Positions 1 through 64,000 of a stretch of 64,000 nucleotides of DNA are shown here, in pieces (position 1 is the first letter of the stretch; every line of letters begins with the position of its first letter). Source of the stretch: a virus; IMG/VR virus record IMGVR_UViG_3300046804_002503, positions 1-64,000 of that record. One strand, written 5' to 3'. Below the pieces are notes generated by a model. The model was not told where the DNA came from, searched no databases, and saw only the letters and a list, made by a program, of their open reading frames with translations. The translations under genes were made by a program, and so were the position numbers.

Positions 1-1128
1 CCCACCTGCTCCACCACCTCCCCCACCGTAAATTGCCCCTTGATTTTCTATAATTGTATTAGAAGCAAAAACGGCTATTGCGGTTCCTCCGTCTGCCCCT
101 CCACTAGGCTTAACAGAACCAACCCCATCACCATTTCCACCAGTACCTCCTTGACCGCCGGCTCCTAATATTAAACCATAATTAAAAAGGGTTATAGTGT
201 CATTGTCATCTAAATTTCCTAAAATTAAAGCTGGAGCAGTTGGTGTAGTACTATAAACTTTGACACCGGGTTGAACCGTTAACACTACTTCAGATTTGCC
301 AGCTACATAATTAGGATTTTGAGCCACATTGAGGGCTATATCATAATTTGCCGTATTAGAATCTATAGAAAGCTCTACAATTTGGCGTCCAGTAAGAGAT
401 GCATTACTGGATGTCAGTGGTAACGGACAAATTATATTAACTAAATTCCAAGACACCGGCCCTCTAACAAATTTATAAATTTTACTACTAACAAAGTTAG
501 TTCCTTTGCGATATACCTGAGCTGTCATTTCTCGATTAAAATGAGAAAATTCGTTGCTCAAAGAAACTACAGATGCTTTTTCTGGATTTTCTGGATCATA
601 TAATCTGCTATAAAATGGTACTGTTACGTTTATTTTGGAATTAAGATTATAATTTTTTAATGGATGATATTCCTGTAAATAAGCTTTAATAACTGATAAA
701 ATTGTATCCAAATCTGTTTGAGGAGTAAGTGCTACTAAACGTTTTGTTTGAAAATTTAAATCAGATTGAAATTGACGAATAGTAGGATGAAATGCCAAAG
801 ATAGATTGACTGGTAAAATAGTAGTTAATTCATAAGCCTCCCAATAAGAGCTTAACAAGGCTACTGTGGTGGATATTTTATTAAATCTTTCTGTTATAGA
901 AAAGGTTTTACCTAAATTTAAAATTTTAGCATAATCTTCTAATTGATATGCCCCAGATAAAAAATTTCTAAAAGAAGGTATGAAAATATTATCTGGTCCA
1001 AAAAACTCCCCAGACAAATTGCAAATTTTACTTTCTAAGCTTAAAGCATTAAAATTGTGTTTACCAGCATCGTCTCCAATGCTATTTTCTTCAAAAAGTT
1101 GAATAGTATAATCTGTTAGGTCTGACAT
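1..1128 (-). CDS. Partial tail-fibre protein with glycine-rich adhesin-like end
   Basis: An open frame runs from an ATG (complement of 1126-1128) to the left edge, so 376 codons are visible and the C-terminus is missing. The first 40 residues (EENSIGDDAGKHNFNALSLE) resemble the starts of the next two genes, which marks a shared attachment or head module. A beta-rich middle follows, containing YLQEYHPL at the place where the neighbours have WLEEHFPPL or WINDYFPVL. From about residue 320 the chain becomes glycine-rich (LILGAGGQGGTGGNGDG, then IYGGGGGGGAGG at the edge). Glycine-rich loops are the receptor-binding parts of T-even gp38 adhesins and occur in many marine phage fibres, so host recognition is a reasonable inference. 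The upstream gene stops 6 nt before the start and no Shine-Dalgarno sequence is visible. Confidence 0.75.
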   Translation of the reverse strand, partial: MSDLTDYTIQLFEENSIGDDAGKHNFNALSLESKICNLSGEFFGPDNIFIPSFRNFLSGAYQLEDYAKILNLGKTFSITERFNKISTTVALLSSYWEAYELTTILPVNLSLAFHPTIRQFQSDLNFQTKRLVALTPQTDLDTILSVIKAYLQEYHPLKNYNLNSKINVTVPFYSRLYDPENPEKASVVSLSNEFSHFNREMTAQVYRKGTNFVSSKIYKFVRGPVSWNLVNIICPLPLTSSNASLTGRQIVELSIDSNTANYDIALNVAQNPNYVAGKSEVVLTVQPGVKVYSTTPTAPALILGNLDDNDTITLFNYGLILGAGGQGGTGGNGDGVGSVKPSGGADGGTAIAVFASNTIIENQGAIYGGGGGGAGG

Positions 1129-1133
1129 ATATA

Positions 1134-2492
1134 TTATGTAAATATGGACATTGTATCACCCTTTGTATAAACTAAGGCTTTACTATTAAATCTGTCATAG
1201 GCTTGGTATACAAGTCCCTTACCACCATTATATCCTATAGATACCGTAAAGGAGTGTTTTGTTCTGGTGGTGAGATTTTGTATTTTAGCTACATATGTAC
1301 GAGAATAAAATCCTCCAAAAGTTACGGTACTTCCTCCAGGTGGTATTAATTTAGAAATGCCGTTTATATTAATTTCAAAATAATGATCCACAGCTGGTCC
1401 AACACCAACTACCCTTAAGGTAATGAAACCGTTATTATTAACATAATAATATCCCCGCTTTTTTTCGGATCCCATGTCTAAAATTTGTATATTACAGTTT
1501 CCGTTAGTTTGTTGTTCAATAAAATTTTGATTATTTTTACCTATAACAGTGTCATATTCCCATTTACAATTTTTGACCTTAAATTTAATACATTGTAAAT
1601 TTGTGTTTTCTCTAGTGTCTGTATAATTAAATAGTATTTTGGCTTTAATGTAACCAATTCCCAGACTCCACTTTTCTCCATAACTTCCTACATGTAATAA
1701 ATTTTTTTCAGAGGATGTTATTGTACGAGTTTCATATTCTGTGTATGGAATTAAAGATTCTTCCCCGTTTATTGTTACAGCTCGATATTTTGTGACAGGT
1801 ACACGTATAGTTTTTCTATTATCCTCAAAAGGCTTAGTCAAAATAGTAGAATCTACTATATAAGGCGGAGAACTGTAGGAACAATCTACAGGCTTACTAA
1901 CTGGACAGGTTTTAAATTGTCCGTCACAAACCAAATTTGACCCATTGCAACTTACAACTCCACTATATCTTGTGGTGCAATTAGCCCATCCAGTGCCCGG
2001 ATAAACTAAACATGTAGCAGATGCATAAAGGTCTATAGGAAGATTTTCAATTCTAAAATTGTCAGACTGATAATAATTGTAAACAAACGCCTCTTGCCCC
2101 TCTACAAATGATGGTTCAGCATTGAAGCTTGGTAGCACGGGAAAGTAATCATTAATCCATCCAGAAATTGTATATACTAACGTTTCAAAATTTGCAGTAT
2201 TTCTGTAAATGTTGGGCATCATTAGTGCTAGTGGTTTGATCCATCCAGCACTATAAGATTCTACTACAGTTGAAGCCTTCAACCAACGAGCAGAATATTG
2301 CTGAGTGCGAGTAATAGCAAATTCCCAATCTGGTTGGCGCATGGTAAATAGTTGTACCAAAGGCGCCCATAAATTTTTAGCACTAGTTTCCAGGCCTAGA
2401 GTCCAATCACTTAAAGAGCGATAATTTAAATTAATCGTCTCTAAGTCATCTGCTATATAATTGTTTTTGTCTAAAAAAGAAAAATTATACAT
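1134..2492 (-). CDS. Fibre-region structural protein with Trp repeats
   Basis: A 452-residue protein without a recognised full-length family. The N-terminus (INLNYRSLSDW) matches the INFNVTSL and HNFNALSL segments of its two neighbours. Residues about 60-120 carry spaced tryptophans in an S-A-x-W pattern (QYSARWLKASTVVESYSAGW), like the shaft repeats of the 55.8-57.0 kb protein. WINDYFPVLP follows near residue 115. Residues about 160-215 contain six cysteines within 45 positions (CLVYPGTGWANC, VSCNGSNLVCDG, TCPVSKPVDC), which suggests a disulfide- or metal-stabilised knob. The C-terminal 200 residues look beta-rich. The ATG follows the upstream stop by one base (TAAAATG), so translation is probably coupled. 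Calling it a minor fibre or adhesin subunit rests on similarity within the locus only. Confidence 0.65.
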   Translation of the reverse strand: MYNFSFLDKNNYIADDLETINLNYRSLSDWTLGLETSAKNLWAPLVQLFTMRQPDWEFAITRTQQYSARWLKASTVVESYSAGWIKPLALMMPNIYRNTANFETLVYTISGWINDYFPVLPSFNAEPSFVEGQEAFVYNYYQSDNFRIENLPIDLYASATCLVYPGTGWANCTTRYSGVVSCNGSNLVCDGQFKTCPVSKPVDCSYSSPPYIVDSTILTKPFEDNRKTIRVPVTKYRAVTINGEESLIPYTEYETRTITSSEKNLLHVGSYGEKWSLGIGYIKAKILFNYTDTRENTNLQCIKFKVKNCKWEYDTVIGKNNQNFIEQQTNGNCNIQILDMGSEKKRGYYYVNNNGFITLRVVGVGPAVDHYFEININGISKLIPPGGSTVTFGGFYSRTYVAKIQNLTTRTKHSFTVSIGYNGGKGLVYQAYDRFNSKALVYTKGDTMSIFT

Positions 2493-2493
2493 T

Positions 2494-3300
2494 TTAAAAA
2501 ATCGGCTCCCAAGATGTTCTGTCTAAACTTAATTTATATTTAATTCGGATAATTCTACCTACACTTGTATCAGCTGATGTGTCTTGAAAATACAATTGTA
2601 AATTTGTAGAACCAGTTCCTTGACATTTATAAACTGCTGTGTTTTCTTCTAATGTTTTCACACAACTATCATATCCGTTTCCGTTGTTACAAGCATAGTA
2701 GGGTGAATTGCATTCCGTACAATTGACTGCAACTCCTCCCTCAGCTAAACATTGTTCTAAGTAATTTTTATTAAAAATAAAGTCAACTGGTTGATGATGA
2801 TATAAATGTATTAAAACTACAACAGTCTGATTAGGAGCATATTTAAGAGGAGGAAAGTGCTCTTCTAACCAATCTGGAATAACATAATCCGTATAAGAAT
2901 TTGAAGTTGATTGTGCAACGGCTGATAGACTTTGATCTGTCCAAGTTCTATAAGCATACCAATCATCTAGATATAAAATTTCAGGATATATAATGTTAAA
3001 TTCTCTTACCCAATTAGCACTGGAGTTTTCTACTGTGGTAGTTGCATTAACCCAAAAATCTCCGTACGCAAAAATATTAGAAGAAGCAGCCAGCCAGATA
3101 GCACTATATGCAGCAAATAGGCTATAAACTCGATTGTAATCACCAGCTTTTTGTTCTATTTCATACAAAGCAGCACTTAAAGATGTTACGTTAAAATTTA
3201 TAATATCAGCAGAATTACCAATACAGCTGTTTTCATCTATAAGATGAACCAACGAGCATTCTAGGTCCTTTTTTTCAGCTATATTTGGGATGTTAGACAT
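2494..3300 (-). CDS. Fibre-region structural protein, paralogue of both neighbours
   Basis: 268 residues from the ATG at 3300. A longer reading would start at a TTG (3315) inside the upstream gene, and the ATG lies just after that gene's stop, so the ATG is preferred. The N-terminal module (DENSCIGNSADIINFNVTSL) is the clearest link to the partial gene at the left edge. Trp-containing repeats follow (SAIWLAASSNIFAYGDFW, SSANWVREFN), then WLEEHFPPLKYAPNQTVVV near residue 145. Near residue 185-215 there is a short Cys cluster (VNCTECNSPYYACNNGNG) like that of the downstream neighbour. It has no glycine-rich tip and is the shortest of the three, so it may be an adaptor or truncated version. Its function is not known from sequence. 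Confidence 0.65.
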   Translation of the reverse strand: MSNIPNIAEKKDLECSLVHLIDENSCIGNSADIINFNVTSLSAALYEIEQKAGDYNRVYSLFAAYSAIWLAASSNIFAYGDFWVNATTTVENSSANWVREFNIIYPEILYLDDWYAYRTWTDQSLSAVAQSTSNSYTDYVIPDWLEEHFPPLKYAPNQTVVVLIHLYHHQPVDFIFNKNYLEQCLAEGGVAVNCTECNSPYYACNNGNGYDSCVKTLEENTAVYKCQGTGSTNLQLYFQDTSADTSVGRIIRIKYKLSLDRTSWEPIF

Positions 3301-3305
3301 ATTAA

Positions 3306-6300
3306 TTAATACCAATTTATTTTATATAAAGTAGATTGAGCCGGTGCTAATTTTTCTACACTAGACCGAACTGCTGCCTCTACTCGATTTCTGAGCTCTT
3401 CATTGACTGGAAAATTATGAATATTAATGTTGTAGTATTTACTTTTGTTTCCAGGTAATTGCATTTTAAACCAATGTTTAATTTCTTCTATGTAATCCCG
3501 ATTACCCGTAGACATATTCCAAATTAAATTTTTACGTTTAGTAGCTTTGGGGGAACTGTAATAAACTTGATGCATATCACCTTTAGAAAGAAACTTATTA
3601 TAGACCTTCAATTCGGCTACTTGTCCTTTAAATTTATATGTATTTTGAACGCCTATAATGTCATTAATAGAACTGTTTCGAACTGCATCTGTTCCTAATA
3701 ATAAAGAAGATCGATAATCAAAAATTAAACTTTTGTTGGTAGATAAAATCTTATAATCTACTAATTCAGAATCTATAAAATAATTAACTTGCTTTTCAGA
3801 AGAACTAAAAGACAAACCAAATTGATGCCATCCAGGTTTGAGTAGGGTAGCATCATATGTTAAAGATAATATTTCTGTATTAGTACCATCAGCTTCACCA
3901 ATTTTAAGTTTCCAACTAATTTTTTTGGTTCCTATATAAAACTTTCTTAAATTTTGATATCCTGTAAAATCTCCATCTGCAAAGAAATTTAAATTTGAAG
4001 ACGAGATTAATTTTTCTAAATTTAATAAAGACATTTTAGATACTAAATCTCCATTAGATTCTAAAACATAAATTTCATTGTCTCTTTTATCTACTATTAT
4101 AATATAATCTATATAAGTTGATTTATCACACTGAATAATAGTTTCTTGTGGAACTCTTAAAAAGTTAATATATCTATACCTGTCTTTGTAATTAAAACAT
4201 TGTTCATTTAACAAGGAAGATCTTTTTCCTATTCTAACTGTAGAAAAAATCCCATTTTGAGACATTTTAGAAACATAATCTTCACCGTGAAGTAACCACA
4301 AATTATTAGAAGAATCACAAGTAATTTGTTGAGTATATCCTATTGTGGCAAATAAACCAGAAGAACCGTGTTTTAATGTTTCTTTATTAAAAGGTGTCTT
4401 GTATAAATTATTACCTAAGACTTCCCAAATATTTCCATCATTGTCTATAACAGACGTATGACCAAAAATTTCTATTACCTTTACAGTGTTTTTAACTAAT
4501 TGTAATTCTATTCTTTTGGTATTATAGTTATTGATTTTTATTAAATCTATTTGTTTACCATCAGAATTTAATTTAATAACTCTAAAATCATCCAATATTA
4601 ACAAATATAAATTATTTAAATGATCCATCTCTATTTGAGAAACTCCATAATAACCTTCTATCTTGGCTATTAGTCTAGACTCGGCGTCAAATTTATAACC
4701 AATTCCGTTGGCTGTGTCAAAAATCCAAAAAGAAAAATCTGGTAAGCGATTTATTAAATATTTGTCTTGTAAAGATAGAGGATAATTTTTAAGTTGATTA
4801 AAACTAACTTGCTTAAGATTATAATTTAAATTGAAAACTTCTCCATTTGTAGGGTTAAATAAGGTCATCAAAGCTGCTGGTATGGCTGATTCATTTATTA
4901 AACCATATCCACTATTATAAAAATTGCCAAATATTTGTCTTCCCACTATATTTGACCAATCATCTACCTTAACCCACAATGAAACTGCAAAATTGTCTGT
5001 ATCTAATAAACTTGTCTTAGCCGGAAATACTACATGAGTTGTTCCGTCTAAATTTAAATAATCTTGATACAACAAAGGATTATTTTCTGCATATACTTGA
5101 CCGTTATTGTTATAACCAGAATGATCTATTAACGGATTAGAATTCCAACTACTAATTTCTAAAACTTTAGAACCTCTTTCATCTGTAGAATATTCATCTA
5201 TTAAACTAAGATATTTTTTAGAATTTGTTAAACCACTTCTATAATATCTATAAAAAGCTCCGGGTTCTAAATATAATGTAGATGGTTCATCAAAAATGTA
5301 TTCCTTGGTGGGTTCTGTTCTATCATTATAAACCAAAGTTTGAGCACTTAAAGCTTGGTCTAATGTATAATAAGAAGCGTTATAATATCGATCTACCCAA
5401 ATTTTGGGCCCGTTATTGGAACCGGATAACCAAGCACATAACCAAGTATTAGAATATTTAGTAATACTTTCTGGTTGAACATAATCCGGAATACGAGATG
5501 TATAATCTATTTGTCTTAGATATATTCTATCTGAAATTAAAGGATGATGTCCAGCCGTGGCTCCGTCTTCTATTAAACCAGATTCATGAATAGATTTTCG
5601 CGGGGCAGTGGGTGGATAACTAAAAAATGATTCTTTATCATTAACAAAAACTTTTTCAGTTGTACTAGACGTGTATCCTAGGTATATGTTTTCATATCCT
5701 CCAGATTGATTGGTGCCACTAAAAATTTTATTGTATTCTCTATGTGACCCCGACACAGAAGGTCCAAAAGAATAACCATATTCCGGTGTTTGGTGATTTT
5801 TAAGACCACATAATTCTAAATTATAAACGGCTTCGTGTTGTATTATAGAATAGTTTTCAATGGGAAAAATACCTAAATAATTTTGAGCCAAATCTATGGA
5901 TTTAGTAGAGTCTGGTTGGAGGTTTATTTCTCTGTCTAATACTCCAGTAGAATATTTTGTTAAAAAACTATCTAAAACACTTAATTTTTTTTCTGGTTCA
6001 GGTAATAATACTTCACAAGATACAAATTTTAAAAAAACTGTATTCTGTATGGAAGATTCTTCGGACGGATTGTCTACTGTGATTCCGTAATTAGAATTTT
6101 CATAATAATGAACTATATTGTTTTCCAAGTTTAAGTTATCTAAAGATGTATTATTAACAGAAAAATTTCTACGAACAACTAAATTAAAATTAGAGTTAGG
6201 TAAGAATAAACAAATGCCATCTTGAGCTAGTAAATAACTAAATTTTTGAGATAAACTACCACCACGTATTGCTGGTCTAAAGGTTAAAAAATAAGAAGAA

Positions 6301-6818
6301 GGGTCTATTGGATCTAAACCCCAAGTTAATAACAAACCACTTGAATTTTCCAAAGACACAAATTCTGTTTCAGCATCTTCTAATTCTACAGAGGGGTCTG
6401 TGTAGAAATTAAGAGTAAAGACATCAGACTGACTATATTGGGGAGATATAAAAGTTCCAGGAACTAAATTAGCAGCTTTGTCTGATACAAAAAGGTTATT
6501 ATTTACTGTGACTAAAATTTTATCATAAGCACCTTCTTGAGTACTTAACAATGTTTTAAATCTAGAAATGGGAGTAATATCTTCGGGATGATTAATTTTT
6601 AAAAGATTTGAGGATTTGTTTAATTCTGTTAAAAATAGACCAGTTTTTTTGTTACTTGAAAATGACTTATAATTTTTTAAACAAGAAGAAATGTTAAATT
6701 TTAAGTCATTATCAAACAATATAGGTTCAGACAAAACTGAGTATTGTCTGTTTTTGGGCTGAAACCTAACTGGGAACCAACATTGTTTGATGTCTGGAAA
6801 ATTAAAAACATTAGCCAT
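3306..6818 (-). CDS. Large fibre protein: LamG domain interrupted by a beta-propeller
   Basis: 1170 residues. After a long N-terminal region, a LamG/concanavalin-like domain starts near residue 600 (FAVSLWVKVDDW, RQIFGNFYNSGYG) and its second half appears near residues 990-1090 (GWHQFGLSFSSSEKQVNYFI, QVAELKVYNKFL). Between them, residues about 690-935 hold propeller-like repeats (YGVSQIEMDHLNNLYLLILD, VIDNDGNIWEV, ITCDSSNNLWLLHG, DKRDNEIYVLESNGD), so the propeller seems inserted into a LamG loop. The C-terminus is a charged helical segment (ELRNRVEAAVRSSVEKLAP). LamG and NHL-type domains bind carbohydrate or protein, which fits a receptor-binding role. The ATG is 6 nt after an AGTAAATA promoter-like octamer and diverges from the plus-strand glycosyltransferase-like gene. 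Confidence 0.75.
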   Translation of the reverse strand: MANVFNFPDIKQCWFPVRFQPKNRQYSVLSEPILFDNDLKFNISSCLKNYKSFSSNKKTGLFLTELNKSSNLLKINHPEDITPISRFKTLLSTQEGAYDKILVTVNNNLFVSDKAANLVPGTFISPQYSQSDVFTLNFYTDPSVELEDAETEFVSLENSSGLLLTWGLDPIDPSSYFLTFRPAIRGGSLSQKFSYLLAQDGICLFLPNSNFNLVVRRNFSVNNTSLDNLNLENNIVHYYENSNYGITVDNPSEESSIQNTVFLKFVSCEVLLPEPEKKLSVLDSFLTKYSTGVLDREINLQPDSTKSIDLAQNYLGIFPIENYSIIQHEAVYNLELCGLKNHQTPEYGYSFGPSVSGSHREYNKIFSGTNQSGGYENIYLGYTSSTTEKVFVNDKESFFSYPPTAPRKSIHESGLIEDGATAGHHPLISDRIYLRQIDYTSRIPDYVQPESITKYSNTWLCAWLSGSNNGPKIWVDRYYNASYYTLDQALSAQTLVYNDRTEPTKEYIFDEPSTLYLEPGAFYRYYRSGLTNSKKYLSLIDEYSTDERGSKVLEISSWNSNPLIDHSGYNNNGQVYAENNPLLYQDYLNLDGTTHVVFPAKTSLLDTDNFAVSLWVKVDDWSNIVGRQIFGNFYNSGYGLINESAIPAALMTLFNPTNGEVFNLNYNLKQVSFNQLKNYPLSLQDKYLINRLPDFSFWIFDTANGIGYKFDAESRLIAKIEGYYGVSQIEMDHLNNLYLLILDDFRVIKLNSDGKQIDLIKINNYNTKRIELQLVKNTVKVIEIFGHTSVIDNDGNIWEVLGNNLYKTPFNKETLKHGSSGLFATIGYTQQITCDSSNNLWLLHGEDYVSKMSQNGIFSTVRIGKRSSLLNEQCFNYKDRYRYINFLRVPQETIIQCDKSTYIDYIIIVDKRDNEIYVLESNGDLVSKMSLLNLEKLISSSNLNFFADGDFTGYQNLRKFYIGTKKISWKLKIGEADGTNTEILSLTYDATLLKPGWHQFGLSFSSSEKQVNYFIDSELVDYKILSTNKSLIFDYRSSLLLGTDAVRNSSINDIIGVQNTYKFKGQVAELKVYNKFLSKGDMHQVYYSSPKATKRKNLIWNMSTGNRDYIEEIKHWFKMQLPGNKSKYYNINIHNFPVNEELRNRVEAAVRSSVEKLAPAQSTLYKINWY

Positions 6819-6824
6819 TTAATA

Positions 6825-6832
6825 TATTTACT
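6825..6832 (-). promoter_or_regulatory. Late-promoter-like octamer AGTAAATA
   Basis: AGTAAATA ends 6 nt before the ATG of the large LamG/propeller gene. It shares the core TAAATA with the other octamers in this window. It overlaps by one base the plus-strand octamer of the divergent gene. Identification is by motif and position only. Confidence 0.35.
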
Positions 6833-6839
6833 ATAAATG
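6832..6839 (+). promoter_or_regulatory. Late-promoter-like octamer TATAAATG
   Basis: TATAAATG matches the T4 late octamer TATAAATA at seven of eight positions. It lies 12 nt before the ATG at 6852 and contains the alternative ATG at 6837, which is one reason to prefer 6852 as the start. Confidence 0.4.
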
Positions 6840-6851
6840 TATATATTAGTC

Positions 6852-7733
6852 ATGAATTTGTATGAATATGGTTTAGACTTTTTAGAGAAAAATTCTCCCA
6901 AATATTTAATTACAGACCCTTCTACGGGGATAATTACTGCTACAGATTCTAATACATTTATAGGTGTACAAACCCTTTTCAAAAGTGTAAAAAACAAAAT
7001 TAATTTTTTATGTTATGACATAGGTTTATCAGATGATCAAAAAGAATGGTGTGCCAAAGAGGGTTTAAAAACCAAAGTTATAAAGGATCCAAATTGTAAA
7101 CATTTAGACAAGTGGCAAACCTATATTAAACCGTGGTTTGTAGCAGATAGTCCTTATGAATATACTATATGGATTGATAGTGACTGCATAGTTACTGGAA
7201 ACTTAGCGGAATCTGATTTTATCCGTAACAAACAGTCGTTTTTTATTAAACATTGGATAAAACAAAAATATTTAAATAAAAATCACAAATCTCTTTATAC
7301 CCACCATCCAGTAGCCAACAAAGAAGCTCCAGGTATAAATGCTGGTGTGTTTGGTATTAATAAAAGGGCCAATCATACTATTATAGATAAATGGATGTTT
7401 ATTCTTTTAGAAGCTTTCAAAAATTCTCATATATTAGATGCCATAGCTAATTGGGATGAAGGGGCTCTAAACTGGGCACTGCAAAATGATGACAATTATA
7501 AATTAATTCATAACGATGAAAGGTATAATTGTTTTTCTTCTTTTTTAATAGATGAAGATACCCACGACTTTTCTGTGTATGAACAGTCTATTCTAAGCTT
7601 TGCCAAGAGTGCTTCTTCGCGTTTATTTTTTAAACATGTTTTAGAAAAAGCTAAAGACAAATATATCTTACACTTTTCTACTTGTATGGAAAATAAAATT
7701 AAATACTGGGGAGCTTGGGATTCATCATCCTAG
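6852..7733 (+). CDS. Glycosyltransferase-like protein (GT8-type features)
   Basis: About 293 residues on the plus strand. The sequence has a nucleotide-sugar transferase look: YTIWIDSDCIVTGNL near residue 100 carries the D-x-D metal and nucleotide-sugar motif, NAGVFGINKRANH near residue 160 resembles the N-x-G-V region of GT8-like enzymes, and NWDEGALNWAL follows near residue 200. It probably transfers a sugar in the cytoplasm; donor and acceptor are unknown. An earlier in-frame ATG at 6837 overlaps the promoter-like TATAAATG, so 6852 is preferred. The gene converges with the GT31-like gene (9 nt tail overlap) and diverges from the fibre gene. The opposite orientation within a minus-strand region suggests separate acquisition or inversion. 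Confidence 0.65.
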   Translation: MNLYEYGLDFLEKNSPKYLITDPSTGIITATDSNTFIGVQTLFKSVKNKINFLCYDIGLSDDQKEWCAKEGLKTKVIKDPNCKHLDKWQTYIKPWFVADSPYEYTIWIDSDCIVTGNLAESDFIRNKQSFFIKHWIKQKYLNKNHKSLYTHHPVANKEAPGINAGVFGINKRANHTIIDKWMFILLEAFKNSHILDAIANWDEGALNWALQNDDNYKLIHNDERYNCFSSFLIDEDTHDFSVYEQSILSFAKSASSRLFFKHVLEKAKDKYILHFSTCMENKIKYWGAWDSSS

Positions 7734-8567
7734 ACCCATAGTCTTTTTAGAATTAGCAAAATTAATTAATAAAGAACTTATATCTTCTTCTAATTTCTGG
7801 AGAAGAGATTTTCTATACCAATAATTGACTCTCTTGGCATCTATTAATTTTGCTAATTGGTTTCTAGGAGTCAAGCTTAATAGGGAAGGAAAAAGGTGTG
7901 TACTAACCGGATGTAGGCTAATTACTTCTTCTGTTATTTGTAATACATTATTTTCTATTTCTTCATTTAAGAAGCAGATATTTTTTCTAGTAAAAGAAGA
8001 ATTTTTTAAGATATATCCTATTAATTGATCTTCACATACATATGAATTTTCTTTGAATTCTTTTAAAAGATTTTTATTCTCTAAAATAAAATTAACACAA
8101 GCTTTGCTTAAAGCATAAAAATCTCCAGTCATAAAAGAAAAGGGTTCTTTAAATGCTGGGGGATAAAGGTTTATAGTAGAACGTATGTTATACATCGGAA
8201 GGTCTATGTCTATAACATTCTTAGAAAAATTACTATGTTCTCTTCCTATGTAATCAGCTGACCATTCTATTTTATCCAATAGACTATAGTTGACCAAGGT
8301 GTCATCATCTATTTTAATTACGTAGTCATAGGTAAAATTATTGTGGACATGTTCTAAGCCTTTAAATATTTTTTTATAAAGATTAGAATATCTTTCCTCT
8401 ACATCTAATTGAACTGTGGTGTAAGGTATGTCTATACTTAAATTTTGGTTACCATAAACAAAAATTGGAGTTACGTCTGGGTTTAAATTATTTTTTAAAG
8501 CAAGTACCTGATTGGCTATACGGTCTTTGTTTTGTTCACAAACTGTGATCATTACTATAATTTTCAT
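7725..8567 (-). CDS. GT31/Fringe-like glycosyltransferase
   Basis: 280 residues. The order of motifs fits GT31 (galactosyltransferase/Fringe-like) enzymes: a leading MITVCEQNKDRIANQV strand-helix, LDVEERYSNLYKKIFKGLEH, then the acidic triad in YVIKIDDDTLVNY near residue 85, TGDFYALSKACVNFI near 150, and EDQLIGYIL near 185, matching the family's E-D-V-x-x-G acid motif. In that family the DDD triad binds Mn2+ and the UDP-sugar. It is a paralogue of the 9174-9968 protein. The ATG overlaps the upstream stop as ATGA, so it is translationally coupled to the deacetylase gene. Acceptor and linkage cannot be told. Confidence 0.65.
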   Translation of the reverse strand: MKIIVMITVCEQNKDRIANQVLALKNNLNPDVTPIFVYGNQNLSIDIPYTTVQLDVEERYSNLYKKIFKGLEHVHNNFTYDYVIKIDDDTLVNYSLLDKIEWSADYIGREHSNFSKNVIDIDLPMYNIRSTINLYPPAFKEPFSFMTGDFYALSKACVNFILENKNLLKEFKENSYVCEDQLIGYILKNSSFTRKNICFLNEEIENNVLQITEEVISLHPVSTHLFPSLLSLTPRNQLAKLIDAKRVNYWYRKSLLQKLEEDISSLLINFANSKKTMGLG

Positions 8568-9208
8568 TTTTGTATAAACCTTAAAATTTCAAAAGCTTCT
8601 GCATACTCTACACCAGCTTCCATACCCCTTTTGTTAGCATATATTTCTATACCCTTAGCCGATCGTGGGTGTGGAAATTCCTTTATTTCTTCTGGATAAG
8701 CTTCTAAGGCTTTTTGTTTAATGGCTATGTCAGAGGGTTCCAATACCTCATGGTAATGAGGAGAAAAGGTACTTTGATAAGCATTGCCCGCACTGCTAAT
8801 GATTTCTCCACTTAGAATAACTGGAATAGAATTTGGTCCCCATGTACGGGTGGCAATGCGGGCTAGACTTAAAGTTTGATGATGATCCTGGTGGACATCT
8901 AGAGTATGTGGCAAATATAAGATGTCTGGAGATTCGTTACTTAAAAAATCTTCTAGCTTGCATAAAGTGGCTAAACAAAATTCTGTTAATTCTTTTTCTG
9001 TAAAAAGTAAATCTATTTTTTGATGATAATTTAAAACTGACTTAGCTGCCTCCGAACAATTAAATTGCGAACGGGAACGGGTGTCATATGGACCTCTCAA
9101 GAATGCTACAGAAACCTTATTACCCAGACGTACGTGTTTAGCAATAGAACCCCCAAAGCCTAGGACTTCGTCGTCATGGTGTGGTACTAATACTAATACT
9201 TTTTTCAT
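8564..9208 (-). CDS. PIG-L/LmbE-type N-deacetylase
   Basis: 214 residues, near the usual size of this family. The N-terminal VLVPHHDDEVLGFGGSIAKH holds the P-H-x-D-D-E zinc and catalytic motif, and YLPHTLDVHQDHHQTLSLAR near residue 100 supplies the H-x-x-H ligand region. PIG-L/LmbE enzymes remove acetyl groups from N-acetylglucosamine-type sugars in glycolipid, mycothiol, bacillithiol and antibiotic pathways. Here it sits between two GT31-like genes: the upstream one overlaps it by 35 nt and it overlaps the downstream one by 4 nt. A joint role in making or trimming a glycan with a free amino sugar is inferred. The substrate is unknown. Confidence 0.8.
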   Translation of the reverse strand: MKKVLVLVPHHDDEVLGFGGSIAKHVRLGNKVSVAFLRGPYDTRSRSQFNCSEAAKSVLNYHQKIDLLFTEKELTEFCLATLCKLEDFLSNESPDILYLPHTLDVHQDHHQTLSLARIATRTWGPNSIPVILSGEIISSAGNAYQSTFSPHYHEVLEPSDIAIKQKALEAYPEEIKEFPHPRSAKGIEIYANKRGMEAGVEYAEAFEILRFIQK

Positions 9209-9968
9209 TTGAAAATTTAGATAATTCTTTGTTCAGATAAATTTCTCTTTTAATGTTGTCGTTTAAAAATTTGAACTTGTTTAAATAAACTAACTGCTCT
9301 TCTATAGAATTGCAAGTTTTAAGTTTGTCTATCAAAAAGGGGTGAACTGGGTGTATAAATGAAAAGTCTGTAGAAATTTCATAAAACGGAATCCAAGGCT
9401 TGGTAATGTCTTTACGAGAAAATTCTGATTCTGGTAGACACATTCCCACTTTAATGTCTTCGCCTATATATTGTTCTGGTACATTTACAAAAAAATCATA
9501 ACCAAAATTATAAACAGCTTGAGCAGCTTTTCGGTTCAAAAAATAAAGACTACCTTCTGCATAAGACAAATCAAAAGAAGGTTTTTGTATTTTGTAGCTT
9601 TCTGTTTTAATTTTATACCAATGATAAATGCTATTTTTTAAAGATTTGGTATATTTTACAAATAACCCTACATAGTCTTCTTCGTGAGTGTTATTTAAAA
9701 TCTTATCTACATCTACAAAGGTATCATCATCCATTTTTACTAAAACATTTTCTTCTGTGTTTTTTAAAAAATGTTCTATTAAAAAATAAGTCTTGAGCGG
9801 CAAATTTTCATATGCTTCATCTACGTCTACCTCCAGAGAGGGTTCTACCTTTTTTGTAGAATTTTTTCCGTATACAAAATAATAAGCTACATTTTTATTT
9901 TCAAATAAAGATTTTATTTTTGATGCAGCTTCGTAGTTTCCATCGTGGGTGGTGATATAAAAAATCAT
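9174..9968 (-). CDS. GT31/Fringe-like glycosyltransferase
   Basis: 264 residues. FYITTHDGNYEAASKIKSLF at the start, VDVDEAYENLPLKTYFLIEH near residue 50, NVLVKMDDDTFVDVDKIL near 80 with the DDD triad, EGSLYFLNRKAAQAVYNFG near 140 and GEDIKVGMCLPE near 170 follow the GT31 motif order seen in the 7725-8567 protein. HPVHPFLIDKL near 225 may be the acceptor side. The frame overlaps the deacetylase start by 35 nt and begins with an ATGA overlap on the gene upstream, so it belongs to one translational unit with them. It likely adds one sugar to the same acceptor as its paralogue. Specificity is not readable. Confidence 0.65.
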   Translation of the reverse strand: MIFYITTHDGNYEAASKIKSLFENKNVAYYFVYGKNSTKKVEPSLEVDVDEAYENLPLKTYFLIEHFLKNTEENVLVKMDDDTFVDVDKILNNTHEEDYVGLFVKYTKSLKNSIYHWYKIKTESYKIQKPSFDLSYAEGSLYFLNRKAAQAVYNFGYDFFVNVPEQYIGEDIKVGMCLPESEFSRKDITKPWIPFYEISTDFSFIHPVHPFLIDKLKTCNSIEEQLVYLNKFKFLNDNIKREIYLNKELSKFSNEKSISISTTP

Positions 9969-10723
9969 ATGTTCAAGACGTTTTCTTTTTTGTTGGTTAA
10001 AGAAAAATAAACACTACATATTTTATCTTTTGTAAATCCGGTATAAACCGGTTCAGAATTTAGGTAAGATGAATATTCTTTTACTTTAGAATGATAGATT
10101 TCCGGAATAGAACTCCAAACATTTTGTTTGATCTCAAAATTGTTCATTTTATTAACTATATTAATTTTATACTTTTTTGAAGTGGCATAAATTTCTAATT
10201 CTTCTATCTCTTCTATTTTGATATCTGTATTTTTAAATTTAACAGACATAACTTTAGCTATATCTATTTCATTTTTTACATAAACATAAAATTTGTCATA
10301 ATATTTTTCTTCAGATTCTATTTCATAAGAAATACCCTTTTCTAAAAGGGTAGGATCTATTTTGAGTAAAGACAAAAATGACAAATTATTATTATATAAA
10401 ATTTCTTTAAAGTTTCTATCAAATTTAATGTGAAAATAATTTTTAGAAATTAATGAATTGTCTATTTTAAATCCTAACGCCAAGCTAGAACTTCTGTTGG
10501 GGTCCCAATATTTGCTATAATGTAAAAAAGAATGAGAAAATTTTTCTGGTAAAAATTTATTTAAAACTTCTAAACTAGGAACGTGAGGTAGTTCTATGTA
10601 TAATTTAAAATTTTCATAACCATTTGATAGATCTAAACCACACAATTTAGCCCCTTGATTAAAGTTATGTAATTTAATTTTATTACAAAAATCTTTTAAT
10701 TTTTGAGATTCTATTAACTGCAT
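9965..10723 (-). CDS. Unrecognised protein with prenyltransferase-barrel-like strand pattern
   Basis: 252 residues with no motif I can assign directly. Five consecutive units of two strands and a helix can be drawn: GAKLCGLDLSN/FKLYIELP/SLEVLNKFL; SLALGFKID/NYFHIKFD/FKEILYN; GISYEIES/KFYVYVK/DIAKVMS; IEELEIYATS/YKINIVN; and PVYTGFTKD/CSVYFSLT. Five alpha-beta-beta-alpha repeats are the layout of ABBA (PT-barrel) prenyltransferases such as those of cyanobactin pathways, so a small-molecule or peptide prenyltransferase is possible. This is a fold guess from strand spacing, not a family hit. It overlaps the amidotransferase gene by 10 nt and the glycosyltransferase gene by 4 nt, which ties it to the cassette. 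Confidence 0.35.
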   Translation of the reverse strand: MQLIESQKLKDFCNKIKLHNFNQGAKLCGLDLSNGYENFKLYIELPHVPSLEVLNKFLPEKFSHSFLHYSKYWDPNRSSSLALGFKIDNSLISKNYFHIKFDRNFKEILYNNNLSFLSLLKIDPTLLEKGISYEIESEEKYYDKFYVYVKNEIDIAKVMSVKFKNTDIKIEEIEELEIYATSKKYKINIVNKMNNFEIKQNVWSSIPEIYHSKVKEYSSYLNSEPVYTGFTKDKICSVYFSLTNKKENVLNI

Positions 10724-12108
10724 AATTTTTCTCTGTATACTTCAAATGTTGGTGGCATAGGTTTATAAAACCCAACCTTTTCAAAAATTTCTTCACCGTT
10801 GTTGTTTACATCTACAAATGGAAATTGATGTTTTAGCATATATTGTCTTTGAGGATGTTTCCATTTTTTATAAATTTTTTTGTTTAACCATAAAGTTTCT
10901 TGCCACAATTTAGTATCTAAAAAGGGATAACGTATTTCTATACCATGAACTCCACAACAATACTCACAGGAATAAACATTATTATCATCAAAATCTACAA
11001 CATAATTTAAATTATTCAACGTTTTAATTTTTTGATTAATTTCTGGACAACCTATAATATCCCCAGCTAACCCAGATAAGCATATTCTATACCCCTCTTC
11101 TCTGGCTGTTTTTAAAATAAGTCCTGCACCTAAAAAACCATATGTGTTGCGACATATTTTTTTAATTGTAGAATTTATATTATGATCATAATATGTGTAC
11201 TCATACGGTTCACATTTTTTGTATATGTTGGAACATATTTTTATATGATCCATTAAATTGGGATCTATAAATTGTTTATTTTTAATGTTTGGTATTTTAA
11301 TTTCTATATTTTCAATGTCTGGAGGAGTCTTGGCTTTCATGTCATGTCTCCATAACAATACATTGCTAGGCGTATCCAATACATTAACAGAATACATTTT
11401 AAAATCTATATCATTAGCAACTAATGCACAACTAATACATCCGCTATCATATCCCTCACTTACACCCATCATTACCGGTTTGAGACTAATAGCTCTTTTT
11501 TTAACACTTTGTTCAAATGCTAAGTTCCAATCTTCAAAAGAATCTTTATATTCGTTGTCTATATCAAAAACTGATATGACTTTCTTTTCTAGAGATTTTG
11601 TTTTTATGTCAAAAATAAACCATTCGTTTCCATCTACTTGTTTAATATTTTTTATATCTAATTTTTCTAAGGCACTTTTATAACTAGCAAAATGATATCC
11701 ATTATCTAAACTGTAAAAGAGAGGTTTACACCCAAAAGTGTCTACACCAAATATAATTTTTTGTTTTTTTAAATCTATTAATACTATAGCAAATTCACCG
11801 TCTAATTTTTGTAAAAAATAATCTCCATAATTTTGATAAGAAGGTATTAAACAAAATCCATCAGAAATAGCATCTGGGTTAAGATCTGAATAATTGTAAA
11901 TTTCACCATTGTATATAGCCAAGATATCATCTTTTATAAAAGGTTGTAAAGTAAACTCTCCAGTAATGCTTAATAAATTGTGTAATAAAGTTATACCGTT
12001 ATATTCTTTAACATTAGTAGCATCTGGGCCTCGATACTTCTGATAATAGTTGGCTTCTAATAATTTTTCTCTAGAAACCTCTTTAGTGGTAACCAAAAAA
12101 CTACACAT
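10714..12108 (-). CDS. Asparagine-synthetase-like class II amidotransferase, atypical
   Basis: 464 residues. The chain starts Met-Cys (MCSFLVTT), as needed for the N-terminal cysteine nucleophile of class II glutamine amidotransferases. YRGPD near 27, YNGEIYNY near 70 and FGCKPLFYSLDNGYHFAS near 125 follow AsnB. The synthetase half has GVSEGYDSGC near 217 in place of the pyrophosphate loop S-G-G-x-D-S, and CLSGLAGDIIG near 345 in place of S-G-E-G-x-D-E. It ends with GIEIRYPFLDTKLW as AsnB-type enzymes do. The fold therefore looks intact while two ATP-site motifs are altered. Family members amidate carboxylates of amino acids, sugar acids or peptides. Here it probably aminates a cassette product, or it may have lost ATP chemistry. 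The ATG diverges from the plus-strand radical SAM gene. Confidence 0.75.
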   Translation of the reverse strand: MCSFLVTTKEVSREKLLEANYYQKYRGPDATNVKEYNGITLLHNLLSITGEFTLQPFIKDDILAIYNGEIYNYSDLNPDAISDGFCLIPSYQNYGDYFLQKLDGEFAIVLIDLKKQKIIFGVDTFGCKPLFYSLDNGYHFASYKSALEKLDIKNIKQVDGNEWFIFDIKTKSLEKKVISVFDIDNEYKDSFEDWNLAFEQSVKKRAISLKPVMMGVSEGYDSGCISCALVANDIDFKMYSVNVLDTPSNVLLWRHDMKAKTPPDIENIEIKIPNIKNKQFIDPNLMDHIKICSNIYKKCEPYEYTYYDHNINSTIKKICRNTYGFLGAGLILKTAREEGYRICLSGLAGDIIGCPEINQKIKTLNNLNYVVDFDDNNVYSCEYCCGVHGIEIRYPFLDTKLWQETLWLNKKIYKKWKHPQRQYMLKHQFPFVDVNNNGEEIFEKVGFYKPMPPTFEVYREKLCS

Positions 12109-12141
12109 GGAAACTAATTACTGGATGCCTATATATTAACA

Positions 12142-13302
12142 ATGCAAGATTATTTTAGCTTAGTTCCTTGGACTGGAATATACCTAAGAACAGACGGAAA
12201 CGCTTATCCCTGTGAGAGTGTTGCTTGGGAAGGGAATAATGATTATTGTGTCGGTAACATCAGAAATCATTCTTTTGAAGAGATGTGGAATCATGAAGTT
12301 TATCGTAAAATGCGCTTAGAAGTCTTAAAGACTAAAAAATGTTCTATAGACAATGAACTGACTAATTCTTGTACCTATTTGCAAAAAAGACATCTATATA
12401 ATCAAGATATAAATTATTATAAACAAAACACAAAAGAAGACGGAAGCTTTGATTTTAATCTTAAAAAAATAGATTTAGAGAGATCTAATATATGTAATTT
12501 AGCTTGTGTATATTGTAACCCTACAAGCAGCTCTAGTTGGGCAAAAAAGTTAAAAACAGAACCCTTGGGTCGAATACCTGATGAGATATATTGGAAACGT
12601 TTAGATCCGGTATTGCCTTATCTAGAAGAAATAGCATTTGCTGGTGGTGAACCTGTTTTAGATGTTTTTAATGAACAAATTTTAGACAAATTAATATCTA
12701 TGAATAGATTTATTAATGTTAACATGTCTACCAATGTAACATATGATTTAGAAAAACGTATTTCGATGTTTCAAAAATTAGAGAAGTTTCAAACCCGTAT
12801 ATTTTGTAGTGTAGATTCTTGGGGTAAAACTTTTGAAACTATTAGAGAAAATTCTCAATGGGATTTAGTTTTTAATAATTTAAAACAATTAAAACCAATG
12901 AATTTTAAATTATTATTTTGTATTACAATAAGTGTGTTGAATTGCTTTTCTTTAAAAGAATATCATGAATTTTTAATGAAAAATAGTTTAGCAGAAATAG
13001 ATTCTATACGATATCAGCCAGTGTGTCATCCGGCTTGGTTGAGTATACGTAATTTATCAGAACACAAAAAGAAACAATTAAAATATTATTTTTTAATGTA
13101 TATAAGTTTTCTTAAAAAATTAGAAGCAGAAAGGGGACAAGAACTGGATGTTTGGTGTAATTTTAAACCAGTGTCTGAAGCCTTGATGGAGCTGATAACA
13201 AAATATCTGCATAGTAAAAACGGTTCTGAAAACTTTTTAGAAGAATTGACAGATAAATTAAATCTTGACAATTCCTTTTTAGAAACCGTTAAACTAAGAT
13301 AA
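12142..13302 (+). CDS. N-twitch radical SAM protein
   Basis: 386 residues on the plus strand. An N-terminal half-SPASM (twitch) region comes first: VPWTGIYLRTDGNAYPCES near residues 7-25, CVGNIRNHSFEEMWNHE near 38, then further cysteines (KKCSIDNELTNSC). The radical SAM core follows with the C-x3-C-x2-C cluster motif in SNICNLACVYCNP near 118 and the SAM-binding AFAGGEPVLD near 170. This N-terminal twitch arrangement is known in a radical SAM subgroup found in marine viruses and bacteria. SPASM/twitch enzymes usually modify peptides or sugars with an auxiliary Fe-S cluster. It is a paralogue of the 15289-16491 protein but lies on the opposite strand, converging with a hydroxylase-like gene (9 nt overlap). 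The substrate is unknown. Confidence 0.8.
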   Translation: MQDYFSLVPWTGIYLRTDGNAYPCESVAWEGNNDYCVGNIRNHSFEEMWNHEVYRKMRLEVLKTKKCSIDNELTNSCTYLQKRHLYNQDINYYKQNTKEDGSFDFNLKKIDLERSNICNLACVYCNPTSSSSWAKKLKTEPLGRIPDEIYWKRLDPVLPYLEEIAFAGGEPVLDVFNEQILDKLISMNRFINVNMSTNVTYDLEKRISMFQKLEKFQTRIFCSVDSWGKTFETIRENSQWDLVFNNLKQLKPMNFKLLFCITISVLNCFSLKEYHEFLMKNSLAEIDSIRYQPVCHPAWLSIRNLSEHKKKQLKYYFLMYISFLKKLEAERGQELDVWCNFKPVSEALMELITKYLHSKNGSENFLEELTDKLNLDNSFLETVKLR

Positions 13303-13923
13303 AGGTTTGTAGTCTACATTAATAGAATCCATTGTGGCTACATAAAATCTAGCTTCAGAACTTGAATTAGATATGTCTAATTCCGAATCTCCTTTATAGA
13401 TAAAATAATCTCCTCTTTGTTTGAGAACTTTTTGTTCTCCATTAACTTTAACTGTAAAGTTACCATCTATGTCATTAAGCAAAATGCTTATTAATACAGA
13501 GTCTTCAAATTTATAAGACTGAAGAGAAGCATCTTTTTTAAAAGTAAAAACCCAACTAGAAATAGTTGTGCTTGGAATAAGAAGTTTAATATTAGTAAAA
13601 AGAGGCAAATAATTATAGTAATAGTAATTCGGATCTACTAAATTTAAAAAATCTGGATTTTGGCTTATAGAATCAAAAACATCTACACAGATGTTAAACA
13701 ATTCTTCCGGGGCATCTGGTTCTGTTTTAATTTTCTGATTTTGATTAATTAAAGTGGTATAAATTTTAATTTGATTTTCTTCCTTTATAGTCTTTAGTTT
13801 AACATTTTCTGTCAAAGGTAATTTTTGTAAATATTCGTTGTAATCTACATTGACCCATTCTATAAAATTATTGAGGTCTAAATTAAAGGAAGGTATCTCT
13901 GACAATTCTATAAAATTTCTCAT
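13294..13923 (-). CDS. Hydroxylase-like paralogue lacking the metal histidines
   Basis: 209 residues. It aligns along its whole length with the 13948-14592 protein: M-x-N-F-I at the start, SSWVFTFKKDA against TAWVFFYKNGA, then DIDGNFTVKVNGEQKVL against DIEGKFIVHVNGEEKIL, and RGDYFIYKG against KGDYCIFNG. Where the paralogue has EGHGHTT and YPHGANF, this one has YKFEDSV and SELDISN, so the likely metal-binding histidines are absent. It may be an inactive partner, a binding subunit or a decaying copy; the frame is open and uninterrupted. An AATAAATA octamer lies 6 nt before the ATG. It converges with the plus-strand radical SAM gene. Confidence 0.6.
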   Translation of the reverse strand: MRNFIELSEIPSFNLDLNNFIEWVNVDYNEYLQKLPLTENVKLKTIKEENQIKIYTTLINQNQKIKTEPDAPEELFNICVDVFDSISQNPDFLNLVDPNYYYYNYLPLFTNIKLLIPSTTISSWVFTFKKDASLQSYKFEDSVLISILLNDIDGNFTVKVNGEQKVLKQRGDYFIYKGDSELDISNSSSEARFYVATMDSINVDYKPLS

Positions 13924-13929
13924 ATACTG

Positions 13930-13937
13930 TATTTATT
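13930..13937 (-). promoter_or_regulatory. Late-promoter-like octamer AATAAATA
   Basis: AATAAATA lies 6 nt before the ATG at 13923. With T4 spacing, transcription would begin about one base before the start codon. Identified by motif only. Confidence 0.4.
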
Positions 13938-13947
13938 AAAAGGTAAT

Positions 13948-14592
13948 TTATATCAAATCAAAATCTTGTATATTAGCTGCAAACGTTAAAAATTTAGCCT
14001 CTTTGCCTAAAAAGTTTGCTCCGTGGGGGTAAATTCCATTAAAAATACAATAATCACCCTTCTTGTTGAGTATTTTTTCTTCACCGTTTACGTGTACTAT
14101 AAATTTTCCTTCTATGTCTTCTAAAAGAAAATGAATCATTATTGTAGTGTGACCGTGGCCTTCTTTTTCATCTACTAAAGCTCCATTTTTATAGAAGAAA
14201 ACCCAGGCAGTCCTCAATTGTTCTGGAAAGAGGTTGATGGTTTTGTAAAACAATGATTTGTCTTGAGAAGGAAAAGGAGGACCAACTATTTCATCTATCT
14301 CTTTAGCTTTAATTCCATTTCCTCCTTCATAATTTTGTTCTGGGCCATCTACTGTAAAGTTAAAAAGTTCATTGTCACTACCAGAACACGGGCAATGAAC
14401 TTTTTGATCAAAATAGAACGGCACAGCATACATTTTAATAAAATCTGTTTGTTGTATTTTATTGTATTTTGTTTTTTGTTCTGGGGGTAATTTAAGAAAA
14501 AAATCAGACAAATCTTCTAAAGCTGCTTCTATAAGATTAGATTTAACATTTAACAACCACGGAACTTCATTTATATCTATAAAATTTTTCAT
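13948..14592 (-). CDS. Aspartyl/asparaginyl hydroxylase-like protein
   Basis: 214 residues. The C-terminal half looks like a double-stranded beta-helix: TAWVFFYKNGALVDEKEGHG near 128, MIHFLLEDIEGKFIVHVNGE near 155, KKGDYCIFNG near 180 and IYPHGANFLGKEAKFLTFAA near 190. The H-G-H and later H-G pairs are candidate Fe(II) ligands. The arrangement resembles the Asp/Asn beta-hydroxylase family (2-oxoglutarate dependent) and the 14594-15250 protein, with which it shares its N-terminal helix pattern. Such enzymes hydroxylate Asp/Asn side chains or small molecules. It is the middle of three tandem relatives; the start follows the upstream stop as TTTTAATATG. Assignment is by motif order, so another cupin-fold enzyme is possible. 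Confidence 0.5.
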   Translation of the reverse strand: MKNFIDINEVPWLLNVKSNLIEAALEDLSDFFLKLPPEQKTKYNKIQQTDFIKMYAVPFYFDQKVHCPCSGSDNELFNFTVDGPEQNYEGGNGIKAKEIDEIVGPPFPSQDKSLFYKTINLFPEQLRTAWVFFYKNGALVDEKEGHGHTTIMIHFLLEDIEGKFIVHVNGEEKILNKKGDYCIFNGIYPHGANFLGKEAKFLTFAANIQDFDLI

Positions 14593-14593
14593 A

Positions 14594-15250
14594 TTAAAAT
14601 TCTGACCCTATCACCAATAAAATTCTGTTCTCATCTCCGCGCTCTATAGCTATATGGTTGTACGAGGAATCAAACACTAATAAAGGTTCTTCTTCATTAA
14701 GGTGTACTGTATGACCTTCGGCTTGAATTTCCATATATTTGTCTGCTTTATTTAAATTGAAAGAAGACAAATAAAATTGAGGGTGTACGTGGGGATCAAA
14801 CCAAGTACCTGGCTTAAATTCTATAAACATGGCTTGCCATAATTTAGGTACATGTTGAGTGACTAAATCGTAAGATTCTTTCAATAAATAAAGCAAATCA
14901 TCATCTGAAAAATAAAAAAAATCAAACATTTTTTGTAACCTTTTTTCGTGTCTAATATAAGACCTTTCTTCTGGTGTCATTTGGTATGTGGGGGCACATA
15001 TACCATTATAATATCCTACGTCTTCTTTCTTCTTCCTTAAAGGAGTATTTCTAGTAAAGAACGGTACGGAGAAAGCTTTAATTAATGGACAAGTTTCCAT
15101 GTTGTTTAAATGTTCAGAAACAACCGGATATTCTGAATGGACTACTTTTTTGTAATTTAAATATTCATTAAGAAAAATGTCTTTTTTTTCTAAAAGAAAA
15201 GAGGCCCATTGTAAATTTTCTGGTAAATTGTTTAAAGTATAAAGTATCAT
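14594..15250 (-). CDS. Aspartyl/asparaginyl beta-hydroxylase-like protein
   Basis: 218 residues. The C-terminal half carries the best hydroxylase signature of the three tandem relatives: EFKPGTWFDPHVHPQFYLSS near 145, then a strand pair, EEEPLLVFDSSYNHIAIE near 190 and GDENRILLVIGSEF at the end. In Asp/Asn beta-hydroxylases the first histidine and the later F-D-D-S-x-x-H histidine bind iron and a following arginine binds 2-oxoglutarate; all three have counterparts here. The likely reaction is oxygen-dependent hydroxylation of a peptide or small substrate. A CCTAAATA octamer lies 21 nt before the ATG. Position next to a radical SAM gene supports a joint tailoring role. The substrate is unknown. 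Confidence 0.6.
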   Translation of the reverse strand: MILYTLNNLPENLQWASFLLEKKDIFLNEYLNYKKVVHSEYPVVSEHLNNMETCPLIKAFSVPFFTRNTPLRKKKEDVGYYNGICAPTYQMTPEERSYIRHEKRLQKMFDFFYFSDDDLLYLLKESYDLVTQHVPKLWQAMFIEFKPGTWFDPHVHPQFYLSSFNLNKADKYMEIQAEGHTVHLNEEEPLLVFDSSYNHIAIERGDENRILLVIGSEF

Positions 15251-15271
15251 AATTGGCCTGAATAATAATGG

Positions 15272-15279
15272 TATTTAGG
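15272..15279 (-). promoter_or_regulatory. Late-promoter-like octamer CCTAAATA
   Basis: CCTAAATA has the TAAATA core and sits in the 38 nt gap before the hydroxylase-like gene starting at 15250. This is one of the weaker matches. Confidence 0.25.
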
Positions 15280-15288
15280 GACCAGAGT

Positions 15289-16491
15289 CTATAGAATCAA
15301 CTCCTTAAAATGTTTGATAAATTTTATGTTTTTAAAATTTAATAAATTTTCTTTTAAAAACAAATTATATTGATTTTTGTTTTCTTCTTCTGAAAATCCC
15401 CAATGACCCCATTTACCATTATAAAGAGTTTCTATTATTTTATCTATTACAGTCAACGGAGATTCTCTGTTTGGAAATGGGTCTAAATCTGTTCCTAACC
15501 AATTTTTATATTCTAACAATTTTTCCTTTATAGAATCTTTAATTTTAAGAGGCAAAATGCTATATCGATATTTAAAGGGGCCGTGGAGGTTGTAATATCT
15601 TATGTTGTCTTTTTTAATTAAATTTTCTTGGTACAATTCTTTATGAAATTCTGGATAATAGTATAAATTAAATATACTCATTACAGACTGTAAAATAAAT
15701 GGTATTTGTTTATCATTTATTTGTTTAATAGTGTTTTTTATGGTTTGAGAATTTGAATTAGTTCTAATAAATTCTCCTCTAGGTCCGCTCAAATCCCAAC
15801 TACCAAAAACTATGACATCTTTAAAATGCTTTAATAAATCATATATATTTTGGCCCATATAATCTGTCTTCATTAAATTGGTAATAAACCTTATTCTAAC
15901 ATTAGTTTTGTTATCTTTTAACAATTTGTTTAAAAAATAATATGTAGATTTTTGTATTACAGGTTCACCAGAAGCAAACCATATTTCTTGAACCGTATCA
16001 TAATTTTTATCATATAAAGATATTAAATCTTCGTAAGGTAATCCTCTTTTAACTTCTTTAGTTTCATCCCATAAATTGCTATATTGAAAAGAACAATATT
16101 TGCATTTTAAATTACAAATGTTACTTTCTATTAAATTCCAAGCTATAAAATTATATTCAGCAGTTCCATCTTCTAGAGTGTTTAAAATAGATTTTTCAGC
16201 TTTATCTATTAAATCTAAGCCAAAATATTTTTTACAAGAATTAAGACATCCGTTACATTCCTTGAAACAAGAATCTATATATTCGTTCTTGAGCATTTTT
16301 ACTCGTAATTCTCTTAAAACTTTGCTGTTCCACAGAGTTTCAGGAGATTCTTTCGTAGAACCCAGACACATGTCTTTATTACCAGCTAAAGACGGACAGG
16401 GATAGACAAATCCGTCTGTGAAATAATACAAATGAACCCAGGGTACTATACAAAAATTGGGTTTATTTGTTATATCTTTAATAGTTTTCAC
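15289..16491 (-). CDS. N-twitch radical SAM protein
   Basis: 400 residues. The twitch half comes first (FCIVPWVHLYYFTDGFVYPC near 13-32, CLGSTKESPETLWNSK, CFKECNGCLNSCKKYFG with a dense cysteine set near 76-90). The radical SAM core follows with SNICNLKCKYCSF near 128 and WFASGEPVIQK near 172, where the usual G-G-E-P reads S-G-E-P. It is a paralogue of the plus-strand protein at 12142-13302 but has more N-terminal cysteines, enough for an auxiliary Fe-S cluster. The start is a GTG at 16491 overlapping the upstream gene by 14 nt; the next in-frame Met lies inside the twitch region. It likely modifies a peptide or sugar. Which one is unknown. Confidence 0.8.
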   Translation of the reverse strand: MKTIKDITNKPNFCIVPWVHLYYFTDGFVYPCPSLAGNKDMCLGSTKESPETLWNSKVLRELRVKMLKNEYIDSCFKECNGCLNSCKKYFGLDLIDKAEKSILNTLEDGTAEYNFIAWNLIESNICNLKCKYCSFQYSNLWDETKEVKRGLPYEDLISLYDKNYDTVQEIWFASGEPVIQKSTYYFLNKLLKDNKTNVRIRFITNLMKTDYMGQNIYDLLKHFKDVIVFGSWDLSGPRGEFIRTNSNSQTIKNTIKQINDKQIPFILQSVMSIFNLYYYPEFHKELYQENLIKKDNIRYYNLHGPFKYRYSILPLKIKDSIKEKLLEYKNWLGTDLDPFPNRESPLTVIDKIIETLYNGKWGHWGFSEEENKNQYNLFLKENLLNFKNIKFIKHFKELIL

Positions 16492-17311
16492 TCTGGATAA
16501 AAGAAATGAAAGGATTTGGGGCTAAAATAGGTGGCCAGCAGTAAAGAATTAAATCTTTAGCTATTTCTTGATCTTTAAATATAGAATAATCTTCTGCTAC
16601 CGTGTCTAAAAATTCTTTAATAGAAGAAACTTCGTCAGAAACCGATTCTGCATCTTGATTAAATTCTGCAAATTCTTTGTCTAAAGCAGATTTTTCCTTT
16701 TCTACGTGTTTACGTATTAGTTTCATCATTTGCTCTTTACAATAATCTAGGTCTTTAATCTTATTAACATCAAATATACCCAAAATAAGCATTATCTTTT
16801 TGGTTTCTAGATTTATATCTTTATTGGCAAATAGCTTTAAAGTTTCTAAAGTAAAATGTTCTTCTTCGTAGTCTTTAATAAAAACATTTTTCCGTATCAA
16901 TTTTAACATAAAATATACGGATTCTAAATTTTTTAATTGAGTATGATCTTGAAAAGATTCTTCTACAATTTTTAGCTGGTTAGGAGATAAAATTTCTTTA
17001 ACTGCTTTGAAATAGTTTTTATTCATCTGAGCCAAATTGGCTGGAACTATGTCATACGTTTTAGAAGAAATTCTATTCTCGTCTGTGTCATATTCGTAAT
17101 AGGTAATATGACCATAATAAATTTTTTCGACCTTTTCAGTGATGAAATTATAAGCCTCAAAAAATATTGGATTCCTGAGTAAAGGTCTATTTGTATAATT
17201 AGAATTACATGTAAAAAATTTATTCCAAGTTTGATTATTATTGGAATAAACTATATTTACTATAGTTTTATCTAGAGCATCATCTATAATAGATTTGATA
17301 TGACTAATCAT
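16478..17311 (-). CDS. Unrecognised helical protein heading the enzyme cassette
   Basis: 277 residues that I cannot assign. The sequence is largely helical and charged, with a highly acidic stretch near 205-235 (KEFAEFNQDAESVSDEVSS) and a distinct hydrophobic end (LILYCWPPILAPNPFISF). There is no signal peptide, membrane segment, Cys cluster or nucleotide-binding motif. It lies just downstream of the 3433-residue fibre gene and overlaps the radical SAM gene by 14 nt, so it could be a partner protein of the cassette or a fibre-folding chaperone. Neither is shown by the sequence. Confidence 0.55.
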   Translation of the reverse strand: MISHIKSIIDDALDKTIVNIVYSNNNQTWNKFFTCNSNYTNRPLLRNPIFFEAYNFITEKVEKIYYGHITYYEYDTDENRISSKTYDIVPANLAQMNKNYFKAVKEILSPNQLKIVEESFQDHTQLKNLESVYFMLKLIRKNVFIKDYEEEHFTLETLKLFANKDINLETKKIMLILGIFDVNKIKDLDYCKEQMMKLIRKHVEKEKSALDKEFAEFNQDAESVSDEVSSIKEFLDTVAEDYSIFKDQEIAKDLILYCWPPILAPNPFISFIQSENY

Positions 17312-17356
17312 ATTAGAACATATCTAATTACATTCCAATTCTAAAATAGAACCGTG

Positions 17357-20300
17357 TTAGTTAGGAATGTTGTAAAGAGGCATCATGTAGTCTTTACCAT
17401 TTACTGTCACTCTTAAATAATTGGCTATAGACCCAGCAGCGGTTGCACCGGGCTCTAAAGCCAACGGATTAGAGTTAGAACCCAATGCTAAACTGGTGTT
17501 TAAAGTGGTTGTAGCATTTTGTCCAATAGCTATACCAGCTCCAGGTGTAAAGTATCCAGTTATGAATTGAGCTGGAGGAGAAGATTTTATAGCCACACGA
17601 GATAATCGATAAGTGAATCTATTTATAACTTGAGTAATAACAACTGGGTGTACTTTACCATCTCCTTCGTCTTTAACATTTTCTGGGAAAGTGCCGAAGT
17701 AATCTTCTATAACAGTTCCTGGCCAGTTAAAGACTTGATAGGATGCTGGTGTAGTACTTGTGTCATCTAGTGGTATAAGGGTACCATCTTCTTTTTTACC
17801 TATTTTAACATATTGTGGTACTAAAATGTCAGCTAAATAATCTCCAACTCGTAAAGCAGAAATAGAAGTAACCACACTGCTTAATCCAATACCAGTAAGA
17901 GTCATTATGTCTGAACCAGTAGTTAATTGTATTGGTAAAGCAAATCGATAATCTGTTTGTTGGAAACGAGCTGTAAGGCGGGATGTACCGGTAGATGTGT
18001 AATTGACTGCACCCGGGAATGGTTTTGAAAGAGCCACACGAGTTTCATCTAAAATAGAAGTAATGTAGGTATTGGGGGCAAACAAATTATTTGCATTTCC
18101 GAATACAAATCCTTCTACCAACATACCAATTTTCATCTTATATCCTGGATCAATTTTTAATCTAGCATAAGTTAAATTGTTTCTATAATTGCTTAATGTA
18201 GAACCTTCTACTAAACCGTCATAAACTAACATTGCTAAATTTCTGCCAACTGTAGCCTTTTCTAATTCCATGTCATATACTATAGCTGTTGGAATTGTTT
18301 TGTTGGGGTTAGTTTCTGTGTTAGGCCTGTAAAGGTCAAAATAACTCTTATCACCGGTGTTAACGTTCCAAACACTGGTTTGTATTTGACTTTCATCTGT
18401 TATTAAATCTGTAAGTCTTGTATCTTGAGTAGAACCAGATACAAACACTCGAGCACCTACTGGATCAGATTGTATGGCGTATAACTCAACTGCACTGGTG
18501 AAAAGAGTTTCAACTGAGGTTTCTGCAGCATTTAATCTTTCCACATAATGAATGTAGCCAGCATCATTATTTTCTGTTTCTTGCTTTCTAGCATAATAAA
18601 CACGACCAGTGTTATCAGAAGATACGTCTATAATTGGTCCTGTGTTAGGTGAAGTAAGGAACAGACTGCTGAGATTTGCAACGGCTACGGTACTTAAACG
18701 GGCTGTAAATCCAGTTCCTTTGGGATTAAAGATTTTTCTAACTCTATTGTTAGCAGAGTCTGCTACATATAATATACCGTCTGGGGCCACGGCACCCCAA
18801 GGAGTAACTGCAGATGTGTTGGTGTTTAAAGTTAAACGTACAGGCTTATTTAAAGAACCGTAAGAACCAATAGCGTGATCTGAAGTTCCAATTCCTACAT
18901 TATTTAAATTTAAAACTCCGGTAGTTACTGGAGTTGGATTATCATCAAACAATCTAGCTTGTACTGCAGATTGTGTAAAAGGCCAATCTGCTGGGAAATT
19001 AGCAGAATTTACAACCCCAAAAGGAGTTGGTAAAGACTCATACAAAGGAGTATAAGCAAACGGACGCTGACCGAAGTTGATATGAGCAACAGATGCTCTG
19101 GCTGCCAATGCTCCTAAACGGATAAGAGGATAAACAGTTCCAGTAATTCCTGTAAATGCTACCCCTTGAGATATACCATTTTTATAAAAAGTTAAAGAAC
19201 CGTTTGTGGATAAAAGAACACTAATGACGTCCCCAATGCTGTAAGGTAAACCGTAAGCGGAACCAGTTCCTCCTGTGAATTTTCGACCATCACTAAAATA
19301 ACCATTAATGCCAGTTGCTCCGGTAGTTTGGGTAATATCTGAAGTTACACCTACAATAACCCCGGATGCATTTAGATCTGATATAGTAACTTCCCAATAC
19401 CAATTCCTGCTTCTATCTAATGGAATGTTACCATAACGATGGGCTCCAGTAGTTGTTGCAGCTAAAGCTGTGGACATGGTAAGATTGCCGTTAGATAAAC
19501 TGGTATTTGTCAGATCTCCGTTTGCTGGATTTAACGTAGCAAAGTTACCAACAGCTTGTCGAGGCTTTCCGGTTAGTATATTTGCTATAGATATTTGGTT
19601 AAGAGGAGTATCTGAACAACGATTATAAAGAGCCATTAGAAATGAGCTGGTATAAACCGGCACATCATCTACAATAATGCAAGACAACCAAAAATCTCTA
19701 GGTGCTGTTGTATCTCCGTGTCCAATAGTAATAGAGGTAAGGGTGGTTACCCCTAAATTAACTTTACTAAATTGAACTCCAGTGGCAACTCCGGGCACAG
19801 TTTGAGATGTTCCAGTAATATTTGCTCTAATAGATCCCGGAGAAGCCCATGCTAAATAACAATAAGCTTCTATTTTAGAGGTTGCTACTATAGGCCTTGA
19901 GAAATAAAGGGTAATAGCATTGGCGCCCGCGACAGCTGTTGCCTTGGCTATAGAATAACGATAAGCATTAGTATTGTCTGTAGAGGCGGGTAAAGTGGCG
20001 TTACCAAAAGCTCCGACACCATTTCTAGAATCCCAACCACTCAGTTCTGTTACAGTAGAGGAACCGGTGGTGCCGGTGAGGCTGAAAGAAACGATATTAG
20101 TTGGTGTAAAATTGTTGCCCCTGCCTGATGAATCTCCACCTATATCTGAGGCTACTACGTAAAATTTTAAATAAAATCCATTGGTTCCATAACTACCACT
20201 ATACTCCTTAGGAGACCATATTTTATAATTTTGTAATACAGCATCTGTAGAGTAATCATAAGTTCCAAAAGAACTTGCTGGTAAGGCTAGTCCGTCTACA

Positions 20301-23300
20301 AAAATGGCCTCTGTCATGTATCCATCAAATGCTGCTGTGGGTGCTAAAGAGGTACCCCTGCCCAATTCATGAACTACAGATGCATTCCATCCATAATCTG
20401 TATTTAAAATTAATGGTCTATAGGTGCTAAAAGATCTTACGATAGAACCATTTACATAAATACGTAATCTATCAGATTCTACAGGTTGTGTGGTATCCAT
20501 AGCAACCACTATATGATACCAAGTATTGGTGTCTGTAAAGGTTTGTGTGGTTTTAGCAAATACGTTGGCTGGTATTTGAGCACCTAAACCACTTACTACT
20601 AACGTATTGTCTGTACCAAAATAAATATAACCTTCTGAAAATTCAGAATTTGGTGTAGCTGCTGTGGGGGCAAATAAAACTTGAGGTGTAGTTGTAGATA
20701 AAGTTCCGCGTTTAACCCAAGCACTCCAGGTCCATGTTTTGCGGTTTCCACTGGCAAATGTTCTACTCAAATAAGTAGGAGCCAATACACCTGAGGAACG
20801 AAAACGTAACGAATTAATTGTGAGTAAAGAATCGTTTCCTCTTAAATTGTTAAGATCGAGGCTAGATGGAATTCTATTTATAGAAGACGGGCTTTGTACT
20901 TCAAAATCATAATACTTGGTTCTAGCTATAGCATCGGCTCCAGAATTAGCCCAAAAAGCCTGGGGAATAGCACTTAAGCTTCCGGCTAAGTTTGGACTAA
21001 TTGTATTAGTAGTTAAATTTATACGTTTTACAGCATTGTCCATGCTATCTGCCACATATAAAGTATCAAAGTTTGAATTTAAAGTTAGACCACGTGGACG
21101 GTTAAAGAACGGTAATAAACCACCGGCAAATGGTCTGACACCGCCTTGATCAGCAAAATCAAATGGAGTGTTAGTCCCGGCTGTGCCCACTTCACCGTGC
21201 AGGTGTCTGTCTGTAGCAAATAAACCTGAGCTAGTTCTGCCATATTTTAAGGTGATAGGATTAATGTAGGGATTGAATGGATGATCTTCATCTGGTAATC
21301 CGGCCACACCAGCATATGTTTCAATTACCTGTGACCTGGTGTGATAACGCCTGATAACATCATTTTTAGTATCAGAGAAATAAACTTGAGTTACAACGTT
21401 TCCACTGTTAACTACAGCAAAGTCTCTAATTGGATATTTCGGAGCAGAGAATGAAATTTTGGGTGCTAAATTATCAATAATAGCAACTGGTCTTAAATTG
21501 GCTATGGTTGTGTTTATTGGAGTTGAATTGGGTACTGCATACGGGTTACCATAAACTGTACTGAGGCTGTAAACCCTTGTGGCAGAGACAGGTAGATCTA
21601 TTCTACGTAATAAACCAACTTTGTCGTCTTTAGACACATCTAATAAGAACAAGCCATTTAATCCAGCCCCGTCAAAAGCTGCATTTTTGTAGAGCCCCGC
21701 TAAACCCATACAATTTACTAAAGAACCGTATAAACCGTAACGAGAATCTAATAATCTGTTATAGTTTACACTACCTACAATAGTTCTGCTAAATCCATCA
21801 TGTGGATTCATGTAAGGTCCAGTGTTCAACATGCGGACCGCGTTTCTATATCTACCACTGGAATTGTTGGCTGGAGCCGGAGTATTCCATCCCCAGAAAG
21901 TTGGAGAAGATCCCAAAACTGTGTGGCTGCTAGCTGTTTGGAATGTAGTTGTGGCACTGGCAAGATCTGGAGAAGATGTCAAGACATATAACTGATTAGA
22001 AGCAGCATTAGTTTGAGTTCCCCATGTTAATTGGGTGATGTTGTGGTAGAAAACAAATTCTCCCGGGCCAGACATTACATTATGTAATTTAAGGTAAGCA
22101 TGATGTGGGTGGGCTGACAACATGTTTACACCGGATATTCTACCAGAAAATACTTCAAACCAGTCTCCATTGTTGGGATGACGAGCGTTGTTGAAGGATG
22201 CGTTAGTTGATGGATATGCTACAGAATTTACTATAGGAACTGCAGAAGCTGGTCTGTTGTTCAAAGCCATTGAATAGCCTAAATAATCTAAAACTAATCC
22301 ATCAGGAGAAATTTTTCTAATAGTTGAATTGGCCGTTTCAGAAACATACAGATTACCACTAGGATCTACAGAAATACCATTGGCATCATATAAACCAATT
22401 CTCTGAGCTGGTAACCTTGTTCGTGGATTTGCGGGGTAATAATAACCAAATCCGCGATTAATTTGATCTGTTAAAGAAGTGCCTCCAACTAAAGTAGATA
22501 CTCTAACTCGAGTTATGTCATAAACTCCACCAGCTCTAGGCACGCTTGTTGTCAAAACTAATTTTCTAACATAACTTATAGAACTTCCTTGATTTAATAA
22601 AGTTGGTGCTACATTGGGATTACCAGAAGGTGTGTTAAAGGAGAGATTAGCTGCTACAGCGGGAGATCCAACTATAGATGTGTCTGTTACATAAAGATGT
22701 GTTTCTGTGTTAGATATTTCTTTGATAGCGATGCCTCTAGGGCCTAGGAACCTGGGCGATTCATTTGTAATTAAAGCAGCAGAATCTATAGAATCAAGCC
22801 CTCCATCTATTCTTCCACTGTTATTATTGCCAGCAACTGTAACGGTGGCTCCGGTTACAGTGTCTACTCGTCTAATTCTATAATTTAAAGTGTCTGTGAC
22901 ATATAAATATCTTCCATTAGAACTTAAAGCTAAACCGTAAGGAGCTTTAAACCTAGAAGCAGACCCAGAACTGGCATCTTGGTAACTTCCGTCTACGTCA
23001 TGAGGCAAAGCACCGGCTAAGAGAGTTACTGTGCGATCTACCAAGTTCATTCTCTTAATAGTGTTTGTACCAGTGTCGGCTATGTATAAAATTCTAGCAT
23101 TACTATCAACTGCTAATCCACGAGGTTGGAAGAAAGTTGTAATCAAAGCAGCTTGAGGTGAATTATAAACGTTAGTCGGCCAAGAAGGGTTAACAGTGGT
23201 TTGACCAACCCCTGCAAAAGCTGGCCAGATCTGTATATATGAATGATTTCCATACACATCATCTAAGGCAACTGCAGACAAGCAATGTATAGTACCGTTG

Positions 23301-26300
23301 TTTACACAAGATATATAAATGTTGTCATTATTATCCATCGTGATACCAACTCCATAACGATGGTCCGCTTCACTGGCTCCTAAATTATTTGAAGATAACG
23401 TACTGCCAAAATGGCTAGCTGGAAGGGTTGGTCTTAAAGGAGAGATTAATCTCTTATATCCATGTTGAGTTACCTTGTAGACACTGGTTGGTGCTCCTTC
23501 AGTTGTTAAAGTTGCGCGGGATCTCATGGTTCCGGCCGGAGCTACTCCTTTAACATTTCCCAATTGCTGGTCACCGTGTATGTTGGAATCTACGATTACA
23601 AGTTCTCCAGTACGAGGGCTTATAGTCATTTGTTGCGGATATCTTAAATTAGGATATGCTGTTCCGTGAATTGCAGTGTTGTTAGATACTGCATAAGAAG
23701 ATTTTGCTAAACTATATGTATTAGCTGGTAAAAATGCAGTTGTACCGGCTGGTATTTTAATAATTAAATCACTTAAGATTGTACCTGCATCTTTTAAGTT
23801 TTTAGCATCGTATGTAGTTGTCGGGGTTGCTGCTGCTCTGGCAGCAACAAAAATGTTTCCAGCCGGGTCTCTAGTTAAATTTACTATTTCTGTAATAGTT
23901 TTATTATCTAAAGCAGATTGATCACCTCTACGAGATACTTTGCTCAAGGAAGCCCTTGGAGTCACACTAAGCCCAACCCCAGCTGCATTTACTTCCACAT
24001 CCCAAATTACAAAACCATAAGAAGGACCAAAATCTCCGTCCAACATTAATTCTGAAGCGGTCGCATTATTAGAATTTAAAGTAGTTGCTCCATAATCTGT
24101 TTTAATTACAGTCGGAAAGCGTTTAGAATTTGCAAAAGTTAAATACCTTTTTGGTGTGGCTGCTCCATCAGTAACATAATTAATGTGCTTGGGTGCGTAG
24201 TATTGAGCACTTGTTAAACCTGTAATATTGTTGAAAATGTAAGGTATACCTATTTCTCCTACGAAACCGGATATACCACTAAGACCCGAATTAATCCCCG
24301 CGGCGTTGTTAATAGTTAAACCAGATCTTTTACCGGTTGCTATTTCTAATTTGAAAACTACATGATCTATGGAATCTGTAACATATACATAAACTCCGTC
24401 AGTTGTAGTAGAATAGCGACTAGATTGATTTCTAGAAATAATTGGTCCTATAGAATTGCTAGCTGCAGAATTGACCGAAGCTCCAACAATAGTAGAAGTT
24501 GCACCGGTTGCTAAATTAACTTTACGTATAGCCCCCAAGTCACCAGAGCTGTTATCATCTTCAAAAATGTAAGCAAATCCGGTGTTGTCTGTTACAATTT
24601 TGCGAGGTTGTCTTGGGAATGTTGGCACCTGAGTAATACAAGCTGTAGATGTACTGACTCCGGGAGCGTATCCATCTATTAAACCGGATTCAAACCCACA
24701 AGCTAAAGAGCTAGAAGAATTTGCCATACACCCAAAGGCGCCAATTGATAAATTTTTTGATTGGGTGTAAGTTCCTACTAAAGGTTCTTGACTTGTAGAA
24801 CAAATAGACAAAATACTAGATCCGCCATCTATTGCTGCATCATTATAACAAATGAAAGGATGGGTAAATTTAAGTAACGTATTATCTATGGAAGCATTAG
24901 CCACTTTAGACAAAACTATACGATATCTCCCGTCGCAATGCCATGCTCTGTTGACATTGTTTTGACCCGGAATGGGACTTCCTAAACATGCTTCATCTTT
25001 ATATACACTTGTAATAACAGTGTCTGTTGGAATACCGCAACCACATACATTAGTTTTTGGTGCAAATAAAGAAACGTCTATATTATAACCTAAACCAATG
25101 TCACATATGACTTCTGAACCATTTATAGTTTTGGCTACAGCTGCGTGATGAATAAAAGAACAATAATCTAAAAATATGCTGTTAGCTGTATTATTGAATA
25201 AAGGAGAGCTGCTTGGATCTAAAGGAATAGAAGGAATACTGAATCCAGCTTTTACAGTGTCATTAACATCATTTACACAAAGACCTCTTATTTTCGCGTC
25301 TGGACCAATTGCTATAGAGCCCCAAGTAGTTGCACCAGAATTAGATCCTAACACTGTCCCATAACAACGGGCCCAAGCACCACAACCAATAGAGGTTGAT
25401 CCAGTACAAGCCAAGCTATTATATCCATAAGCAGAACTACACTTTTGAGCATAGCTGCCTTCCGCAAAGGCAGTTCCATACTGACATGCTGTAGAACATC
25501 TTCCTATAGCTGTACTAGATGAGGTGGTATTAACATTTTGACCAATACTCATTGAATTGGTATTGGCATTAATACAAATACCAATTGCTAAGGAACAGAC
25601 AGAAGCACTACTACGAGAACCAATAGCAATAGACTCGTTAGCTGCTGAAGAGTTGTAACCAAGAGCTACAGAATAGTTACTAGATCTGGCTAAATTGCCC
25701 ATAGCTACAGAATAGCCATCTGAACAAGAATTTGATCCTACTGTAGCACTTTCACATCCAGCTATAGTTTCAGTTCCTACAGAGGTACCACCGTGAGCAG
25801 TTCCTTTAGCCTTAAAGCCGATAATAGTAGAATTATTAGAAGTAGATTCGACGCCGCAACCTATTAAAATTTGGTTATTAGCTGTTGCTTTAATTCCATC
25901 TCCCACCACAACAGATCCTTCACAAATTGCTTCTGATAAAGATCCAATAGCAACTGCATGTGTGGCCGCTTTAGCTTGATATCCTATAGAAATAGCAGCA
26001 TGAGAAGAGATGGCGGCTTCACCAATAGCAACTGAAGAAACAGCTCCAAGAGCACATGTACCTATTACGGTGTCTGACTCCTTTGCTATGGAACAATATC
26101 CGACCGCCACGGAGAAACAATCATTAGCACAGCTTTCATGTCCTAAGGCAGTGCCACATTGTGCAGAAAAGGAATCTCTTCCTATAGCAACACCAGCAAA
26201 ATTACTTTTTGCGTTATGACCAACTGCAACACCACCATCTGTAGCACAAGAACAAGCTCCAACTGACACCCCACACTGCTCCCCACAAGCTCCTACACCA

Positions 26301-27658
26301 ACACCGACGCCTTGATTACTACCGTCCGCGAACGCACCTAAAGCAGTACCAGCGACACAACCATCTGCATAAAGACCGACTGCCACACCACATCCACCAG
26401 AATTTGTAAAGTTACCGATCGATAAACCACAGTTTGAACTTTGAGCTCTTAAACCTATAGAAATACTATCTAAGCACGCACCGGCTGCAGATCCTATTAC
26501 TGTACTATTATTTCTCGCATTAGTAAGTTGACCTATGGCTATAGCTGAAACAGCAGCCTTTGCGTTATAACCCATTGCCACAGAGTCTAACCCCGCACAT
26601 GCTGCTATGCCAACTGTTACAGCGTCTACATTTCCTATAGCAGAATTTCCTAAGGTTACGGAGCTAGGACCATTACTACAAGAATAATATCCAATCACTA
26701 AGGACTCATTGTTTTTAGGTCCTAAAACGTGACCAATTTGTTGAGCCGCTGAGGCACAATTTGAGACGTCATAAGTTGCTAATTGTAATATAGCAGCTGG
26801 GCCTAAAACATTACGCAATTGCCCACCGTCACCCTGTAATACGGCTGCGCTTAAAGTGTTAAAACAGGCTTGGGTGCCTATAATCGGGCCTGTAAATGTA
26901 CCACCGGCAAGAGGCATTTTGGTCACATCTGTTCCAAAAACATTTGTTAATAGAGAACCGTCACCACGAACTAATCCGCCACTTAAAGTATTAAAACATG
27001 CATTGGTTCCAACTACAGGACCGGTAAAGGTACCACCAGCAAGGGGCATCTTGGTTGTGTCTGTGCCAAAAACATTTCTTAATAAAGAACCGTCACCTTG
27101 AATGCAGCTTCCACTAACATAAGAAAATGTTGCTTGAGTGCCGGTAATAGCTCCGGTGAAAGTGCCACCGGTCACATCAATTTTTGTAGAATCTGGTGGG
27201 TGAGAGTGTAAACCTAAAGCAAATCTATAATTGCCAGCTGAATTGTAAGAACCTGTACCACTGTTACCGCCTGGTGTACTACTGCACATATTTCCAGTGT
27301 GGGCTTGGGATTTAACAAATTCTGTAGATGCTATGTTTCTAGAATTATCTTCTAACGCCGGTGTACTAGTCAAGCTAGCCGGGTGAACGTGATCTGCTCT
27401 GGCATAGGTAGATAAAGCGCCAGGAGACGCAGAACCTAAAGATGATGGTGAAGAGTTACCGGGTGTAGGTGCCCCAGGCACGTCGGCTAGAGTCAATGTT
27501 ACATCTCCAGTTTTTCCAGCAACTGAACGAACGACGTTGCCTGTATAATTCAAAGAGCAAACACGACTAGCAGATAAAATTCCACCTACTGTAAAATTGC
27601 CAGATACGGCGGCACTGTTAGTAAGAATTTGCGGCTCTGATAGAAATTGATTAGGCAT
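17357..27658 (-). CDS. Giant mosaic fibre protein: YadA-head, NHL, LamG and SPRY modules
   Basis: 3433 residues, the largest gene in the window. In order: a fibre N-terminus (SVAGKTGDVTLTLADV near 44, YARADHVHP near 86); about three copies of a 44-residue unit with GGTFTG (160-290); YadA-head-like repeats (300-790; VAMGYNAKA, IAIGSRSSA) with many Cys; NHL-type propeller repeats in several blocks between 1020 and 2220 (RGLAVDSNARILYIADTGTN, YGLALSSNGRYLYVTDT, GISVDPSGNLYVSETAN); a LamG-like domain (2296-2463; WTWSAWVKRGTL, RLRIYVNGSIV); a SPRY domain (about 2726-2880; NWYWEVTISD, GDVISVLLSTNGSLTFYKNG); another propeller segment near 2930; and a C-terminus with IAIGQNATT and RVTVNGKDYMMPLYN. 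YadA-type heads trimerise, so a trimeric long fibre is inferred. Confidence 0.85.
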   Translation of the reverse strand: MPNQFLSEPQILTNSAAVSGNFTVGGILSASRVCSLNYTGNVVRSVAGKTGDVTLTLADVPGAPTPGNSSPSSLGSASPGALSTYARADHVHPASLTSTPALEDNSRNIASTEFVKSQAHTGNMCSSTPGGNSGTGSYNSAGNYRFALGLHSHPPDSTKIDVTGGTFTGAITGTQATFSYVSGSCIQGDGSLLRNVFGTDTTKMPLAGGTFTGPVVGTNACFNTLSGGLVRGDGSLLTNVFGTDVTKMPLAGGTFTGPIIGTQACFNTLSAAVLQGDGGQLRNVLGPAAILQLATYDVSNCASAAQQIGHVLGPKNNESLVIGYYSCSNGPSSVTLGNSAIGNVDAVTVGIAACAGLDSVAMGYNAKAAVSAIAIGQLTNARNNSTVIGSAAGACLDSISIGLRAQSSNCGLSIGNFTNSGGCGVAVGLYADGCVAGTALGAFADGSNQGVGVGVGACGEQCGVSVGACSCATDGGVAVGHNAKSNFAGVAIGRDSFSAQCGTALGHESCANDCFSVAVGYCSIAKESDTVIGTCALGAVSSVAIGEAAISSHAAISIGYQAKAATHAVAIGSLSEAICEGSVVVGDGIKATANNQILIGCGVESTSNNSTIIGFKAKGTAHGGTSVGTETIAGCESATVGSNSCSDGYSVAMGNLARSSNYSVALGYNSSAANESIAIGSRSSASVCSLAIGICINANTNSMSIGQNVNTTSSSTAIGRCSTACQYGTAFAEGSYAQKCSSAYGYNSLACTGSTSIGCGAWARCYGTVLGSNSGATTWGSIAIGPDAKIRGLCVNDVNDTVKAGFSIPSIPLDPSSSPLFNNTANSIFLDYCSFIHHAAVAKTINGSEVICDIGLGYNIDVSLFAPKTNVCGCGIPTDTVITSVYKDEACLGSPIPGQNNVNRAWHCDGRYRIVLSKVANASIDNTLLKFTHPFICYNDAAIDGGSSILSICSTSQEPLVGTYTQSKNLSIGAFGCMANSSSSLACGFESGLIDGYAPGVSTSTACITQVPTFPRQPRKIVTDNTGFAYIFEDDNSSGDLGAIRKVNLATGATSTIVGASVNSAASNSIGPIISRNQSSRYSTTTDGVYVYVTDSIDHVVFKLEIATGKRSGLTINNAAGINSGLSGISGFVGEIGIPYIFNNITGLTSAQYYAPKHINYVTDGAATPKRYLTFANSKRFPTVIKTDYGATTLNSNNATASELMLDGDFGPSYGFVIWDVEVNAAGVGLSVTPRASLSKVSRRGDQSALDNKTITEIVNLTRDPAGNIFVAARAAATPTTTYDAKNLKDAGTILSDLIIKIPAGTTAFLPANTYSLAKSSYAVSNNTAIHGTAYPNLRYPQQMTISPRTGELVIVDSNIHGDQQLGNVKGVAPAGTMRSRATLTTEGAPTSVYKVTQHGYKRLISPLRPTLPASHFGSTLSSNNLGASEADHRYGVGITMDNNDNIYISCVNNGTIHCLSAVALDDVYGNHSYIQIWPAFAGVGQTTVNPSWPTNVYNSPQAALITTFFQPRGLAVDSNARILYIADTGTNTIKRMNLVDRTVTLLAGALPHDVDGSYQDASSGSASRFKAPYGLALSSNGRYLYVTDTLNYRIRRVDTVTGATVTVAGNNNSGRIDGGLDSIDSAALITNESPRFLGPRGIAIKEISNTETHLYVTDTSIVGSPAVAANLSFNTPSGNPNVAPTLLNQGSSISYVRKLVLTTSVPRAGGVYDITRVRVSTLVGGTSLTDQINRGFGYYYPANPRTRLPAQRIGLYDANGISVDPSGNLYVSETANSTIRKISPDGLVLDYLGYSMALNNRPASAVPIVNSVAYPSTNASFNNARHPNNGDWFEVFSGRISGVNMLSAHPHHAYLKLHNVMSGPGEFVFYHNITQLTWGTQTNAASNQLYVLTSSPDLASATTTFQTASSHTVLGSSPTFWGWNTPAPANNSSGRYRNAVRMLNTGPYMNPHDGFSRTIVGSVNYNRLLDSRYGLYGSLVNCMGLAGLYKNAAFDGAGLNGLFLLDVSKDDKVGLLRRIDLPVSATRVYSLSTVYGNPYAVPNSTPINTTIANLRPVAIIDNLAPKISFSAPKYPIRDFAVVNSGNVVTQVYFSDTKNDVIRRYHTRSQVIETYAGVAGLPDEDHPFNPYINPITLKYGRTSSGLFATDRHLHGEVGTAGTNTPFDFADQGGVRPFAGGLLPFFNRPRGLTLNSNFDTLYVADSMDNAVKRINLTTNTISPNLAGSLSAIPQAFWANSGADAIARTKYYDFEVQSPSSINRIPSSLDLNNLRGNDSLLTINSLRFRSSGVLAPTYLSRTFASGNRKTWTWSAWVKRGTLSTTTPQVLFAPTAATPNSEFSEGYIYFGTDNTLVVSGLGAQIPANVFAKTTQTFTDTNTWYHIVVAMDTTQPVESDRLRIYVNGSIVRSFSTYRPLILNTDYGWNASVVHELGRGTSLAPTAAFDGYMTEAIFVDGLALPASSFGTYDYSTDAVLQNYKIWSPKEYSGSYGTNGFYLKFYVVASDIGGDSSGRGNNFTPTNIVSFSLTGTTGSSTVTELSGWDSRNGVGAFGNATLPASTDNTNAYRYSIAKATAVAGANAITLYFSRPIVATSKIEAYCYLAWASPGSIRANITGTSQTVPGVATGVQFSKVNLGVTTLTSITIGHGDTTAPRDFWLSCIIVDDVPVYTSSFLMALYNRCSDTPLNQISIANILTGKPRQAVGNFATLNPANGDLTNTSLSNGNLTMSTALAATTTGAHRYGNIPLDRSRNWYWEVTISDLNASGVIVGVTSDITQTTGATGINGYFSDGRKFTGGTGSAYGLPYSIGDVISVLLSTNGSLTFYKNGISQGVAFTGITGTVYPLIRLGALAARASVAHINFGQRPFAYTPLYESLPTPFGVVNSANFPADWPFTQSAVQARLFDDNPTPVTTGVLNLNNVGIGTSDHAIGSYGSLNKPVRLTLNTNTSAVTPWGAVAPDGILYVADSANNRVRKIFNPKGTGFTARLSTVAVANLSSLFLTSPNTGPIIDVSSDNTGRVYYARKQETENNDAGYIHYVERLNAAETSVETLFTSAVELYAIQSDPVGARVFVSGSTQDTRLTDLITDESQIQTSVWNVNTGDKSYFDLYRPNTETNPNKTIPTAIVYDMELEKATVGRNLAMLVYDGLVEGSTLSNYRNNLTYARLKIDPGYKMKIGMLVEGFVFGNANNLFAPNTYITSILDETRVALSKPFPGAVNYTSTGTSRLTARFQQTDYRFALPIQLTTGSDIMTLTGIGLSSVVTSISALRVGDYLADILVPQYVKIGKKEDGTLIPLDDTSTTPASYQVFNWPGTVIEDYFGTFPENVKDEGDGKVHPVVITQVINRFTYRLSRVAIKSSPPAQFITGYFTPGAGIAIGQNATTTLNTSLALGSNSNPLALEPGATAAGSIANYLRVTVNGKDYMMPLYNIPN
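25290..26760 (-). repeat. YadA-head-like repeats coding for a beta-roll
   Basis: About 35 copies of a roughly 14-residue unit of the form x-A-x-A-I-G-x-x-S/A inside the giant fibre gene, with frequent Cys (VGVGACGEQCGVSVGACSC). The copies are diverged at DNA level, so this is an old protein repeat rather than a recent DNA expansion. The copy number is a by-eye estimate. Confidence 0.7.
26860..27180 (-). repeat. 44-residue tandem repeat (GGTFTG unit) in the giant fibre gene
   Basis: Two complete units and one partial unit of about 132 nt, each coding FGTDxTKMPLAGGTFTG followed by GTxACFNTLS and GDGSLL-type endings. Neighbouring copies are clearly alike at DNA level, suggesting expansion by slippage or recombination. 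Confidence 0.6.
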
Positions 27659-27675
27659 ATTAAATTAACTTTCAA

Positions 27676-27683
27676 TACTTACA
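27676..27683 (-). promoter_or_regulatory. Possible late-promoter variant TGTAAGTA
   Basis: TGTAAGTA lies 17 nt before the ATG of the giant fibre gene. The identical octamer occurs 7 nt before the gp13-like gene at 55719. It differs from the TAAATA core by one base, so the call is tentative. Confidence 0.25.
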
Positions 27684-27685
27684 CA

Positions 27686-30226
27686 TTAAGCCCCGTTCCA
27701 AAGTCGGATTAAACGATCTGTGCCATTAACTTTGACTCTGATAAACTCACCACTCGCGGTGACTGGAACTGTAACTGTAACAAAATTAGTGGCATCTACA
27801 CATTTTGCCAATGAACATATAGTTCCAAGGCATGAAGAGAGATTACAAGTGTCGTCTATAGCTAGTTTAGATATAACTCCAATTTTTCCATTAATAGAAG
27901 CTACCCCTGTACTTTGTACTCCTTGCAAACCCGCACTTAAAGCATTTAAACAACTTGAAAGGTTGCAAGTGTCGTCTATAGCTAGTTTGGATATAACTCC
28001 TTGTTTACTATTAATAGAAATAACTGCCGGATTAGACCCACCACCGAAAAAACGATCTGCAATATCTATCCCACCACTCAATATACGACCCGTTGTACCA
28101 AAGGGAATGATAATGTCTTTATTACACATTAAGATAGTTCCGCTGGAACATACACATTTATTGATGTAAAGAGTGTCTAAGGTTACATTAGTTACTATTG
28201 TGCAGACACTGCTGGCTAACGGTGTTATAGAACATGCTGTAGCATTTATTATAGGAGAAGTAATGCTAGAGGTTGCTACAAGATTTAATGCTCCTATGCT
28301 AGATGTGGCACTTATTACTGGTGTAATTACACAAGTTCTGCCCTCTATTACGTTGCCACTAGATGTATTAGTAGCACAAATACCATCTGAGGATTTTATA
28401 CATACAGTTTGAACACAACTAGAAGCACATACTATCGGTGCGGTTGAGCAGGTTCTACCTTCAGTAATATTGCCACTGATTAAACTTGTAGCACATATAT
28501 TGCCGGAAGAATTAAGGTATCCAGTTTGTACACAAGAAGTGCCACAGATTATCGGTGAGCTAGTACAAATAGTGCCAACTGCTATTTGATATTTAGAACA
28601 TGGTGTATCTGTACAAGTCGTACCACATATTGTCGGGGCAAATACATTTAAAGTTCCACAAATTAAAGGTGATCTTACTATTGTAGTAGCACATACTGTT
28701 GGTGTATTAACTATATTAGCGGCATTGACAGAATCTGTTGCACATACTATTCTACCACAAAGAAAATCTGTTTGTAAATTGCATCTAGAACTTAAATTAT
28801 TAACATAGGTGTAATTAGAAGCTGTAGCATTTATGTTGCAACCTAAAACAAATGTATTGTCTCCAGAGACAGTGTTGCTACTGCCACCTAAAACAGAAGA
28901 ACGGTTACCAGAAACATTATTACAGCAACCTCCGACTATAGATGAATTAGAGCCAGTTGCTACGTTTAAGGTGCCGGATCCGATAAAAGAACCAACATCT
29001 GCACAGTTTTGAACTCCAGACCCCACAACAGCACATGCCCCGGCTACATTACCAGATCCACTGCCCACTAATCCAAAAGACCCGGCAACACAGTTTGAAG
29101 AACCATTTAAAATGGTTCCGTTGATCCCAGAAGAGGTGATGATGTTTTGATTTCCGCCTAAAATAGCAGAATAATCAGCATTAGTTTTATTACTGTTGCC
29201 CGCTCCTATAATAGATCTAAATCCATTTACTACACAGTTGTTTGCACCCCCGGCTATAACAGAAGAGTTGCTGTCTACACAGTTTCCAGAACCAGAAACA
29301 ATGGCACTGTAATCTTTCAAAGCCTGATTAGCTAAACCAGTTACTACAGCACTGTATTGAGCACATGTTATGTTTCCAAATCCTCCACCAATAACAGAAG
29401 CAGTGCCCCAATTGGTATTAGATTGGCCGGCCACAATTCCACTACATTCTCCGTTTACTACATTTTGTTTACCCGCTAATACACCAGAATAAGAAGAAGC
29501 AACTACTCCACTGCACCCAGCTACTATGGTGGAATAGGCTGCACTGTCACAAAGTTTATTATAAGCGCCTCCGGCTATGATATTATAACAACCACTAGCT
29601 GTGTTGTTTCGACCAGCTGCTATGCTGGTGTATTTTGTACTGCTTGAAGAAGTTTGATTGTTTAATCCACCTAAGATGGATGAATAGCAACCTCTAGTGT
29701 AGTTACAAACTCCGCCCACCACGACAGACCCACCGCCGTTTACACAGTTATAAGCTCCACCACCAATGAATGATAAATTAGAAATGGCAACACCACCAGC
29801 TACTCCAATTTGGTTACATTTACCCCCAACAACTACACTATTATCGTTGCCTACAACGTTACACAACCCACCCAATACGCTGGATTGACTTCCCCACACT
29901 ATATTACCAATACCGCCGTTGATGTTAGAATAATAAGCACTTTGAGTGGTGTTATCATCATCAAACGGAGTGTTGGGTGGAATAATGTTGTAGTGGGGTT
30001 TAGTTGTAGCTACAAAACAAGGTTGAAGCAAGAGGTCATCCCAACCCACACAAGACAAATTAGTTCCAAAAGTATATGGACTATTAGCTAATACGTAATT
30101 TAAAATTACGCAAGCAGATACACCTTGAGTAGTAGGAGAAGAAGCTAAACAGGAAGCTGCTACAAATAACTCATTTCCTGATAGGGCGCGTGACCTGGTT
30201 AAATCTGTAATTCTTACGTCTGCCAT
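27686..30226 (-). CDS. Cysteine-rich YadA-like fibre protein
   Basis: 846 residues. The start (MADVRITDLTRSRALSGNEL) is the fibre-attachment type seen in many T4-like tail proteins. Residues about 115-470 are YadA-head-like repeats of the form S-V-V-x-G-G-x-x-N (SVLGGLCNVVG, SVVVGGKCNQIG). Residues about 480-690 are shorter beta repeats rich in I-C-G-T and V-C-A-T. The end has two near-identical stretches (ISKLAIDDTCNLSSCL) and a terminal RVKVNGTDRLIRLWN that matches the end of the giant fibre. I count about 50 cysteines by hand, near 6 percent. It is probably a trimeric fibre segment partnering the 3433-residue protein. A GATAAATA octamer lies 7 nt before the ATG. Confidence 0.8.
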   Translation of the reverse strand: MADVRITDLTRSRALSGNELFVAASCLASSPTTQGVSACVILNYVLANSPYTFGTNLSCVGWDDLLLQPCFVATTKPHYNIIPPNTPFDDDNTTQSAYYSNINGGIGNIVWGSQSSVLGGLCNVVGNDNSVVVGGKCNQIGVAGGVAISNLSFIGGGAYNCVNGGGSVVVGGVCNYTRGCYSSILGGLNNQTSSSSTKYTSIAAGRNNTASGCYNIIAGGAYNKLCDSAAYSTIVAGCSGVVASSYSGVLAGKQNVVNGECSGIVAGQSNTNWGTASVIGGGFGNITCAQYSAVVTGLANQALKDYSAIVSGSGNCVDSNSSVIAGGANNCVVNGFRSIIGAGNSNKTNADYSAILGGNQNIITSSGINGTILNGSSNCVAGSFGLVGSGSGNVAGACAVVGSGVQNCADVGSFIGSGTLNVATGSNSSIVGGCCNNVSGNRSSVLGGSSNTVSGDNTFVLGCNINATASNYTYVNNLSSRCNLQTDFLCGRIVCATDSVNAANIVNTPTVCATTIVRSPLICGTLNVFAPTICGTTCTDTPCSKYQIAVGTICTSSPIICGTSCVQTGYLNSSGNICATSLISGNITEGRTCSTAPIVCASSCVQTVCIKSSDGICATNTSSGNVIEGRTCVITPVISATSSIGALNLVATSSITSPIINATACSITPLASSVCTIVTNVTLDTLYINKCVCSSGTILMCNKDIIIPFGTTGRILSGGIDIADRFFGGGSNPAVISINSKQGVISKLAIDDTCNLSSCLNALSAGLQGVQSTGVASINGKIGVISKLAIDDTCNLSSCLGTICSLAKCVDATNFVTVTVPVTASGEFIRVKVNGTDRLIRLWNGA
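27846..27880 (-). repeat. Direct repeat, copy nearest the gene's 3' end
   Basis: A 35 nt segment coding part of ISKLAIDDTCNLSSCL. It matches the segment 120 nt further on, with one mismatch across 35 nt and 23 identical bases in a row. Confidence 0.7.
27966..28000 (-). repeat. Direct repeat, second copy
   Basis: Partner of the repeat at 27846-27880, exactly 120 nt (40 codons) away. The pair reflects a duplicated 40-residue segment near the fibre C-terminus. Confidence 0.7.
28830..29890 (-). repeat. YadA-head-like repeats in the Cys-rich fibre gene
   Basis: About 20-25 diverged units coding patterns such as SVVVGGxCN, AIVSGSGNC and SSILGGLNN. It forms a beta-roll repeat block; the copy number is estimated by eye. 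Confidence 0.7.
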
Positions 30227-30233
30227 TTGGTAA

Positions 30234-30241
30234 TATTTATC
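30234..30241 (-). promoter_or_regulatory. Late-promoter-like octamer GATAAATA
   Basis: GATAAATA lies 7 nt before the ATG at 30226 of the Cys-rich fibre gene. It matches the T4 late octamer at seven of eight positions. Confidence 0.45.
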
Positions 30242-30251
30242 CTAAAAACAA

Positions 30252-31160
30252 TTACTCTATAGCCAAATACGTAATTTCTTCGTAGTTTTCTAGGTTGAGA
30301 GAATCGTATACAGAAATTTCTGGAAAAACTCGTATAAACCTTAAACGATATGCCGGATCTTGTTTGTTGAGAAAAGAAGATACAGTTAACACTCTATAAG
30401 GCTGAACTATATTTGGATCATAAGCCCCTTCTTCTAATCGATTTTCGTCTATAGCTAAATAAGGAAGATAAGAATTAATTTCTTCTACTTTATATTTATC
30501 ATAATACACAGAATGACTTTCTGCCAAATTAATGCTTATTAAACCAAATTCTTTTGTTTCATTTTTAAGTAAAAAGGAAATATTATATCTTCCAGTGTCT
30601 GAGTTGCGAGTAATTTTGGGTGATTCTATGTAAGCATTAAACGGAGACCAATTGCGAGCAGAGCTAAAAGCTAAAGAAATACGGTGAAATAAAACTGTTT
30701 GCAAAGAACCAGTTTTGCAATCAAAGAGATTAACTATTAATACAAAACTAAATCTATCTGAAAAGTTTTTATTTTCATCTAAGGATAAAATATAAGCATA
30801 ATATACCTTTTTAGAATTTGCATCATACCAATAATCGGTAGATGTCCCGTAAACCAAAGATCCAGTTTGTTTATAATAAATGGGTGTATATAAATTAGTA
30901 GTATTAAATGGTTTATAAGAATTATCTTCTAAAGATACCTTTTCAAAAATATAACCAGACTGGGTTTCTATAAAAATACAATCCTCAAACGTATCAAATC
31001 TTCGAATTTGATTAGAAGTTAGTTCATTATAAAAGGTAGGATAAACAGACGCATATTTTAAGTAAATTCCAGATAAACTAACACTGGCTGGTTGTTTAGT
31101 ACCATCTAAAGTTCTTAACCACAGCTCTCCAGTTGTTAAATTTTGATTATAAGTGTTCAT
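30252..31160 (-). CDS. Unrecognised fibre-region structural protein
   Basis: 302 residues, beta-rich, with no recognised domain. Alternating hydrophobic and polar segments (YRLRFIRVFPEISVY near 280, FSFVLIVNLFDCKTGSLQTV near 130) suggest a propeller or beta-sandwich. No signal peptide or membrane helix is visible. The start codon overlaps the upstream stop by one base (TAATG), so it is translated together with the PKD-like gene before it. Position among fibre genes makes a virion role likely. The precise part is unknown. Confidence 0.6.
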   Translation of the reverse strand: MNTYNQNLTTGELWLRTLDGTKQPASVSLSGIYLKYASVYPTFYNELTSNQIRRFDTFEDCIFIETQSGYIFEKVSLEDNSYKPFNTTNLYTPIYYKQTGSLVYGTSTDYWYDANSKKVYYAYILSLDENKNFSDRFSFVLIVNLFDCKTGSLQTVLFHRISLAFSSARNWSPFNAYIESPKITRNSDTGRYNISFLLKNETKEFGLISINLAESHSVYYDKYKVEEINSYLPYLAIDENRLEEGAYDPNIVQPYRVLTVSSFLNKQDPAYRLRFIRVFPEISVYDSLNLENYEEITYLAIE

Positions 31161-31804
31161 TATTCTGGGTTAATATTTAAAAACGGTGGTAATATTTTAT
31201 AGGGTCTAAATGTTGGTACGTTTTGAGTAAAAACACTCGGAATTGTTGGTTTAGTTTTTTTCCATTTTACCAAAACTGGCAATAAGCAATCTGGATCAGA
31301 GCTTTCAAAATTGTATAAAATAGAATTATCTAAACCAAACATTCGAGTAGATGCTAGCTGTAAATCTGAAAAATAATTATTAACAGTTTCAGAATCTAAA
31401 GAAGGAGCAGAAAGGTTTAAATTAATTTTATAAGTTATATAATTTAAATTTTGTAAATTTTTAGACTGAACCCAAAATACTTTGACAGTAATGTTGAAAG
31501 TTTTTGATAATTCTTCTTGTAGGTAAAATTTTTTAGTTACTGGATAATTTCTAGGATCACCTATTTGTTGAGAAATGGCTAGGTTTCTGTCTGTTTGGGC
31601 AAATACTGGTCTTAATTTTTGAATTAAAGGTTCAGAACCGTCATCGAAATTATATTCTATGCGATATACCCGTGAATTAACTGGTATAGAGTATCGTGTA
31701 TTGATAGTTAATTCATAAGGAGCTAATTTATTAGATATATTAACATCATAAGCACTTTGACTGGGATTAAGAGTCAAGGTGCCGGAGAATCGTGAAGAAT
31801 TCAT
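31160..31804 (-). CDS. Small PKD/Ig-like structural protein
   Basis: 214 residues. Residues about 30-110 fit a PKD/Ig-like sandwich: VNSRVYRIEYNFDDGSEPL gives the strand followed by the F-x-D-G-S turn typical of PKD domains (compare YWQFGDGTTSKIYSPSHLY in the 40520-43888 protein), and TFNITVKVFWVQSK the closing strand. The second half has no clear match and ends in a proline-rich segment (FRPYKILPPFLNINPE). PKD domains mediate protein or polysaccharide contacts on surfaces. It lies 7 nt after the RCC1 fibre gene and overlaps the next gene by one base. It is probably a fibre connector or a decoration protein. Confidence 0.55.
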   Translation of the reverse strand: MNSSRFSGTLTLNPSQSAYDVNISNKLAPYELTINTRYSIPVNSRVYRIEYNFDDGSEPLIQKLRPVFAQTDRNLAISQQIGDPRNYPVTKKFYLQEELSKTFNITVKVFWVQSKNLQNLNYITYKINLNLSAPSLDSETVNNYFSDLQLASTRMFGLDNSILYNFESSDPDCLLPVLVKWKKTKPTIPSVFTQNVPTFRPYKILPPFLNINPE

Positions 31805-31811
31805 AAAAAAA

Positions 31812-34613
31812 TTAAGCTAAATAAGTAGAAAAGTCTGTGGGTGGGTATACAAAATCTGTAGAACCTCCTGAAAATGCACTATTGGTTTCTAAGCAATATA
31901 AAAATACTCGAGAATAAATGTCTTGTATTAAAATACCATTAATAATTGAACCAGTTGCATCTGCACAAAATTCTGCTCTAACTACATTTGCTATAGGAAC
32001 TGTTCTAAAAGAGCTTGGTCTTATAAAGTTTACAAAATCAGAATATTGAACTGGGTTTTTATATCCTGCTAAATGTAAATATCCATTAGAAGTTATAACT
32101 CCCAATAAATGTAAACCAGTACTATTATTAACAACCCGCGAAGGAACAATTTTAGTGGGTACTCCTAATTGATCTGCACCAGATCCAAAAGAAGTAATTT
32201 TAGTAGGTACCTTAATTACATTGTTAGGTGCTCCTAAAACTCCAGCTACTGCATAGTCACCGGTAAGTTGTCCTGCATTGTTACTTCCCCAGCCGTAAAA
32301 CCCGTCTGTTGTTATAGCTGCAAATGTAGCACATGATATGGTATTATTCACTTCTCCACCACCACCACTTACTTTAAATTCTAAAACATTATTTAAATTT
32401 GGGATGGTTACAAAAGAATTATATACAGAATCTTTGTCTAAAGCTGGTTGATTAACTGAGACGTTTTGAGCAGAAAGACTTCCCAAAGCCCAATGTGGCC
32501 CGTTGAGGCCTGCAACTCTTATTTGTTTAGCAGATGTTAAAAGGAAGGTAGATTGCCAGTGATAATGATTACCGTTTACTATGTCTATAATATCTGTTAA
32601 GGGAGCGTTACCACTATTTGGGTCTCCGTTTAAACATTGAACAAATCCTCTAATTTCTTTTCTCCAATCTGTGTCTTGAGCATTTACCCCTACTCCTAAT
32701 TGATAATATCTATTAAGCCCAGAAGCATAAACTGTTCCATTATCTTTTAAAATATGACAACTGCCTTTCCAAAATGGTAAAGTATTAGAAGAAGCATTAT
32801 AAGATGTGTATATAGTTCTGGTTGGATCTGCTTCAAATGAAAAATATATTTTCTTTACCCCAGACATGAATGGTCCAGACACTCCTTGGGGTGTTACTGG
32901 AGTAGTGACTACTTGACCGTAAAGTGCACCGGAATAATCCGGTGCTCCAAACATATTGCGATAATTAAATCCCCACACAAACGCTCGGCCATTATTGGTT
33001 ATAGCTCCAAAGGCCGCTTCTACTCTTTTTAAATTTTCATTATAAGAACTTGCCACTACAATTTTTTCTATAAAAAGATTGTCGGGTATAGGTACTTTAT
33101 AAAATTGAAATAATCGACTATAATGAACCGGAAGCCCGGTTTTAGGGTCTGGGTAAGTTTGGTTTACCCCTAACATACCAGCTGTATTATAACCCATCGC
33201 CCACAGGGTTCCATCCGTTAATAATGCCACTGTAACATGAGCGGTGTGAACAATTTCTTTAATCTTAATATTGTTTTGTAAATTTTTTAATAAATAATTT
33301 CCATTAAAGGGCAGACTGATGGGTGGCCATACCCGAGTTCTATTAGTTCCAGGGGCAAGGTGAGAATTAGCTCCCCAAGCCAATACCCTGTTATCTGATG
33401 TAGTTACTACACCAGTTTGAAGATTGCCTAAGTGAGTAGCTAAATTTGTAATTGTGGGTCTAGAATTAAAGGAGGTTTCTAGAATTGTCCCGTCTTTAAA
33501 GGTAATATTTTGAGCCGAAACCACCCCTGTAAAAGAAACATTTCCTCCTACTAATTGAGTCTGAGAAGACGGTAAATTTGTTTTTAATAAACCAAATGTT
33601 TCTAATTGACCAGTTGATTCATTGATCCGAACTGTGGAATTATCTACTTTAACAGCCAGGTTGGGTAAGGAAGATGTGGTGCCAGCAGAACATATTAAAC
33701 CACTATTGCTTGCTATAGTGTAACCAGAGACAATTTTGCCGTCTTTTATTAAAACTGAAGAACCGTCTACATTAGCACTGACTGAATTGGTGGTAGAGCC
33801 TAGTGTTAATCCACTATTTAAGCCGTTAAAACAATAATTTCCAGCTATTTGACCAGAATTGTTTAGTTTTATCGTACAATTGTCTACATAAGCGTTAACT
33901 GTATTGTTGAATGTATTAGAAGAGAGTCCTGCTCCAAAAGCATATGTTGAAGCCAAAGATAAAGCTCCTTGTTCATTATACACAATAGTAGAATTGTCTA
34001 CTTTAGCAGATACTGTGTATGTGGAAGTACTTCCGACGGAACATTTTAAAACTGCCTGTAAACCACGATCAAATTCATAGTAATTAACATTGCCGTATAC
34101 ACTAACTTGTATGCCACTAGTATTGCTCAGAGCTGCTAAAGAGCATAAAGAATCATAAAAAGTCTTATAAGCCACAGATATACGTTGGCTGTTGTCTAAA
34201 ACTAATGTATTATTGTCTATATTTAAGTTTACTGTATTAAATTGTGATCCTACTGATTCTGTTAAGCCTGTTCCAAAACAATATGTAGGGGGCAATACTA
34301 AAGCTCCTGCTGAAGTTTGAACAAAATTACTATTAATAGATCCAGTTACTAATAAATCTCCTACAATACAAGCATTTCCGTATCCTTTGAGGGAGTGTTC
34401 TCCGCGGGTAACCAATCCGGTATCACTTCCATAAAAACAAGCTCCGTATGTATTTGCATTATTATGAGCACTAAGGGCTCCCTTCAAAATAAAATCACCC
34501 AAAAACGGAGACTCTGGGCTGGCTATTGGATCATGTCCAGCATCTGGATTAATACCACTTGTGTTGGTGTGGTGGTTATGACGGTGATATTTAGAATGAA
34601 AGCGATTGCTCAT
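31812..34613 (-). CDS. Fibre protein with RCC1-type beta-propeller
   Basis: 933 residues. A His-rich start (MSNRFHSKYHRHNHH) leads into five or six shaft repeats (about 100-350) such as YAFGAGLSSNTFNNTVNAYV and VDGSSVLIKDGKIVSGY. From about 390 to the end come RCC1-like blades: GVVTTSDNRVLAWGANSH, ALLTDGTLWAMGYNTAGMLG, AITNNGRAFVWGFNYRNMFG, ILKDNGTVYASGLNRYYQLG, AAITTDGFYGWGSNNAGQL and VITSNGYLHLAGYKN. The unit D-G-x-x-x-x-W-G-x-N-x-x-x-x-L-G is the RCC1 signature and seven or eight blades fit one propeller. RCC1 folds bind protein or nucleic acid in cells; here the propeller is most likely the receptor-binding head of a short fibre. AATAAATA lies 10 nt before the ATG. Confidence 0.8.
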   Translation of the reverse strand: MSNRFHSKYHRHNHHTNTSGINPDAGHDPIASPESPFLGDFILKGALSAHNNANTYGACFYGSDTGLVTRGEHSLKGYGNACIVGDLLVTGSINSNFVQTSAGALVLPPTYCFGTGLTESVGSQFNTVNLNIDNNTLVLDNSQRISVAYKTFYDSLCSLAALSNTSGIQVSVYGNVNYYEFDRGLQAVLKCSVGSTSTYTVSAKVDNSTIVYNEQGALSLASTYAFGAGLSSNTFNNTVNAYVDNCTIKLNNSGQIAGNYCFNGLNSGLTLGSTTNSVSANVDGSSVLIKDGKIVSGYTIASNSGLICSAGTTSSLPNLAVKVDNSTVRINESTGQLETFGLLKTNLPSSQTQLVGGNVSFTGVVSAQNITFKDGTILETSFNSRPTITNLATHLGNLQTGVVTTSDNRVLAWGANSHLAPGTNRTRVWPPISLPFNGNYLLKNLQNNIKIKEIVHTAHVTVALLTDGTLWAMGYNTAGMLGVNQTYPDPKTGLPVHYSRLFQFYKVPIPDNLFIEKIVVASSYNENLKRVEAAFGAITNNGRAFVWGFNYRNMFGAPDYSGALYGQVVTTPVTPQGVSGPFMSGVKKIYFSFEADPTRTIYTSYNASSNTLPFWKGSCHILKDNGTVYASGLNRYYQLGVGVNAQDTDWRKEIRGFVQCLNGDPNSGNAPLTDIIDIVNGNHYHWQSTFLLTSAKQIRVAGLNGPHWALGSLSAQNVSVNQPALDKDSVYNSFVTIPNLNNVLEFKVSGGGGEVNNTISCATFAAITTDGFYGWGSNNAGQLTGDYAVAGVLGAPNNVIKVPTKITSFGSGADQLGVPTKIVPSRVVNNSTGLHLLGVITSNGYLHLAGYKNPVQYSDFVNFIRPSSFRTVPIANVVRAEFCADATGSIINGILIQDIYSRVFLYCLETNSAFSGGSTDFVYPPTDFSTYLA

Positions 34614-34623
34614 ATTTTTTTAA

Positions 34624-34631
34624 TATTTATT
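34624..34631 (-). promoter_or_regulatory. Late-promoter-like octamer AATAAATA
   Basis: AATAAATA lies 10 nt before the ATG at 34613 of the RCC1 fibre gene. Identified by motif and position. Confidence 0.4.
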
Positions 34632-37600
34632 CCAGTTTATTTACTTTAATTCCGTTGCAGCATGGAGACACTGCTTCAGACCATTTTTTACCCGGGGCAT
34701 AATTCAGTGGAAAGTTTGGATCTAACTCTGTATATGTTATGGGGTTAATTCCACAAATTTTAACAGTTGGTATGTTTAAATTACCACTTGAGGTAGATTT
34801 CCAGGACCAACAAAACGGCTCCGGACATTCTACATAAGCACCAGAACCCTCAGTGCGTGTGTTGGCTGCTTCTTTAATAGTTAAAAAATCTGCTATTTTA
34901 GCTAAAGATTTATACATTTTAGAAAATTCACGATTTAAAACTTGGGGTATATGTAATTCGTTGACTGCTATTTTAATGTTGTCATTTTCTACATCTGGAT
35001 GCAAAGTAGGTTGGTCTAATTTAGATATAGGCACTAAACCAAAATATATAGTTTTGCTGTATGGATCTATAAATTTTTGAAATTGAGAATTTAAAATGTT
35101 TCTAAACATTTTAATGTTTTGATTCATTTTTAATAAACTAAGATTGTAACTCTTGTCATCTGCAAAATCGTCTCTTTTTAATAAAATTTGATCTAAAGAC
35201 CAATAATTTGTTGGCAACCCCTCGCCTATTTTAAATAAGCTTGTAACATCTTGCATTTTAACTATAGATTTATTGGTAATTGCTAGAATATTTTTATTAA
35301 AATAGGATTTGATAGATTTAATAGTATAGTCTAATTTTAAGCTACCAATATAAAATCCAGTTAAAGTATATTTAAATATATAATCTTTAGTTTTTATATA
35401 GATAAAATTACCCCCTTCTTCAAAAATTATTTGCTCGATAATTTCTTCAGAATTATATTCACCATATATTATTGATAAAAATGTTTTTAATTCTGGAAGT
35501 GGTATAACAGAAACTGGAGCTAAAGAAGCTTTGTCTAAAACATAAAAATTTAATTCAGAAGTTAAAATATAAACTAAATCCTTTAAATGATCTGCGGAGT
35601 GAACTGCAAATGTCAATGGTCTTTCCGTTTCAAAGTTAGAATTGTAATAAGTGTGTATCCAGTTTAAATCTGAAGAAAATTCTTTGACACATCGGTTATT
35701 GTAATCTAAAACATAAACACTATTATTGGCGTAACTTACTAATGTAGGAGAATTAAATTTATTTGGCTCTTTTAAAGAACCAAAAGATCCCACATTTAAT
35801 GAAAAATTAAACAACAAATTGTCATAATCTAAATCAACTCTTACAATTTTATTGCGAGGGGTGTCACATACATATAAAGTGTTTATGTTTTCGCCTGCAC
35901 AAATAGAATTGGCTGATATAAATTCATTTTTAAACTCAGCAGAATTGTCAAAAATTATTTCTCGAGGAATGTAATATTCATTGAGTAATATTTTTAAATT
36001 TCCATCATCTAATACAAACAAATATTTTTCAAAAGAAGTTAAGTCTGTTATATTTGTAAAGAAAGAAATTCCCTCACTAACGGCTAATCCTTGTCCATTT
36101 GTAGTTGCTTCATACGGGTATAGATGTTCTTGACCGGTAAAATGTTTGGTATACCAGGCTATGCCTCGGTCTTTATGATTTTTGTTTGCTCCTAACCATC
36201 CATCTACAGATGTTGGAAATTTTGTGTTAATTGATTGGCTGTTGCCTTGTAGATAAGATAAACATTCATACAATCTAGTTATACTTGTGTTAAAAATGTC
36301 CGCCTCACCCCATTCATTGGGTTGTATGTTTATTTGATCTAAAGAATATGGCAGAACCAAAACATCTTCATTAAGAGTTCTAATGTCTTCTTGATAATAT
36401 TGAGGCCACTCTTCTAAAACTGTAACTGGTTCTGGAAAAGTTCCAGTTACTACCTGGCCATTACTATAAAAAATTTCATACCTTATAAAATAAACTCCCG
36501 GTGTAGTAAAGTTATAATAAACTGCTTCATTTTTGTAAGATACTACATATTTTCCAGAATTGTCAAAATAAGTTTTGTATAAAACAATTTGATTGTCTGG
36601 AGTTTCTCCGGCAGTGTCATAAACAATATAAAAACTAGAATTTACTGTTGTAATATAATCTGATATATAAAGTTGTGGTGTTATAGCTGTTGTGTAAGCA
36701 AAGAATGTTTGTGGAGAATATCCAGTTACTGTGTTGTAAAAAGATAGACTATTCCAAAGGTTTCTTTCACCTGAATACTCAGAACTGGAATAATTTGAGA
36801 AAGTGTCTGGGGTAATGCCCATTTTGACTGACATTTCTGTGGGTGTAACATTTATTAAAGAAACTGAATTGGGGCTAACATATCCGGGTTCATAAGCGTC
36901 ACCAATAGACAAAGTAATTAGCTTACTAATTCCAGAAACTGCCGGAACTTCTATAAATGTTTGCCAGAATTTAGAAGACAATTTGTAGGTGACGGTGCCG
37001 GTGTTGTCTATAGGTACAACCGGAGAACCTGAAAGTGTCGTAGAAAATGATTGCTCAATTAAAATATCTCTATTATAATCTAAAGCTGCTGATAGAGTAC
37101 AAAGAGAAAATGTTAAAGTTGGTAATCCAGAATATGGTACAATTGTAGGATTATTTTTAAAAACATCAGAGGATATTAAAGATGAAAATGTAGCAGCAGT
37201 TGTTTGAAGGACCTTAGTTACTAAATTTCCATTTTCGGGTACTACATAATTAAGAGAATAGTTGGGATATATTATGTCGTTAAATCCTTGTAAATGAATT
37301 TGTAACCCGGAAACATTTTTAAAATCAGAATTTACTGGTATTTCTAATTCAAAAACTGAAGAACTTACAGATGATAAAAATGTTTTAGTAGAACCATAAA
37401 AAACATTATACAATGGAAATATTTTATTTGCACTAATCCAGTAAGATTGGGTGTTAGATAAACGATTGTCATATGCAGAATTACCTTGACTTAAAGAAAA
37501 ATTGTCTGCACTTAATATTTTTACTTTATTAGAATCAATATACCACGAGAACTTGGGAAATAAATTAAAATCTAGAGGATTATTAAATTCTGAAGCTGGG

Positions 37601-40491
37601 GGAGTATAGAATGTAACTGTAGTAGCTAAATTGTGTCTATAATTGATAGGAAATTTGCTTAAAAAGTCTTCAGTTAACCCCCAAGAGGGTGCTAAAGCAT
37701 TGAGTGAGCTTAAGGTAATTGTTGTAATGGTTGCATTTATGTTTAATCCGTAAACTGCAGAAGTGCTGCTTACAGATGTATAATTGCCTGCATTATCTGA
37801 AATGGCCCATACATATGTTGTAGAGCTATTATCTACGGACATTCCGCCTAATTGAGTAGATTTTTCTAAATAAAAAACATTACTAGAGCTAGCCGCCCTT
37901 ACTACAGAGAAAATATTTTCTCCAGTATTGCAAATTGTTCCCGGATTACCTATGGCATAGTTGGCAGAAGCGTAATTTGCATATGTAATGGCAAAATCTG
38001 AGTTTAACATTTTACGACCCGGAAAGGCATCTAAAGAAAATGAATAAGATGTGCGTACTAATGGATCTAAAGACAAATTCTCTACAAAAACATCTACTGG
38101 AATATATGTAAAAATATTAGATTCTCCGGGAGTAATTTCTAAATAAATAGAACTTAACAAGGTAGCATCTAATCCATTTCCATATTCATATGGAATTTTT
38201 ACATTACTTTCTTCATAATAAGCCTTAATAGGAGTGGTGGCTGGGTCGTAATTGTTGTTAAATTTCCATTTCCAACAAATTTTAGTACCAGAAGGCACAT
38301 TATAAACTGTTCCATCAAATAAAACTCCAGCAGATAAGGCTAAAGTCCGAGTTCTATTAAAATTGTCTAGAGGTTTTAATATGTCTATGTTAAACTTACG
38401 ATCTTTAAACGGATTAAAAACTGACGGGGCACTAGGCAAATATGCTATTTCATTATATTTTGCAGATGAAAGTCTAGCAACAATTGTATTAAGTCCTAAA
38501 TTAGAAAATTTAACAGTATGAGAATCTTCTGCAAAGTTTAAAACTGCAGTTGGGTCTATTTCAAGCAGTTCATTACCACTTAAATCTAAGGTATGCATTC
38601 TAGCTTGAATAAACTCTGGCTCAAAAGACCAATTAATAAAGGTATTTGTTAAGTCTCTTGTAGGAAATCCTGGATCCGCTGTAAGATGGGAACATGAAAC
38701 TATAAAAATTCCTTGTTCGTCTTTTATTTTTTCTAAAAATATAGGAGTGCCAGAAGAACTTTGTTTAGAACCAGAAGCTAAATTTACAATAGTGTATTCT
38801 GGAGTATCTATAACTCCGATGTCAGAGGTTAAAGAAGCTTTTAATGTTAAATTAATTTCACCGTAAGGTGTGCGTGGGTATGAAATTAAAATTTTAGAAG
38901 CTGAAATTGCTGGTATAAATTGTTCTTCCTTTAAATTATATGGAATATCTAAATCCGGACCATAAAAACATTCTAAAACTTCTAAATCTAATATTTTAGG
39001 ATACGTCCACTTGCCAGGGTCTATTGACTTAAGGGCAAAATATTCACTACTTAAACAGTTGGAAGACAAACTATAGGTTAAATAGTCATATTCAGATCCA
39101 AAATAAGGACATATTAAAATTGCACTGGAATTTATTTTAAAAGATGACAATTTTAATTCAAAATTTAAGTAATTGGAATCTGTTCTTGAATTTAAATTTA
39201 ACGACGGAGCTAAAACAGAGGATTTATATGTATAATAATGAGGTGGATAGGTAGTTTTCCATCCAGCTGTAGTGGGTGATATTAAAGTAGACGCTATTTG
39301 GGTGTTTAATTGATAATCTGATCCATTAATTTTAAAGAAAGAAAAGTTTTTAGACCAAGTTTCGCCGTTAAAAAAGTAAAAACTTTCACCCTGATATGTA
39401 AAACCTAAAAATGAATACGGAATTCCAGAAACTGCTGTATAAATTCCATCCTGAGCCACAAAATATTTGCTAGATATTTGTAGGAAAGAAGAACTTAAAT
39501 TTACAGAAACATTTAGCAAAGAATTGGCAGAGTTAAAGTAATTTGAGGGGTCAGAATTGTTTTTAAAAATATCTTCAACTAAATAAAAAGTTTGTGAATT
39601 TGCTGATAGTTGATTTAAATTAACTGTGTAAGAAGGTTTAAATCTTTCAAAGGCAATTGTGTCTTCTCCTGGAAATGTTTGGCTAATAGGGAAGGGGTTT
39701 AATTCTGGATTTGGTGTATCATATCCAAAATTGTATGAAAAAAATGTAGAATCTGGGCGAATAAAGGTGGTAGGATCCTCTAATATTCTACTTTTAATAG
39801 ATGGAGTTGGAGTTTTAGAAAGTAAATCTCCGGGCAATGCTTCTTCATAGGTTAAAAGTGGACTATTAACCCTTAAACGGTTGGCACTTAAATTATATAC
39901 TATATTAGTAGAAGTGTCGGCTGGCAGTGGTAAAAAGGTAGGTATAGTTTTTTTGACTAATAAGTGTTGAGAATAAGCATCTTTTTCTGGATTTGAAGTG
40001 TCAAAATAATATTTTTGAGATTTAACTAAAACTGAGGAAGTGCTTAAAGTCCAACCATCATTTTGTTTTGTTAAACTAACTGGTAAAAGAAAGAGTCGAG
40101 TTGGATATAACAAATATGCAGCATAACGAGCATAAGAAATGTCTGTTTCTGGAGTATAATTTATGTAAAAATAATTAAACTGTGGCCCAATGTCTAAGGT
40201 TTTGCGAGTGTTGGCTAAATCCCAAGTAAAATAAGCATTATTAGAAGAAACATTTAATCCCCATTGGTTGTATTCTTTAAAAAAAGAAGCTGAAGTTTTG
40301 TTGTAAGATAAACTATTAATTTGTTTAGAATTTGTAAAATTATTCTTTAAGAAACTATAATAATTTTCAGATTGATAAAAAGGAATTGAAGGAGAAATGG
40401 CTCGAGAACAAAGATATGTAGTGTAGGTTTCTGTGGGCCACGTACTACTTTCACCTACAAATAAAATATTACTAGAAGATAAAGATGCCAT
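34627..40491 (-). CDS. Very large baseplate- or fibre-associated protein with C-terminal propeller
   Basis: 1954 residues. Most of the first 1450 residues are beta-rich and resemble chains of Ig-like domains, with recurring Y-x-L-S-A and T-L-S-S strands; I cannot fix the domain borders. Residues about 1460-1760 are propeller-like (FEKYLFVLDDGNLKILLNEY, NTLYVCDTPRNKIVRVDLDY, SVYVLDYNNRCVKEFSSDL, VYILTSELNFYVLDKAS). A helical segment follows (LLKMNQNIKMFRNILNSQFQ), then a Cys-containing end (PEPFCWSWKS, SPCCNGIKVNKLE). It comes directly after the gp7-position gene, so it may be a peripheral baseplate or fibre-hub protein. A TCTAAATA octamer lies 9 nt before the ATG. The role is inferred from position and domain type. 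Confidence 0.7.
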   Translation of the reverse strand: MASLSSSNILFVGESSTWPTETYTTYLCSRAISPSIPFYQSENYYSFLKNNFTNSKQINSLSYNKTSASFFKEYNQWGLNVSSNNAYFTWDLANTRKTLDIGPQFNYFYINYTPETDISYARYAAYLLYPTRLFLLPVSLTKQNDGWTLSTSSVLVKSQKYYFDTSNPEKDAYSQHLLVKKTIPTFLPLPADTSTNIVYNLSANRLRVNSPLLTYEEALPGDLLSKTPTPSIKSRILEDPTTFIRPDSTFFSYNFGYDTPNPELNPFPISQTFPGEDTIAFERFKPSYTVNLNQLSANSQTFYLVEDIFKNNSDPSNYFNSANSLLNVSVNLSSSFLQISSKYFVAQDGIYTAVSGIPYSFLGFTYQGESFYFFNGETWSKNFSFFKINGSDYQLNTQIASTLISPTTAGWKTTYPPHYYTYKSSVLAPSLNLNSRTDSNYLNFELKLSSFKINSSAILICPYFGSEYDYLTYSLSSNCLSSEYFALKSIDPGKWTYPKILDLEVLECFYGPDLDIPYNLKEEQFIPAISASKILISYPRTPYGEINLTLKASLTSDIGVIDTPEYTIVNLASGSKQSSSGTPIFLEKIKDEQGIFIVSCSHLTADPGFPTRDLTNTFINWSFEPEFIQARMHTLDLSGNELLEIDPTAVLNFAEDSHTVKFSNLGLNTIVARLSSAKYNEIAYLPSAPSVFNPFKDRKFNIDILKPLDNFNRTRTLALSAGVLFDGTVYNVPSGTKICWKWKFNNNYDPATTPIKAYYEESNVKIPYEYGNGLDATLLSSIYLEITPGESNIFTYIPVDVFVENLSLDPLVRTSYSFSLDAFPGRKMLNSDFAITYANYASANYAIGNPGTICNTGENIFSVVRAASSSNVFYLEKSTQLGGMSVDNSSTTYVWAISDNAGNYTSVSSTSAVYGLNINATITTITLSSLNALAPSWGLTEDFLSKFPINYRHNLATTVTFYTPPASEFNNPLDFNLFPKFSWYIDSNKVKILSADNFSLSQGNSAYDNRLSNTQSYWISANKIFPLYNVFYGSTKTFLSSVSSSVFELEIPVNSDFKNVSGLQIHLQGFNDIIYPNYSLNYVVPENGNLVTKVLQTTAATFSSLISSDVFKNNPTIVPYSGLPTLTFSLCTLSAALDYNRDILIEQSFSTTLSGSPVVPIDNTGTVTYKLSSKFWQTFIEVPAVSGISKLITLSIGDAYEPGYVSPNSVSLINVTPTEMSVKMGITPDTFSNYSSSEYSGERNLWNSLSFYNTVTGYSPQTFFAYTTAITPQLYISDYITTVNSSFYIVYDTAGETPDNQIVLYKTYFDNSGKYVVSYKNEAVYYNFTTPGVYFIRYEIFYSNGQVVTGTFPEPVTVLEEWPQYYQEDIRTLNEDVLVLPYSLDQINIQPNEWGEADIFNTSITRLYECLSYLQGNSQSINTKFPTSVDGWLGANKNHKDRGIAWYTKHFTGQEHLYPYEATTNGQGLAVSEGISFFTNITDLTSFEKYLFVLDDGNLKILLNEYYIPREIIFDNSAEFKNEFISANSICAGENINTLYVCDTPRNKIVRVDLDYDNLLFNFSLNVGSFGSLKEPNKFNSPTLVSYANNSVYVLDYNNRCVKEFSSDLNWIHTYYNSNFETERPLTFAVHSADHLKDLVYILTSELNFYVLDKASLAPVSVIPLPELKTFLSIIYGEYNSEEIIEQIIFEEGGNFIYIKTKDYIFKYTLTGFYIGSLKLDYTIKSIKSYFNKNILAITNKSIVKMQDVTSLFKIGEGLPTNYWSLDQILLKRDDFADDKSYNLSLLKMNQNIKMFRNILNSQFQKFIDPYSKTIYFGLVPISKLDQPTLHPDVENDNIKIAVNELHIPQVLNREFSKMYKSLAKIADFLTIKEAANTRTEGSGAYVECPEPFCWSWKSTSSGNLNIPTVKICGINPITYTELDPNFPLNYAPGKKWSEAVSPCCNGIKVNKLE

Positions 40492-40500
40492 TGTATTTTA

Positions 40501-40508
40501 TATTTAGA
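40501..40508 (-). promoter_or_regulatory. Late-promoter-like octamer TCTAAATA
   Basis: TCTAAATA, with the TAAATA core, lies 9 nt before the ATG at 40491. It sits in the only gap (28 nt) between two very large structural genes. Confidence 0.35.
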
Positions 40509-40519
40509 TAAAAAATAAA

Positions 40520-43500
40520 TTACTTCAACAATTTTAATCCTTTATAAAGTTCATAAATTAACATTGTTTCTAAAGTGCCTTCATGATCTAACCAAACTTT
40601 AAAAGCAGAAACTGGATAACTAATTGTAGTTAAAGGATTATTCCAATCTATTACACCTTCTATTTGTTTGTCATCTGAAGAAGGGACATATTCAAAAAAG
40701 CTATAATAATTTTGCCATGGCTGTTTAAGTTTTAAAAATTGTACTAGAGTATCTAAAGTATATCTTCTATTTTTATTGATACGCCCAGTATATACTAGTT
40801 TATAAGAAGATTTTAAAGATAAATCTTGTAAAATTAACGGAGTGCCCGCCACCACTGTATAAGAACTAGATATTTTAGAGCCCCTATTATAACCTCCGTT
40901 ATTGTTGTTTGTAGAATAAAAAGATTGGCCACCGGTTTCTTTCGAGCCTCTTAAACGAGAAGGGTTAATACTGGCTAAATCCATGAGTCTTTTAATAGAA
41001 TCAGGATAAAATAGCTGATAGTCTTTATTGGGTATGTCTACCATTTCTGATAAATCATACATTTGATCTATATTACATAAATCTATGTCAGTATGATTTA
41101 AAACAAAATTACTTATATTTTCATACAGTCTGGTGCCCCATTCCAAAGCAGAATTTTCATCAAAATTAAAAATATTATTTAAAAATGTATCAAACAAAAA
41201 ACTACTTTCAGCTAAAGCTGGTATAAAAGCTAAAGATTTAAAATATTTGCTTAAATTAAAATTTTCATTTATTTTAAATAAATTGTAAGCAGCAGAGTTG
41301 TCTACATAAAAATCTAATTTACGAGAAATGCCAGTAATTTGTGCAGTTCTTGATGTGTCGTTAAAATTGGGTAAGGCTATATTACCATATTTGTTAAGCC
41401 ATCTAAACCCAGTCCAGTCACCCTGGGCCTGGGCAGACTTGTTGTATTTATTATAAAAAGTTAAAAGTTTGTCATTTTGTAATTCAAATACAAAACCTTG
41501 AGGATTAATTACAAAAGAATTTTCTAAAATATTTGTTTTAGAATTTATTACATAAATTCTGTTTTCTATAGAGTTTATTACATAAACTTTACCTTTAATA
41601 TCGCAAGCCAAACCATCTAAAGCTGTAGATTCAGAGTTTGTTAAAAAATCTTGGCTGGTTAAAGTTAATGTTTCAACTTCTAAAATTTCATTTGTAATTT
41701 TACCTACCTTATTATAATCATAAGTAAACCACAAATTTTGTTCTGGGTCTATTGCTAAATGATTTATATATTTAAAGGGTCCGTAAGATGCTAAGGTGGT
41801 GCCATACTGGTTCTTTTTTTGTATATAATCTGAAGCTTCTCTGTCATTATCACCTATTAGAGACACCCAAAAATTATCATTATTATCACACAAAATTTCT
41901 TGAGGTGAACCTATTAAATTATTTTGGCTTATAGTGTATAATAAAGTCCCGTATTGATCATATTTTGCTATCATAGCACTATATGGATTGGAATATGTGA
42001 TATAAGCATTATCGTGTATGTCCGTGTCTACACAAGTAGGCACAAAAAGATTAACATCATCTTCTAAAGAATTTGACGGAAATCTAGATTCTTGGTCATA
42101 AACAGAGGATAAAAAGGCACTTAAAGATAGATTAGATGGAATTGGTAATCCGGTTAATATAGGTGATATAGAATCTATTAAAGGATTAACAGCCAACATG
42201 AAAGATCCTTGATTGCTAACTTTGATAGTGTAATGAGAGTCTATTAAAGTAATCCATAAATCATTTTTACTGTCTACAGCCATAGTAGCTGGAGAAACTC
42301 TATCTTCTATTAAATAAGGCATTTCATTGTTTATACAAAGCTGATTAATGTCAACTGCACATAAAATTTGACCGTGAGTAGAAACTTTATACAAAAATTG
42401 TAAATCTGTGTCTAATAACCATGTATGATAAGAAGGAGCTTGGCCAGCTGCTATACTATAAATTCCATGAAAACCACTTAAACCTGTAGTAACTATAGGA
42501 ACATCAAAAGAATAAATGTGTGTATTGTTTAAATTTTTTCCAAAAGCTGCTGATAAATTAGATTGGTAAAAGTATTGAACATTAGCTACTTGACCCATTG
42601 CCGGGTTAGAAATCCAAAGATATGGATTATAATAATTGCCAGACAATGGTGGAACAGGAACAGCTAAAGCAGCAGTAACATGATAACCAAAAGTATTAAT
42701 ATCAGGAATGTTGAAAGTTCCTTTATAATAACCCGGAACTTTTAAATGGTTAGAATCTAGATATACAATTTCTGGGGTAGGTGCAAATACAGCACTTAAA
42801 GAAGATAATCCTATCAATAAGTCTGGTGGATAATATACACTAGTAAGCTCATCAAATTCATTATAAGCCGAAACTCCTTGAAAATATACTGTGCTTACAG
42901 ATACTAAACCCGTAGATATTTGAACAGTTTGTGTGGAGGTTAGTGGAAAATTGTGTGAAAAACTATTATAAGACAACAATTTAACATTATTTCCATCTAC
43001 ATAATCTTCTTTAACAGTATGCTCGTAATACCCGGCATTTATTATTAATGGAATATCTGCTGTAGACCAGCGTGGATTGGAGTGTAAAGAACTTCCGTTT
43101 TCAGTTATTTTAAGATAATCTGGAGTTCTCCATAAACTTACATAGGGTATAGCTACTTGAGCTAAACTATTAGCAAAACTAGGCAAATAACTAGATCCAG
43201 ATTTAACAGAAAAATCTTGAGCCTCAGATGTGTCTAAAGTGGCTATAATAGTTGTGTACGGAGCACCTTCAAAGGCTAAATCAAAATTGTAAATATCATC
43301 TGTAAAATAAAAATCTGCGTAACCCGTAACTCCTACAACTATAGATCCGTTGGAATCTAATTCTCCAGCACTATTTGCTTTAATGATGGTGTCTATAGTT
43401 TTGAGTCTTTGAACTGGATTACCATCTAAATCATAAAAATTCCATTGTGGTCTTAAAAAAGACCATTTATTAGGAACATCAAGAGGCTGATAAGACTTTG

Positions 43501-43888
43501 AGAACTGAACTCCCAGATCTATATAGTGCTCTTTAGTATTTGCTGAAGAAATATGCAAACGAAAGGGATAACGATTTATATGCCCGGCATATACGGGCGG
43601 TGGTATAAAGTGAAAGTAAATAGATTCACTTAAAAATAATTTAACAACTACAGTTGAAGAATAGGATACAATTTCACCTTCTGAGCTATAAACTGTTAAT
43701 GTAACTTCATAGGTACCTGGGGTTTTGTAAAGGTGAGAAGGAGAATAAATTTTACTAGTAGTGCCGTCACCAAATTGCCAATAAACCCTCTTAACATTGG
43801 TGTATGAGGGGCTAATAACTGGTGTAAATTTAAAAGTAGTTATATTACTATAACCAACATTTTTATCTTTTAAAAAAGATACAATCAT
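40520..43888 (-). CDS. Large PKD/propeller protein in the gp7 position of the baseplate
   Basis: 1122 residues. A PKD domain opens the protein (about 8-90; VYWQFGDGTTSKIYSPSHLY, TPGTYEVTLTVYSSEGEIV). Beta-rich regions follow, then a propeller of the NHL/streptogramin-lyase type at about 530-800 (TMAVDSKNDLWITLIDSHY, EILCDNNDNFWVSLIGDN, HLAIDPEQNLWFTYDYNKVG, GLACDIKGKVYVIN). The last 190 residues are a separate domain (IDLCNIDQMYDLSEMVDIPN, YPDSIKRLMDLASINPSRL, FEYVPSSDDKQIEGVIDWNN) of the sort that ends wedge-linked proteins. In T4, gene 7 follows gene 6; this gene starts 2 nt after the gp6-like stop and is about gp7 size (T4 gp7 is 1032 residues). Orthology is an inference from place, not from motif. 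Confidence 0.65.
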   Translation of the reverse strand: MIVSFLKDKNVGYSNITTFKFTPVISPSYTNVKRVYWQFGDGTTSKIYSPSHLYKTPGTYEVTLTVYSSEGEIVSYSSTVVVKLFLSESIYFHFIPPPVYAGHINRYPFRLHISSANTKEHYIDLGVQFSKSYQPLDVPNKWSFLRPQWNFYDLDGNPVQRLKTIDTIIKANSAGELDSNGSIVVGVTGYADFYFTDDIYNFDLAFEGAPYTTIIATLDTSEAQDFSVKSGSSYLPSFANSLAQVAIPYVSLWRTPDYLKITENGSSLHSNPRWSTADIPLIINAGYYEHTVKEDYVDGNNVKLLSYNSFSHNFPLTSTQTVQISTGLVSVSTVYFQGVSAYNEFDELTSVYYPPDLLIGLSSLSAVFAPTPEIVYLDSNHLKVPGYYKGTFNIPDINTFGYHVTAALAVPVPPLSGNYYNPYLWISNPAMGQVANVQYFYQSNLSAAFGKNLNNTHIYSFDVPIVTTGLSGFHGIYSIAAGQAPSYHTWLLDTDLQFLYKVSTHGQILCAVDINQLCINNEMPYLIEDRVSPATMAVDSKNDLWITLIDSHYTIKVSNQGSFMLAVNPLIDSISPILTGLPIPSNLSLSAFLSSVYDQESRFPSNSLEDDVNLFVPTCVDTDIHDNAYITYSNPYSAMIAKYDQYGTLLYTISQNNLIGSPQEILCDNNDNFWVSLIGDNDREASDYIQKKNQYGTTLASYGPFKYINHLAIDPEQNLWFTYDYNKVGKITNEILEVETLTLTSQDFLTNSESTALDGLACDIKGKVYVINSIENRIYVINSKTNILENSFVINPQGFVFELQNDKLLTFYNKYNKSAQAQGDWTGFRWLNKYGNIALPNFNDTSRTAQITGISRKLDFYVDNSAAYNLFKINENFNLSKYFKSLAFIPALAESSFLFDTFLNNIFNFDENSALEWGTRLYENISNFVLNHTDIDLCNIDQMYDLSEMVDIPNKDYQLFYPDSIKRLMDLASINPSRLRGSKETGGQSFYSTNNNNGGYNRGSKISSSYTVVAGTPLILQDLSLKSSYKLVYTGRINKNRRYTLDTLVQFLKLKQPWQNYYSFFEYVPSSDDKQIEGVIDWNNPLTTISYPVSAFKVWLDHEGTLETMLIYELYKGLKLLK

Positions 43889-43890
43889 AA

Positions 43891-45681
43891 TTAAAATTCT
43901 GGTAGATTGACTCCATATCCAACATCAACAATTTCTATACGATCACTTAAATTGTTGAGACTATATAGAGAAGCAGCCATAAAATCCTCTAAAAAAACTG
44001 TTTGTGTAAAAACTCCAACATCATTTAATGGATATTTGGGATTCCATACTAAAAATGATATTTCATTAAGACTTAAACCGGCGTCTGACCTGTATGTTTG
44101 TACGTTTTTTACCCCGTCTACTGCTAAAATTTCTGTTGTTAATTGTAAGATATTGATGTCTTTACCCAACATTAAAATATCTTTGGAGAAATTTGATTTT
44201 ATAACATTGATAACATCAAATTTAATACTAGCATTGGATCTTTTATTGTTTAAATCTTTAAAAATACGAAGTTTGCTGAGGTTTAATTTTTCAATAGAGG
44301 GGGTTTCTCCGGGTACTTGTACATAAAAATCAAAATTTAAATATTCCGGATCCATTAAAACCACTTGAGATGTAATGTTTTTGTATTTGTTAAATTCAGA
44401 CAGTACATATTCTTTTTGAGAAGGTAACAAATACTTTGAATTTTGAGATGGAATAGTATAAACGTAAATGTTGTTAAAATTACAACTACTTCCAAATTTA
44501 ACTTGATTGTACAAAACCTGATTATCTAAATGTGGTTGGGACAATCCTATATTATACAAATATTTTATATGATTACTTAAAAACTGTTCATTATTAAACA
44601 CCTTGGCATTTGCTATAATATTTTTAAAACTTGCATTGGCAAATGCTTCATAGTCTAGTAAGGTAACTAAACGTTTTTGAGATCTAAAAATTTTGGGAGC
44701 GTTTTTTCTTATAGAATCTACAGATTCTTCTGGTGAATAATTTGTAGAAGGATACGGATTAAATAATTTTACATAATCATATTGTTCATTTGTTAAATAT
44801 GAGCCATATAAATTTTTAGTATCTCTTAAAATAGTTTCATATTGAACTGTATTAAACGGAATTAAAGAAGAAGTGTCTAATAAGCCCGAGGCTAAAGTGG
44901 GTGAATTAGGGGTTGTTCTTAAGTAATACACCACAACCTCATCATCTCTATTAAGTTTAGTACCATTTATACCATCTCCAAAAATAATTTCATAGTTTTT
45001 ATTTGGATTTAATCTGGCTTCATATATTCGATCTTTAGCACTATAAGCAGAGCGATCTTCTACCCTTTCCCACCTCTCCCAACGAGCACCTTTAGGGCGA
45101 ACATACACATGAATATTGAAATGATCTATGTATATGTCTGCTCCGGGTGATATAAATAAAGTTTCATCTTCTATTCCTATTGCTTTGTATAGTGGATATT
45201 CTTCAAAAGTACCTTCGTGTAACAAATAACTATTGTCTGTTTGGGAAAGGGTTTCTAAACCACTTGTAGATTTATAAAAAGTTAAATCTTGAGTTAGAGA
45301 AAATGTTAAGTTATTAATTTGTAAAAAACTAAATCTGGGTATAACATATACATTTTGAGCCAGAGACCCGGTGGCGGTTATATAAAAAGGAACAGTTTGA
45401 GAAGTTTTGCCAATGGGATTATAGTTTAACAATTTAACTATACGATTCATGTTTTCATATATTTGAGCTTCTGAAAACATGCTCTCCGAAGAAGTGCGGT
45501 TTAAATAAAACAATAAAGTACCGAAGCTGTAACTTATAATATCTATAAGACTAGACAAATTAGACCCCTCATAATTTTGGTCTGTGAATACTTGACTATC
45601 ATTTAATTTCTGAATTATTTTAGATTTTAATTCAGTGGCGTCAAAGGTTAGAAAAGGGTTGGGAATTATAGAATTTGCCAT
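43891..45681 (-). CDS. 6: Baseplate wedge protein gp6-like
   Basis: 596 residues, close to T4 gp6 (660). The N-terminus (LKSKIIQKLNDSQVFTDQNY, GSNLSSLIDIISYSFGTLLF, MNRIVKLLNYNPIGKTSQTV) is the conserved gp6/baseplate-J-like opening in which the chain commits to the wedge dimer. NYEIIFGDGINGTKLNRDD near 235 is the conserved F-G-D-G-x-x-G turn, and DVINVIKSNFSKDILMLGKD near 500 lies in the C-terminal dimerisation part. gp6 forms the ring of wedges around the hub and changes shape on contraction. It follows the gp25 gene by 2 nt, the usual T4-like neighbour. No odd insertions are seen. Confidence 0.85.
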   Translation of the reverse strand: MANSIIPNPFLTFDATELKSKIIQKLNDSQVFTDQNYEGSNLSSLIDIISYSFGTLLFYLNRTSSESMFSEAQIYENMNRIVKLLNYNPIGKTSQTVPFYITATGSLAQNVYVIPRFSFLQINNLTFSLTQDLTFYKSTSGLETLSQTDNSYLLHEGTFEEYPLYKAIGIEDETLFISPGADIYIDHFNIHVYVRPKGARWERWERVEDRSAYSAKDRIYEARLNPNKNYEIIFGDGINGTKLNRDDEVVVYYLRTTPNSPTLASGLLDTSSLIPFNTVQYETILRDTKNLYGSYLTNEQYDYVKLFNPYPSTNYSPEESVDSIRKNAPKIFRSQKRLVTLLDYEAFANASFKNIIANAKVFNNEQFLSNHIKYLYNIGLSQPHLDNQVLYNQVKFGSSCNFNNIYVYTIPSQNSKYLLPSQKEYVLSEFNKYKNITSQVVLMDPEYLNFDFYVQVPGETPSIEKLNLSKLRIFKDLNNKRSNASIKFDVINVIKSNFSKDILMLGKDINILQLTTEILAVDGVKNVQTYRSDAGLSLNEISFLVWNPKYPLNDVGVFTQTVFLEDFMAASLYSLNNLSDRIEIVDVGYGVNLPEF

Positions 45682-45683
45682 AT

Positions 45684-46202
45684 TTAAAAGCTAATTATAG
45701 TATTGTTTTGGTAACTATTGTTAATATTAAACTTAATGTTACGAGTCAAATTGTCATTGGTTAATTTATAAATTAATAAAATATCATATTGATTAAAGTC
45801 ATATTGAGGAGTTACCGCTATGTTTAAAACAGTTATGCGTGGTTCTTGTTCCAAGTCTGATAATATTTTTTCACCAATCATTTGAGCCCTAAAATCTGTA
45901 ATTGGACTAAACAAAAATTGATCTAAATTGCTACCAAATTTGGGATTTAATATTTTTTGCCCCGGACGGGTGGTAAAGATGTTGTATATAGCGTTGCGAA
46001 TAGCCATTTCATCATGGTCTACTGCTATGTCCGCTGTTTTTACTATAGAATCTGAAGACCCAGAAATCGTTGCGGGTTGAAGATCTAGGTGTAAATCTGT
46101 ATAAATATAAGGTATTTTTGTAGAAGTGTCTTTAGACAAGTCTACAACGGTATTAGTAGCCAAGCGAGGCTTGACTATATTATCCATGTAAATAGCTGCC
46201 AT
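45684..46202 (-). CDS. 25: Baseplate wedge protein gp25-like (lysozyme-like fold)
   Basis: 172 residues from the ATG at 46202. An upstream TTG (46226) would put the promoter-like CATAAATA inside the gene, so it is rejected. The gp25 signature is plain: DEMAIRNAIYNIFTTRPGQK near 70, ILNPKFGSNLDQFLFSPIT, then IGEKILSDLEQEPRITVLN. The R-P-G-x-x-x-x-x-P-x-F-G-S core is conserved from T4 gp25 to contractile injection systems, where it joins the wedge to the sheath and starts sheath assembly. The N-terminal 45 residues are longer than in T4 gp25 (132 residues). The gene leads the run into gp6 and diverges from the plus-strand gene at 46240. Confidence 0.9.
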   Translation of the reverse strand: MAAIYMDNIVKPRLATNTVVDLSKDTSTKIPYIYTDLHLDLQPATISGSSDSIVKTADIAVDHDEMAIRNAIYNIFTTRPGQKILNPKFGSNLDQFLFSPITDFRAQMIGEKILSDLEQEPRITVLNIAVTPQYDFNQYDILLIYKLTNDNLTRNIKFNINNSYQNNTIISF

Positions 46203-46213
46203 ATTATGGTAAA

Positions 46214-46221
46214 TATTTATG
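46214..46221 (-). promoter_or_regulatory. Late-promoter-like octamer CATAAATA
   Basis: CATAAATA lies 11 nt before the gp25 ATG at 46202. The same AT-rich patch reads GGTAAATA on the plus strand (46208-46215), 24 nt before the divergent gene, so it may serve both directions. Confidence 0.4.
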
Positions 46222-46239
46222 TTCAAAACTCTGTAATGT

Positions 46240-46818
46240 ATGAATCAAAAATATAATCAATTTCAAAATTTGTTTGAAACAGCCTTTTCTCACTTTTCTA
46301 ACGGGGGATTTCGAGAAGGTTCTGCTTTGACTTTAAAACCTTCTTTTCTTAAACATCCCTATTGCAAAGATCATTACAGTGGACATGAACCTTTCATGAA
46401 TTTTTTAAAACAATTGATAGACAATGAAGTGCTCTTTTTTGTTAAACGTGTAGTTGCACATGGTACTATGCAAAATAGTAAAGATGCAAATAGTAATGAA
46501 GGCGCAGGTGATGTCTATTTGGTTTTGCGTACAGACCCGCGTAAAGTAGAGTGGCCTACAGAATTTGCTGAATTTACTGTGCCCGGCTCTTATGAAGTAT
46601 TGGCTGTTAAGGATTATGGTATTAATTTGCCACCATTAGATGGTGTTCCTAATCGTTATGAGCGCCCGTTTGGACAAGATGTACAGGTTTTTAAAATGGA
46701 ATCATCTGTAAATAATCGTTCTACAGATGATGAATTGCCCATTAAGAATGTTAAGTTGGATTTTGCCAGTGATCCACAAACACCTAAAATTAAACCGCCT
46801 AAAAAGCTTAAGAATTAA
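46240..46818 (+). CDS. Conserved T4-like phage protein of unknown function
   Basis: 192 residues on the plus strand. FETAFSHFSNGGFREGSALT near 12, FMNFLKQLIDNEVLFFVKRV near 50, AGDVYLVLRTDPRKVEWPTE near 88 and DYGINLPPLDGVPNRYERPF near 125 recall a family common in marine T4-like phages (start with G-G-F-x-x-G, middle I-N-L-P-x-x-P-x). No activity is known to me for that family. The tail is rich in Lys and Pro (PKIKPPKKLKN). It diverges from gp25 and converges with gp44 (11 nt overlap). It is one of four plus-strand genes in the window. No signal peptide or membrane segment is visible. Confidence 0.6.
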   Translation: MNQKYNQFQNLFETAFSHFSNGGFREGSALTLKPSFLKHPYCKDHYSGHEPFMNFLKQLIDNEVLFFVKRVVAHGTMQNSKDANSNEGAGDVYLVLRTDPRKVEWPTEFAEFTVPGSYEVLAVKDYGINLPPLDGVPNRYERPFGQDVQVFKMESSVNNRSTDDELPIKNVKLDFASDPQTPKIKPPKKLKN

Positions 46819-47743
46819 GAATCTTTTCTAAAGCTAAAATACAACAAAAGAATCCTATTTCGTGATCTAGTATACTAGTATCTCGATACATATATTCTCC
46901 TATCTCTAACATCAAACCTTTCTTAAGGTCTTCTTTAATGTTAAGATTGTAAACAAGATTAAACATTTCTTTGAGAAGGAATTGATAATCTCCGTTGAAG
47001 GTTTTTTCACTTTCAATAATCTTTTTGCGAATGTCTAAACTATTAATTTTGTTTAGCAAAGAATCTATAACCCATTTAGATAATTCTGTTATTTGATTAG
47101 ATTCTTCTATCACCAAAGTACCTGACAAAGAAAATCTTTGTAAATCATTAATGATGCGTCTAATATCTGGATGATTTTTTTCTATATAATTTAGTAAAGC
47201 CGGCTTTACTTCTTTTGGCACAGAAATTTCTTCTGCTTTTAAAATAAAAACACATCGCTGAATGACGTCTTTAAGAGGTGGAGTCATCTTAAAGAGTAAA
47301 CATCTAGAACGAATGGGTTCAATTATCTTGTTAAAATAATTTGCTGTTAATATAAATCGAGTTGTAGCCTCATATTCTTCCATTACATTACGAAGAATAC
47401 GCAAACTTTCTCCAGTCAATCCATCTGCTTCTTCTAGAATGATAACTTTCTTTTTATCATCTAATGATCGGGTTTGAGCAAAGCTAATAACTTTGTTACG
47501 AATAGTGTCTACACCATTTTCATCTGAAGCATTGATGTAAAGGTATTGACATTTGAGCAAAGATTTAACTATGATCTTAGCTAAAGTACTTTTACCTGTA
47601 CCCGGAGACCCATAAAATAAAATATGAGGCGTATCATTATTTAAAGAATTGAAATGTTCTTTAAAGTCTTCTGGTAAACTAATTTCTTCTAATGATTGTG
47701 GTCTGTATTTCTCTACCCATAATTTAGAATAGTGTCCACTCAT
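46808..47743 (-). CDS. 44: Sliding-clamp loader large subunit gp44-like (AAA+)
   Basis: 311 residues, near T4 gp44 (319). LWVEKYRPQSLEEISLPEDF opens the protein as in RFC and gp44. The Walker A is LFYGSPGTGKSTLAKII (about 41-57), the Walker B is KKVIILEEADGLTGE (about 97-111), the FILTANYFNK sensor 1 region follows near 131, and the arginine-finger motif IRSRC is near 144. A DIRRIINDLQRF sensor 2 segment is near 195. It loads the trimeric sliding clamp onto primer ends for DNA replication, working with a small subunit (possibly the 63.1 kb gene) and ATP. It begins 5 nt after dUTPase. The clamp gene itself is not in the window. Confidence 0.92.
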   Translation of the reverse strand: MSGHYSKLWVEKYRPQSLEEISLPEDFKEHFNSLNNDTPHILFYGSPGTGKSTLAKIIVKSLLKCQYLYINASDENGVDTIRNKVISFAQTRSLDDKKKVIILEEADGLTGESLRILRNVMEEYEATTRFILTANYFNKIIEPIRSRCLLFKMTPPLKDVIQRCVFILKAEEISVPKEVKPALLNYIEKNHPDIRRIINDLQRFSLSGTLVIEESNQITELSKWVIDSLLNKINSLDIRKKIIESEKTFNGDYQFLLKEMFNLVYNLNIKEDLKKGLMLEIGEYMYRDTSILDHEIGFFCCILALEKILNS

Positions 47744-47748
47744 ATATA

Positions 47749-48174
47749 TTAACGACCCGATTGACCAAAACCTGATGATCCTCTATCAGTTTCAGTTGCT
47801 GTTTCTGACCATTCTGGTTTGAGACTTAAAAGAGGAAAGTAAGCAATTTGAGCCACTCGATCACCCTTCTTAACTTCATAATCTACATCTGAAAAGTTGT
47901 ATAATTTGACTCCAAGATCTCCTCTATATGGGTTGTCTATTACACCTAGATGTGGTTGAATACCATGCAAGAAGCCCATACCAGAACGAGGAAGAATTAA
48001 ATACCAAACTCCTTCTGCTATATCAGCTACTTTTAGTCCTGTATTAACAATGCCTGAGTTTTTGGCTGGTATTGTAGCATCTTCTACTGCTGTTAAATCA
48101 TAACCTGTATCTGAATCTCTTTTTCTATTAGGTAAAACTGCATCTGGATGTGTTTTAATAAATTTAATATTCAT
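47749..48174 (-). CDS. dut: dUTPase
   Basis: 141 residues, the normal size for the homotrimeric enzyme. All five motifs are present: DSDTGYDL (I), PRSGMGFL (II), GVIDNPYRGDLGVKLYNF (III), KKGDRVAQI (IV) and RGSSGFGQSG (V, the mobile C-terminal arm). Motif III carries the catalytic Asp in V-I-D and the Tyr that excludes ribose. The enzyme turns dUTP into dUMP and pyrophosphate, which keeps uracil out of phage DNA and feeds dTMP synthesis. It lies just upstream of gp44 in a run of small metabolic genes. No anomaly is seen. Confidence 0.95.
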   Translation of the reverse strand: MNIKFIKTHPDAVLPNRKRDSDTGYDLTAVEDATIPAKNSGIVNTGLKVADIAEGVWYLILPRSGMGFLHGIQPHLGVIDNPYRGDLGVKLYNFSDVDYEVKKGDRVAQIAYFPLLSLKPEWSETATETDRGSSGFGQSGR

Positions 48175-48179
48175 ATTTT

Positions 48180-48353
48180 TTATTCGTTAATAAGTTGAGG
48201 AGGAATTGTAGTTTGATTTGATGTATTGTTATTGACTTCTCCTAAGGTAGACGGTGATTTCCAGTTAGCTTGAAGCCATTTAATTAAATCTCCAACCTTT
48301 TCAGAAGCAATAAAAAAGGTTCCGTAACCATCTATAGATACTTTTGTTGTCAT
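48180..48353 (-). CDS. Small conserved-looking phage protein
   Basis: 57 residues from the ATG at 48353. A longer version from 48446 would run across the promoter region and the start of the divergent plus-strand gene, so it is rejected. The core VSIDGYGTFFIASEKVGDLI with KWLQANW reads as a two-strand hairpin and a helix, and the tail is low-complexity (NNNTSNQTT). Similar tiny proteins with a V-x-I-D-G start accompany T4-like replication genes. It is followed by dUTPase after 5 nt. Function unknown. Confidence 0.5.
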   Translation of the reverse strand: MTTKVSIDGYGTFFIASEKVGDLIKWLQANWKSPSTLGEVNNNTSNQTTIPPQLINE

Positions 48354-48390
48354 ACTTGTAAATATTATAATCAAAACTATATAATTCAAC

Positions 48391-48858
48391 ATGGATTCCT
48401 CTGACGAAATAGACAATATTATTAATGAACTCAAAGCAGACGCCATTCCATCAACTCACAATGTACCCGCTGTTCAAGAACCCACACCAGCTGTAAGTGA
48501 TGAAAATGTAAATGATTTTGTTTATCAAAAGACTGCAGAAGTTATTCAATCTGGCTTAGAAGCTATGAATAATTTAAAAAATACCTTTGCAATGGGAGCA
48601 GACCCTAAAGAAATAGCTGCCATGGCCCAATTAATGAATGCGGTTACCAAGGCTATAGATTCTATGAATAATATTAATCTACAGCAAAAACAAGCTAAGA
48701 ATGCTGTAGAACTTAAGAAATTAGATATAGCTGGTAAAAAGGAAATTATGTCTAAATTACCGCCTTCTAACAATATTTTAATAGCCACACGAGATGAGGT
48801 TATTACAAAGATGTTAGACAAACCTAAAAGAGATCGTATAGAATTGCTAGAAGATTAG
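48391..48858 (+). CDS. 16: Terminase small subunit gp16-like
   Basis: 155 residues on the plus strand (T4 gp16 is 164). The order is as in T4-like small terminases: an acidic disordered N-terminus, a long central helical hairpin (VYQKTAEVIQSGLEAMNNLK, PKEIAAMAQLMNAVTKAIDS, near 45-95, the oligomerising coiled coil), then a C-terminal NNILIATRDEVITKMLD near 126 matching the family's N-V-F-V-G-S-T-x-E-L end. gp16 forms rings that regulate the gp17 packaging motor and recognise DNA ends. The large subunit is not adjacent and is not seen in the window. It lies opposite to the surrounding genes and converges with the 48855-49322 gene (4 nt overlap). Confidence 0.6.
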   Translation: MDSSDEIDNIINELKADAIPSTHNVPAVQEPTPAVSDENVNDFVYQKTAEVIQSGLEAMNNLKNTFAMGADPKEIAAMAQLMNAVTKAIDSMNNINLQQKQAKNAVELKKLDIAGKKEIMSKLPPSNNILIATRDEVITKMLDKPKRDRIELLED

Positions 48859-49322
48859 TCTTGAGGGTCTTTAGGTAAAGATATGTTTCTGTCTTTGGCT
48901 ACCTTTTTCATTTTAGCCAAATAACTTTTCATAGATTCTGGTCTTTTTCCTCCGTGTTGGAAATCATTCTTTCTATGAACTAAATCTTTGTAAACTGCTA
49001 CAAATTTTTCTGGAGATAATTTTTCTAAATCTGTGTCTGTGTCCTCACCTGTGTATTTGTCTGCATTAGCTTCTAGATAATCTAGATAATCTTCAAATTT
49101 CTGTGCTAATTCAGGAGAAGATTTTTTATAACCCAATTTTGTCATTCGAGTCCAATTTAAAACTCTACCTAAATTTGCTTTGGATGGATTACTATTTAAA
49201 AACTTTTTGACATGATTTATCTTGGCATTTACGTCTTTAATTTTTTTAGCTTCTTCTCTTGTAACCTGCCAGTCTGTGTTAAATTTATTAACAGCTTCTG
49301 TAAAAAAGTTTTGAAAATTCAT
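48855..49322 (-). CDS. Charged helical protein, candidate internal head protein
   Basis: 155 residues, rich in Lys, Asp and Glu and almost entirely helical; no domain recognised. The N-terminus MNFQNFFTEAVNKF resembles the capsid-targeting leader of T4 internal proteins (MKTYQEFIAEA), where the head protease gp21 cuts after the Glu. If so, the protein enters the prohead with the core and is trimmed to start at Ala-10. The rest has K-K-I-K-D-V and K-R-P-E-S-M-K-S-Y-L-A-K-type basic stretches that could hold DNA. This is inference from one short motif. An AGTAAATA octamer lies 9 nt before the ATG. Confidence 0.5.
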   Translation of the reverse strand: MNFQNFFTEAVNKFNTDWQVTREEAKKIKDVNAKINHVKKFLNSNPSKANLGRVLNWTRMTKLGYKKSSPELAQKFEDYLDYLEANADKYTGEDTDTDLEKLSPEKFVAVYKDLVHRKNDFQHGGKRPESMKSYLAKMKKVAKDRNISLPKDPQD

Positions 49323-49326
49323 AATA

Positions 49327-49863
49327 TTAAATATTTACTTCAAAGAAATAAGGAACGTCTCTTTTTGTCCATTTAGCTTTTACAATCTTAGACCCAAATT
49401 TAAATTCTCTTTTGCCTGCATTGTAATAATTTTGATACCCCTTTACTGGATTACCTGGCACAATGCATTGTGGAAATGACACTGCAAAGCATTGAGGATG
49501 TTCTGTCATCTCTCCGAGCGGTAAATCTGGAAGATTATTTCGAGACCAATCTATAAAATCTTTGCTAAAATGTTCTTTTTCAAATCTATACAATCTTTCT
49601 TGATATAAACCATCTAAATGATTAAGAGTCCACTCAAAATTAGCCGTGTTTGTCCTTACCCACTTAGTCATTGGATGATTATAATGTCCATGTTTACGCG
49701 GTGTGCCTTTTTGAGTACGCGGACAATCAGGTTGTGCTAGTCTATCAAGAGGATATGCAGCTGCTAACAACTGAGTACCTTCAATAATAATCTTGTTGAT
49801 ATGAAGATCTTGGTAGTACTGAGCAGCTATCTTAGGATCTAAGTCTAAAATGAACAGATTCAT
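49327..49863 (-). CDS. Conserved T4-like phage protein of unknown function
   Basis: 178 residues from the ATG at 49863, just after the upstream stop (TAATATG); an upstream TTG at 49899 would sit inside the previous gene. The start NLFILDLDPKIAAQYYQDLH, then HYNHPMTKWVRTNTANFEWT near 70 and LYQERLYRFEKEHFSKDFI near 98, follow a family widely annotated as hypothetical in T4-like and cyanophages (D-P-x-x-A-A-x-x, N-H-P-x-x-x-W, N-x-x-W). The conserved His, Asp and Trp suggest an enzyme, but none is established to my knowledge. It sits between the P-loop gene and the candidate internal protein. Confidence 0.65.
   Translation of the reverse strand: MNLFILDLDPKIAAQYYQDLHINKIIIEGTQLLAAAYPLDRLAQPDCPRTQKGTPRKHGHYNHPMTKWVRTNTANFEWTLNHLDGLYQERLYRFEKEHFSKDFIDWSRNNLPDLPLGEMTEHPQCFAVSFPQCIVPGNPVKGYQNYYNAGKREFKFGSKIVKAKWTKRDVPYFFEVNI
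49332..49339 (-). promoter_or_regulatory. Late-promoter-like octamer AGTAAATA
   Basis: AGTAAATA lies 9 nt before the ATG at 49322, inside the 3' end of the preceding gene. It is the same octamer as at 6825-6832. Confidence 0.3.
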
Positions 49864-49864
49864 A

Positions 49865-50398
49865 TTATAGATTATCAAAATATTGCTTAATAATAGCAAC
49901 TCTTTCTTCTACACTTCCGTGCACTCTAGTTACTTTGGTGCAATCTTTTAGCATTTCTTGCATGTTTTTGTCTACGTTATGTCTGTATTCCTCATCTACC
50001 TTGCGATAACCATCTTTAGGCATATCAAATTCAATAGGAATATAAAAAATTTGGTCATATAAGTGCTTAAAATAATGTGTTTGTGTCGTAATTGAATGCC
50101 AACAGCTTGCGTCTACACCAGATTCCATCATATAAGCGCATCCATCTACTACACATCTGTCTGCAAACCAGTTATACGGACGAGCAAAATTGCTTACGTG
50201 ACTGGCTGTAACTACATATTGCACAAATTCTTTGCCATTATCATTAATAGCATATCCCATTTCTTTTAATTGTTTAGCATTGCTGCTATTATCTACTAGT
50301 TTTAGATTCCATTCCTCGAAATATGTCTTGATTGTCTGTAAGATAGTAGACTTACCCACTCCATGTGCTCCACAAAAAGCATATCTTTTCAAATTCAT
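49865..50398 (-). CDS. P-loop nucleoside/nucleotide kinase-like protein
   Basis: 177 residues. The P-loop is YAFCGAHGVGKSTILQTIK (about 6-24), and NWFADRCVVDGCAYMMESGV near 77 carries an Asp pair in the position of a kinase Walker B and lid entrance. The shape fits the AAA_28/NadR-like ATPase group, which includes phage nucleotide and polynucleotide kinases; phosphorylation of a nucleoside or nucleotide is a plausible role in precursor supply. It is the first gene after the gp23 terminator, and a loosely promoter-like TTGATT-16 nt-TAATAT lies before it, so it may use its own promoter. The substrate cannot be told. Confidence 0.6.
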   Translation of the reverse strand: MNLKRYAFCGAHGVGKSTILQTIKTYFEEWNLKLVDNSSNAKQLKEMGYAINDNGKEFVQYVVTASHVSNFARPYNWFADRCVVDGCAYMMESGVDASCWHSITTQTHYFKHLYDQIFYIPIEFDMPKDGYRKVDEEYRHNVDKNMQEMLKDCTKVTRVHGSVEERVAIIKQYFDNL

Positions 50399-50438
50399 AC
50401 CTTATATTAAGACATAAAACAAGGAAATCAAAGCAAAA

Positions 50439-50470
50439 AAAAACACCCACCTCGAAAGATGGGTGTTTTT
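50439..50470 (-). terminator. Intrinsic terminator after gp23
   Basis: An 11 bp stem (AAAAACACCCA with TGGGTGTTTTT) encloses a 10 nt loop, and on the minus strand it is followed by a T tract (8 T). It lies 20 nt past the gp23 stop and separates the capsid module from the genes beyond. It is the only convincing intrinsic terminator I see in the window. Confidence 0.85.
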
Positions 50471-50490
50471 AGAAGGCCTAGTACAGTGGT

Positions 50491-51924
50491 TTACAGGTAG
50501 AGCTTGCCACTGGAATTGACGTTATCTGTTCCTAACCCCTTGACGATGATTAAGTGGTAGTAAAGGGAAGCGCCGAAGATGTAATCTACGACTCCGTAAC
50601 GGGTCATCAAGCCAACACGTGGCGAGAAGTCGTTAGGTCCGATTGTACGTTGAATCATCACAGGAATGTATGGGCAGTATACGATACCAGTATCATAGTA
50701 CTCTGTTCCCTTGTAACCCAATAAGGCATACTCCAATTGAGAAGAGCGTGTGCCGGCCATGGTTTGAGCTTCTGTACGAGTGTCACGGTAGACTGTGAAA
50801 CGTCCGCCAACTGAACCAACTTTGGCAATGCCGGTTGGTTGTGTGTTAACGTTGCCGTTTACAGGCATCCATTGAAACTCTGGCAACATCTCAAGAATCG
50901 CGCAGACGCGAGGTGTAGCAACGATAAAGTTGGCGGAACCTCTGCGGTTACGGATAGCGATGCGGTTTGCTTCAACGATTACCTTGGAATAGAAGTCGCG
51001 ATTACGCTCTCCTAACCAACGGGCATCAGCTGAAGCTGCATACCAGAAACTATACCCAGTACCTTGTTGCGCATTAATACAAATTTGAAGCATTCTGATG
51101 ATCATTTCACGGTCGATTTCGGCCTGAATTTCATAGCTCATCGCATTTGTTAATTCAGAATCGATATCGAGACCGTTCATGTTCTTCAAATCTTGCTCTA
51201 ATTCAACTGACCAGCGAGCTGCTAAACGGCGGGTGCCGGCTTCAACTGCGGTTTTGCTGAATTCAACAGTGATTTGAGGAATGTTACCAGTCAACTCAAA
51301 TTGGCTCAAGAGGGCAGCAATACCTTTATCCTCGTTTACGAAGTCGAAGTGTGTAGACAACCCAGTGAGTTGGCCTGAACTTGTTCCAGTAAAGCGAGTG
51401 TCGAGGCTTTGATAACCTAATTCGCCAGTGATGCCTGCTCTATTGAAGGCTCCGGTTGTGGTACTGCCGTTGGCATAACCATCAAGACCGTTAGCTCCCA
51501 ATGAAGTGGGCTCGTATTTATAACGCAAAGCAAATGCTAATCCAACTGGACCACTCATTGGTTGAACGCCAACGATTTCGTTGGTGATCAATTCAGGGAA
51601 GGTCCTGCGAACCATGGGGATTAAAACTTTAGGCAAACGATGATCGTTAGAAGCGTATGTGTCGGAAGCATACAAAGCACCGGCGTTAGCGCCTGTACCT
51701 GCAGAACCGAATATACCACCACCACCGACCGAGTTTTGAGCCTCGTTCAAACACCATTGTTCTTGGTTCTCCATCAAAATCGCCGTAGCTAAACGACCGT
51801 GTTCGCTCTCAATAGGGTTAACCTTATTGGACGAAAAGTCCAAAATGGGTGCCCACTTTTCGAGCAATTGGGACGCACGAGCTTGGTTGATGTATCCTGG
51901 AGAAGGACTAATATTGTTACTCAT
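50491..51924 (-). CDS. 23: Major capsid protein gp23
   Basis: 477 residues, in the range of T4-like gp23 (T4: 521). The N-terminal region contains RASQLLEKWAPILDF and HGRLATAILMENQEQW, as in gp23 before cleavage by gp21. VLIPMVRRTFPELITNEIVG and VQPMSGPVGLAFALRYKY near 105-140 mark the HK97-fold core. RLAARWSVELEQDLKNMNGL and DIDSELTNAMSYEIQAEIDR near 235-270 and FIVATPRVCAILEMLPEFQW near 330 match the conserved gp23 blocks. It forms the hexamers of the head. The gene has visibly higher G+C than its surroundings (48 percent in one line I counted), as expected for strong expression. It ends before an intrinsic terminator. Confidence 0.95.
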   Translation of the reverse strand: MSNNISPSPGYINQARASQLLEKWAPILDFSSNKVNPIESEHGRLATAILMENQEQWCLNEAQNSVGGGGIFGSAGTGANAGALYASDTYASNDHRLPKVLIPMVRRTFPELITNEIVGVQPMSGPVGLAFALRYKYEPTSLGANGLDGYANGSTTTGAFNRAGITGELGYQSLDTRFTGTSSGQLTGLSTHFDFVNEDKGIAALLSQFELTGNIPQITVEFSKTAVEAGTRRLAARWSVELEQDLKNMNGLDIDSELTNAMSYEIQAEIDREMIIRMLQICINAQQGTGYSFWYAASADARWLGERNRDFYSKVIVEANRIAIRNRRGSANFIVATPRVCAILEMLPEFQWMPVNGNVNTQPTGIAKVGSVGGRFTVYRDTRTEAQTMAGTRSSQLEYALLGYKGTEYYDTGIVYCPYIPVMIQRTIGPNDFSPRVGLMTRYGVVDYIFGASLYYHLIIVKGLGTDNVNSSGKLYL

Positions 51925-51984
51925 AGTTTTTATTACTGTGGATATATTTTCGAGAACCCGTCAATGAATTCTCCAACTTAAAAA

Positions 51985-52866
51985 TTACCGAATAGACTGA
52001 AGGACTTGTAAATATGGATTATTTACAACCTTTTGTGTAGATTCACTAAGTACTTGTGATTTAACTACTTTAGCGTCCTTAGTTACAGCAGTTTGTCTGG
52101 CAGTAGATGCCAAGGAAGTGGTTGCTGCTACTTCGTCTTTTTCAAACATTTCAACGACATAGTTGAAATTTTCAAGAATATATTCGGGAGATTTATCACT
52201 CAAAATTTTACCAACAAATTCTTTCTTAGAAGATGGCATGCCTTTAGTTTTTTGTTCAATCAACAAGGATGCTTTGGCTTTTTGAGCCTCAGCTGCTAAT
52301 GATTTCTTTTCTAAAGTAAGGGTTCTAACTTCATTTCTGAGAGAATCCAAAGCTTGTTTACCTTCTACAATGGCATTCTTAACAGGATTGCTTAGGGTAT
52401 TACCATCTAAACCAACAATTTTACGAATTTGGATCAATTGAGTTTTAGCTTGAACATTGGCAACTGCTTCTGCCAATTGTTCACGAGGAACAATCTTGTC
52501 TAAATAGAGGTCCAAATAATTGCTCATTTCCTCAACAATACGATCACTGAACTTTTCAGCTTTCTCGTTAATGGCTTTACGATAGTAAGAAACCAGTTTT
52601 AACAATTTTTGGGTATGATTTTCATTAATAGCCCTGACCACATCTTTTAATTTACCAGTGTGGTCTTTGTCTATTTGCTCAATCAATTGTTTTAATTTGG
52701 CAGCGTGATCTTCGTCCTGTTCTTTAAGTGCCTTCTCAACTAAAAGGTTAGCTTGAGCAGTTACTTTTTCATTAACAGCTGAATCAAACGCCGAAGCTAT
52801 GGCTGAGGCAGTTTCTTCACTAATTACACTTTTATCGAGTGAATTGATAATTTCGGCTATTTTCAT
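51985..52866 (-). CDS. 22: Prohead core scaffold protein gp22-like
   Basis: 293 residues (T4 gp22 is 269). The sequence is almost wholly helical with long heptad-like segments (LKQLIEQIDKDHTGKLKDVV, INENHTQKLLKLVSYYRKAI near 50-105, then EVRTLTLEKKSLAAEAQKAK near 195), the hallmark of the gp22 core. It is Lys/Glu-rich with no cysteine. gp22 fills the prohead as the scaffold and is cut to small peptides by gp21 at maturation. It lies between the gp67-like gene and gp23, as in T4. AATAAATA lies 13 nt before the ATG. Confidence 0.85.
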   Translation of the reverse strand: MKIAEIINSLDKSVISEETASAIASAFDSAVNEKVTAQANLLVEKALKEQDEDHAAKLKQLIEQIDKDHTGKLKDVVRAINENHTQKLLKLVSYYRKAINEKAEKFSDRIVEEMSNYLDLYLDKIVPREQLAEAVANVQAKTQLIQIRKIVGLDGNTLSNPVKNAIVEGKQALDSLRNEVRTLTLEKKSLAAEAQKAKASLLIEQKTKGMPSSKKEFVGKILSDKSPEYILENFNYVVEMFEKDEVAATTSLASTARQTAVTKDAKVVKSQVLSESTQKVVNNPYLQVLQSIR

Positions 52867-52878
52867 ACAAAATATATA

Positions 52879-53094
52879 TTATTTATTCTTCTTAGGAGCC
52901 ATTTTAGATGATTTCTTTTTGTCATCTTTTTTAGCATCTTTTTTGGGATTCTTTTTGGCAGACTTGGCTGCTATTTTTTTAATTTTTTCTTTCATCTTTG
53001 CTTCGATGATTGTAGAAAGAGTATTGTGAGCAAACGCATACTGTTTTTCACAAATTTGAGCTATAAATTTTGAAATCAATTGATGGCTGTTCAT
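52879..53094 (-). CDS. Small prohead core protein, gp67-like
   Basis: 71 residues. The first half (FIAQICEKQYAFAHNTLSTI, then IEAKMKEKIKKIAAK) has the helix-EAK-M-x-E-K-I pattern of T4 gp67-type core proteins. The second half is extremely basic (KKNPKKDAKKDDKKKSSK). T4 gp67 is acidic at that place, so the charge is reversed here. gp67 is a core component cut by gp21. Position between gp21 and gp22 fits the T4 order 67-68-21-22. GATAAATA lies 14 nt before the ATG. Confidence 0.6.
   Translation of the reverse strand: MNSHQLISKFIAQICEKQYAFAHNTLSTIIEAKMKEKIKKIAAKSAKKNPKKDAKKDDKKKSSKMAPKKNK
52880..52887 (-). promoter_or_regulatory. Late-promoter-like octamer AATAAATA
   Basis: AATAAATA lies 13 nt before the gp22 ATG at 52866 and overlaps the stop region of the gp67-like gene. 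Capsid genes need strong late expression, which fits. Confidence 0.4.
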
Positions 53095-53108
53095 GTGTAT
53101 ATTAAGAA

Positions 53109-53116
53109 TATTTATC
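53109..53116 (-). promoter_or_regulatory. Late-promoter-like octamer GATAAATA
   Basis: GATAAATA lies 14 nt before the ATG of the gp67-like gene at 53094. Seven of eight positions match T4 late promoters. Confidence 0.45.
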
Positions 53117-53127
53117 TTGGTGTAGGG

Positions 53128-53805
53128 CTACTCTGCATTTTTTAATGCATTAATAAAAGAAATAATTTGTTCTTTTAAATAAAAGTCTAAATTCTTTTTT
53201 GGTAAGGTTTTAATAGACTTTTCAAATTTTTCATAAACAGGCAAAAATTCTCCTTTGTCGTCTAATACCCATTGTTTGGATTCTAAAATACCATTTACAA
53301 AAGCTGTAGGTACAGAGGGGTCTGCTACTACGTCTACTGCTACAATTCTAAAGTCTGCTACTTTATTAACTCCACTTTTGTCTGGTACTAATCTACCTAA
53401 AGATCTGCTAGACACTCCTAATTTGACTCCATCTAAAATTAAGGATCGAACTAATTGACCCATTGCATTGGATAATATTTTAGATTTGCCTTCAAAAATA
53501 TTTCCATTTTGTTTAATGTCTGTAATAAGATGACAAACTCTTTCCAAATTAATATCTGGAGTTTGTGGGTGATTTAATTCACCAGTTGCTCGGTTCTGGG
53601 TAATCATTTCTGTGCGATAACGATCTACCTCTTTTACCATTTCCTCTAATGGATAAATTCTTTTGTTTTTATTAGTTTCATTCGCCATTAAAAATGGTCC
53701 TTGAATGAACATATTAGAAGGAGTATTACGATTTTTTTCTTCTACCAAATATTTTACCTCGTATGTGGGCTCTTCTACTAGTAAACGATAGACATTATCA
53801 CTCAT
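53128..53805 (-). CDS. 21: Prohead core protease gp21
   Basis: 225 residues (T4 gp21 is 212). The fold of phage S78-type prohead proteases is marked by NKNKRIYPLEEMVKEVDRYR near 45, the catalytic His in GELNHPQTPDINLERVCHLI near 75 and the catalytic Ser in LGVSSRSLGRLVP near 130, with RIVAVDVVADPSVPTAF following near 150. It activates itself in the prohead and trims gp22, gp23 and internal proteins before DNA packaging. A perfect late octamer TATAAATA lies 18 nt before the ATG, with AATAAATA 29 nt further up. No missing catalytic residue is seen. Confidence 0.93.
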   Translation of the reverse strand: MSDNVYRLLVEEPTYEVKYLVEEKNRNTPSNMFIQGPFLMANETNKNKRIYPLEEMVKEVDRYRTEMITQNRATGELNHPQTPDINLERVCHLITDIKQNGNIFEGKSKILSNAMGQLVRSLILDGVKLGVSSRSLGRLVPDKSGVNKVADFRIVAVDVVADPSVPTAFVNGILESKQWVLDDKGEFLPVYEKFEKSIKTLPKKNLDFYLKEQIISFINALKNAE

Positions 53806-53823
53806 ATTAACAATTATACAAAA

Positions 53824-53831
53824 TATTTATA
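53824..53831 (-). promoter_or_regulatory. Late promoter TATAAATA before gp21
   Basis: An exact match to the T4 late octamer, 18 nt before the gp21 ATG at 53805. A second copy (AATAAATA at 53853-53860) lies just upstream. Confidence 0.65.
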
Positions 53832-53852
53832 CCAGAAGGGGGTTGTATCAAG

Positions 53853-53860
53853 TATTTATT
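53853..53860 (-). promoter_or_regulatory. Late-promoter-like octamer AATAAATA (tandem)
   Basis: AATAAATA directly after the gp4-like stop, upstream of the exact TATAAATA. The two would form a tandem promoter for gp21 and the core genes. Confidence 0.35.
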
Positions 53861-54337
53861 TTAAAAGTTGAGCAATTGATTAATTTTTTTCTCAGTTAAA
53901 ATAAAGAAAGTATAACCGTTTCTCTCACACCACTTACGCGCTGCTTCCCATTTAGCCATGTTTATAGCATATTGAGTGTGTTCGTATAATAAAGTTTTTT
54001 TACTTTTGTTAGGAGTTATAGTGGGTGGTAATGTATATTTTTCTGGTTTAATTTCTATTAATAATTTTGTTATAGAACCATCCTTTCTTTGTAAGTGAGC
54101 CACTACATCTACAAAGTAACGATGCAATTTTCCAGTTAAGTCTAAAGGAGATCTGTAAGGTATAACAACAGACTCTGAGCCCCAACTTATTACATGAGAG
54201 TTTAAATCTAAGTGTCGAAACACCTTTAATTCTAGACTAGAACGATATAAAATAGGCCAAGAACCTTTGTATTTGTTTCTGAATTGAGGCGTATAATTGC
54301 CTTGATTAAAATTACCGTTTTTGTTTAATCTTTTCAT
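53861..54337 (-). CDS. 4: Head completion nuclease-like protein gp4
   Basis: 158 residues (T4 gp4 is 150). The family signature is clear: FRNKYKGSWPILYRSSLELK near 20, VISWGSESVVIPYRSPLDLT near 48, LHRYFVDVVAHLQRKDGSIT near 70 and LLIEIKPEKYTLPP near 92. The Glu/Asp/Glu-x-Lys set within D-V...E-I-K-P matches the PD-(D/E)xK-like nuclease core inferred for gp4. gp4 finishes the packaged head before tail joining. The start overlaps nothing and lies 2 nt after the gp13-like stop. Confidence rests on several aligned blocks. Confidence 0.85.
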   Translation of the reverse strand: MKRLNKNGNFNQGNYTPQFRNKYKGSWPILYRSSLELKVFRHLDLNSHVISWGSESVVIPYRSPLDLTGKLHRYFVDVVAHLQRKDGSITKLLIEIKPEKYTLPPTITPNKSKKTLLYEHTQYAINMAKWEAARKWCERNGYTFFILTEKKINQLLNF

Positions 54338-54339
54338 GA

Positions 54340-55719
54340 TTATCCTATAAAAAATCTTATAGGATCTCTGTCTATTTGATCTTGAGTAATTTCTTTTTCT
54401 AAGGCATCTCTTTCATTGACGCCTTGATTCATTAAATCTTGATAAGAAACACTTTGACCACCAAACAGGTTTGAACCACCGTATTTTCCTCTTACGTGTG
54501 CTACCGCTATTTTAGTTAAAGCTAAACTATAACGATAAACCCAAAGCTGATTAATGAGATCTTTTAAAGGTTTTTGTAACCTACAACCTACTACACCATA
54601 ATAGGTGTTATAAACACTGGGTTCTGGTACTAATTTAAGTATTTGATCTTCTGGATAAAATCTTAAATATGGTGTGGTTGCTAAAACCTTTTCTCGAGTC
54701 TCTAACCAACCCTTTAAAAATTGCCAAGTAATTAAGTCATAACCCACATTACCCAACAAGTGACCGAAATAAGCTTGTTGAGCTATAGTATGTTCAATGG
54801 TAAACAGTGTATTAACTCCGGAATTATTGCCTTCAGCAAAGGAATAAACATCTATTACTCGACGATAGTTATTTAAATCCATATCCCATCCAGCAGAATG
54901 CGTTAAATTGTAGACTGGATTGACGTCTTGACCGTTAACCACTACCACTTTATGAGAATTGGGTGGTATTGGTGCTTCAAATTTAATTACTACGTGAGAC
55001 TCGGAAGCATTTAAAATGTTAGGATAACTTAATTCTCCATTTTCTTGGTTAAAAACCTGAACTACAACATCTTTGTTATTTAAATTATGAAATACAGTAA
55101 ATTCATTGCTGCTGCCGTTACCTATAACTGAAACGTGTCTTAAAGTAGAAGAACCAGTTAATACAATTACTCTTAAAGAATTTAAAGGTATAGGTTGGTT
55201 AAATCTTAATATAGTAGTATTGCGTGAATCATTTATAGTTGTAGTATAGACCTGTTCATTAGTAACATTGTCATATATTTGTACAATAACATTTTGAGTA
55301 TCTAAATTGTGTTGTACAACATATTCAGAATCTACATTGTTGCCTATATTAGTCACATATTCACTAACGTCTGTAGCATTGCGAGCCTTGTAAGAAGCTG
55401 GAAAGGCTTGAGAGTCTGGATTAGCCGAGCTTTGTAGGTCTGGAGTAATGTTAATTAATCTACCTATAGGCAGACCCACTTTGGGTATATAAAGATCTGA
55501 TTTAAAAATTAAAAATTCTTCTGTGGTACCACTGAATTTAGTAAAAAACTCTATAGCTAAATCTATGGCTTCGTATATTTGAGCAGAACTAATTTCTATT
55601 TGTATTAATGGTTCACCCAAGGCTCTCCGTATGCGTTGAGCCAATAGATCATAACTCTTAATCTTAGAATTAAAAGTAGTACTACCGTGATAAGAATTAG
55701 GTATTACAGGTAAAGCCAT
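54340..55719 (-). CDS. 13: Neck protein gp13-like with inserted beta-repeats
   Basis: 459 residues, longer than T4 gp13 (309). The N-terminus (LLAQRIRRALGEPLIQIEIS, IYEAIDLAIEFFTKFSGTTE) and the C-terminal third (YFGHLLGNVGYDLITWQF, YPEDQILKLVPEP, NQLWVYRYSLALTKIAVAHV) follow gp13, the head-side neck protein. Between them, about 125-265, lie two repeats of a beta unit (VVQHNLDTQNVIVQIYDNVT, then FTVFHNLNNKDVVVQVFNQE, each ending like PIPxNSxxVVVxxG), a module also found in phage fibres. The insertion would decorate the neck. gp13 with gp14 closes the portal and joins the tail. Start is after an A/T-only leader. Confidence 0.65.
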   Translation of the reverse strand: MALPVIPNSYHGSTTFNSKIKSYDLLAQRIRRALGEPLIQIEISSAQIYEAIDLAIEFFTKFSGTTEEFLIFKSDLYIPKVGLPIGRLINITPDLQSSANPDSQAFPASYKARNATDVSEYVTNIGNNVDSEYVVQHNLDTQNVIVQIYDNVTNEQVYTTTINDSRNTTILRFNQPIPLNSLRVIVLTGSSTLRHVSVIGNGSSNEFTVFHNLNNKDVVVQVFNQENGELSYPNILNASESHVVIKFEAPIPPNSHKVVVVNGQDVNPVYNLTHSAGWDMDLNNYRRVIDVYSFAEGNNSGVNTLFTIEHTIAQQAYFGHLLGNVGYDLITWQFLKGWLETREKVLATTPYLRFYPEDQILKLVPEPSVYNTYYGVVGCRLQKPLKDLINQLWVYRYSLALTKIAVAHVRGKYGGSNLFGGQSVSYQDLMNQGVNERDALEKEITQDQIDRDPIRFFIG

Positions 55720-55726
55720 ATATTAA

Positions 55727-55734
55727 TACTTACA
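55727..55734 (-). promoter_or_regulatory. Possible late-promoter variant TGTAAGTA
   Basis: TGTAAGTA lies 7 nt before the ATG of the gp13-like gene and is identical to the octamer before the giant fibre gene. The AAGTA departs from the TAAATA core. Confidence 0.25.
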
Positions 55735-55759
55735 AATATGGCCGATATAATTTGTATAC

Positions 55760-57034
55760 CTATCCTAAATAAGCAGCAGAATTAGAAATTACGTTGGTAG
55801 ATACATCTATCCAAGTAGCAGAATTAGATTGTATTAAGCTACTTTCTTCAATATTAAGATAAATTGATGAATTTGCTGCCAAGTTAGTAGAAGCTTCTAC
55901 TAAAGTGGCTGAAACATTAGACCAGCTAGAAGTTAAATCAGCCAATATAGCAGAATCTTGAGTGTTAAGATAAGTTCCAGAGTTGGAAATTAAATTAGAA
56001 GCAGCCTCTATCCAGGTAGCTGAATTAGACCTTAATACACTAGATTCTGAAGAATTGAGATACGAAGAAGAAAGCAAAGTTAAATTTGTATAAGCTGCTG
56101 TCCATAAATTAGAATTTGCCAAAACTGTCGATACATTGTTTTGCCAATTTGAAGATAAAGATCTTAAAACTGTAGAATCCTCAGCATTAATATAAACAGA
56201 AGAATTGGATATTAAATTCTGATAAGAAGATTGCCAATTTCCTGTGAGAGCTAATAAATTAGAAACATTATCCTTTTCAAAGGGATTTAAATATGAAGAA
56301 GACAAAGAATTAATATTTAAATAAGATTCTTGCCAATTGCTAGACAAAGAAAGCAAATTGGTAACTGCACTTTTTTCAAAAGGATTTAAATAAGAAGAAG
56401 ACAAACTAGATAAATTGCTATAAGATTGTTGCCACGCAGCAGAAGCTGATTGTAAAATAGACAATTTAGCAGTTTCTAATGGATTTAAATATAAAGCAGA
56501 ATTAGTACGAATATTGGTGGAAGAGTCTATTAAATTTGCCAAATTAGATTCAAAATATATTTTAAAATTATTTAAAGACGCACACAAATAATTCATGAAA
56601 TTGGTAAGAATATGAACTGGTGGACCCTCTTCACTGATTATAATAGCATCTGGATCATCTTCTGATTGAATTATTACTGTCTTATTCATGCTGGGTATGT
56701 CATTTTCTATTCTCCACAATCCTTGCATATAAGTTTTACGCTTACCATCAGGAAAGGTTATTCTTAAATTGTAGGAATAATTACCTATAGGCAAATCTAC
56801 AACGCGTGGTGGAATTGTTATTACACCTAAAGTGGGCAATGCTATGTAAATAGCGCCTGAACCTGATGTAAGTTTTAAAAATTCTGGACTAGAGTTGTTA
56901 TTGTAACTTTTTACAACCATTTCAACAACTGCTCCAGTCAAGTCTACAGGTTGGTTGTTATACTTGAATGTAATATTATTAATTCCTTTCCAAGTATCTC
57001 CAGTAGTATGAGGAGGAATGTTATAAATTTTCAT
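55760..57034 (-). CDS. Repeat-shaft fibre protein, candidate neck whisker (fibritin-like)
   Basis: 424 residues. The first 125 form a beta domain like the BppU N-terminus of phage baseplate fibres (YNNQPVDLTGAVVEMVVKSY, VITIPPRVVDLPIGNYSYNL). After about residue 190 there are seven or so repeats of about 36 residues with the pattern W-x3-Y-x2-L-x-S-x-S-S-Y-L-N-x-x-E (LSSSYLNPFEKSAVTNLLSL, SNWQESYLNIN). They read as a trimeric coiled-coil shaft. In T4 the whisker gene wac lies by gene 13; here the gene sits between portal and gp13-like, so a neck fibre is the best guess. Serine-rich, no Cys. Repeats also appear in the left-end genes. Confidence 0.6.
   Translation of the reverse strand: MKIYNIPPHTTGDTWKGINNITFKYNNQPVDLTGAVVEMVVKSYNNNSSPEFLKLTSGSGAIYIALPTLGVITIPPRVVDLPIGNYSYNLRITFPDGKRKTYMQGLWRIENDIPSMNKTVIIQSEDDPDAIIISEEGPPVHILTNFMNYLCASLNNFKIYFESNLANLIDSSTNIRTNSALYLNPLETAKLSILQSASAAWQQSYSNLSSLSSSYLNPFEKSAVTNLLSLSSNWQESYLNINSLSSSYLNPFEKDNVSNLLALTGNWQSSYQNLISNSSVYINAEDSTVLRSLSSNWQNNVSTVLANSNLWTAAYTNLTLLSSSYLNSSESSVLRSNSATWIEAASNLISNSGTYLNTQDSAILADLTSSWSNVSATLVEASTNLAANSSIYLNIEESSLIQSNSATWIDVSTNVISNSAAYLG
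55763..56470 (-). repeat. 36-residue repeats of the candidate whisker
   Basis: About seven diverged tandem units of roughly 108 nt, each coding a Trp, a serine-rich turn and Y-L-N-x-x-E. The first two are closest at DNA level. Confidence 0.65.
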
Positions 57035-57043
57035 ATAAAAATA

Positions 57044-58933
57044 TTACCCTTCTGGAGGTGTTGGAGGAGCAGCTGCTGGTTCTGCTGCTGAGGGGGTAGT
57101 TGCTCCTCCTCCAGGTGCTGGTGGTGGTAAAGTTTCTCCGCCAGGTGCGGCTCCACCTCCGCCACCGCCTCCAAATTCTGGAATAGCTGATGGACTTGTG
57201 CCACCACCACCTCCAAATCCAGGACCTTCACCACCACCAGCAGATGCCGCATCAGCAGCCTCTTGAGCGGCTTCTAATTGTTCTCTCCAATTTGGACCTC
57301 CATTGGCTATTTGAGCTAATTCCCATTTAAATGCAGCCTCTTTGCGCATCCATTCCATATTTTCACTAATTCTTTGATCATTGTATCCAAGATAATGGCG
57401 CTGAGCAAAAATATTTGATATACTTTCATTATTACACATGTCACCGAAATTCTTGTGTTTGAGTTCAAGTATTTGTTGTTGACGAATTGCAAAATAATTA
57501 GAGGGTGGATTAAATTCTAATTGTACAAATGATTCATGTAATTTGTATTCTTCCCACCAACCTCTCAATTTTAAATGAGTTATAAAGGATTGTTTAAGGC
57601 CCTCAGCAAATTGATTCTGCAATCTCATTATAAACTTTGCAAATTTTAATTCTTCTCTTAAAATCTCTGCACCATCTTTGAAAGATTCATTAGGATTTAA
57701 TCTAGAGATTGGTACTTTTAAACTCTTGTAAAGTTTAGCTACAAAATAATTTAAGTCGTCTAATTTACCTAAGTTTTCACCGCCCTGTAGCACAGAAACG
57801 TCAGATCCTACTTCTCCATTTCTGCGTGAAAACCAATAACTATCCAACATGGACTGAGGGTTATAAACGTTTCCTACAGGAGAATTACTAGAATCACCTG
57901 TATAAACTTGTTTAGCATTATATTGATGCATCAACTGGCGTAGATAAGATTCAGCCTTAGCTGGCGGCATGTTACCTACGTCAATAACAAATTTTAAACG
58001 TTCGGGAGCTCTGACTAGGCGATATATAATAATTGCATCTTCACATAAAGAAAGCAATTTATAAGCTCTGCGACAATTTTCTAAGAAAGGTATTCTTATA
58101 GAATAATCTTCATTCCATAAACCTGAATTAACATAGGTGACCTGATTACCTTGAAAGGTAATAATTTGCTGTTGCAGGGCATTGACTGGACTAATGTTTG
58201 ATTGTTGCTGAGACAATGGATTAGCCTTATTGTCATTTAAATTAATAGGTTTTTGAAAGGTAAAGTTTTCAATAACACTATTTTGTACGTTATCATAAAC
58301 CGGACTTATAAGCTCAGACGGTATATTTAAACAACCTATAACTCCAAAATCTGGGCGATCTTTGTATGTAATGTTTTCAAAAAACACTTCACCTTCAATT
58401 AACAATTGACGGCAATAAGCCCATCCTTTGTGTTCTAAATCAAAAATATTAATGAATTTTTCAAATTCCTTTTGCAGTTCTGTTTTTTCTTCTGGACCAA
58501 GTTCTGCAAAAGAAGAATATTTTAAATGTATAACTTTATTGTTTTCGTCTTTTACAATGAATTCATCACAAATTTCATCAATACAATCAGAAACCTCTGC
58601 AAAAGAAGCCATTCTCCTATATTCTGCCAATCTTCTTGTTTTATCTGTATCTAGGTTGGCATATACATAATTGTGATATGGACTGTGAGAGGTTATGGAC
58701 CCTTTGCTGTTTGCATCCATATCGGCCTTTGTCATAGAAGGGCCTGTAATGATGGATTGTTTTAAAAGTTTTAATTGAGTCTTCTTTGCCAGCCTGTCAA
58801 ATAATTCATATTTTGGATTATTTGTGTCCATTTCAATCGGAGCTGTCACATAAGGCAGTCTCTGCAGAATGCTAGACACAAAGTTACGATTAGTACTTTG
58901 TTGACGATTTGAACTTGCTAAAATATCTGCCAT
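57044..58933 (-). CDS. 20: Portal protein gp20 with Gly/Pro/Ala-rich tail
   Basis: 629 residues (T4 gp20 is 524). Typical gp20 blocks are present: NYVYANLDTDKTRRLAEYRR near 90, EVSDCIDEICDEFIV near 113, WAYCRQLLIEGEVFFENITY near 168, APERLKFVIDVGNMPPAKAE near 305 and GGENLGKLDDLNYFVAKLYK near 380. The portal dodecamer is the DNA gate and the site where the head starts. After about residue 560 the protein ends in a low-complexity Gly/Pro/Ala tail (GGGGGGGAAPGGETLPPPAP), absent in T4 gp20. The tail frame is intact to a TAA. The gene lies just after the gp15-like gene, and its start is preceded by A/T only. Confidence 0.93.
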   Translation of the reverse strand: MADILASSNRQQSTNRNFVSSILQRLPYVTAPIEMDTNNPKYELFDRLAKKTQLKLLKQSIITGPSMTKADMDANSKGSITSHSPYHNYVYANLDTDKTRRLAEYRRMASFAEVSDCIDEICDEFIVKDENNKVIHLKYSSFAELGPEEKTELQKEFEKFINIFDLEHKGWAYCRQLLIEGEVFFENITYKDRPDFGVIGCLNIPSELISPVYDNVQNSVIENFTFQKPINLNDNKANPLSQQQSNISPVNALQQQIITFQGNQVTYVNSGLWNEDYSIRIPFLENCRRAYKLLSLCEDAIIIYRLVRAPERLKFVIDVGNMPPAKAESYLRQLMHQYNAKQVYTGDSSNSPVGNVYNPQSMLDSYWFSRRNGEVGSDVSVLQGGENLGKLDDLNYFVAKLYKSLKVPISRLNPNESFKDGAEILREELKFAKFIMRLQNQFAEGLKQSFITHLKLRGWWEEYKLHESFVQLEFNPPSNYFAIRQQQILELKHKNFGDMCNNESISNIFAQRHYLGYNDQRISENMEWMRKEAAFKWELAQIANGGPNWREQLEAAQEAADAASAGGGEGPGFGGGGGTSPSAIPEFGGGGGGGAAPGGETLPPPAPGGGATTPSAAEPAAAPPTPPEG

Positions 58934-58947
58934 AAATTGTTTAAATT

Positions 58948-60099
58948 TTAATAAAGGTTAAATTTTATTCCACTGATTCCTGATAGGATAGTACTTACTC
59001 CAGATTTCACAAAATGACCTTCTGTAATTTTACCGTAACCAGCCTCATTCTGAACTATAACATCTAGATAACCAGTTTCAGTAGGTACTTGGGGTAATGA
59101 AAAATCTATAAGTGATTCACCATTATAATTAAATGAATCTATTTTTATGCCATAAAAAGGCGGATAAACCGCAGACAACTTAGCAACTGCTGAAAATGGA
59201 GCAACTAAATGAACCCCAGACAACATTGTAGGGCTAGACGCACTTAAATAAACATTTTCTGGTTTAATAAAATATTTTCCTAGTAAATTAATATCTAGAC
59301 CCTGTTCAATTGGGTTGGTAGATATAAAATTAAAATATCTCGGAAAGGCATTAAGAACATACGGCCGACCAGAAACCGTAACTGTTTCTGAATTTAATTT
59401 TTCTAAGATTGTAGGTTTAAATGAACCTTGTCTGGTACTAAAAAATTCTTCATTAATAACATATATTTTTTTAATAATTTCATCTGTACTTTTAAAGAGC
59501 CAACCTTTAATTGTAAATTGAGTATCTGCAGATACTCTATAAGCTGCATTACCGGCTAATTCTGATGGATATGTTATATTTGCTGTACCGTTCCATAAAA
59601 TTTCTGTTCTTAATTCTTGATAATTGTTAGTGGGGTCTTTAACTGGAAATTTCCAAGAAATAATAATATAAGGATTACAATATGGAATAAAATTAGATAA
59701 AATTTGGTCTAAATGTTCTTGATACCTAGCCATGATAGATAGGTTAACTGTAATATTAATGGGTTGAGGTTGTGGAATTTTTTTGGAAACTACACTTGGG
59801 TCTAACGGGTCTGAGTAAGGAATGTAAAATCCATCATTTTTATTAACAACTCTGTTGTTGTCTCTAGTTAAACCCCCTAAAGTAACTGCAACTACTGGCA
59901 AAGTAATACCACCTGGACCAGGTGTTGTGAGTTGTTGAACTACTCTTTGTTTAGGTGCGTATACAAACCTAACATTGGCCTCTGAATCTGGTATTAAATT
60001 TAAATCTTTGTCATAACCCTTGACCACAATATCATTGAGAGCCTCAATAAATTGCTCTATTAAAGTCATTACCTCAAAATGATATGTGTATTTTTTCAT
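58948..60099 (-). CDS. 15: Tail sheath terminator/completion protein gp15-like
   Basis: 383 residues (T4 gp15 is 272). YTYHFEVMTLIEQFIEALND near the start, ITVNLSIMARYQEHLDQILS and NFIPYCNPYIIISWKFP near 125-155, and SADTQFTIKGWLFKSTDEII near 195 follow the order of T4-like gp15. gp15 caps the sheath and tube and meets the neck. The last 100 residues (from about 275) look like an added IPT/TIG-type domain (SFNYNGESLIDFSLPQV, GYLDVIVQNEAG). A perfect TATAAATA lies 6 nt before the ATG at 60099. An internal ATG at 60069 has a GAGG 4 nt upstream, but the family alignment supports the longer start. Confidence 0.55.
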   Translation of the reverse strand: MKKYTYHFEVMTLIEQFIEALNDIVVKGYDKDLNLIPDSEANVRFVYAPKQRVVQQLTTPGPGGITLPVVAVTLGGLTRDNNRVVNKNDGFYIPYSDPLDPSVVSKKIPQPQPINITVNLSIMARYQEHLDQILSNFIPYCNPYIIISWKFPVKDPTNNYQELRTEILWNGTANITYPSELAGNAAYRVSADTQFTIKGWLFKSTDEIIKKIYVINEEFFSTRQGSFKPTILEKLNSETVTVSGRPYVLNAFPRYFNFISTNPIEQGLDINLLGKYFIKPENVYLSASSPTMLSGVHLVAPFSAVAKLSAVYPPFYGIKIDSFNYNGESLIDFSLPQVPTETGYLDVIVQNEAGYGKITEGHFVKSGVSTILSGISGIKFNLY

Positions 60100-60105
60100 A
60101 TAGAT

Positions 60106-60113
60106 TATTTATA
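60106..60113 (-). promoter_or_regulatory. Late promoter TATAAATA before gp15-like gene
   Basis: An exact T4 late octamer that ends 6 nt before the ATG at 60099, in the 15 nt gap after the helicase gene. With T4 spacing the message would be nearly leaderless. Confidence 0.6.
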
Positions 60114-60114
60114 G

Positions 60115-61776
60115 CTACATAAATCTATCTAAAAAATATTTAGGTAGGTTGTTTTTATTGTTAACAATTGCTTTGACTATAGTGCCATCCAAAATATAAG
60201 TGACTGAATAGTCTTTTTTAGATCGTGTGCATCTACCACACATTTGTATCAAAGTATCTAGCATCTTCATGCTGTAATAATTTGGATTTTTGTCAAAGAT
60301 TTTTTTAATTCTTTTAGAACCCAATGGCAAAAATGGTGCTTTGACTATAATTTGAAATCTACCTAAATCATCATCTAAGCTAACTCCTGTATCTAACGAA
60401 GGACTAACTAAAACTGTGTCATCTTTGGTACGGGATTTGTGTTCTAATACAATGTCTTCATTAGAAATACCTACTTCTCTAAACAAAAATCTACTATTTC
60501 TACCTAAAACCTTTTTAATATTTTCTGTAATTGAGTTAGTATGAGTGTGAATTAATCCTTTTTCACCTTTATGTTTATCACATATCTCTTTTATAATATT
60601 AATAATCTTAGGAAGACTTGATTCTAGGTTTTTATGAGACAGACTATACATTGTTGAACAATATATAGGCGACTTTTGAGGGTCAAATGTTGATTTAACA
60701 TCTATAAACGTATATTCTTTATCTTTAATACCTAAACTTTTAGCATATTGTTCTGGGTTACTAATTGTAGCTGACATCAGCAATATTCTTTTACTCCTTT
60801 CAAAGAGTTGCTTTGCTAAAGGTTTAATGTCATATGGTACTAAGGTTACTTCTTTGGCTGTGCGGTTCTCTACTAGATACTGACAATCTCTCCAGTTTAA
60901 TACTACATCCATCATTGAGTTGTACAAGTTGTTCAACTTTCCGAGTCTCTGCATTTGCTTAAAAAGAATGCCGTTTGATTTGTAATTTTTACCTACCATT
61001 AAAGACACTTTATGTTTAAGCTCTGCTACTCTTTCTTTAATGTGTAAAAATAATTCACTTAACCAAAGACCTGCTTCTATTGACGAATCTGAAGTTAATT
61101 TGGTGAATGGTATTTCTTCTGATGCAAGCTGAGAATAGTTAATAACTATGCTGTATTGTCCTACAAGCTCACTTTCCAATTTGTCAGCTTCATCAAAAAT
61201 GAGATATTGTCTTTTCTGAAGAAAATTAGGAAGATTAAAAAATGCTTTATAATTTAAGACTGGATCTTTGGATGTTAATGCATCTTTGCGAGATTTAAAA
61301 TACGGACATCTATTAGCATCAAAGCATTCTTGTTTTAAACCAGGTGTAAATAAACAAGGTGCAAAATCTACTGTAACGTTTTTATCTATGTCACAATTGT
61401 AATTGTTTTTGCCTTTAGCTGCTATTTGTTCTGGAAACAATTCTATATATTGATTTTGCAAAGACCTTGTAACTGTAAGGATAGCTGCACCGAAGGGAGA
61501 TGCTGCTTCAAATTTTGAAGAATGCATCCAATTTCCAGAATTGTCTTTTTTAAATGCCTCGTACGTATTTAACAAAGTTGAAAGCTCTGAATTAATACTG
61601 TCTGAAGACCTAGCAATAGAAGTTGCTATGTGAGACTTGCCAGATCCTGTAGGTAATCTAAGGATTACATATTTTTTTCCTAAATTAAAGTAATGTTCTG
61701 CTTTTTGTAAAGCCTCAATTTGTTGAGGCCAGGGGTTGTTGCCCGGGAAGTTGCTTAGGAATGTGTTTGTCTTCAA
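60115..61776 (-). CDS. XPD/DinG-type superfamily 2 helicase with Fe-S cysteines
   Basis: 553 residues. The motifs run in order: PWPQQIEAL (Q-type, near 15), Walker A LRLPTGSGKSHIA (near 39), four cysteines at about 130-160 (NYNCDID, APCLFT, QECFD, RCPYF), DEAD-type YLIFDEADKLE (near 193), MSATISNPEQY (near 337), SPSLDTGVSLDDDLG (near 458) and motif VI QMCGRCTRSKKDY (near 515). The cysteine set between motifs I and II is the place of the Fe-S cluster in XPD, DinG and Rad3. It unwinds DNA 5' to 3' in those families, so a role in repair or recombination-driven replication is inferred. The start is a TTG inside the upstream gene, overlapping it by 62 nt. Confidence 0.8.
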   Translation of the reverse strand: MKTNTFLSNFPGNNPWPQQIEALQKAEHYFNLGKKYVILRLPTGSGKSHIATSIARSSDSINSELSTLLNTYEAFKKDNSGNWMHSSKFEAASPFGAAILTVTRSLQNQYIELFPEQIAAKGKNNYNCDIDKNVTVDFAPCLFTPGLKQECFDANRCPYFKSRKDALTSKDPVLNYKAFFNLPNFLQKRQYLIFDEADKLESELVGQYSIVINYSQLASEEIPFTKLTSDSSIEAGLWLSELFLHIKERVAELKHKVSLMVGKNYKSNGILFKQMQRLGKLNNLYNSMMDVVLNWRDCQYLVENRTAKEVTLVPYDIKPLAKQLFERSKRILLMSATISNPEQYAKSLGIKDKEYTFIDVKSTFDPQKSPIYCSTMYSLSHKNLESSLPKIINIIKEICDKHKGEKGLIHTHTNSITENIKKVLGRNSRFLFREVGISNEDIVLEHKSRTKDDTVLVSPSLDTGVSLDDDLGRFQIIVKAPFLPLGSKRIKKIFDKNPNYYSMKMLDTLIQMCGRCTRSKKDYSVTYILDGTIVKAIVNNKNNLPKYFLDRFM

Positions 61777-62005
61777 TTTCTTTGAGAAGTTCTAGGTTAA
61801 GTTCTTTTTGTACACAGGTACAGGTAAGGTAGAATAGAGTATTAGTATCTCTGCCTGTAAAGCCTCTTGCACTACATTTCTTGCAATTATTTTTGGGTTG
61901 TTTTTTAAGGGGTAATTGTCCAAGCCCCATTAATTTAACATCAGATTCTGGTAAATGGTAAAATATACCCGAAAACGCACTAAAAAATAAAATAGTTTTA
62001 CTCAT
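61715..62005 (-). CDS. Small Cys-rich putative zinc-binding phage protein
   Basis: 96 residues. NNCKKCSARGFTGRDTNTLF and YLTCTCVQ near 40-67 give a C-x2-C...C-x-C set of the kind seen in a small T4-like protein family (K-C-x-G-R-G-Y/F-T-G-x-D-T). Zinc binding is likely; function unknown. Its last 62 nt code in another frame for the helicase start, and its own start overlaps the upstream gene by 8 nt. Both frames have clear family features, so I regard both as real. Confidence 0.6.
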   Translation of the reverse strand: MSKTILFFSAFSGIFYHLPESDVKLMGLGQLPLKKQPKNNCKKCSARGFTGRDTNTLFYLTCTCVQKELNLELLKEIEDKHIPKQLPGQQPLASTN

Positions 62006-62354
62006 GGCAATTAATAGTTAATATACTATCCCAAAATTTGTTATTAGCTACCTTGGTTGCGTAAACTTTTAAATAATGTTCTATTTCCGGTGCCAATTTT
62101 GCTAAGGTTTTAATCCTATAATCAAAATAAACTAATCCTTCATCTGGATAAAATTCAATATCATAAGGAATAGGTATTTCTATTTTATCTTTGTCTCTTT
62201 TAGATGAATTAATAATAAATGAAATATAAAAATTCTTTTGATAAAAAAGAATAAGTCTACCTTGTTTATAGGTTTTGTTGTTAAATTCCAACGTTACATT
62301 TTTTTGAAGCAAAAATTTACATGCTTCTTCTAAGGTAGATCCATTAATATTCAT
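61998..62354 (-). CDS. Unrecognised small phage protein
   Basis: 118 residues, beta-rich with a possible ligand-binding half (YKQGRLILFYQKNFYISFII near 28, IPIPYDIEFYPDEGLVYFDY near 60) and a helical end. No known motif. The start overlaps the upstream stop as ATGA and its end overlaps the next start by 8 nt, so it is firmly in the operon. I do not assign a function. Confidence 0.55.
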   Translation of the reverse strand: MNINGSTLEEACKFLLQKNVTLEFNNKTYKQGRLILFYQKNFYISFIINSSKRDKDKIEIPIPYDIEFYPDEGLVYFDYRIKTLAKLAPEIEHYLKVYATKVANNKFWDSILTINCHE

Positions 62355-62731
62355 TTATCCATAAATTGAGCTTTTTCTTGTGCTGACATTTTAATTAAAA
62401 TTTCAGAAAAATATTTCCAAAATTCTTCTGGTGTACTGGCTAAAACCTGAACCACACTAGCATTGCCCGCTGGTACGGCCCTCCAGTCTTGCATGAAAAT
62501 ATCATACACAGCTAAAAGATTATAAGATTCAAAATTGTAAGCAGGTGAGTTAGTGGGTAATCTAAAATTTAAAAATTTTAATCCCATTGGAGAATTTAAA
62601 ATTTCTAAATTTAAAGAACACAGCATACGTCTAGTAGTAGGTCTGTTTGCTCGTTGCATACGTCGAGTAAATCTTAACTCTACTACATTTTTAGACAATA
62701 GTTGTTTTAACCCATTAACTGATAAGCTCAC
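62351..62731 (-). CDS. SH3-like beta-barrel phage protein
   Basis: 126 residues. VELRFTRRMQRANRPTTRRM near 17, LCSLNLEILNSPMGLKFLNF near 38 and LLAVYDIFMQDWRAVPAG near 72 match a conserved T4-like family often labelled SH3 beta-barrel fold (signature R-P-x-T-R-R-M-L-C and D-I-F-M-Q-D-W/Y-R). Its role is not known; nucleic-acid contact is possible. The start is GTG (62731), which overlaps the stop of the GroES-like gene as GTGA. Confidence 0.6.
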   Translation of the reverse strand: MSLSVNGLKQLLSKNVVELRFTRRMQRANRPTTRRMLCSLNLEILNSPMGLKFLNFRLPTNSPAYNFESYNLLAVYDIFMQDWRAVPAGNASVVQVLASTPEEFWKYFSEILIKMSAQEKAQFMDK

Positions 62732-63117
62732 TTGGTTGTTTTAGGAGAACAAACTCCAAAAATTCTATCTTCATTTAAGAAGACAATGTTTTTAAGACCA
62801 TTTAAATTAGATACTTGTAATCCTCTATCATTGGGAAATACAATAAAATCTCCTTGTTTTACAGTCTTACAGTCAGGTCCACTTAAAACTACTCTACCAA
62901 TTCTCCAAGTATGTTGTACAGCTCCCAATGGCACCCAAATACTACCTCTTTTTACTTCTGTACCTTCTTCGTTAATATCTACGTACTGGACCATTAAGAT
63001 ATTGTCTAGGACTTTTTCTAATTGCCAATCTTCTAATTCAAAGGCATTTCCTTGATAATGTTCTACTTGGATTTTTCCACCAATTCTGTCTTCTAAATTT
63101 GTAGGCCTATCTATCAT
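62728..63117 (-). CDS. GroES/gp31-like co-chaperonin
   Basis: 129 residues. The GroES fold order is visible: DNILMVQYVDINEEGTEVKR near 37 with the mobile loop before GSIWVPLG, HTWRIGRVVLSGPDCKTVKQ near 69, then GDFIVFPNDRGLQVSNLNGL near 89 and KNIVFLNEDRIFGVCS near 110. T4 gp31 is a GroES stand-in that lets GroEL fold gp23; a similar part here is inferred. The loop (residues about 45-55) carries charged residues in place of the classic hydrophobic I-V-L contact. A hydrophobic tripeptide is not obvious, so partner specificity may differ. Confidence 0.7.
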   Translation of the reverse strand: MIDRPTNLEDRIGGKIQVEHYQGNAFELEDWQLEKVLDNILMVQYVDINEEGTEVKRGSIWVPLGAVQHTWRIGRVVLSGPDCKTVKQGDFIVFPNDRGLQVSNLNGLKNIVFLNEDRIFGVCSPKTTK

Positions 63118-63123
63118 ACTATG

Positions 63124-63513
63124 TTATTTAATTTTAATGTTGAAATCTTCAAGGAGTTGATTATAAACCAATAATTCTTTTTGTGAAATCTCCATACTAG
63201 ATGCGTAATTTGTTAATTCTTCTTGTTCTAAATTTTCTTTGCTTTGTTTTTTGATGTAAGAAAATTTTTTATTTACTTTGGGCAATATTGTTCTGTAAAA
63301 ATATCCAACACATTCTGGATATTTGTTTAAACAAGTGTGCTTGAGCCATCTGTTTACAGTGACATTAATAATTTGAGCATAACTATCATCTAACATAGAA
63401 AGCCACCTATTCACAATAAAGCTAGATGGCACATTAGATGATGGTTGAATATTATTTTTTTTAATTAACCAATTAAGGTATGGAAACAAATCGTCTTTAG
63501 GTTTTTTAGTCAT
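63124..63513 (-). CDS. Possible clamp-loader small subunit, gp62-like
   Basis: 129 residues from the ATG at 63513, whose A is the last base of the previous stop (TAATG); the longer version from 63543 would need a TTG inside the upstream gene. FPYLNWLIKKN near 10, PSSFIVNRWLSMLDDSYAQI near 24 and YFYRTILPKVNKKFSYIKK near 71 follow the block order of marine T4-like gp62 (F-I-V-N-R-x-L-S, then a basic K-K-x-x-x-W/I-K end). gp62 is the single small subunit that pairs with gp44. The match is partial, so this is a working call. Confidence 0.45.
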   Translation of the reverse strand: MTKKPKDDLFPYLNWLIKKNNIQPSSNVPSSFIVNRWLSMLDDSYAQIINVTVNRWLKHTCLNKYPECVGYFYRTILPKVNKKFSYIKKQSKENLEQEELTNYASSMEISQKELLVYNQLLEDFNIKIK

Positions 63514-63965
63514 TAAATTACTTTTGTGGTAGCTATGAAACAATCTTTTAAAATGTTTTCAAAGATAGCTTTAACGTCTTCTGCGAATGATTTTGTATCT
63601 GCTTCTGATAAAAATAAAGAAAATGCAAAGGAAGGTGCTTTAGGACCTGCTGAAATATTAATTCCTAAATGACCCAAAGCTACATTTTCTGAGACTTTGG
63701 TAATACTAACACTAGCTTTACCAAAGGTTTCCATACCACTCTTTTTTAACATTAAATCATCACCTCTTACCTCTACATCATAAAGGCCGTATGTCTTTTT
63801 TCGTAGCAAATTTGCTATTTCCTGAACAAAAAGTCTTTGAAAAAATACTGCTCCGATTGGGTTCATGTTAGGAATTTCCCAACAAAAATTTAATGCATCA
63901 TCTGAATAGATAAAATCATTATTAATTTTATCTTCTAGATCTATCAGATTGTCTGTCACATTCAT
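63513..63965 (-). CDS. Lipoate/biotin ligase-fold-like protein
   Basis: 150 residues. VFFQRLFVQEIANLLRK near 41, VEVRGDDLMLKKSG near 64 and FGKASVSITKVSENVALGHL then GINISAG near 82-105 resemble the LplA/BirA-type core (R-G-D-D-L, K-x-S-x-S, H-x-G-x-N-I), most like the small archaeal-type DUF366 proteins. Whether it binds or transfers a lipoyl or biotinyl group is unknown. The ATG is preceded by AGAGG at a fair distance, one of few Shine-Dalgarno-like sites here. Confidence 0.5.
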   Translation of the reverse strand: MNVTDNLIDLEDKINNDFIYSDDALNFCWEIPNMNPIGAVFFQRLFVQEIANLLRKKTYGLYDVEVRGDDLMLKKSGMETFGKASVSITKVSENVALGHLGINISAGPKAPSFAFSLFLSEADTKSFAEDVKAIFENILKDCFIATTKVI

Positions 63966-64000
63966 TACACCTCTAGTAATATATAAAAATCCTAAAGGAG

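Follow-up and report, generated by a model that had tools for sequence, protein, structure and literature searches.

A fibre-flanked enzyme cassette whose core recurs in two related phages suggests the building of an unusually decorated sugar chain

In the host-recognition clusters of the pelagimyophages, radical-SAM cassettes accompany tail fibres and glycosyltransferases (PMC7029224), LPS gene clusters are carried by T4-like cyanophages (PMC3037559), and a radical SAM module is present in the Campylobacter phage CP220 (PMC2853527) and includes an amidinotransferase along with sugar transferases. The eleven radical SAM genes reported from CP220 had no firm function, and such genes of T4-like phages have been a puzzle ever since. 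In view of these precedents, the statement of an earlier sequence-only reading that no described phage pathway has a combination of enzymes such as that presented here is too strong; it is the exact combination that appears to be unreported in the literature searched.

The locus belongs to a T4-superfamily phage of 125.7 kb (IMG/VR record IMGVR_UViG_3300046804_002503), the first 64,000 nucleotides of which constitute the window. Twelve intact open reading frames (g01 to g12) occupy positions 6837-17311 and are flanked by two fibre genes, namely a giant fibre/adhesin gene upstream (17357..27658, minus strand; 3433 aa) with NHL, SPRY and beta-propeller repeats, and a fibre gene downstream (3306..6818, minus strand), a homologue of which (30% identity) lies in the fibre block of another phage contig, L008. 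All 12 frames are long, begin with ATG or GTG and carry no internal stops. The cassette had been delimited as twelve genes among fibre genes at 6852-17311; all of them are present, but the first starts at 6837. The content is that of a host-recognition cluster, with tail fibres, glycosyltransferases and radical SAM genes forming an island in the structural region, downstream of a baseplate wedge gene. The genes were also thought to act as operons, which is only partly right: g01 (6837-7733) and g07 (12142-13302) lie on the opposite strand, and the cassette therefore represents several transcription units rather than a single operon. Seven of the enzyme labels of the sequence-only reading are borne out by curated family models above their cut-offs (two GT31, PIG-L, GATase_7 with Asn_synthase, Asp_Arg_Hydrox and two SPASM/Radical_SAM), while the labels PT-barrel, GT8 and two of the hydroxylases lack curated family support.

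Two GT31-family glycosyltransferases, g02 (7725..8567, minus strand; PF01762, E 3.7e-11; IDDDT motif) and g04 (9174..9968, minus strand; PF01762, E 4e-11), are 28% identical to each other and score 43.6 and 43.5 bits against a cut-off of 23, with an invariant DDD motif. Between them lies the PIG-L family N-deacetylase g03 (8564..9208, minus strand; PF02585, E 3.3e-12), which scores 47.4 bits (cut-off 28.2) and possesses the metal motif; its PHxDDE and HQDH residues are invariant across the window, L008 and a further phage contig, L148. The g03 and g04 frames overlap by 35 nt, and the equivalent pair in L148 by 38 nt. The protein g01 (6837..7733, plus strand; 298 aa), previously labelled GT8-like, returned no matches in family and PDB searches, and a DxD-like motif (WIDSD) is the sole basis for naming it a putative GT-A type glycosyltransferase.

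The two proteins assigned as N-twitch radical SAM proteins, g07 (12142..13302, plus strand) and g11 (rSAM1; 15289..16491, minus strand), match the SPASM/Radical_SAM models and exceed the cut-off of 170 for NCBIfam NF033640 (N_Twi_rSAM), at 211.7 and 205.8 bits, respectively. The CxxxCxxC motif of g07 is intact in the alignment, and C126, C130 and C133 are invariant. In the PDB, the N-terminal twitch domain is matched best by BtrN, which belongs to the radical SAM enzymes and acts in amino-sugar chemistry. A defence role as prokaryotic viperins was rejected, as the scores were 24.8 and 25.9 bits against a cut-off of 180 and the PADLOC matches were weak and confined to the radical SAM core.

The short amidotransferase g06 (10714..12108, minus strand; GATase_7, E 8e-17, with Asn_synthase) is asparagine-synthetase-like, as had been recognised, and is not a true AsnB, since it scores 127.6 bits on the TIGR01536 equivalog (cut-off 267.1) and has lost the conserved DE of the SG-x-G-A-D-E adenylation loop, as found in a motif survey of the phage family. 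Its Cys2 is present, and that of its L008 relative is lost. With these losses in the loop and in the relative, the addition of nitrogen may be impaired or may proceed differently. Among 27 non-redundant phage loci with AsnB-like genes, most lie amid glycosyltransferases, fucosyltransferases, epimerases and UDP-sugar dehydrogenases. A general association with N-twitch radical SAM proteins across phages was rejected, an N_Twi_rSAM protein above cut-off being found in 1/27 AsnB-like records (L008); conversely, 3/35 radical SAM-bearing phage records, L008 among them, have Asn_synthase above cut-off. The link between the two is specific to the lineage of the present phage. In L148, a StrB1-like inosamine amidinotransferase sits between the g05 and GT31 genes (best PDB match, StrB1 inosamine-phosphate amidinotransferase, E 9e-47); in the phage collection, this family occurs in Campylobacter phages and cyanophage S-SCSM2R.

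Three proteins had been described as hydroxylase-like. One, g10 (14594..15250, minus strand; 218 aa), is above the cut-off for PF05118 (E 3.4e-7) and resembles the aspartyl/asparaginyl-beta-hydroxylase, LpxO and OlsC Fe(II) hydroxylases, scoring below the cut-offs of the OlsC and LpxO models themselves. A second, g09 (13948..14592, minus strand; 214 aa), is a putative cupin/2OG-Fe(II)-oxygenase-like protein with weak matches to PF07883 and PF14226, both under cut-off, and with HxH and H residues as candidate metal ligands. These histidines are missing from g08 (13294..13923, minus strand; 209 aa; no family), a degenerate paralogue 29% identical to g09, which looks catalytically dead. A scan for further relatives of g09 and g08 found none.

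Direct tailoring of protein or peptide, in which the radical SAM proteins and hydroxylases would modify fibre side chains by C-H activation and Asp/Asn hydroxylation, GT31 enzymes would place sugars on the hydroxyls and the AsnB-like protein would form amide or isopeptide links, is unlikely. It draws on the Asp/Asn hydroxylase family membership of g10, on the position of the cassette between giant fibre genes and on SPASM/twitch relatives, which are often peptide maturases; the twitch domain itself is nearest to BtrN, PIG-L and the L148 amidinotransferase are unsuited to such a role, and no precursor peptide, leader-binding domain or transporter was seen. Among the three products envisaged originally, the best fit is a decorated glycan, on the fibre or on the host surface, and a small tailored peptide lacks precursor or transporter evidence.

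The recurrence of the genes was examined in L008 and L148, in both of which a core of GT31, PIG-L and g05 adjoins fibre genes. L008 additionally encodes rSAM1, the best-conserved cassette member (54% identity), an AsnB-like protein and a protein with a UDP-sugar dehydrogenase domain. The genes had been proposed to form a coherent tailoring set and not a random collection; homologues of the core are not scattered and recur beside fibres in both contigs, which supports the proposal. The minus-strand gene g12 (16478..17311), fibre-adjacent in the window, is also the gene next to the end of the fibre block in L008 and L148, and the three sequences align with weak overall identity (17-25%) and share a C-terminal WPxxLxPxP motif. 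The orphan core protein g05 (9965..10723, minus strand; 252 aa) has no Pfam family, its best PDB profile match was a ribosomal protein (E 0.086), and its predicted structures were poor (pLDDT 37, then 56), fold searches with these low-confidence models giving no match; the PT-barrel label is thus unsupported. Relatives of g05 were found in L008 and L148 only among the phage sequences searched, with none in the examined stretches of S-SCSM1, S-SCSM2R and CP220/CPt10. Since GT31 (PF01762) occurs in 1/35 radical SAM- or AsnB-bearing phage records, that record being L008, and g05 in these phages only, the core does not owe its grouping to genes that are simply common. Kinship among the three phages accounts for part of the shared content. 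Viral contigs scanned with single proteins returned solely one contig, 100% identical and from the same phage, with no variants. Scans of genome contigs with g05 and rSAM1 gave no matches, and no bacterial donor can therefore be named.

Selectively neutral cargo, or a decaying cassette acquired in a hypervariable island, is another reading, LPS genes having been discussed as possible stuffer DNA (PMC3037559). The low GC content (28.7%) and the apparent degeneration of g08 and of the AsnB-like synthetase loop agree with such an origin; it is rendered very improbable by the 12/12 open frames and by the motifs of rSAM1, PIG-L and GT31, which are kept across relatives at 25-54% identity. Gene content, position, family motifs and conservation as a set are direct observations. 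The core, with its part-swaps in the two related phages, suggests that an unusually decorated sugar chain is built, probably on particles or host surface. With a probability of about one half, we consider the cassette to be an exchangeable island of the fibre region, where host recognition is encoded, that is expressed late and builds glycans; we read it also as amino-sugar-editing.

What we infer is the sequence of reactions, together with the sugar substrate and the acceptor. The soluble glycosyltransferases (two GT31 and one GT-A-like) would draw on nucleotide sugars of the host to build a short oligosaccharide, and PIG-L would take the N-acetyl group off a hexosamine. The AsnB-like enzyme may attach a nitrogen group of amide or related type, the relative without this enzyme having an amidinotransferase in the same neighbourhood. 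Positions on the ring or a side chain may be oxidised or hydroxylated by the two N-twitch proteins together with the Fe(II) hydroxylases. Lipids and peptides are also substrates of the GT31, PIG-L and radical SAM families, which counts against this explanation, as do the losses in the AsnB-like proteins, the apparently dead g08 and the relatedness of the three phages. In its favour, a late motif of T4 type (TAAATA, within 40 nt upstream) precedes 11/26 structural genes and 8/15 cassette genes of L008 but 3/32 early-strand genes; only 2/12 genes of the window's own cassette have the motif (p about 0.07), which again counts against the explanation.

The acceptor is most likely, and probably, a virion protein such as a flanking fibre, with host LPS less likely; the former is favoured because of the absence of membrane export machinery from the record and the late-promoter-like motifs in relatives of the set. 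Remodelling of the host surface is a possible but doubtful alternative: LPS or another surface glycan would be altered during infection, with the host supplying lipid carriers and export, and superinfecting phages would be kept out or progeny kept from adsorbing to debris. O-chain modification has been proposed for the fibre-region glycosyltransferases of pelagimyophages (PMC7029224), g10 is nearest to LpxO/OlsC, hydroxylases of membrane lipids, and the UDP-sugar dehydrogenase domain protein of L008 would suit it as well; however, no flippase, polymerase or ligase occurs in the 125 kb, a hydropathy scan of the complete record revealed no polytopic membrane protein, and late-promoter-like motifs better match virion assembly than an early surface change. 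DNA hypermodification is the least probable role: phage glycosyltransferases can decorate DNA bases, according to work cited in a passage of PMC12619734, but the record holds no thymidylate synthase/dCMP hydroxymethylase family gene, the QueC and QueE-like genes form a separate deazaguanine route elsewhere in the phage, and the cassette sits among fibre genes.

Among known systems, CP220/CPt10 (PMC2853527) are likewise T4-like, with several radical SAM genes and an amidinotransferase near baseplate genes and, in CP220, nucleotide-diphospho-sugar transferases in the module; their radical SAM proteins are distant in sequence, and PIG-L, GT31, AsnB-like and g05 relatives were not found in the examined stretches. 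In cyanophage S-SCSM1, an AsnB-like protein of 33% identity occurs amid glycosyltransferases, but with GDP-fucose-type sugar genes and neither N-twitch radical SAM nor GT31, while S-SCSM2R brings together glycosyltransferases, radical SAM, 2OG oxygenases and an inosamine amidinotransferase. The twitch domain, the PIG-L deacetylase and the L148 inosamine amidinotransferase relative recall the aminoglycoside enzymes BtrN and StrB1 and are suited to amino-sugar chemistry. Unlike aminoglycoside tailoring, the record has no DOI synthase or sugar aminotransferase (no match to PF01761, the DHQ-synthase family, or PF01041), and an aminocyclitol antibiotic pathway was set aside. More speculatively, and with rather low probability, a modular amino-sugar glycan pathway with aminoglycoside-like chemistry (deacetylation, amidation or amidination, radical oxidation, hydroxylation) may decorate fibres in T4-superfamily phages of several hosts, exchangeable nitrogen-group enzymes making the decoration a variable trait of host recognition. 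That glycans can be linked to phage structural proteins is established from mycobacteriophage virions (Freeman 2023, cited in PMC12619734); these are different phages, and the citing passage does not mention a radical SAM/deacetylase set. The pelagimyophage clusters (PMC7029224) share with the present phage the T4 superfamily, a large variable island, tail fibres, many glycosyltransferases and radical-SAM cassettes, and differ in the GT8 and LPS-type genes named there; of their VrlC and gp14 borders, neither was recognised here by PHROGs. Fibre islands with glycosyltransferases and radical SAM genes are thus already known from pelagimyophages, and the core of GT31, PIG-L, g05 and AsnB/amidinotransferase is not in that description. 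This recurrent module ties radical SAM proteins to glycosyltransferases, a deacetylase and nitrogen-group transferases, and leads to the testable proposal that the radical SAM proteins act as editors of sugars in a glycan encoded by the phage; should a fibre be the acceptor, this would be a new way for phages to diversify host recognition.

The virus record comprises 125,677 bases, of which the window represents the first 64 kb, and carries matches to T4-superfamily families for the portal, major head, prohead protease, tail-sheath stabiliser and baseplate wedge genes; its portal and capsid are only about 30-34% shared with the nearest isolates. The twelve ORFs (g01-g12, 6837-17311) described by the sequence-only reading between two fibre genes are real and intact. 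Family searches confirmed its labels for two GT31 proteins, the PIG-L deacetylase, the amidotransferase (AsnB-like) and both N-twitch radical SAM proteins, as well as for one hydroxylase, of Asp/Asn-hydroxylase type; of the other putative hydroxylases, g09 matched cupin/2OG models weakly and g08 is a g09 paralogue lacking the histidines. The 252-aa protein g05 and the fibre-adjacent g12 matched no known family, and g01 was called a glycosyltransferase from a motif only. Instead of the proposed operons, the block is better read as a number of short transcription units that use both strands.

A scan with a radical SAM alignment retrieved L008, a 30-kb phage contig which shares with the window, beside fibre genes, the radical SAM protein g11 (54%), PIG-L (39%), GT31 (33%), g05 (about 35%) and AsnB-like (28%) proteins. 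It additionally encodes a GT2, two GT8, a DXD-type transferase, a second radical SAM protein and a UDP-sugar dehydrogenase domain protein, and one further gene of the contig is homologous to the fibre gene downstream of the cassette in the window. A third contig, L148, was found by a GT31 scan and encodes a fibre, a g12-like protein, a GT8, a DXD transferase, further GT8-like proteins, a SPASM radical SAM protein, g05, an amidinotransferase, GT31 and PIG-L. Both island flanks are common to L008 and L148: one consists of the fibre and g12-like genes, the other of genes for a small membrane protein and an exonuclease. Since the portals of L148 and the window are 47% identical, the three phages appear to be related by descent, their islands having diverged strongly. 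The islands are not independent inventions. GT31 was present in only one (L008) of the 35 radical SAM- or AsnB-bearing phage records tested. Neither the remaining viral contigs, searched with patterns that miss distant relatives, nor the scanned genomes of bacteria and archaea gave a match to g05. A GT31 relative was also observed at L149:5079-6032, on a contig whose other genes resemble those of a giant eukaryotic virus.

Relatives of the window's N-twitch pair occur at 2-6 per locus in 81 phage loci (L004 and L008-L087), with SGNH-hydrolase-like and NodU-like carbamoyltransferase-like proteins among the recurrent partners; such genes are widespread, and we know of no stated function for them. 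Elsewhere in the genome, at a distance from the fibre island, the early-strand block contains another series of glycosyltransferase-like genes (82742-89528), of which several have GT2-type starts. QueC (E 6e-59), an adjacent protein starting MCGIAG, which resembles a class-II amidotransferase and has no Pfam match, and a QueE-like radical SAM protein are encoded at 65787-67278 and 91374-92126; the group probably serves 7-deazaguanine DNA modification. Two full-length DUF1501 proteins (PF07394, E 1e-135 and 1e-117) with apparent Tat signal peptides are encoded at genome coordinates 71869-73233 and 74047-75318 (L142:7869-9233 and 10047-11318), and a sulfotransferase at 75597-76421. A tblastn search of 50,697 phage records with the first DUF1501 protein gave no match. 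Planctomycetota and Verrucomicrobiota are rich in this family, and the pair is a possible host clue.

Between g05 and GT31, L148 encodes an enzyme with the StrB1 inosamine-phosphate amidinotransferase as its best PDB match (E 9e-47). In the phage collection this family occurs in Campylobacter phages and one cyanophage: in CP220 it lies among radical SAM genes adjoined by two sugar transferases, and in S-SCSM2R together with glycosyltransferases, a radical SAM protein and 2OG oxygenases. Independently of this, most of the phage AsnB-like family (27 loci after reduction) belongs to glycan clusters with many genes for glycosyltransferases and nucleotide-sugar enzymes, and the N-terminal twitch domain best matches, in the structural database, BtrN, an amino-sugar radical SAM enzyme. 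Taken together, context and family membership point to nitrogen-bearing sugars as the putative substrates; the acceptor, the sugar and the reaction order are proposals.

GATase Cys2 is kept in 52 of the 53 aligned phage AsnB-like proteins, the exception being L008, and the proteins of both the window and L008 depart from the SG-x-G-A/S-D-E synthetase loop of the family. These changes, along with the amidinotransferase in L148, suggest that, of all parts of the island, the nitrogen-adding step is exchanged most readily.

The T4-type late promoter has the core TAAATA, and 11 of 26 structural genes have this hexamer in the 40 nt upstream of them (background about 3.4%). It is the commonest there of all hexamers of the same composition, and precedes only 3 of the 32 genes of the early-strand block. 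In the L008 cassette it is again the top hexamer (8 of 15 genes); in the window cassette it occurs at only 2 of 12, which alone is not significant. The L008 cassette genes (2089-15323) switch strand almost every gene across short divergent gaps, several with TAAATA, as if many carried their own late promoter. A simple hydropathy scan found no polytopic membrane protein encoded in the record, and the phage therefore brings no flippase, polymerase or ligase of its own. Occurrence of the late motif and this absence make a cytosolic acceptor, for instance a fibre protein, more likely than an independent surface polysaccharide, although host machinery could serve for the latter.

Tail-fibre islands with glycosyltransferases and radical SAM cassettes have already been described in pelagimyophages (PMC7029224), LPS gene clusters in cyanophages (PMC3037559) and multiple radical SAM genes in Campylobacter phages (PMC2853527), the last being the sole phage study returned by a full-text search for radical SAM and amidinotransferase in bacteriophages. 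An aminoglycoside antibiotic pathway was ruled out, DOI-synthase-type and aminotransferase genes being absent; the cassette may work like the amino-sugar tailoring of such a pathway without being a member of it.
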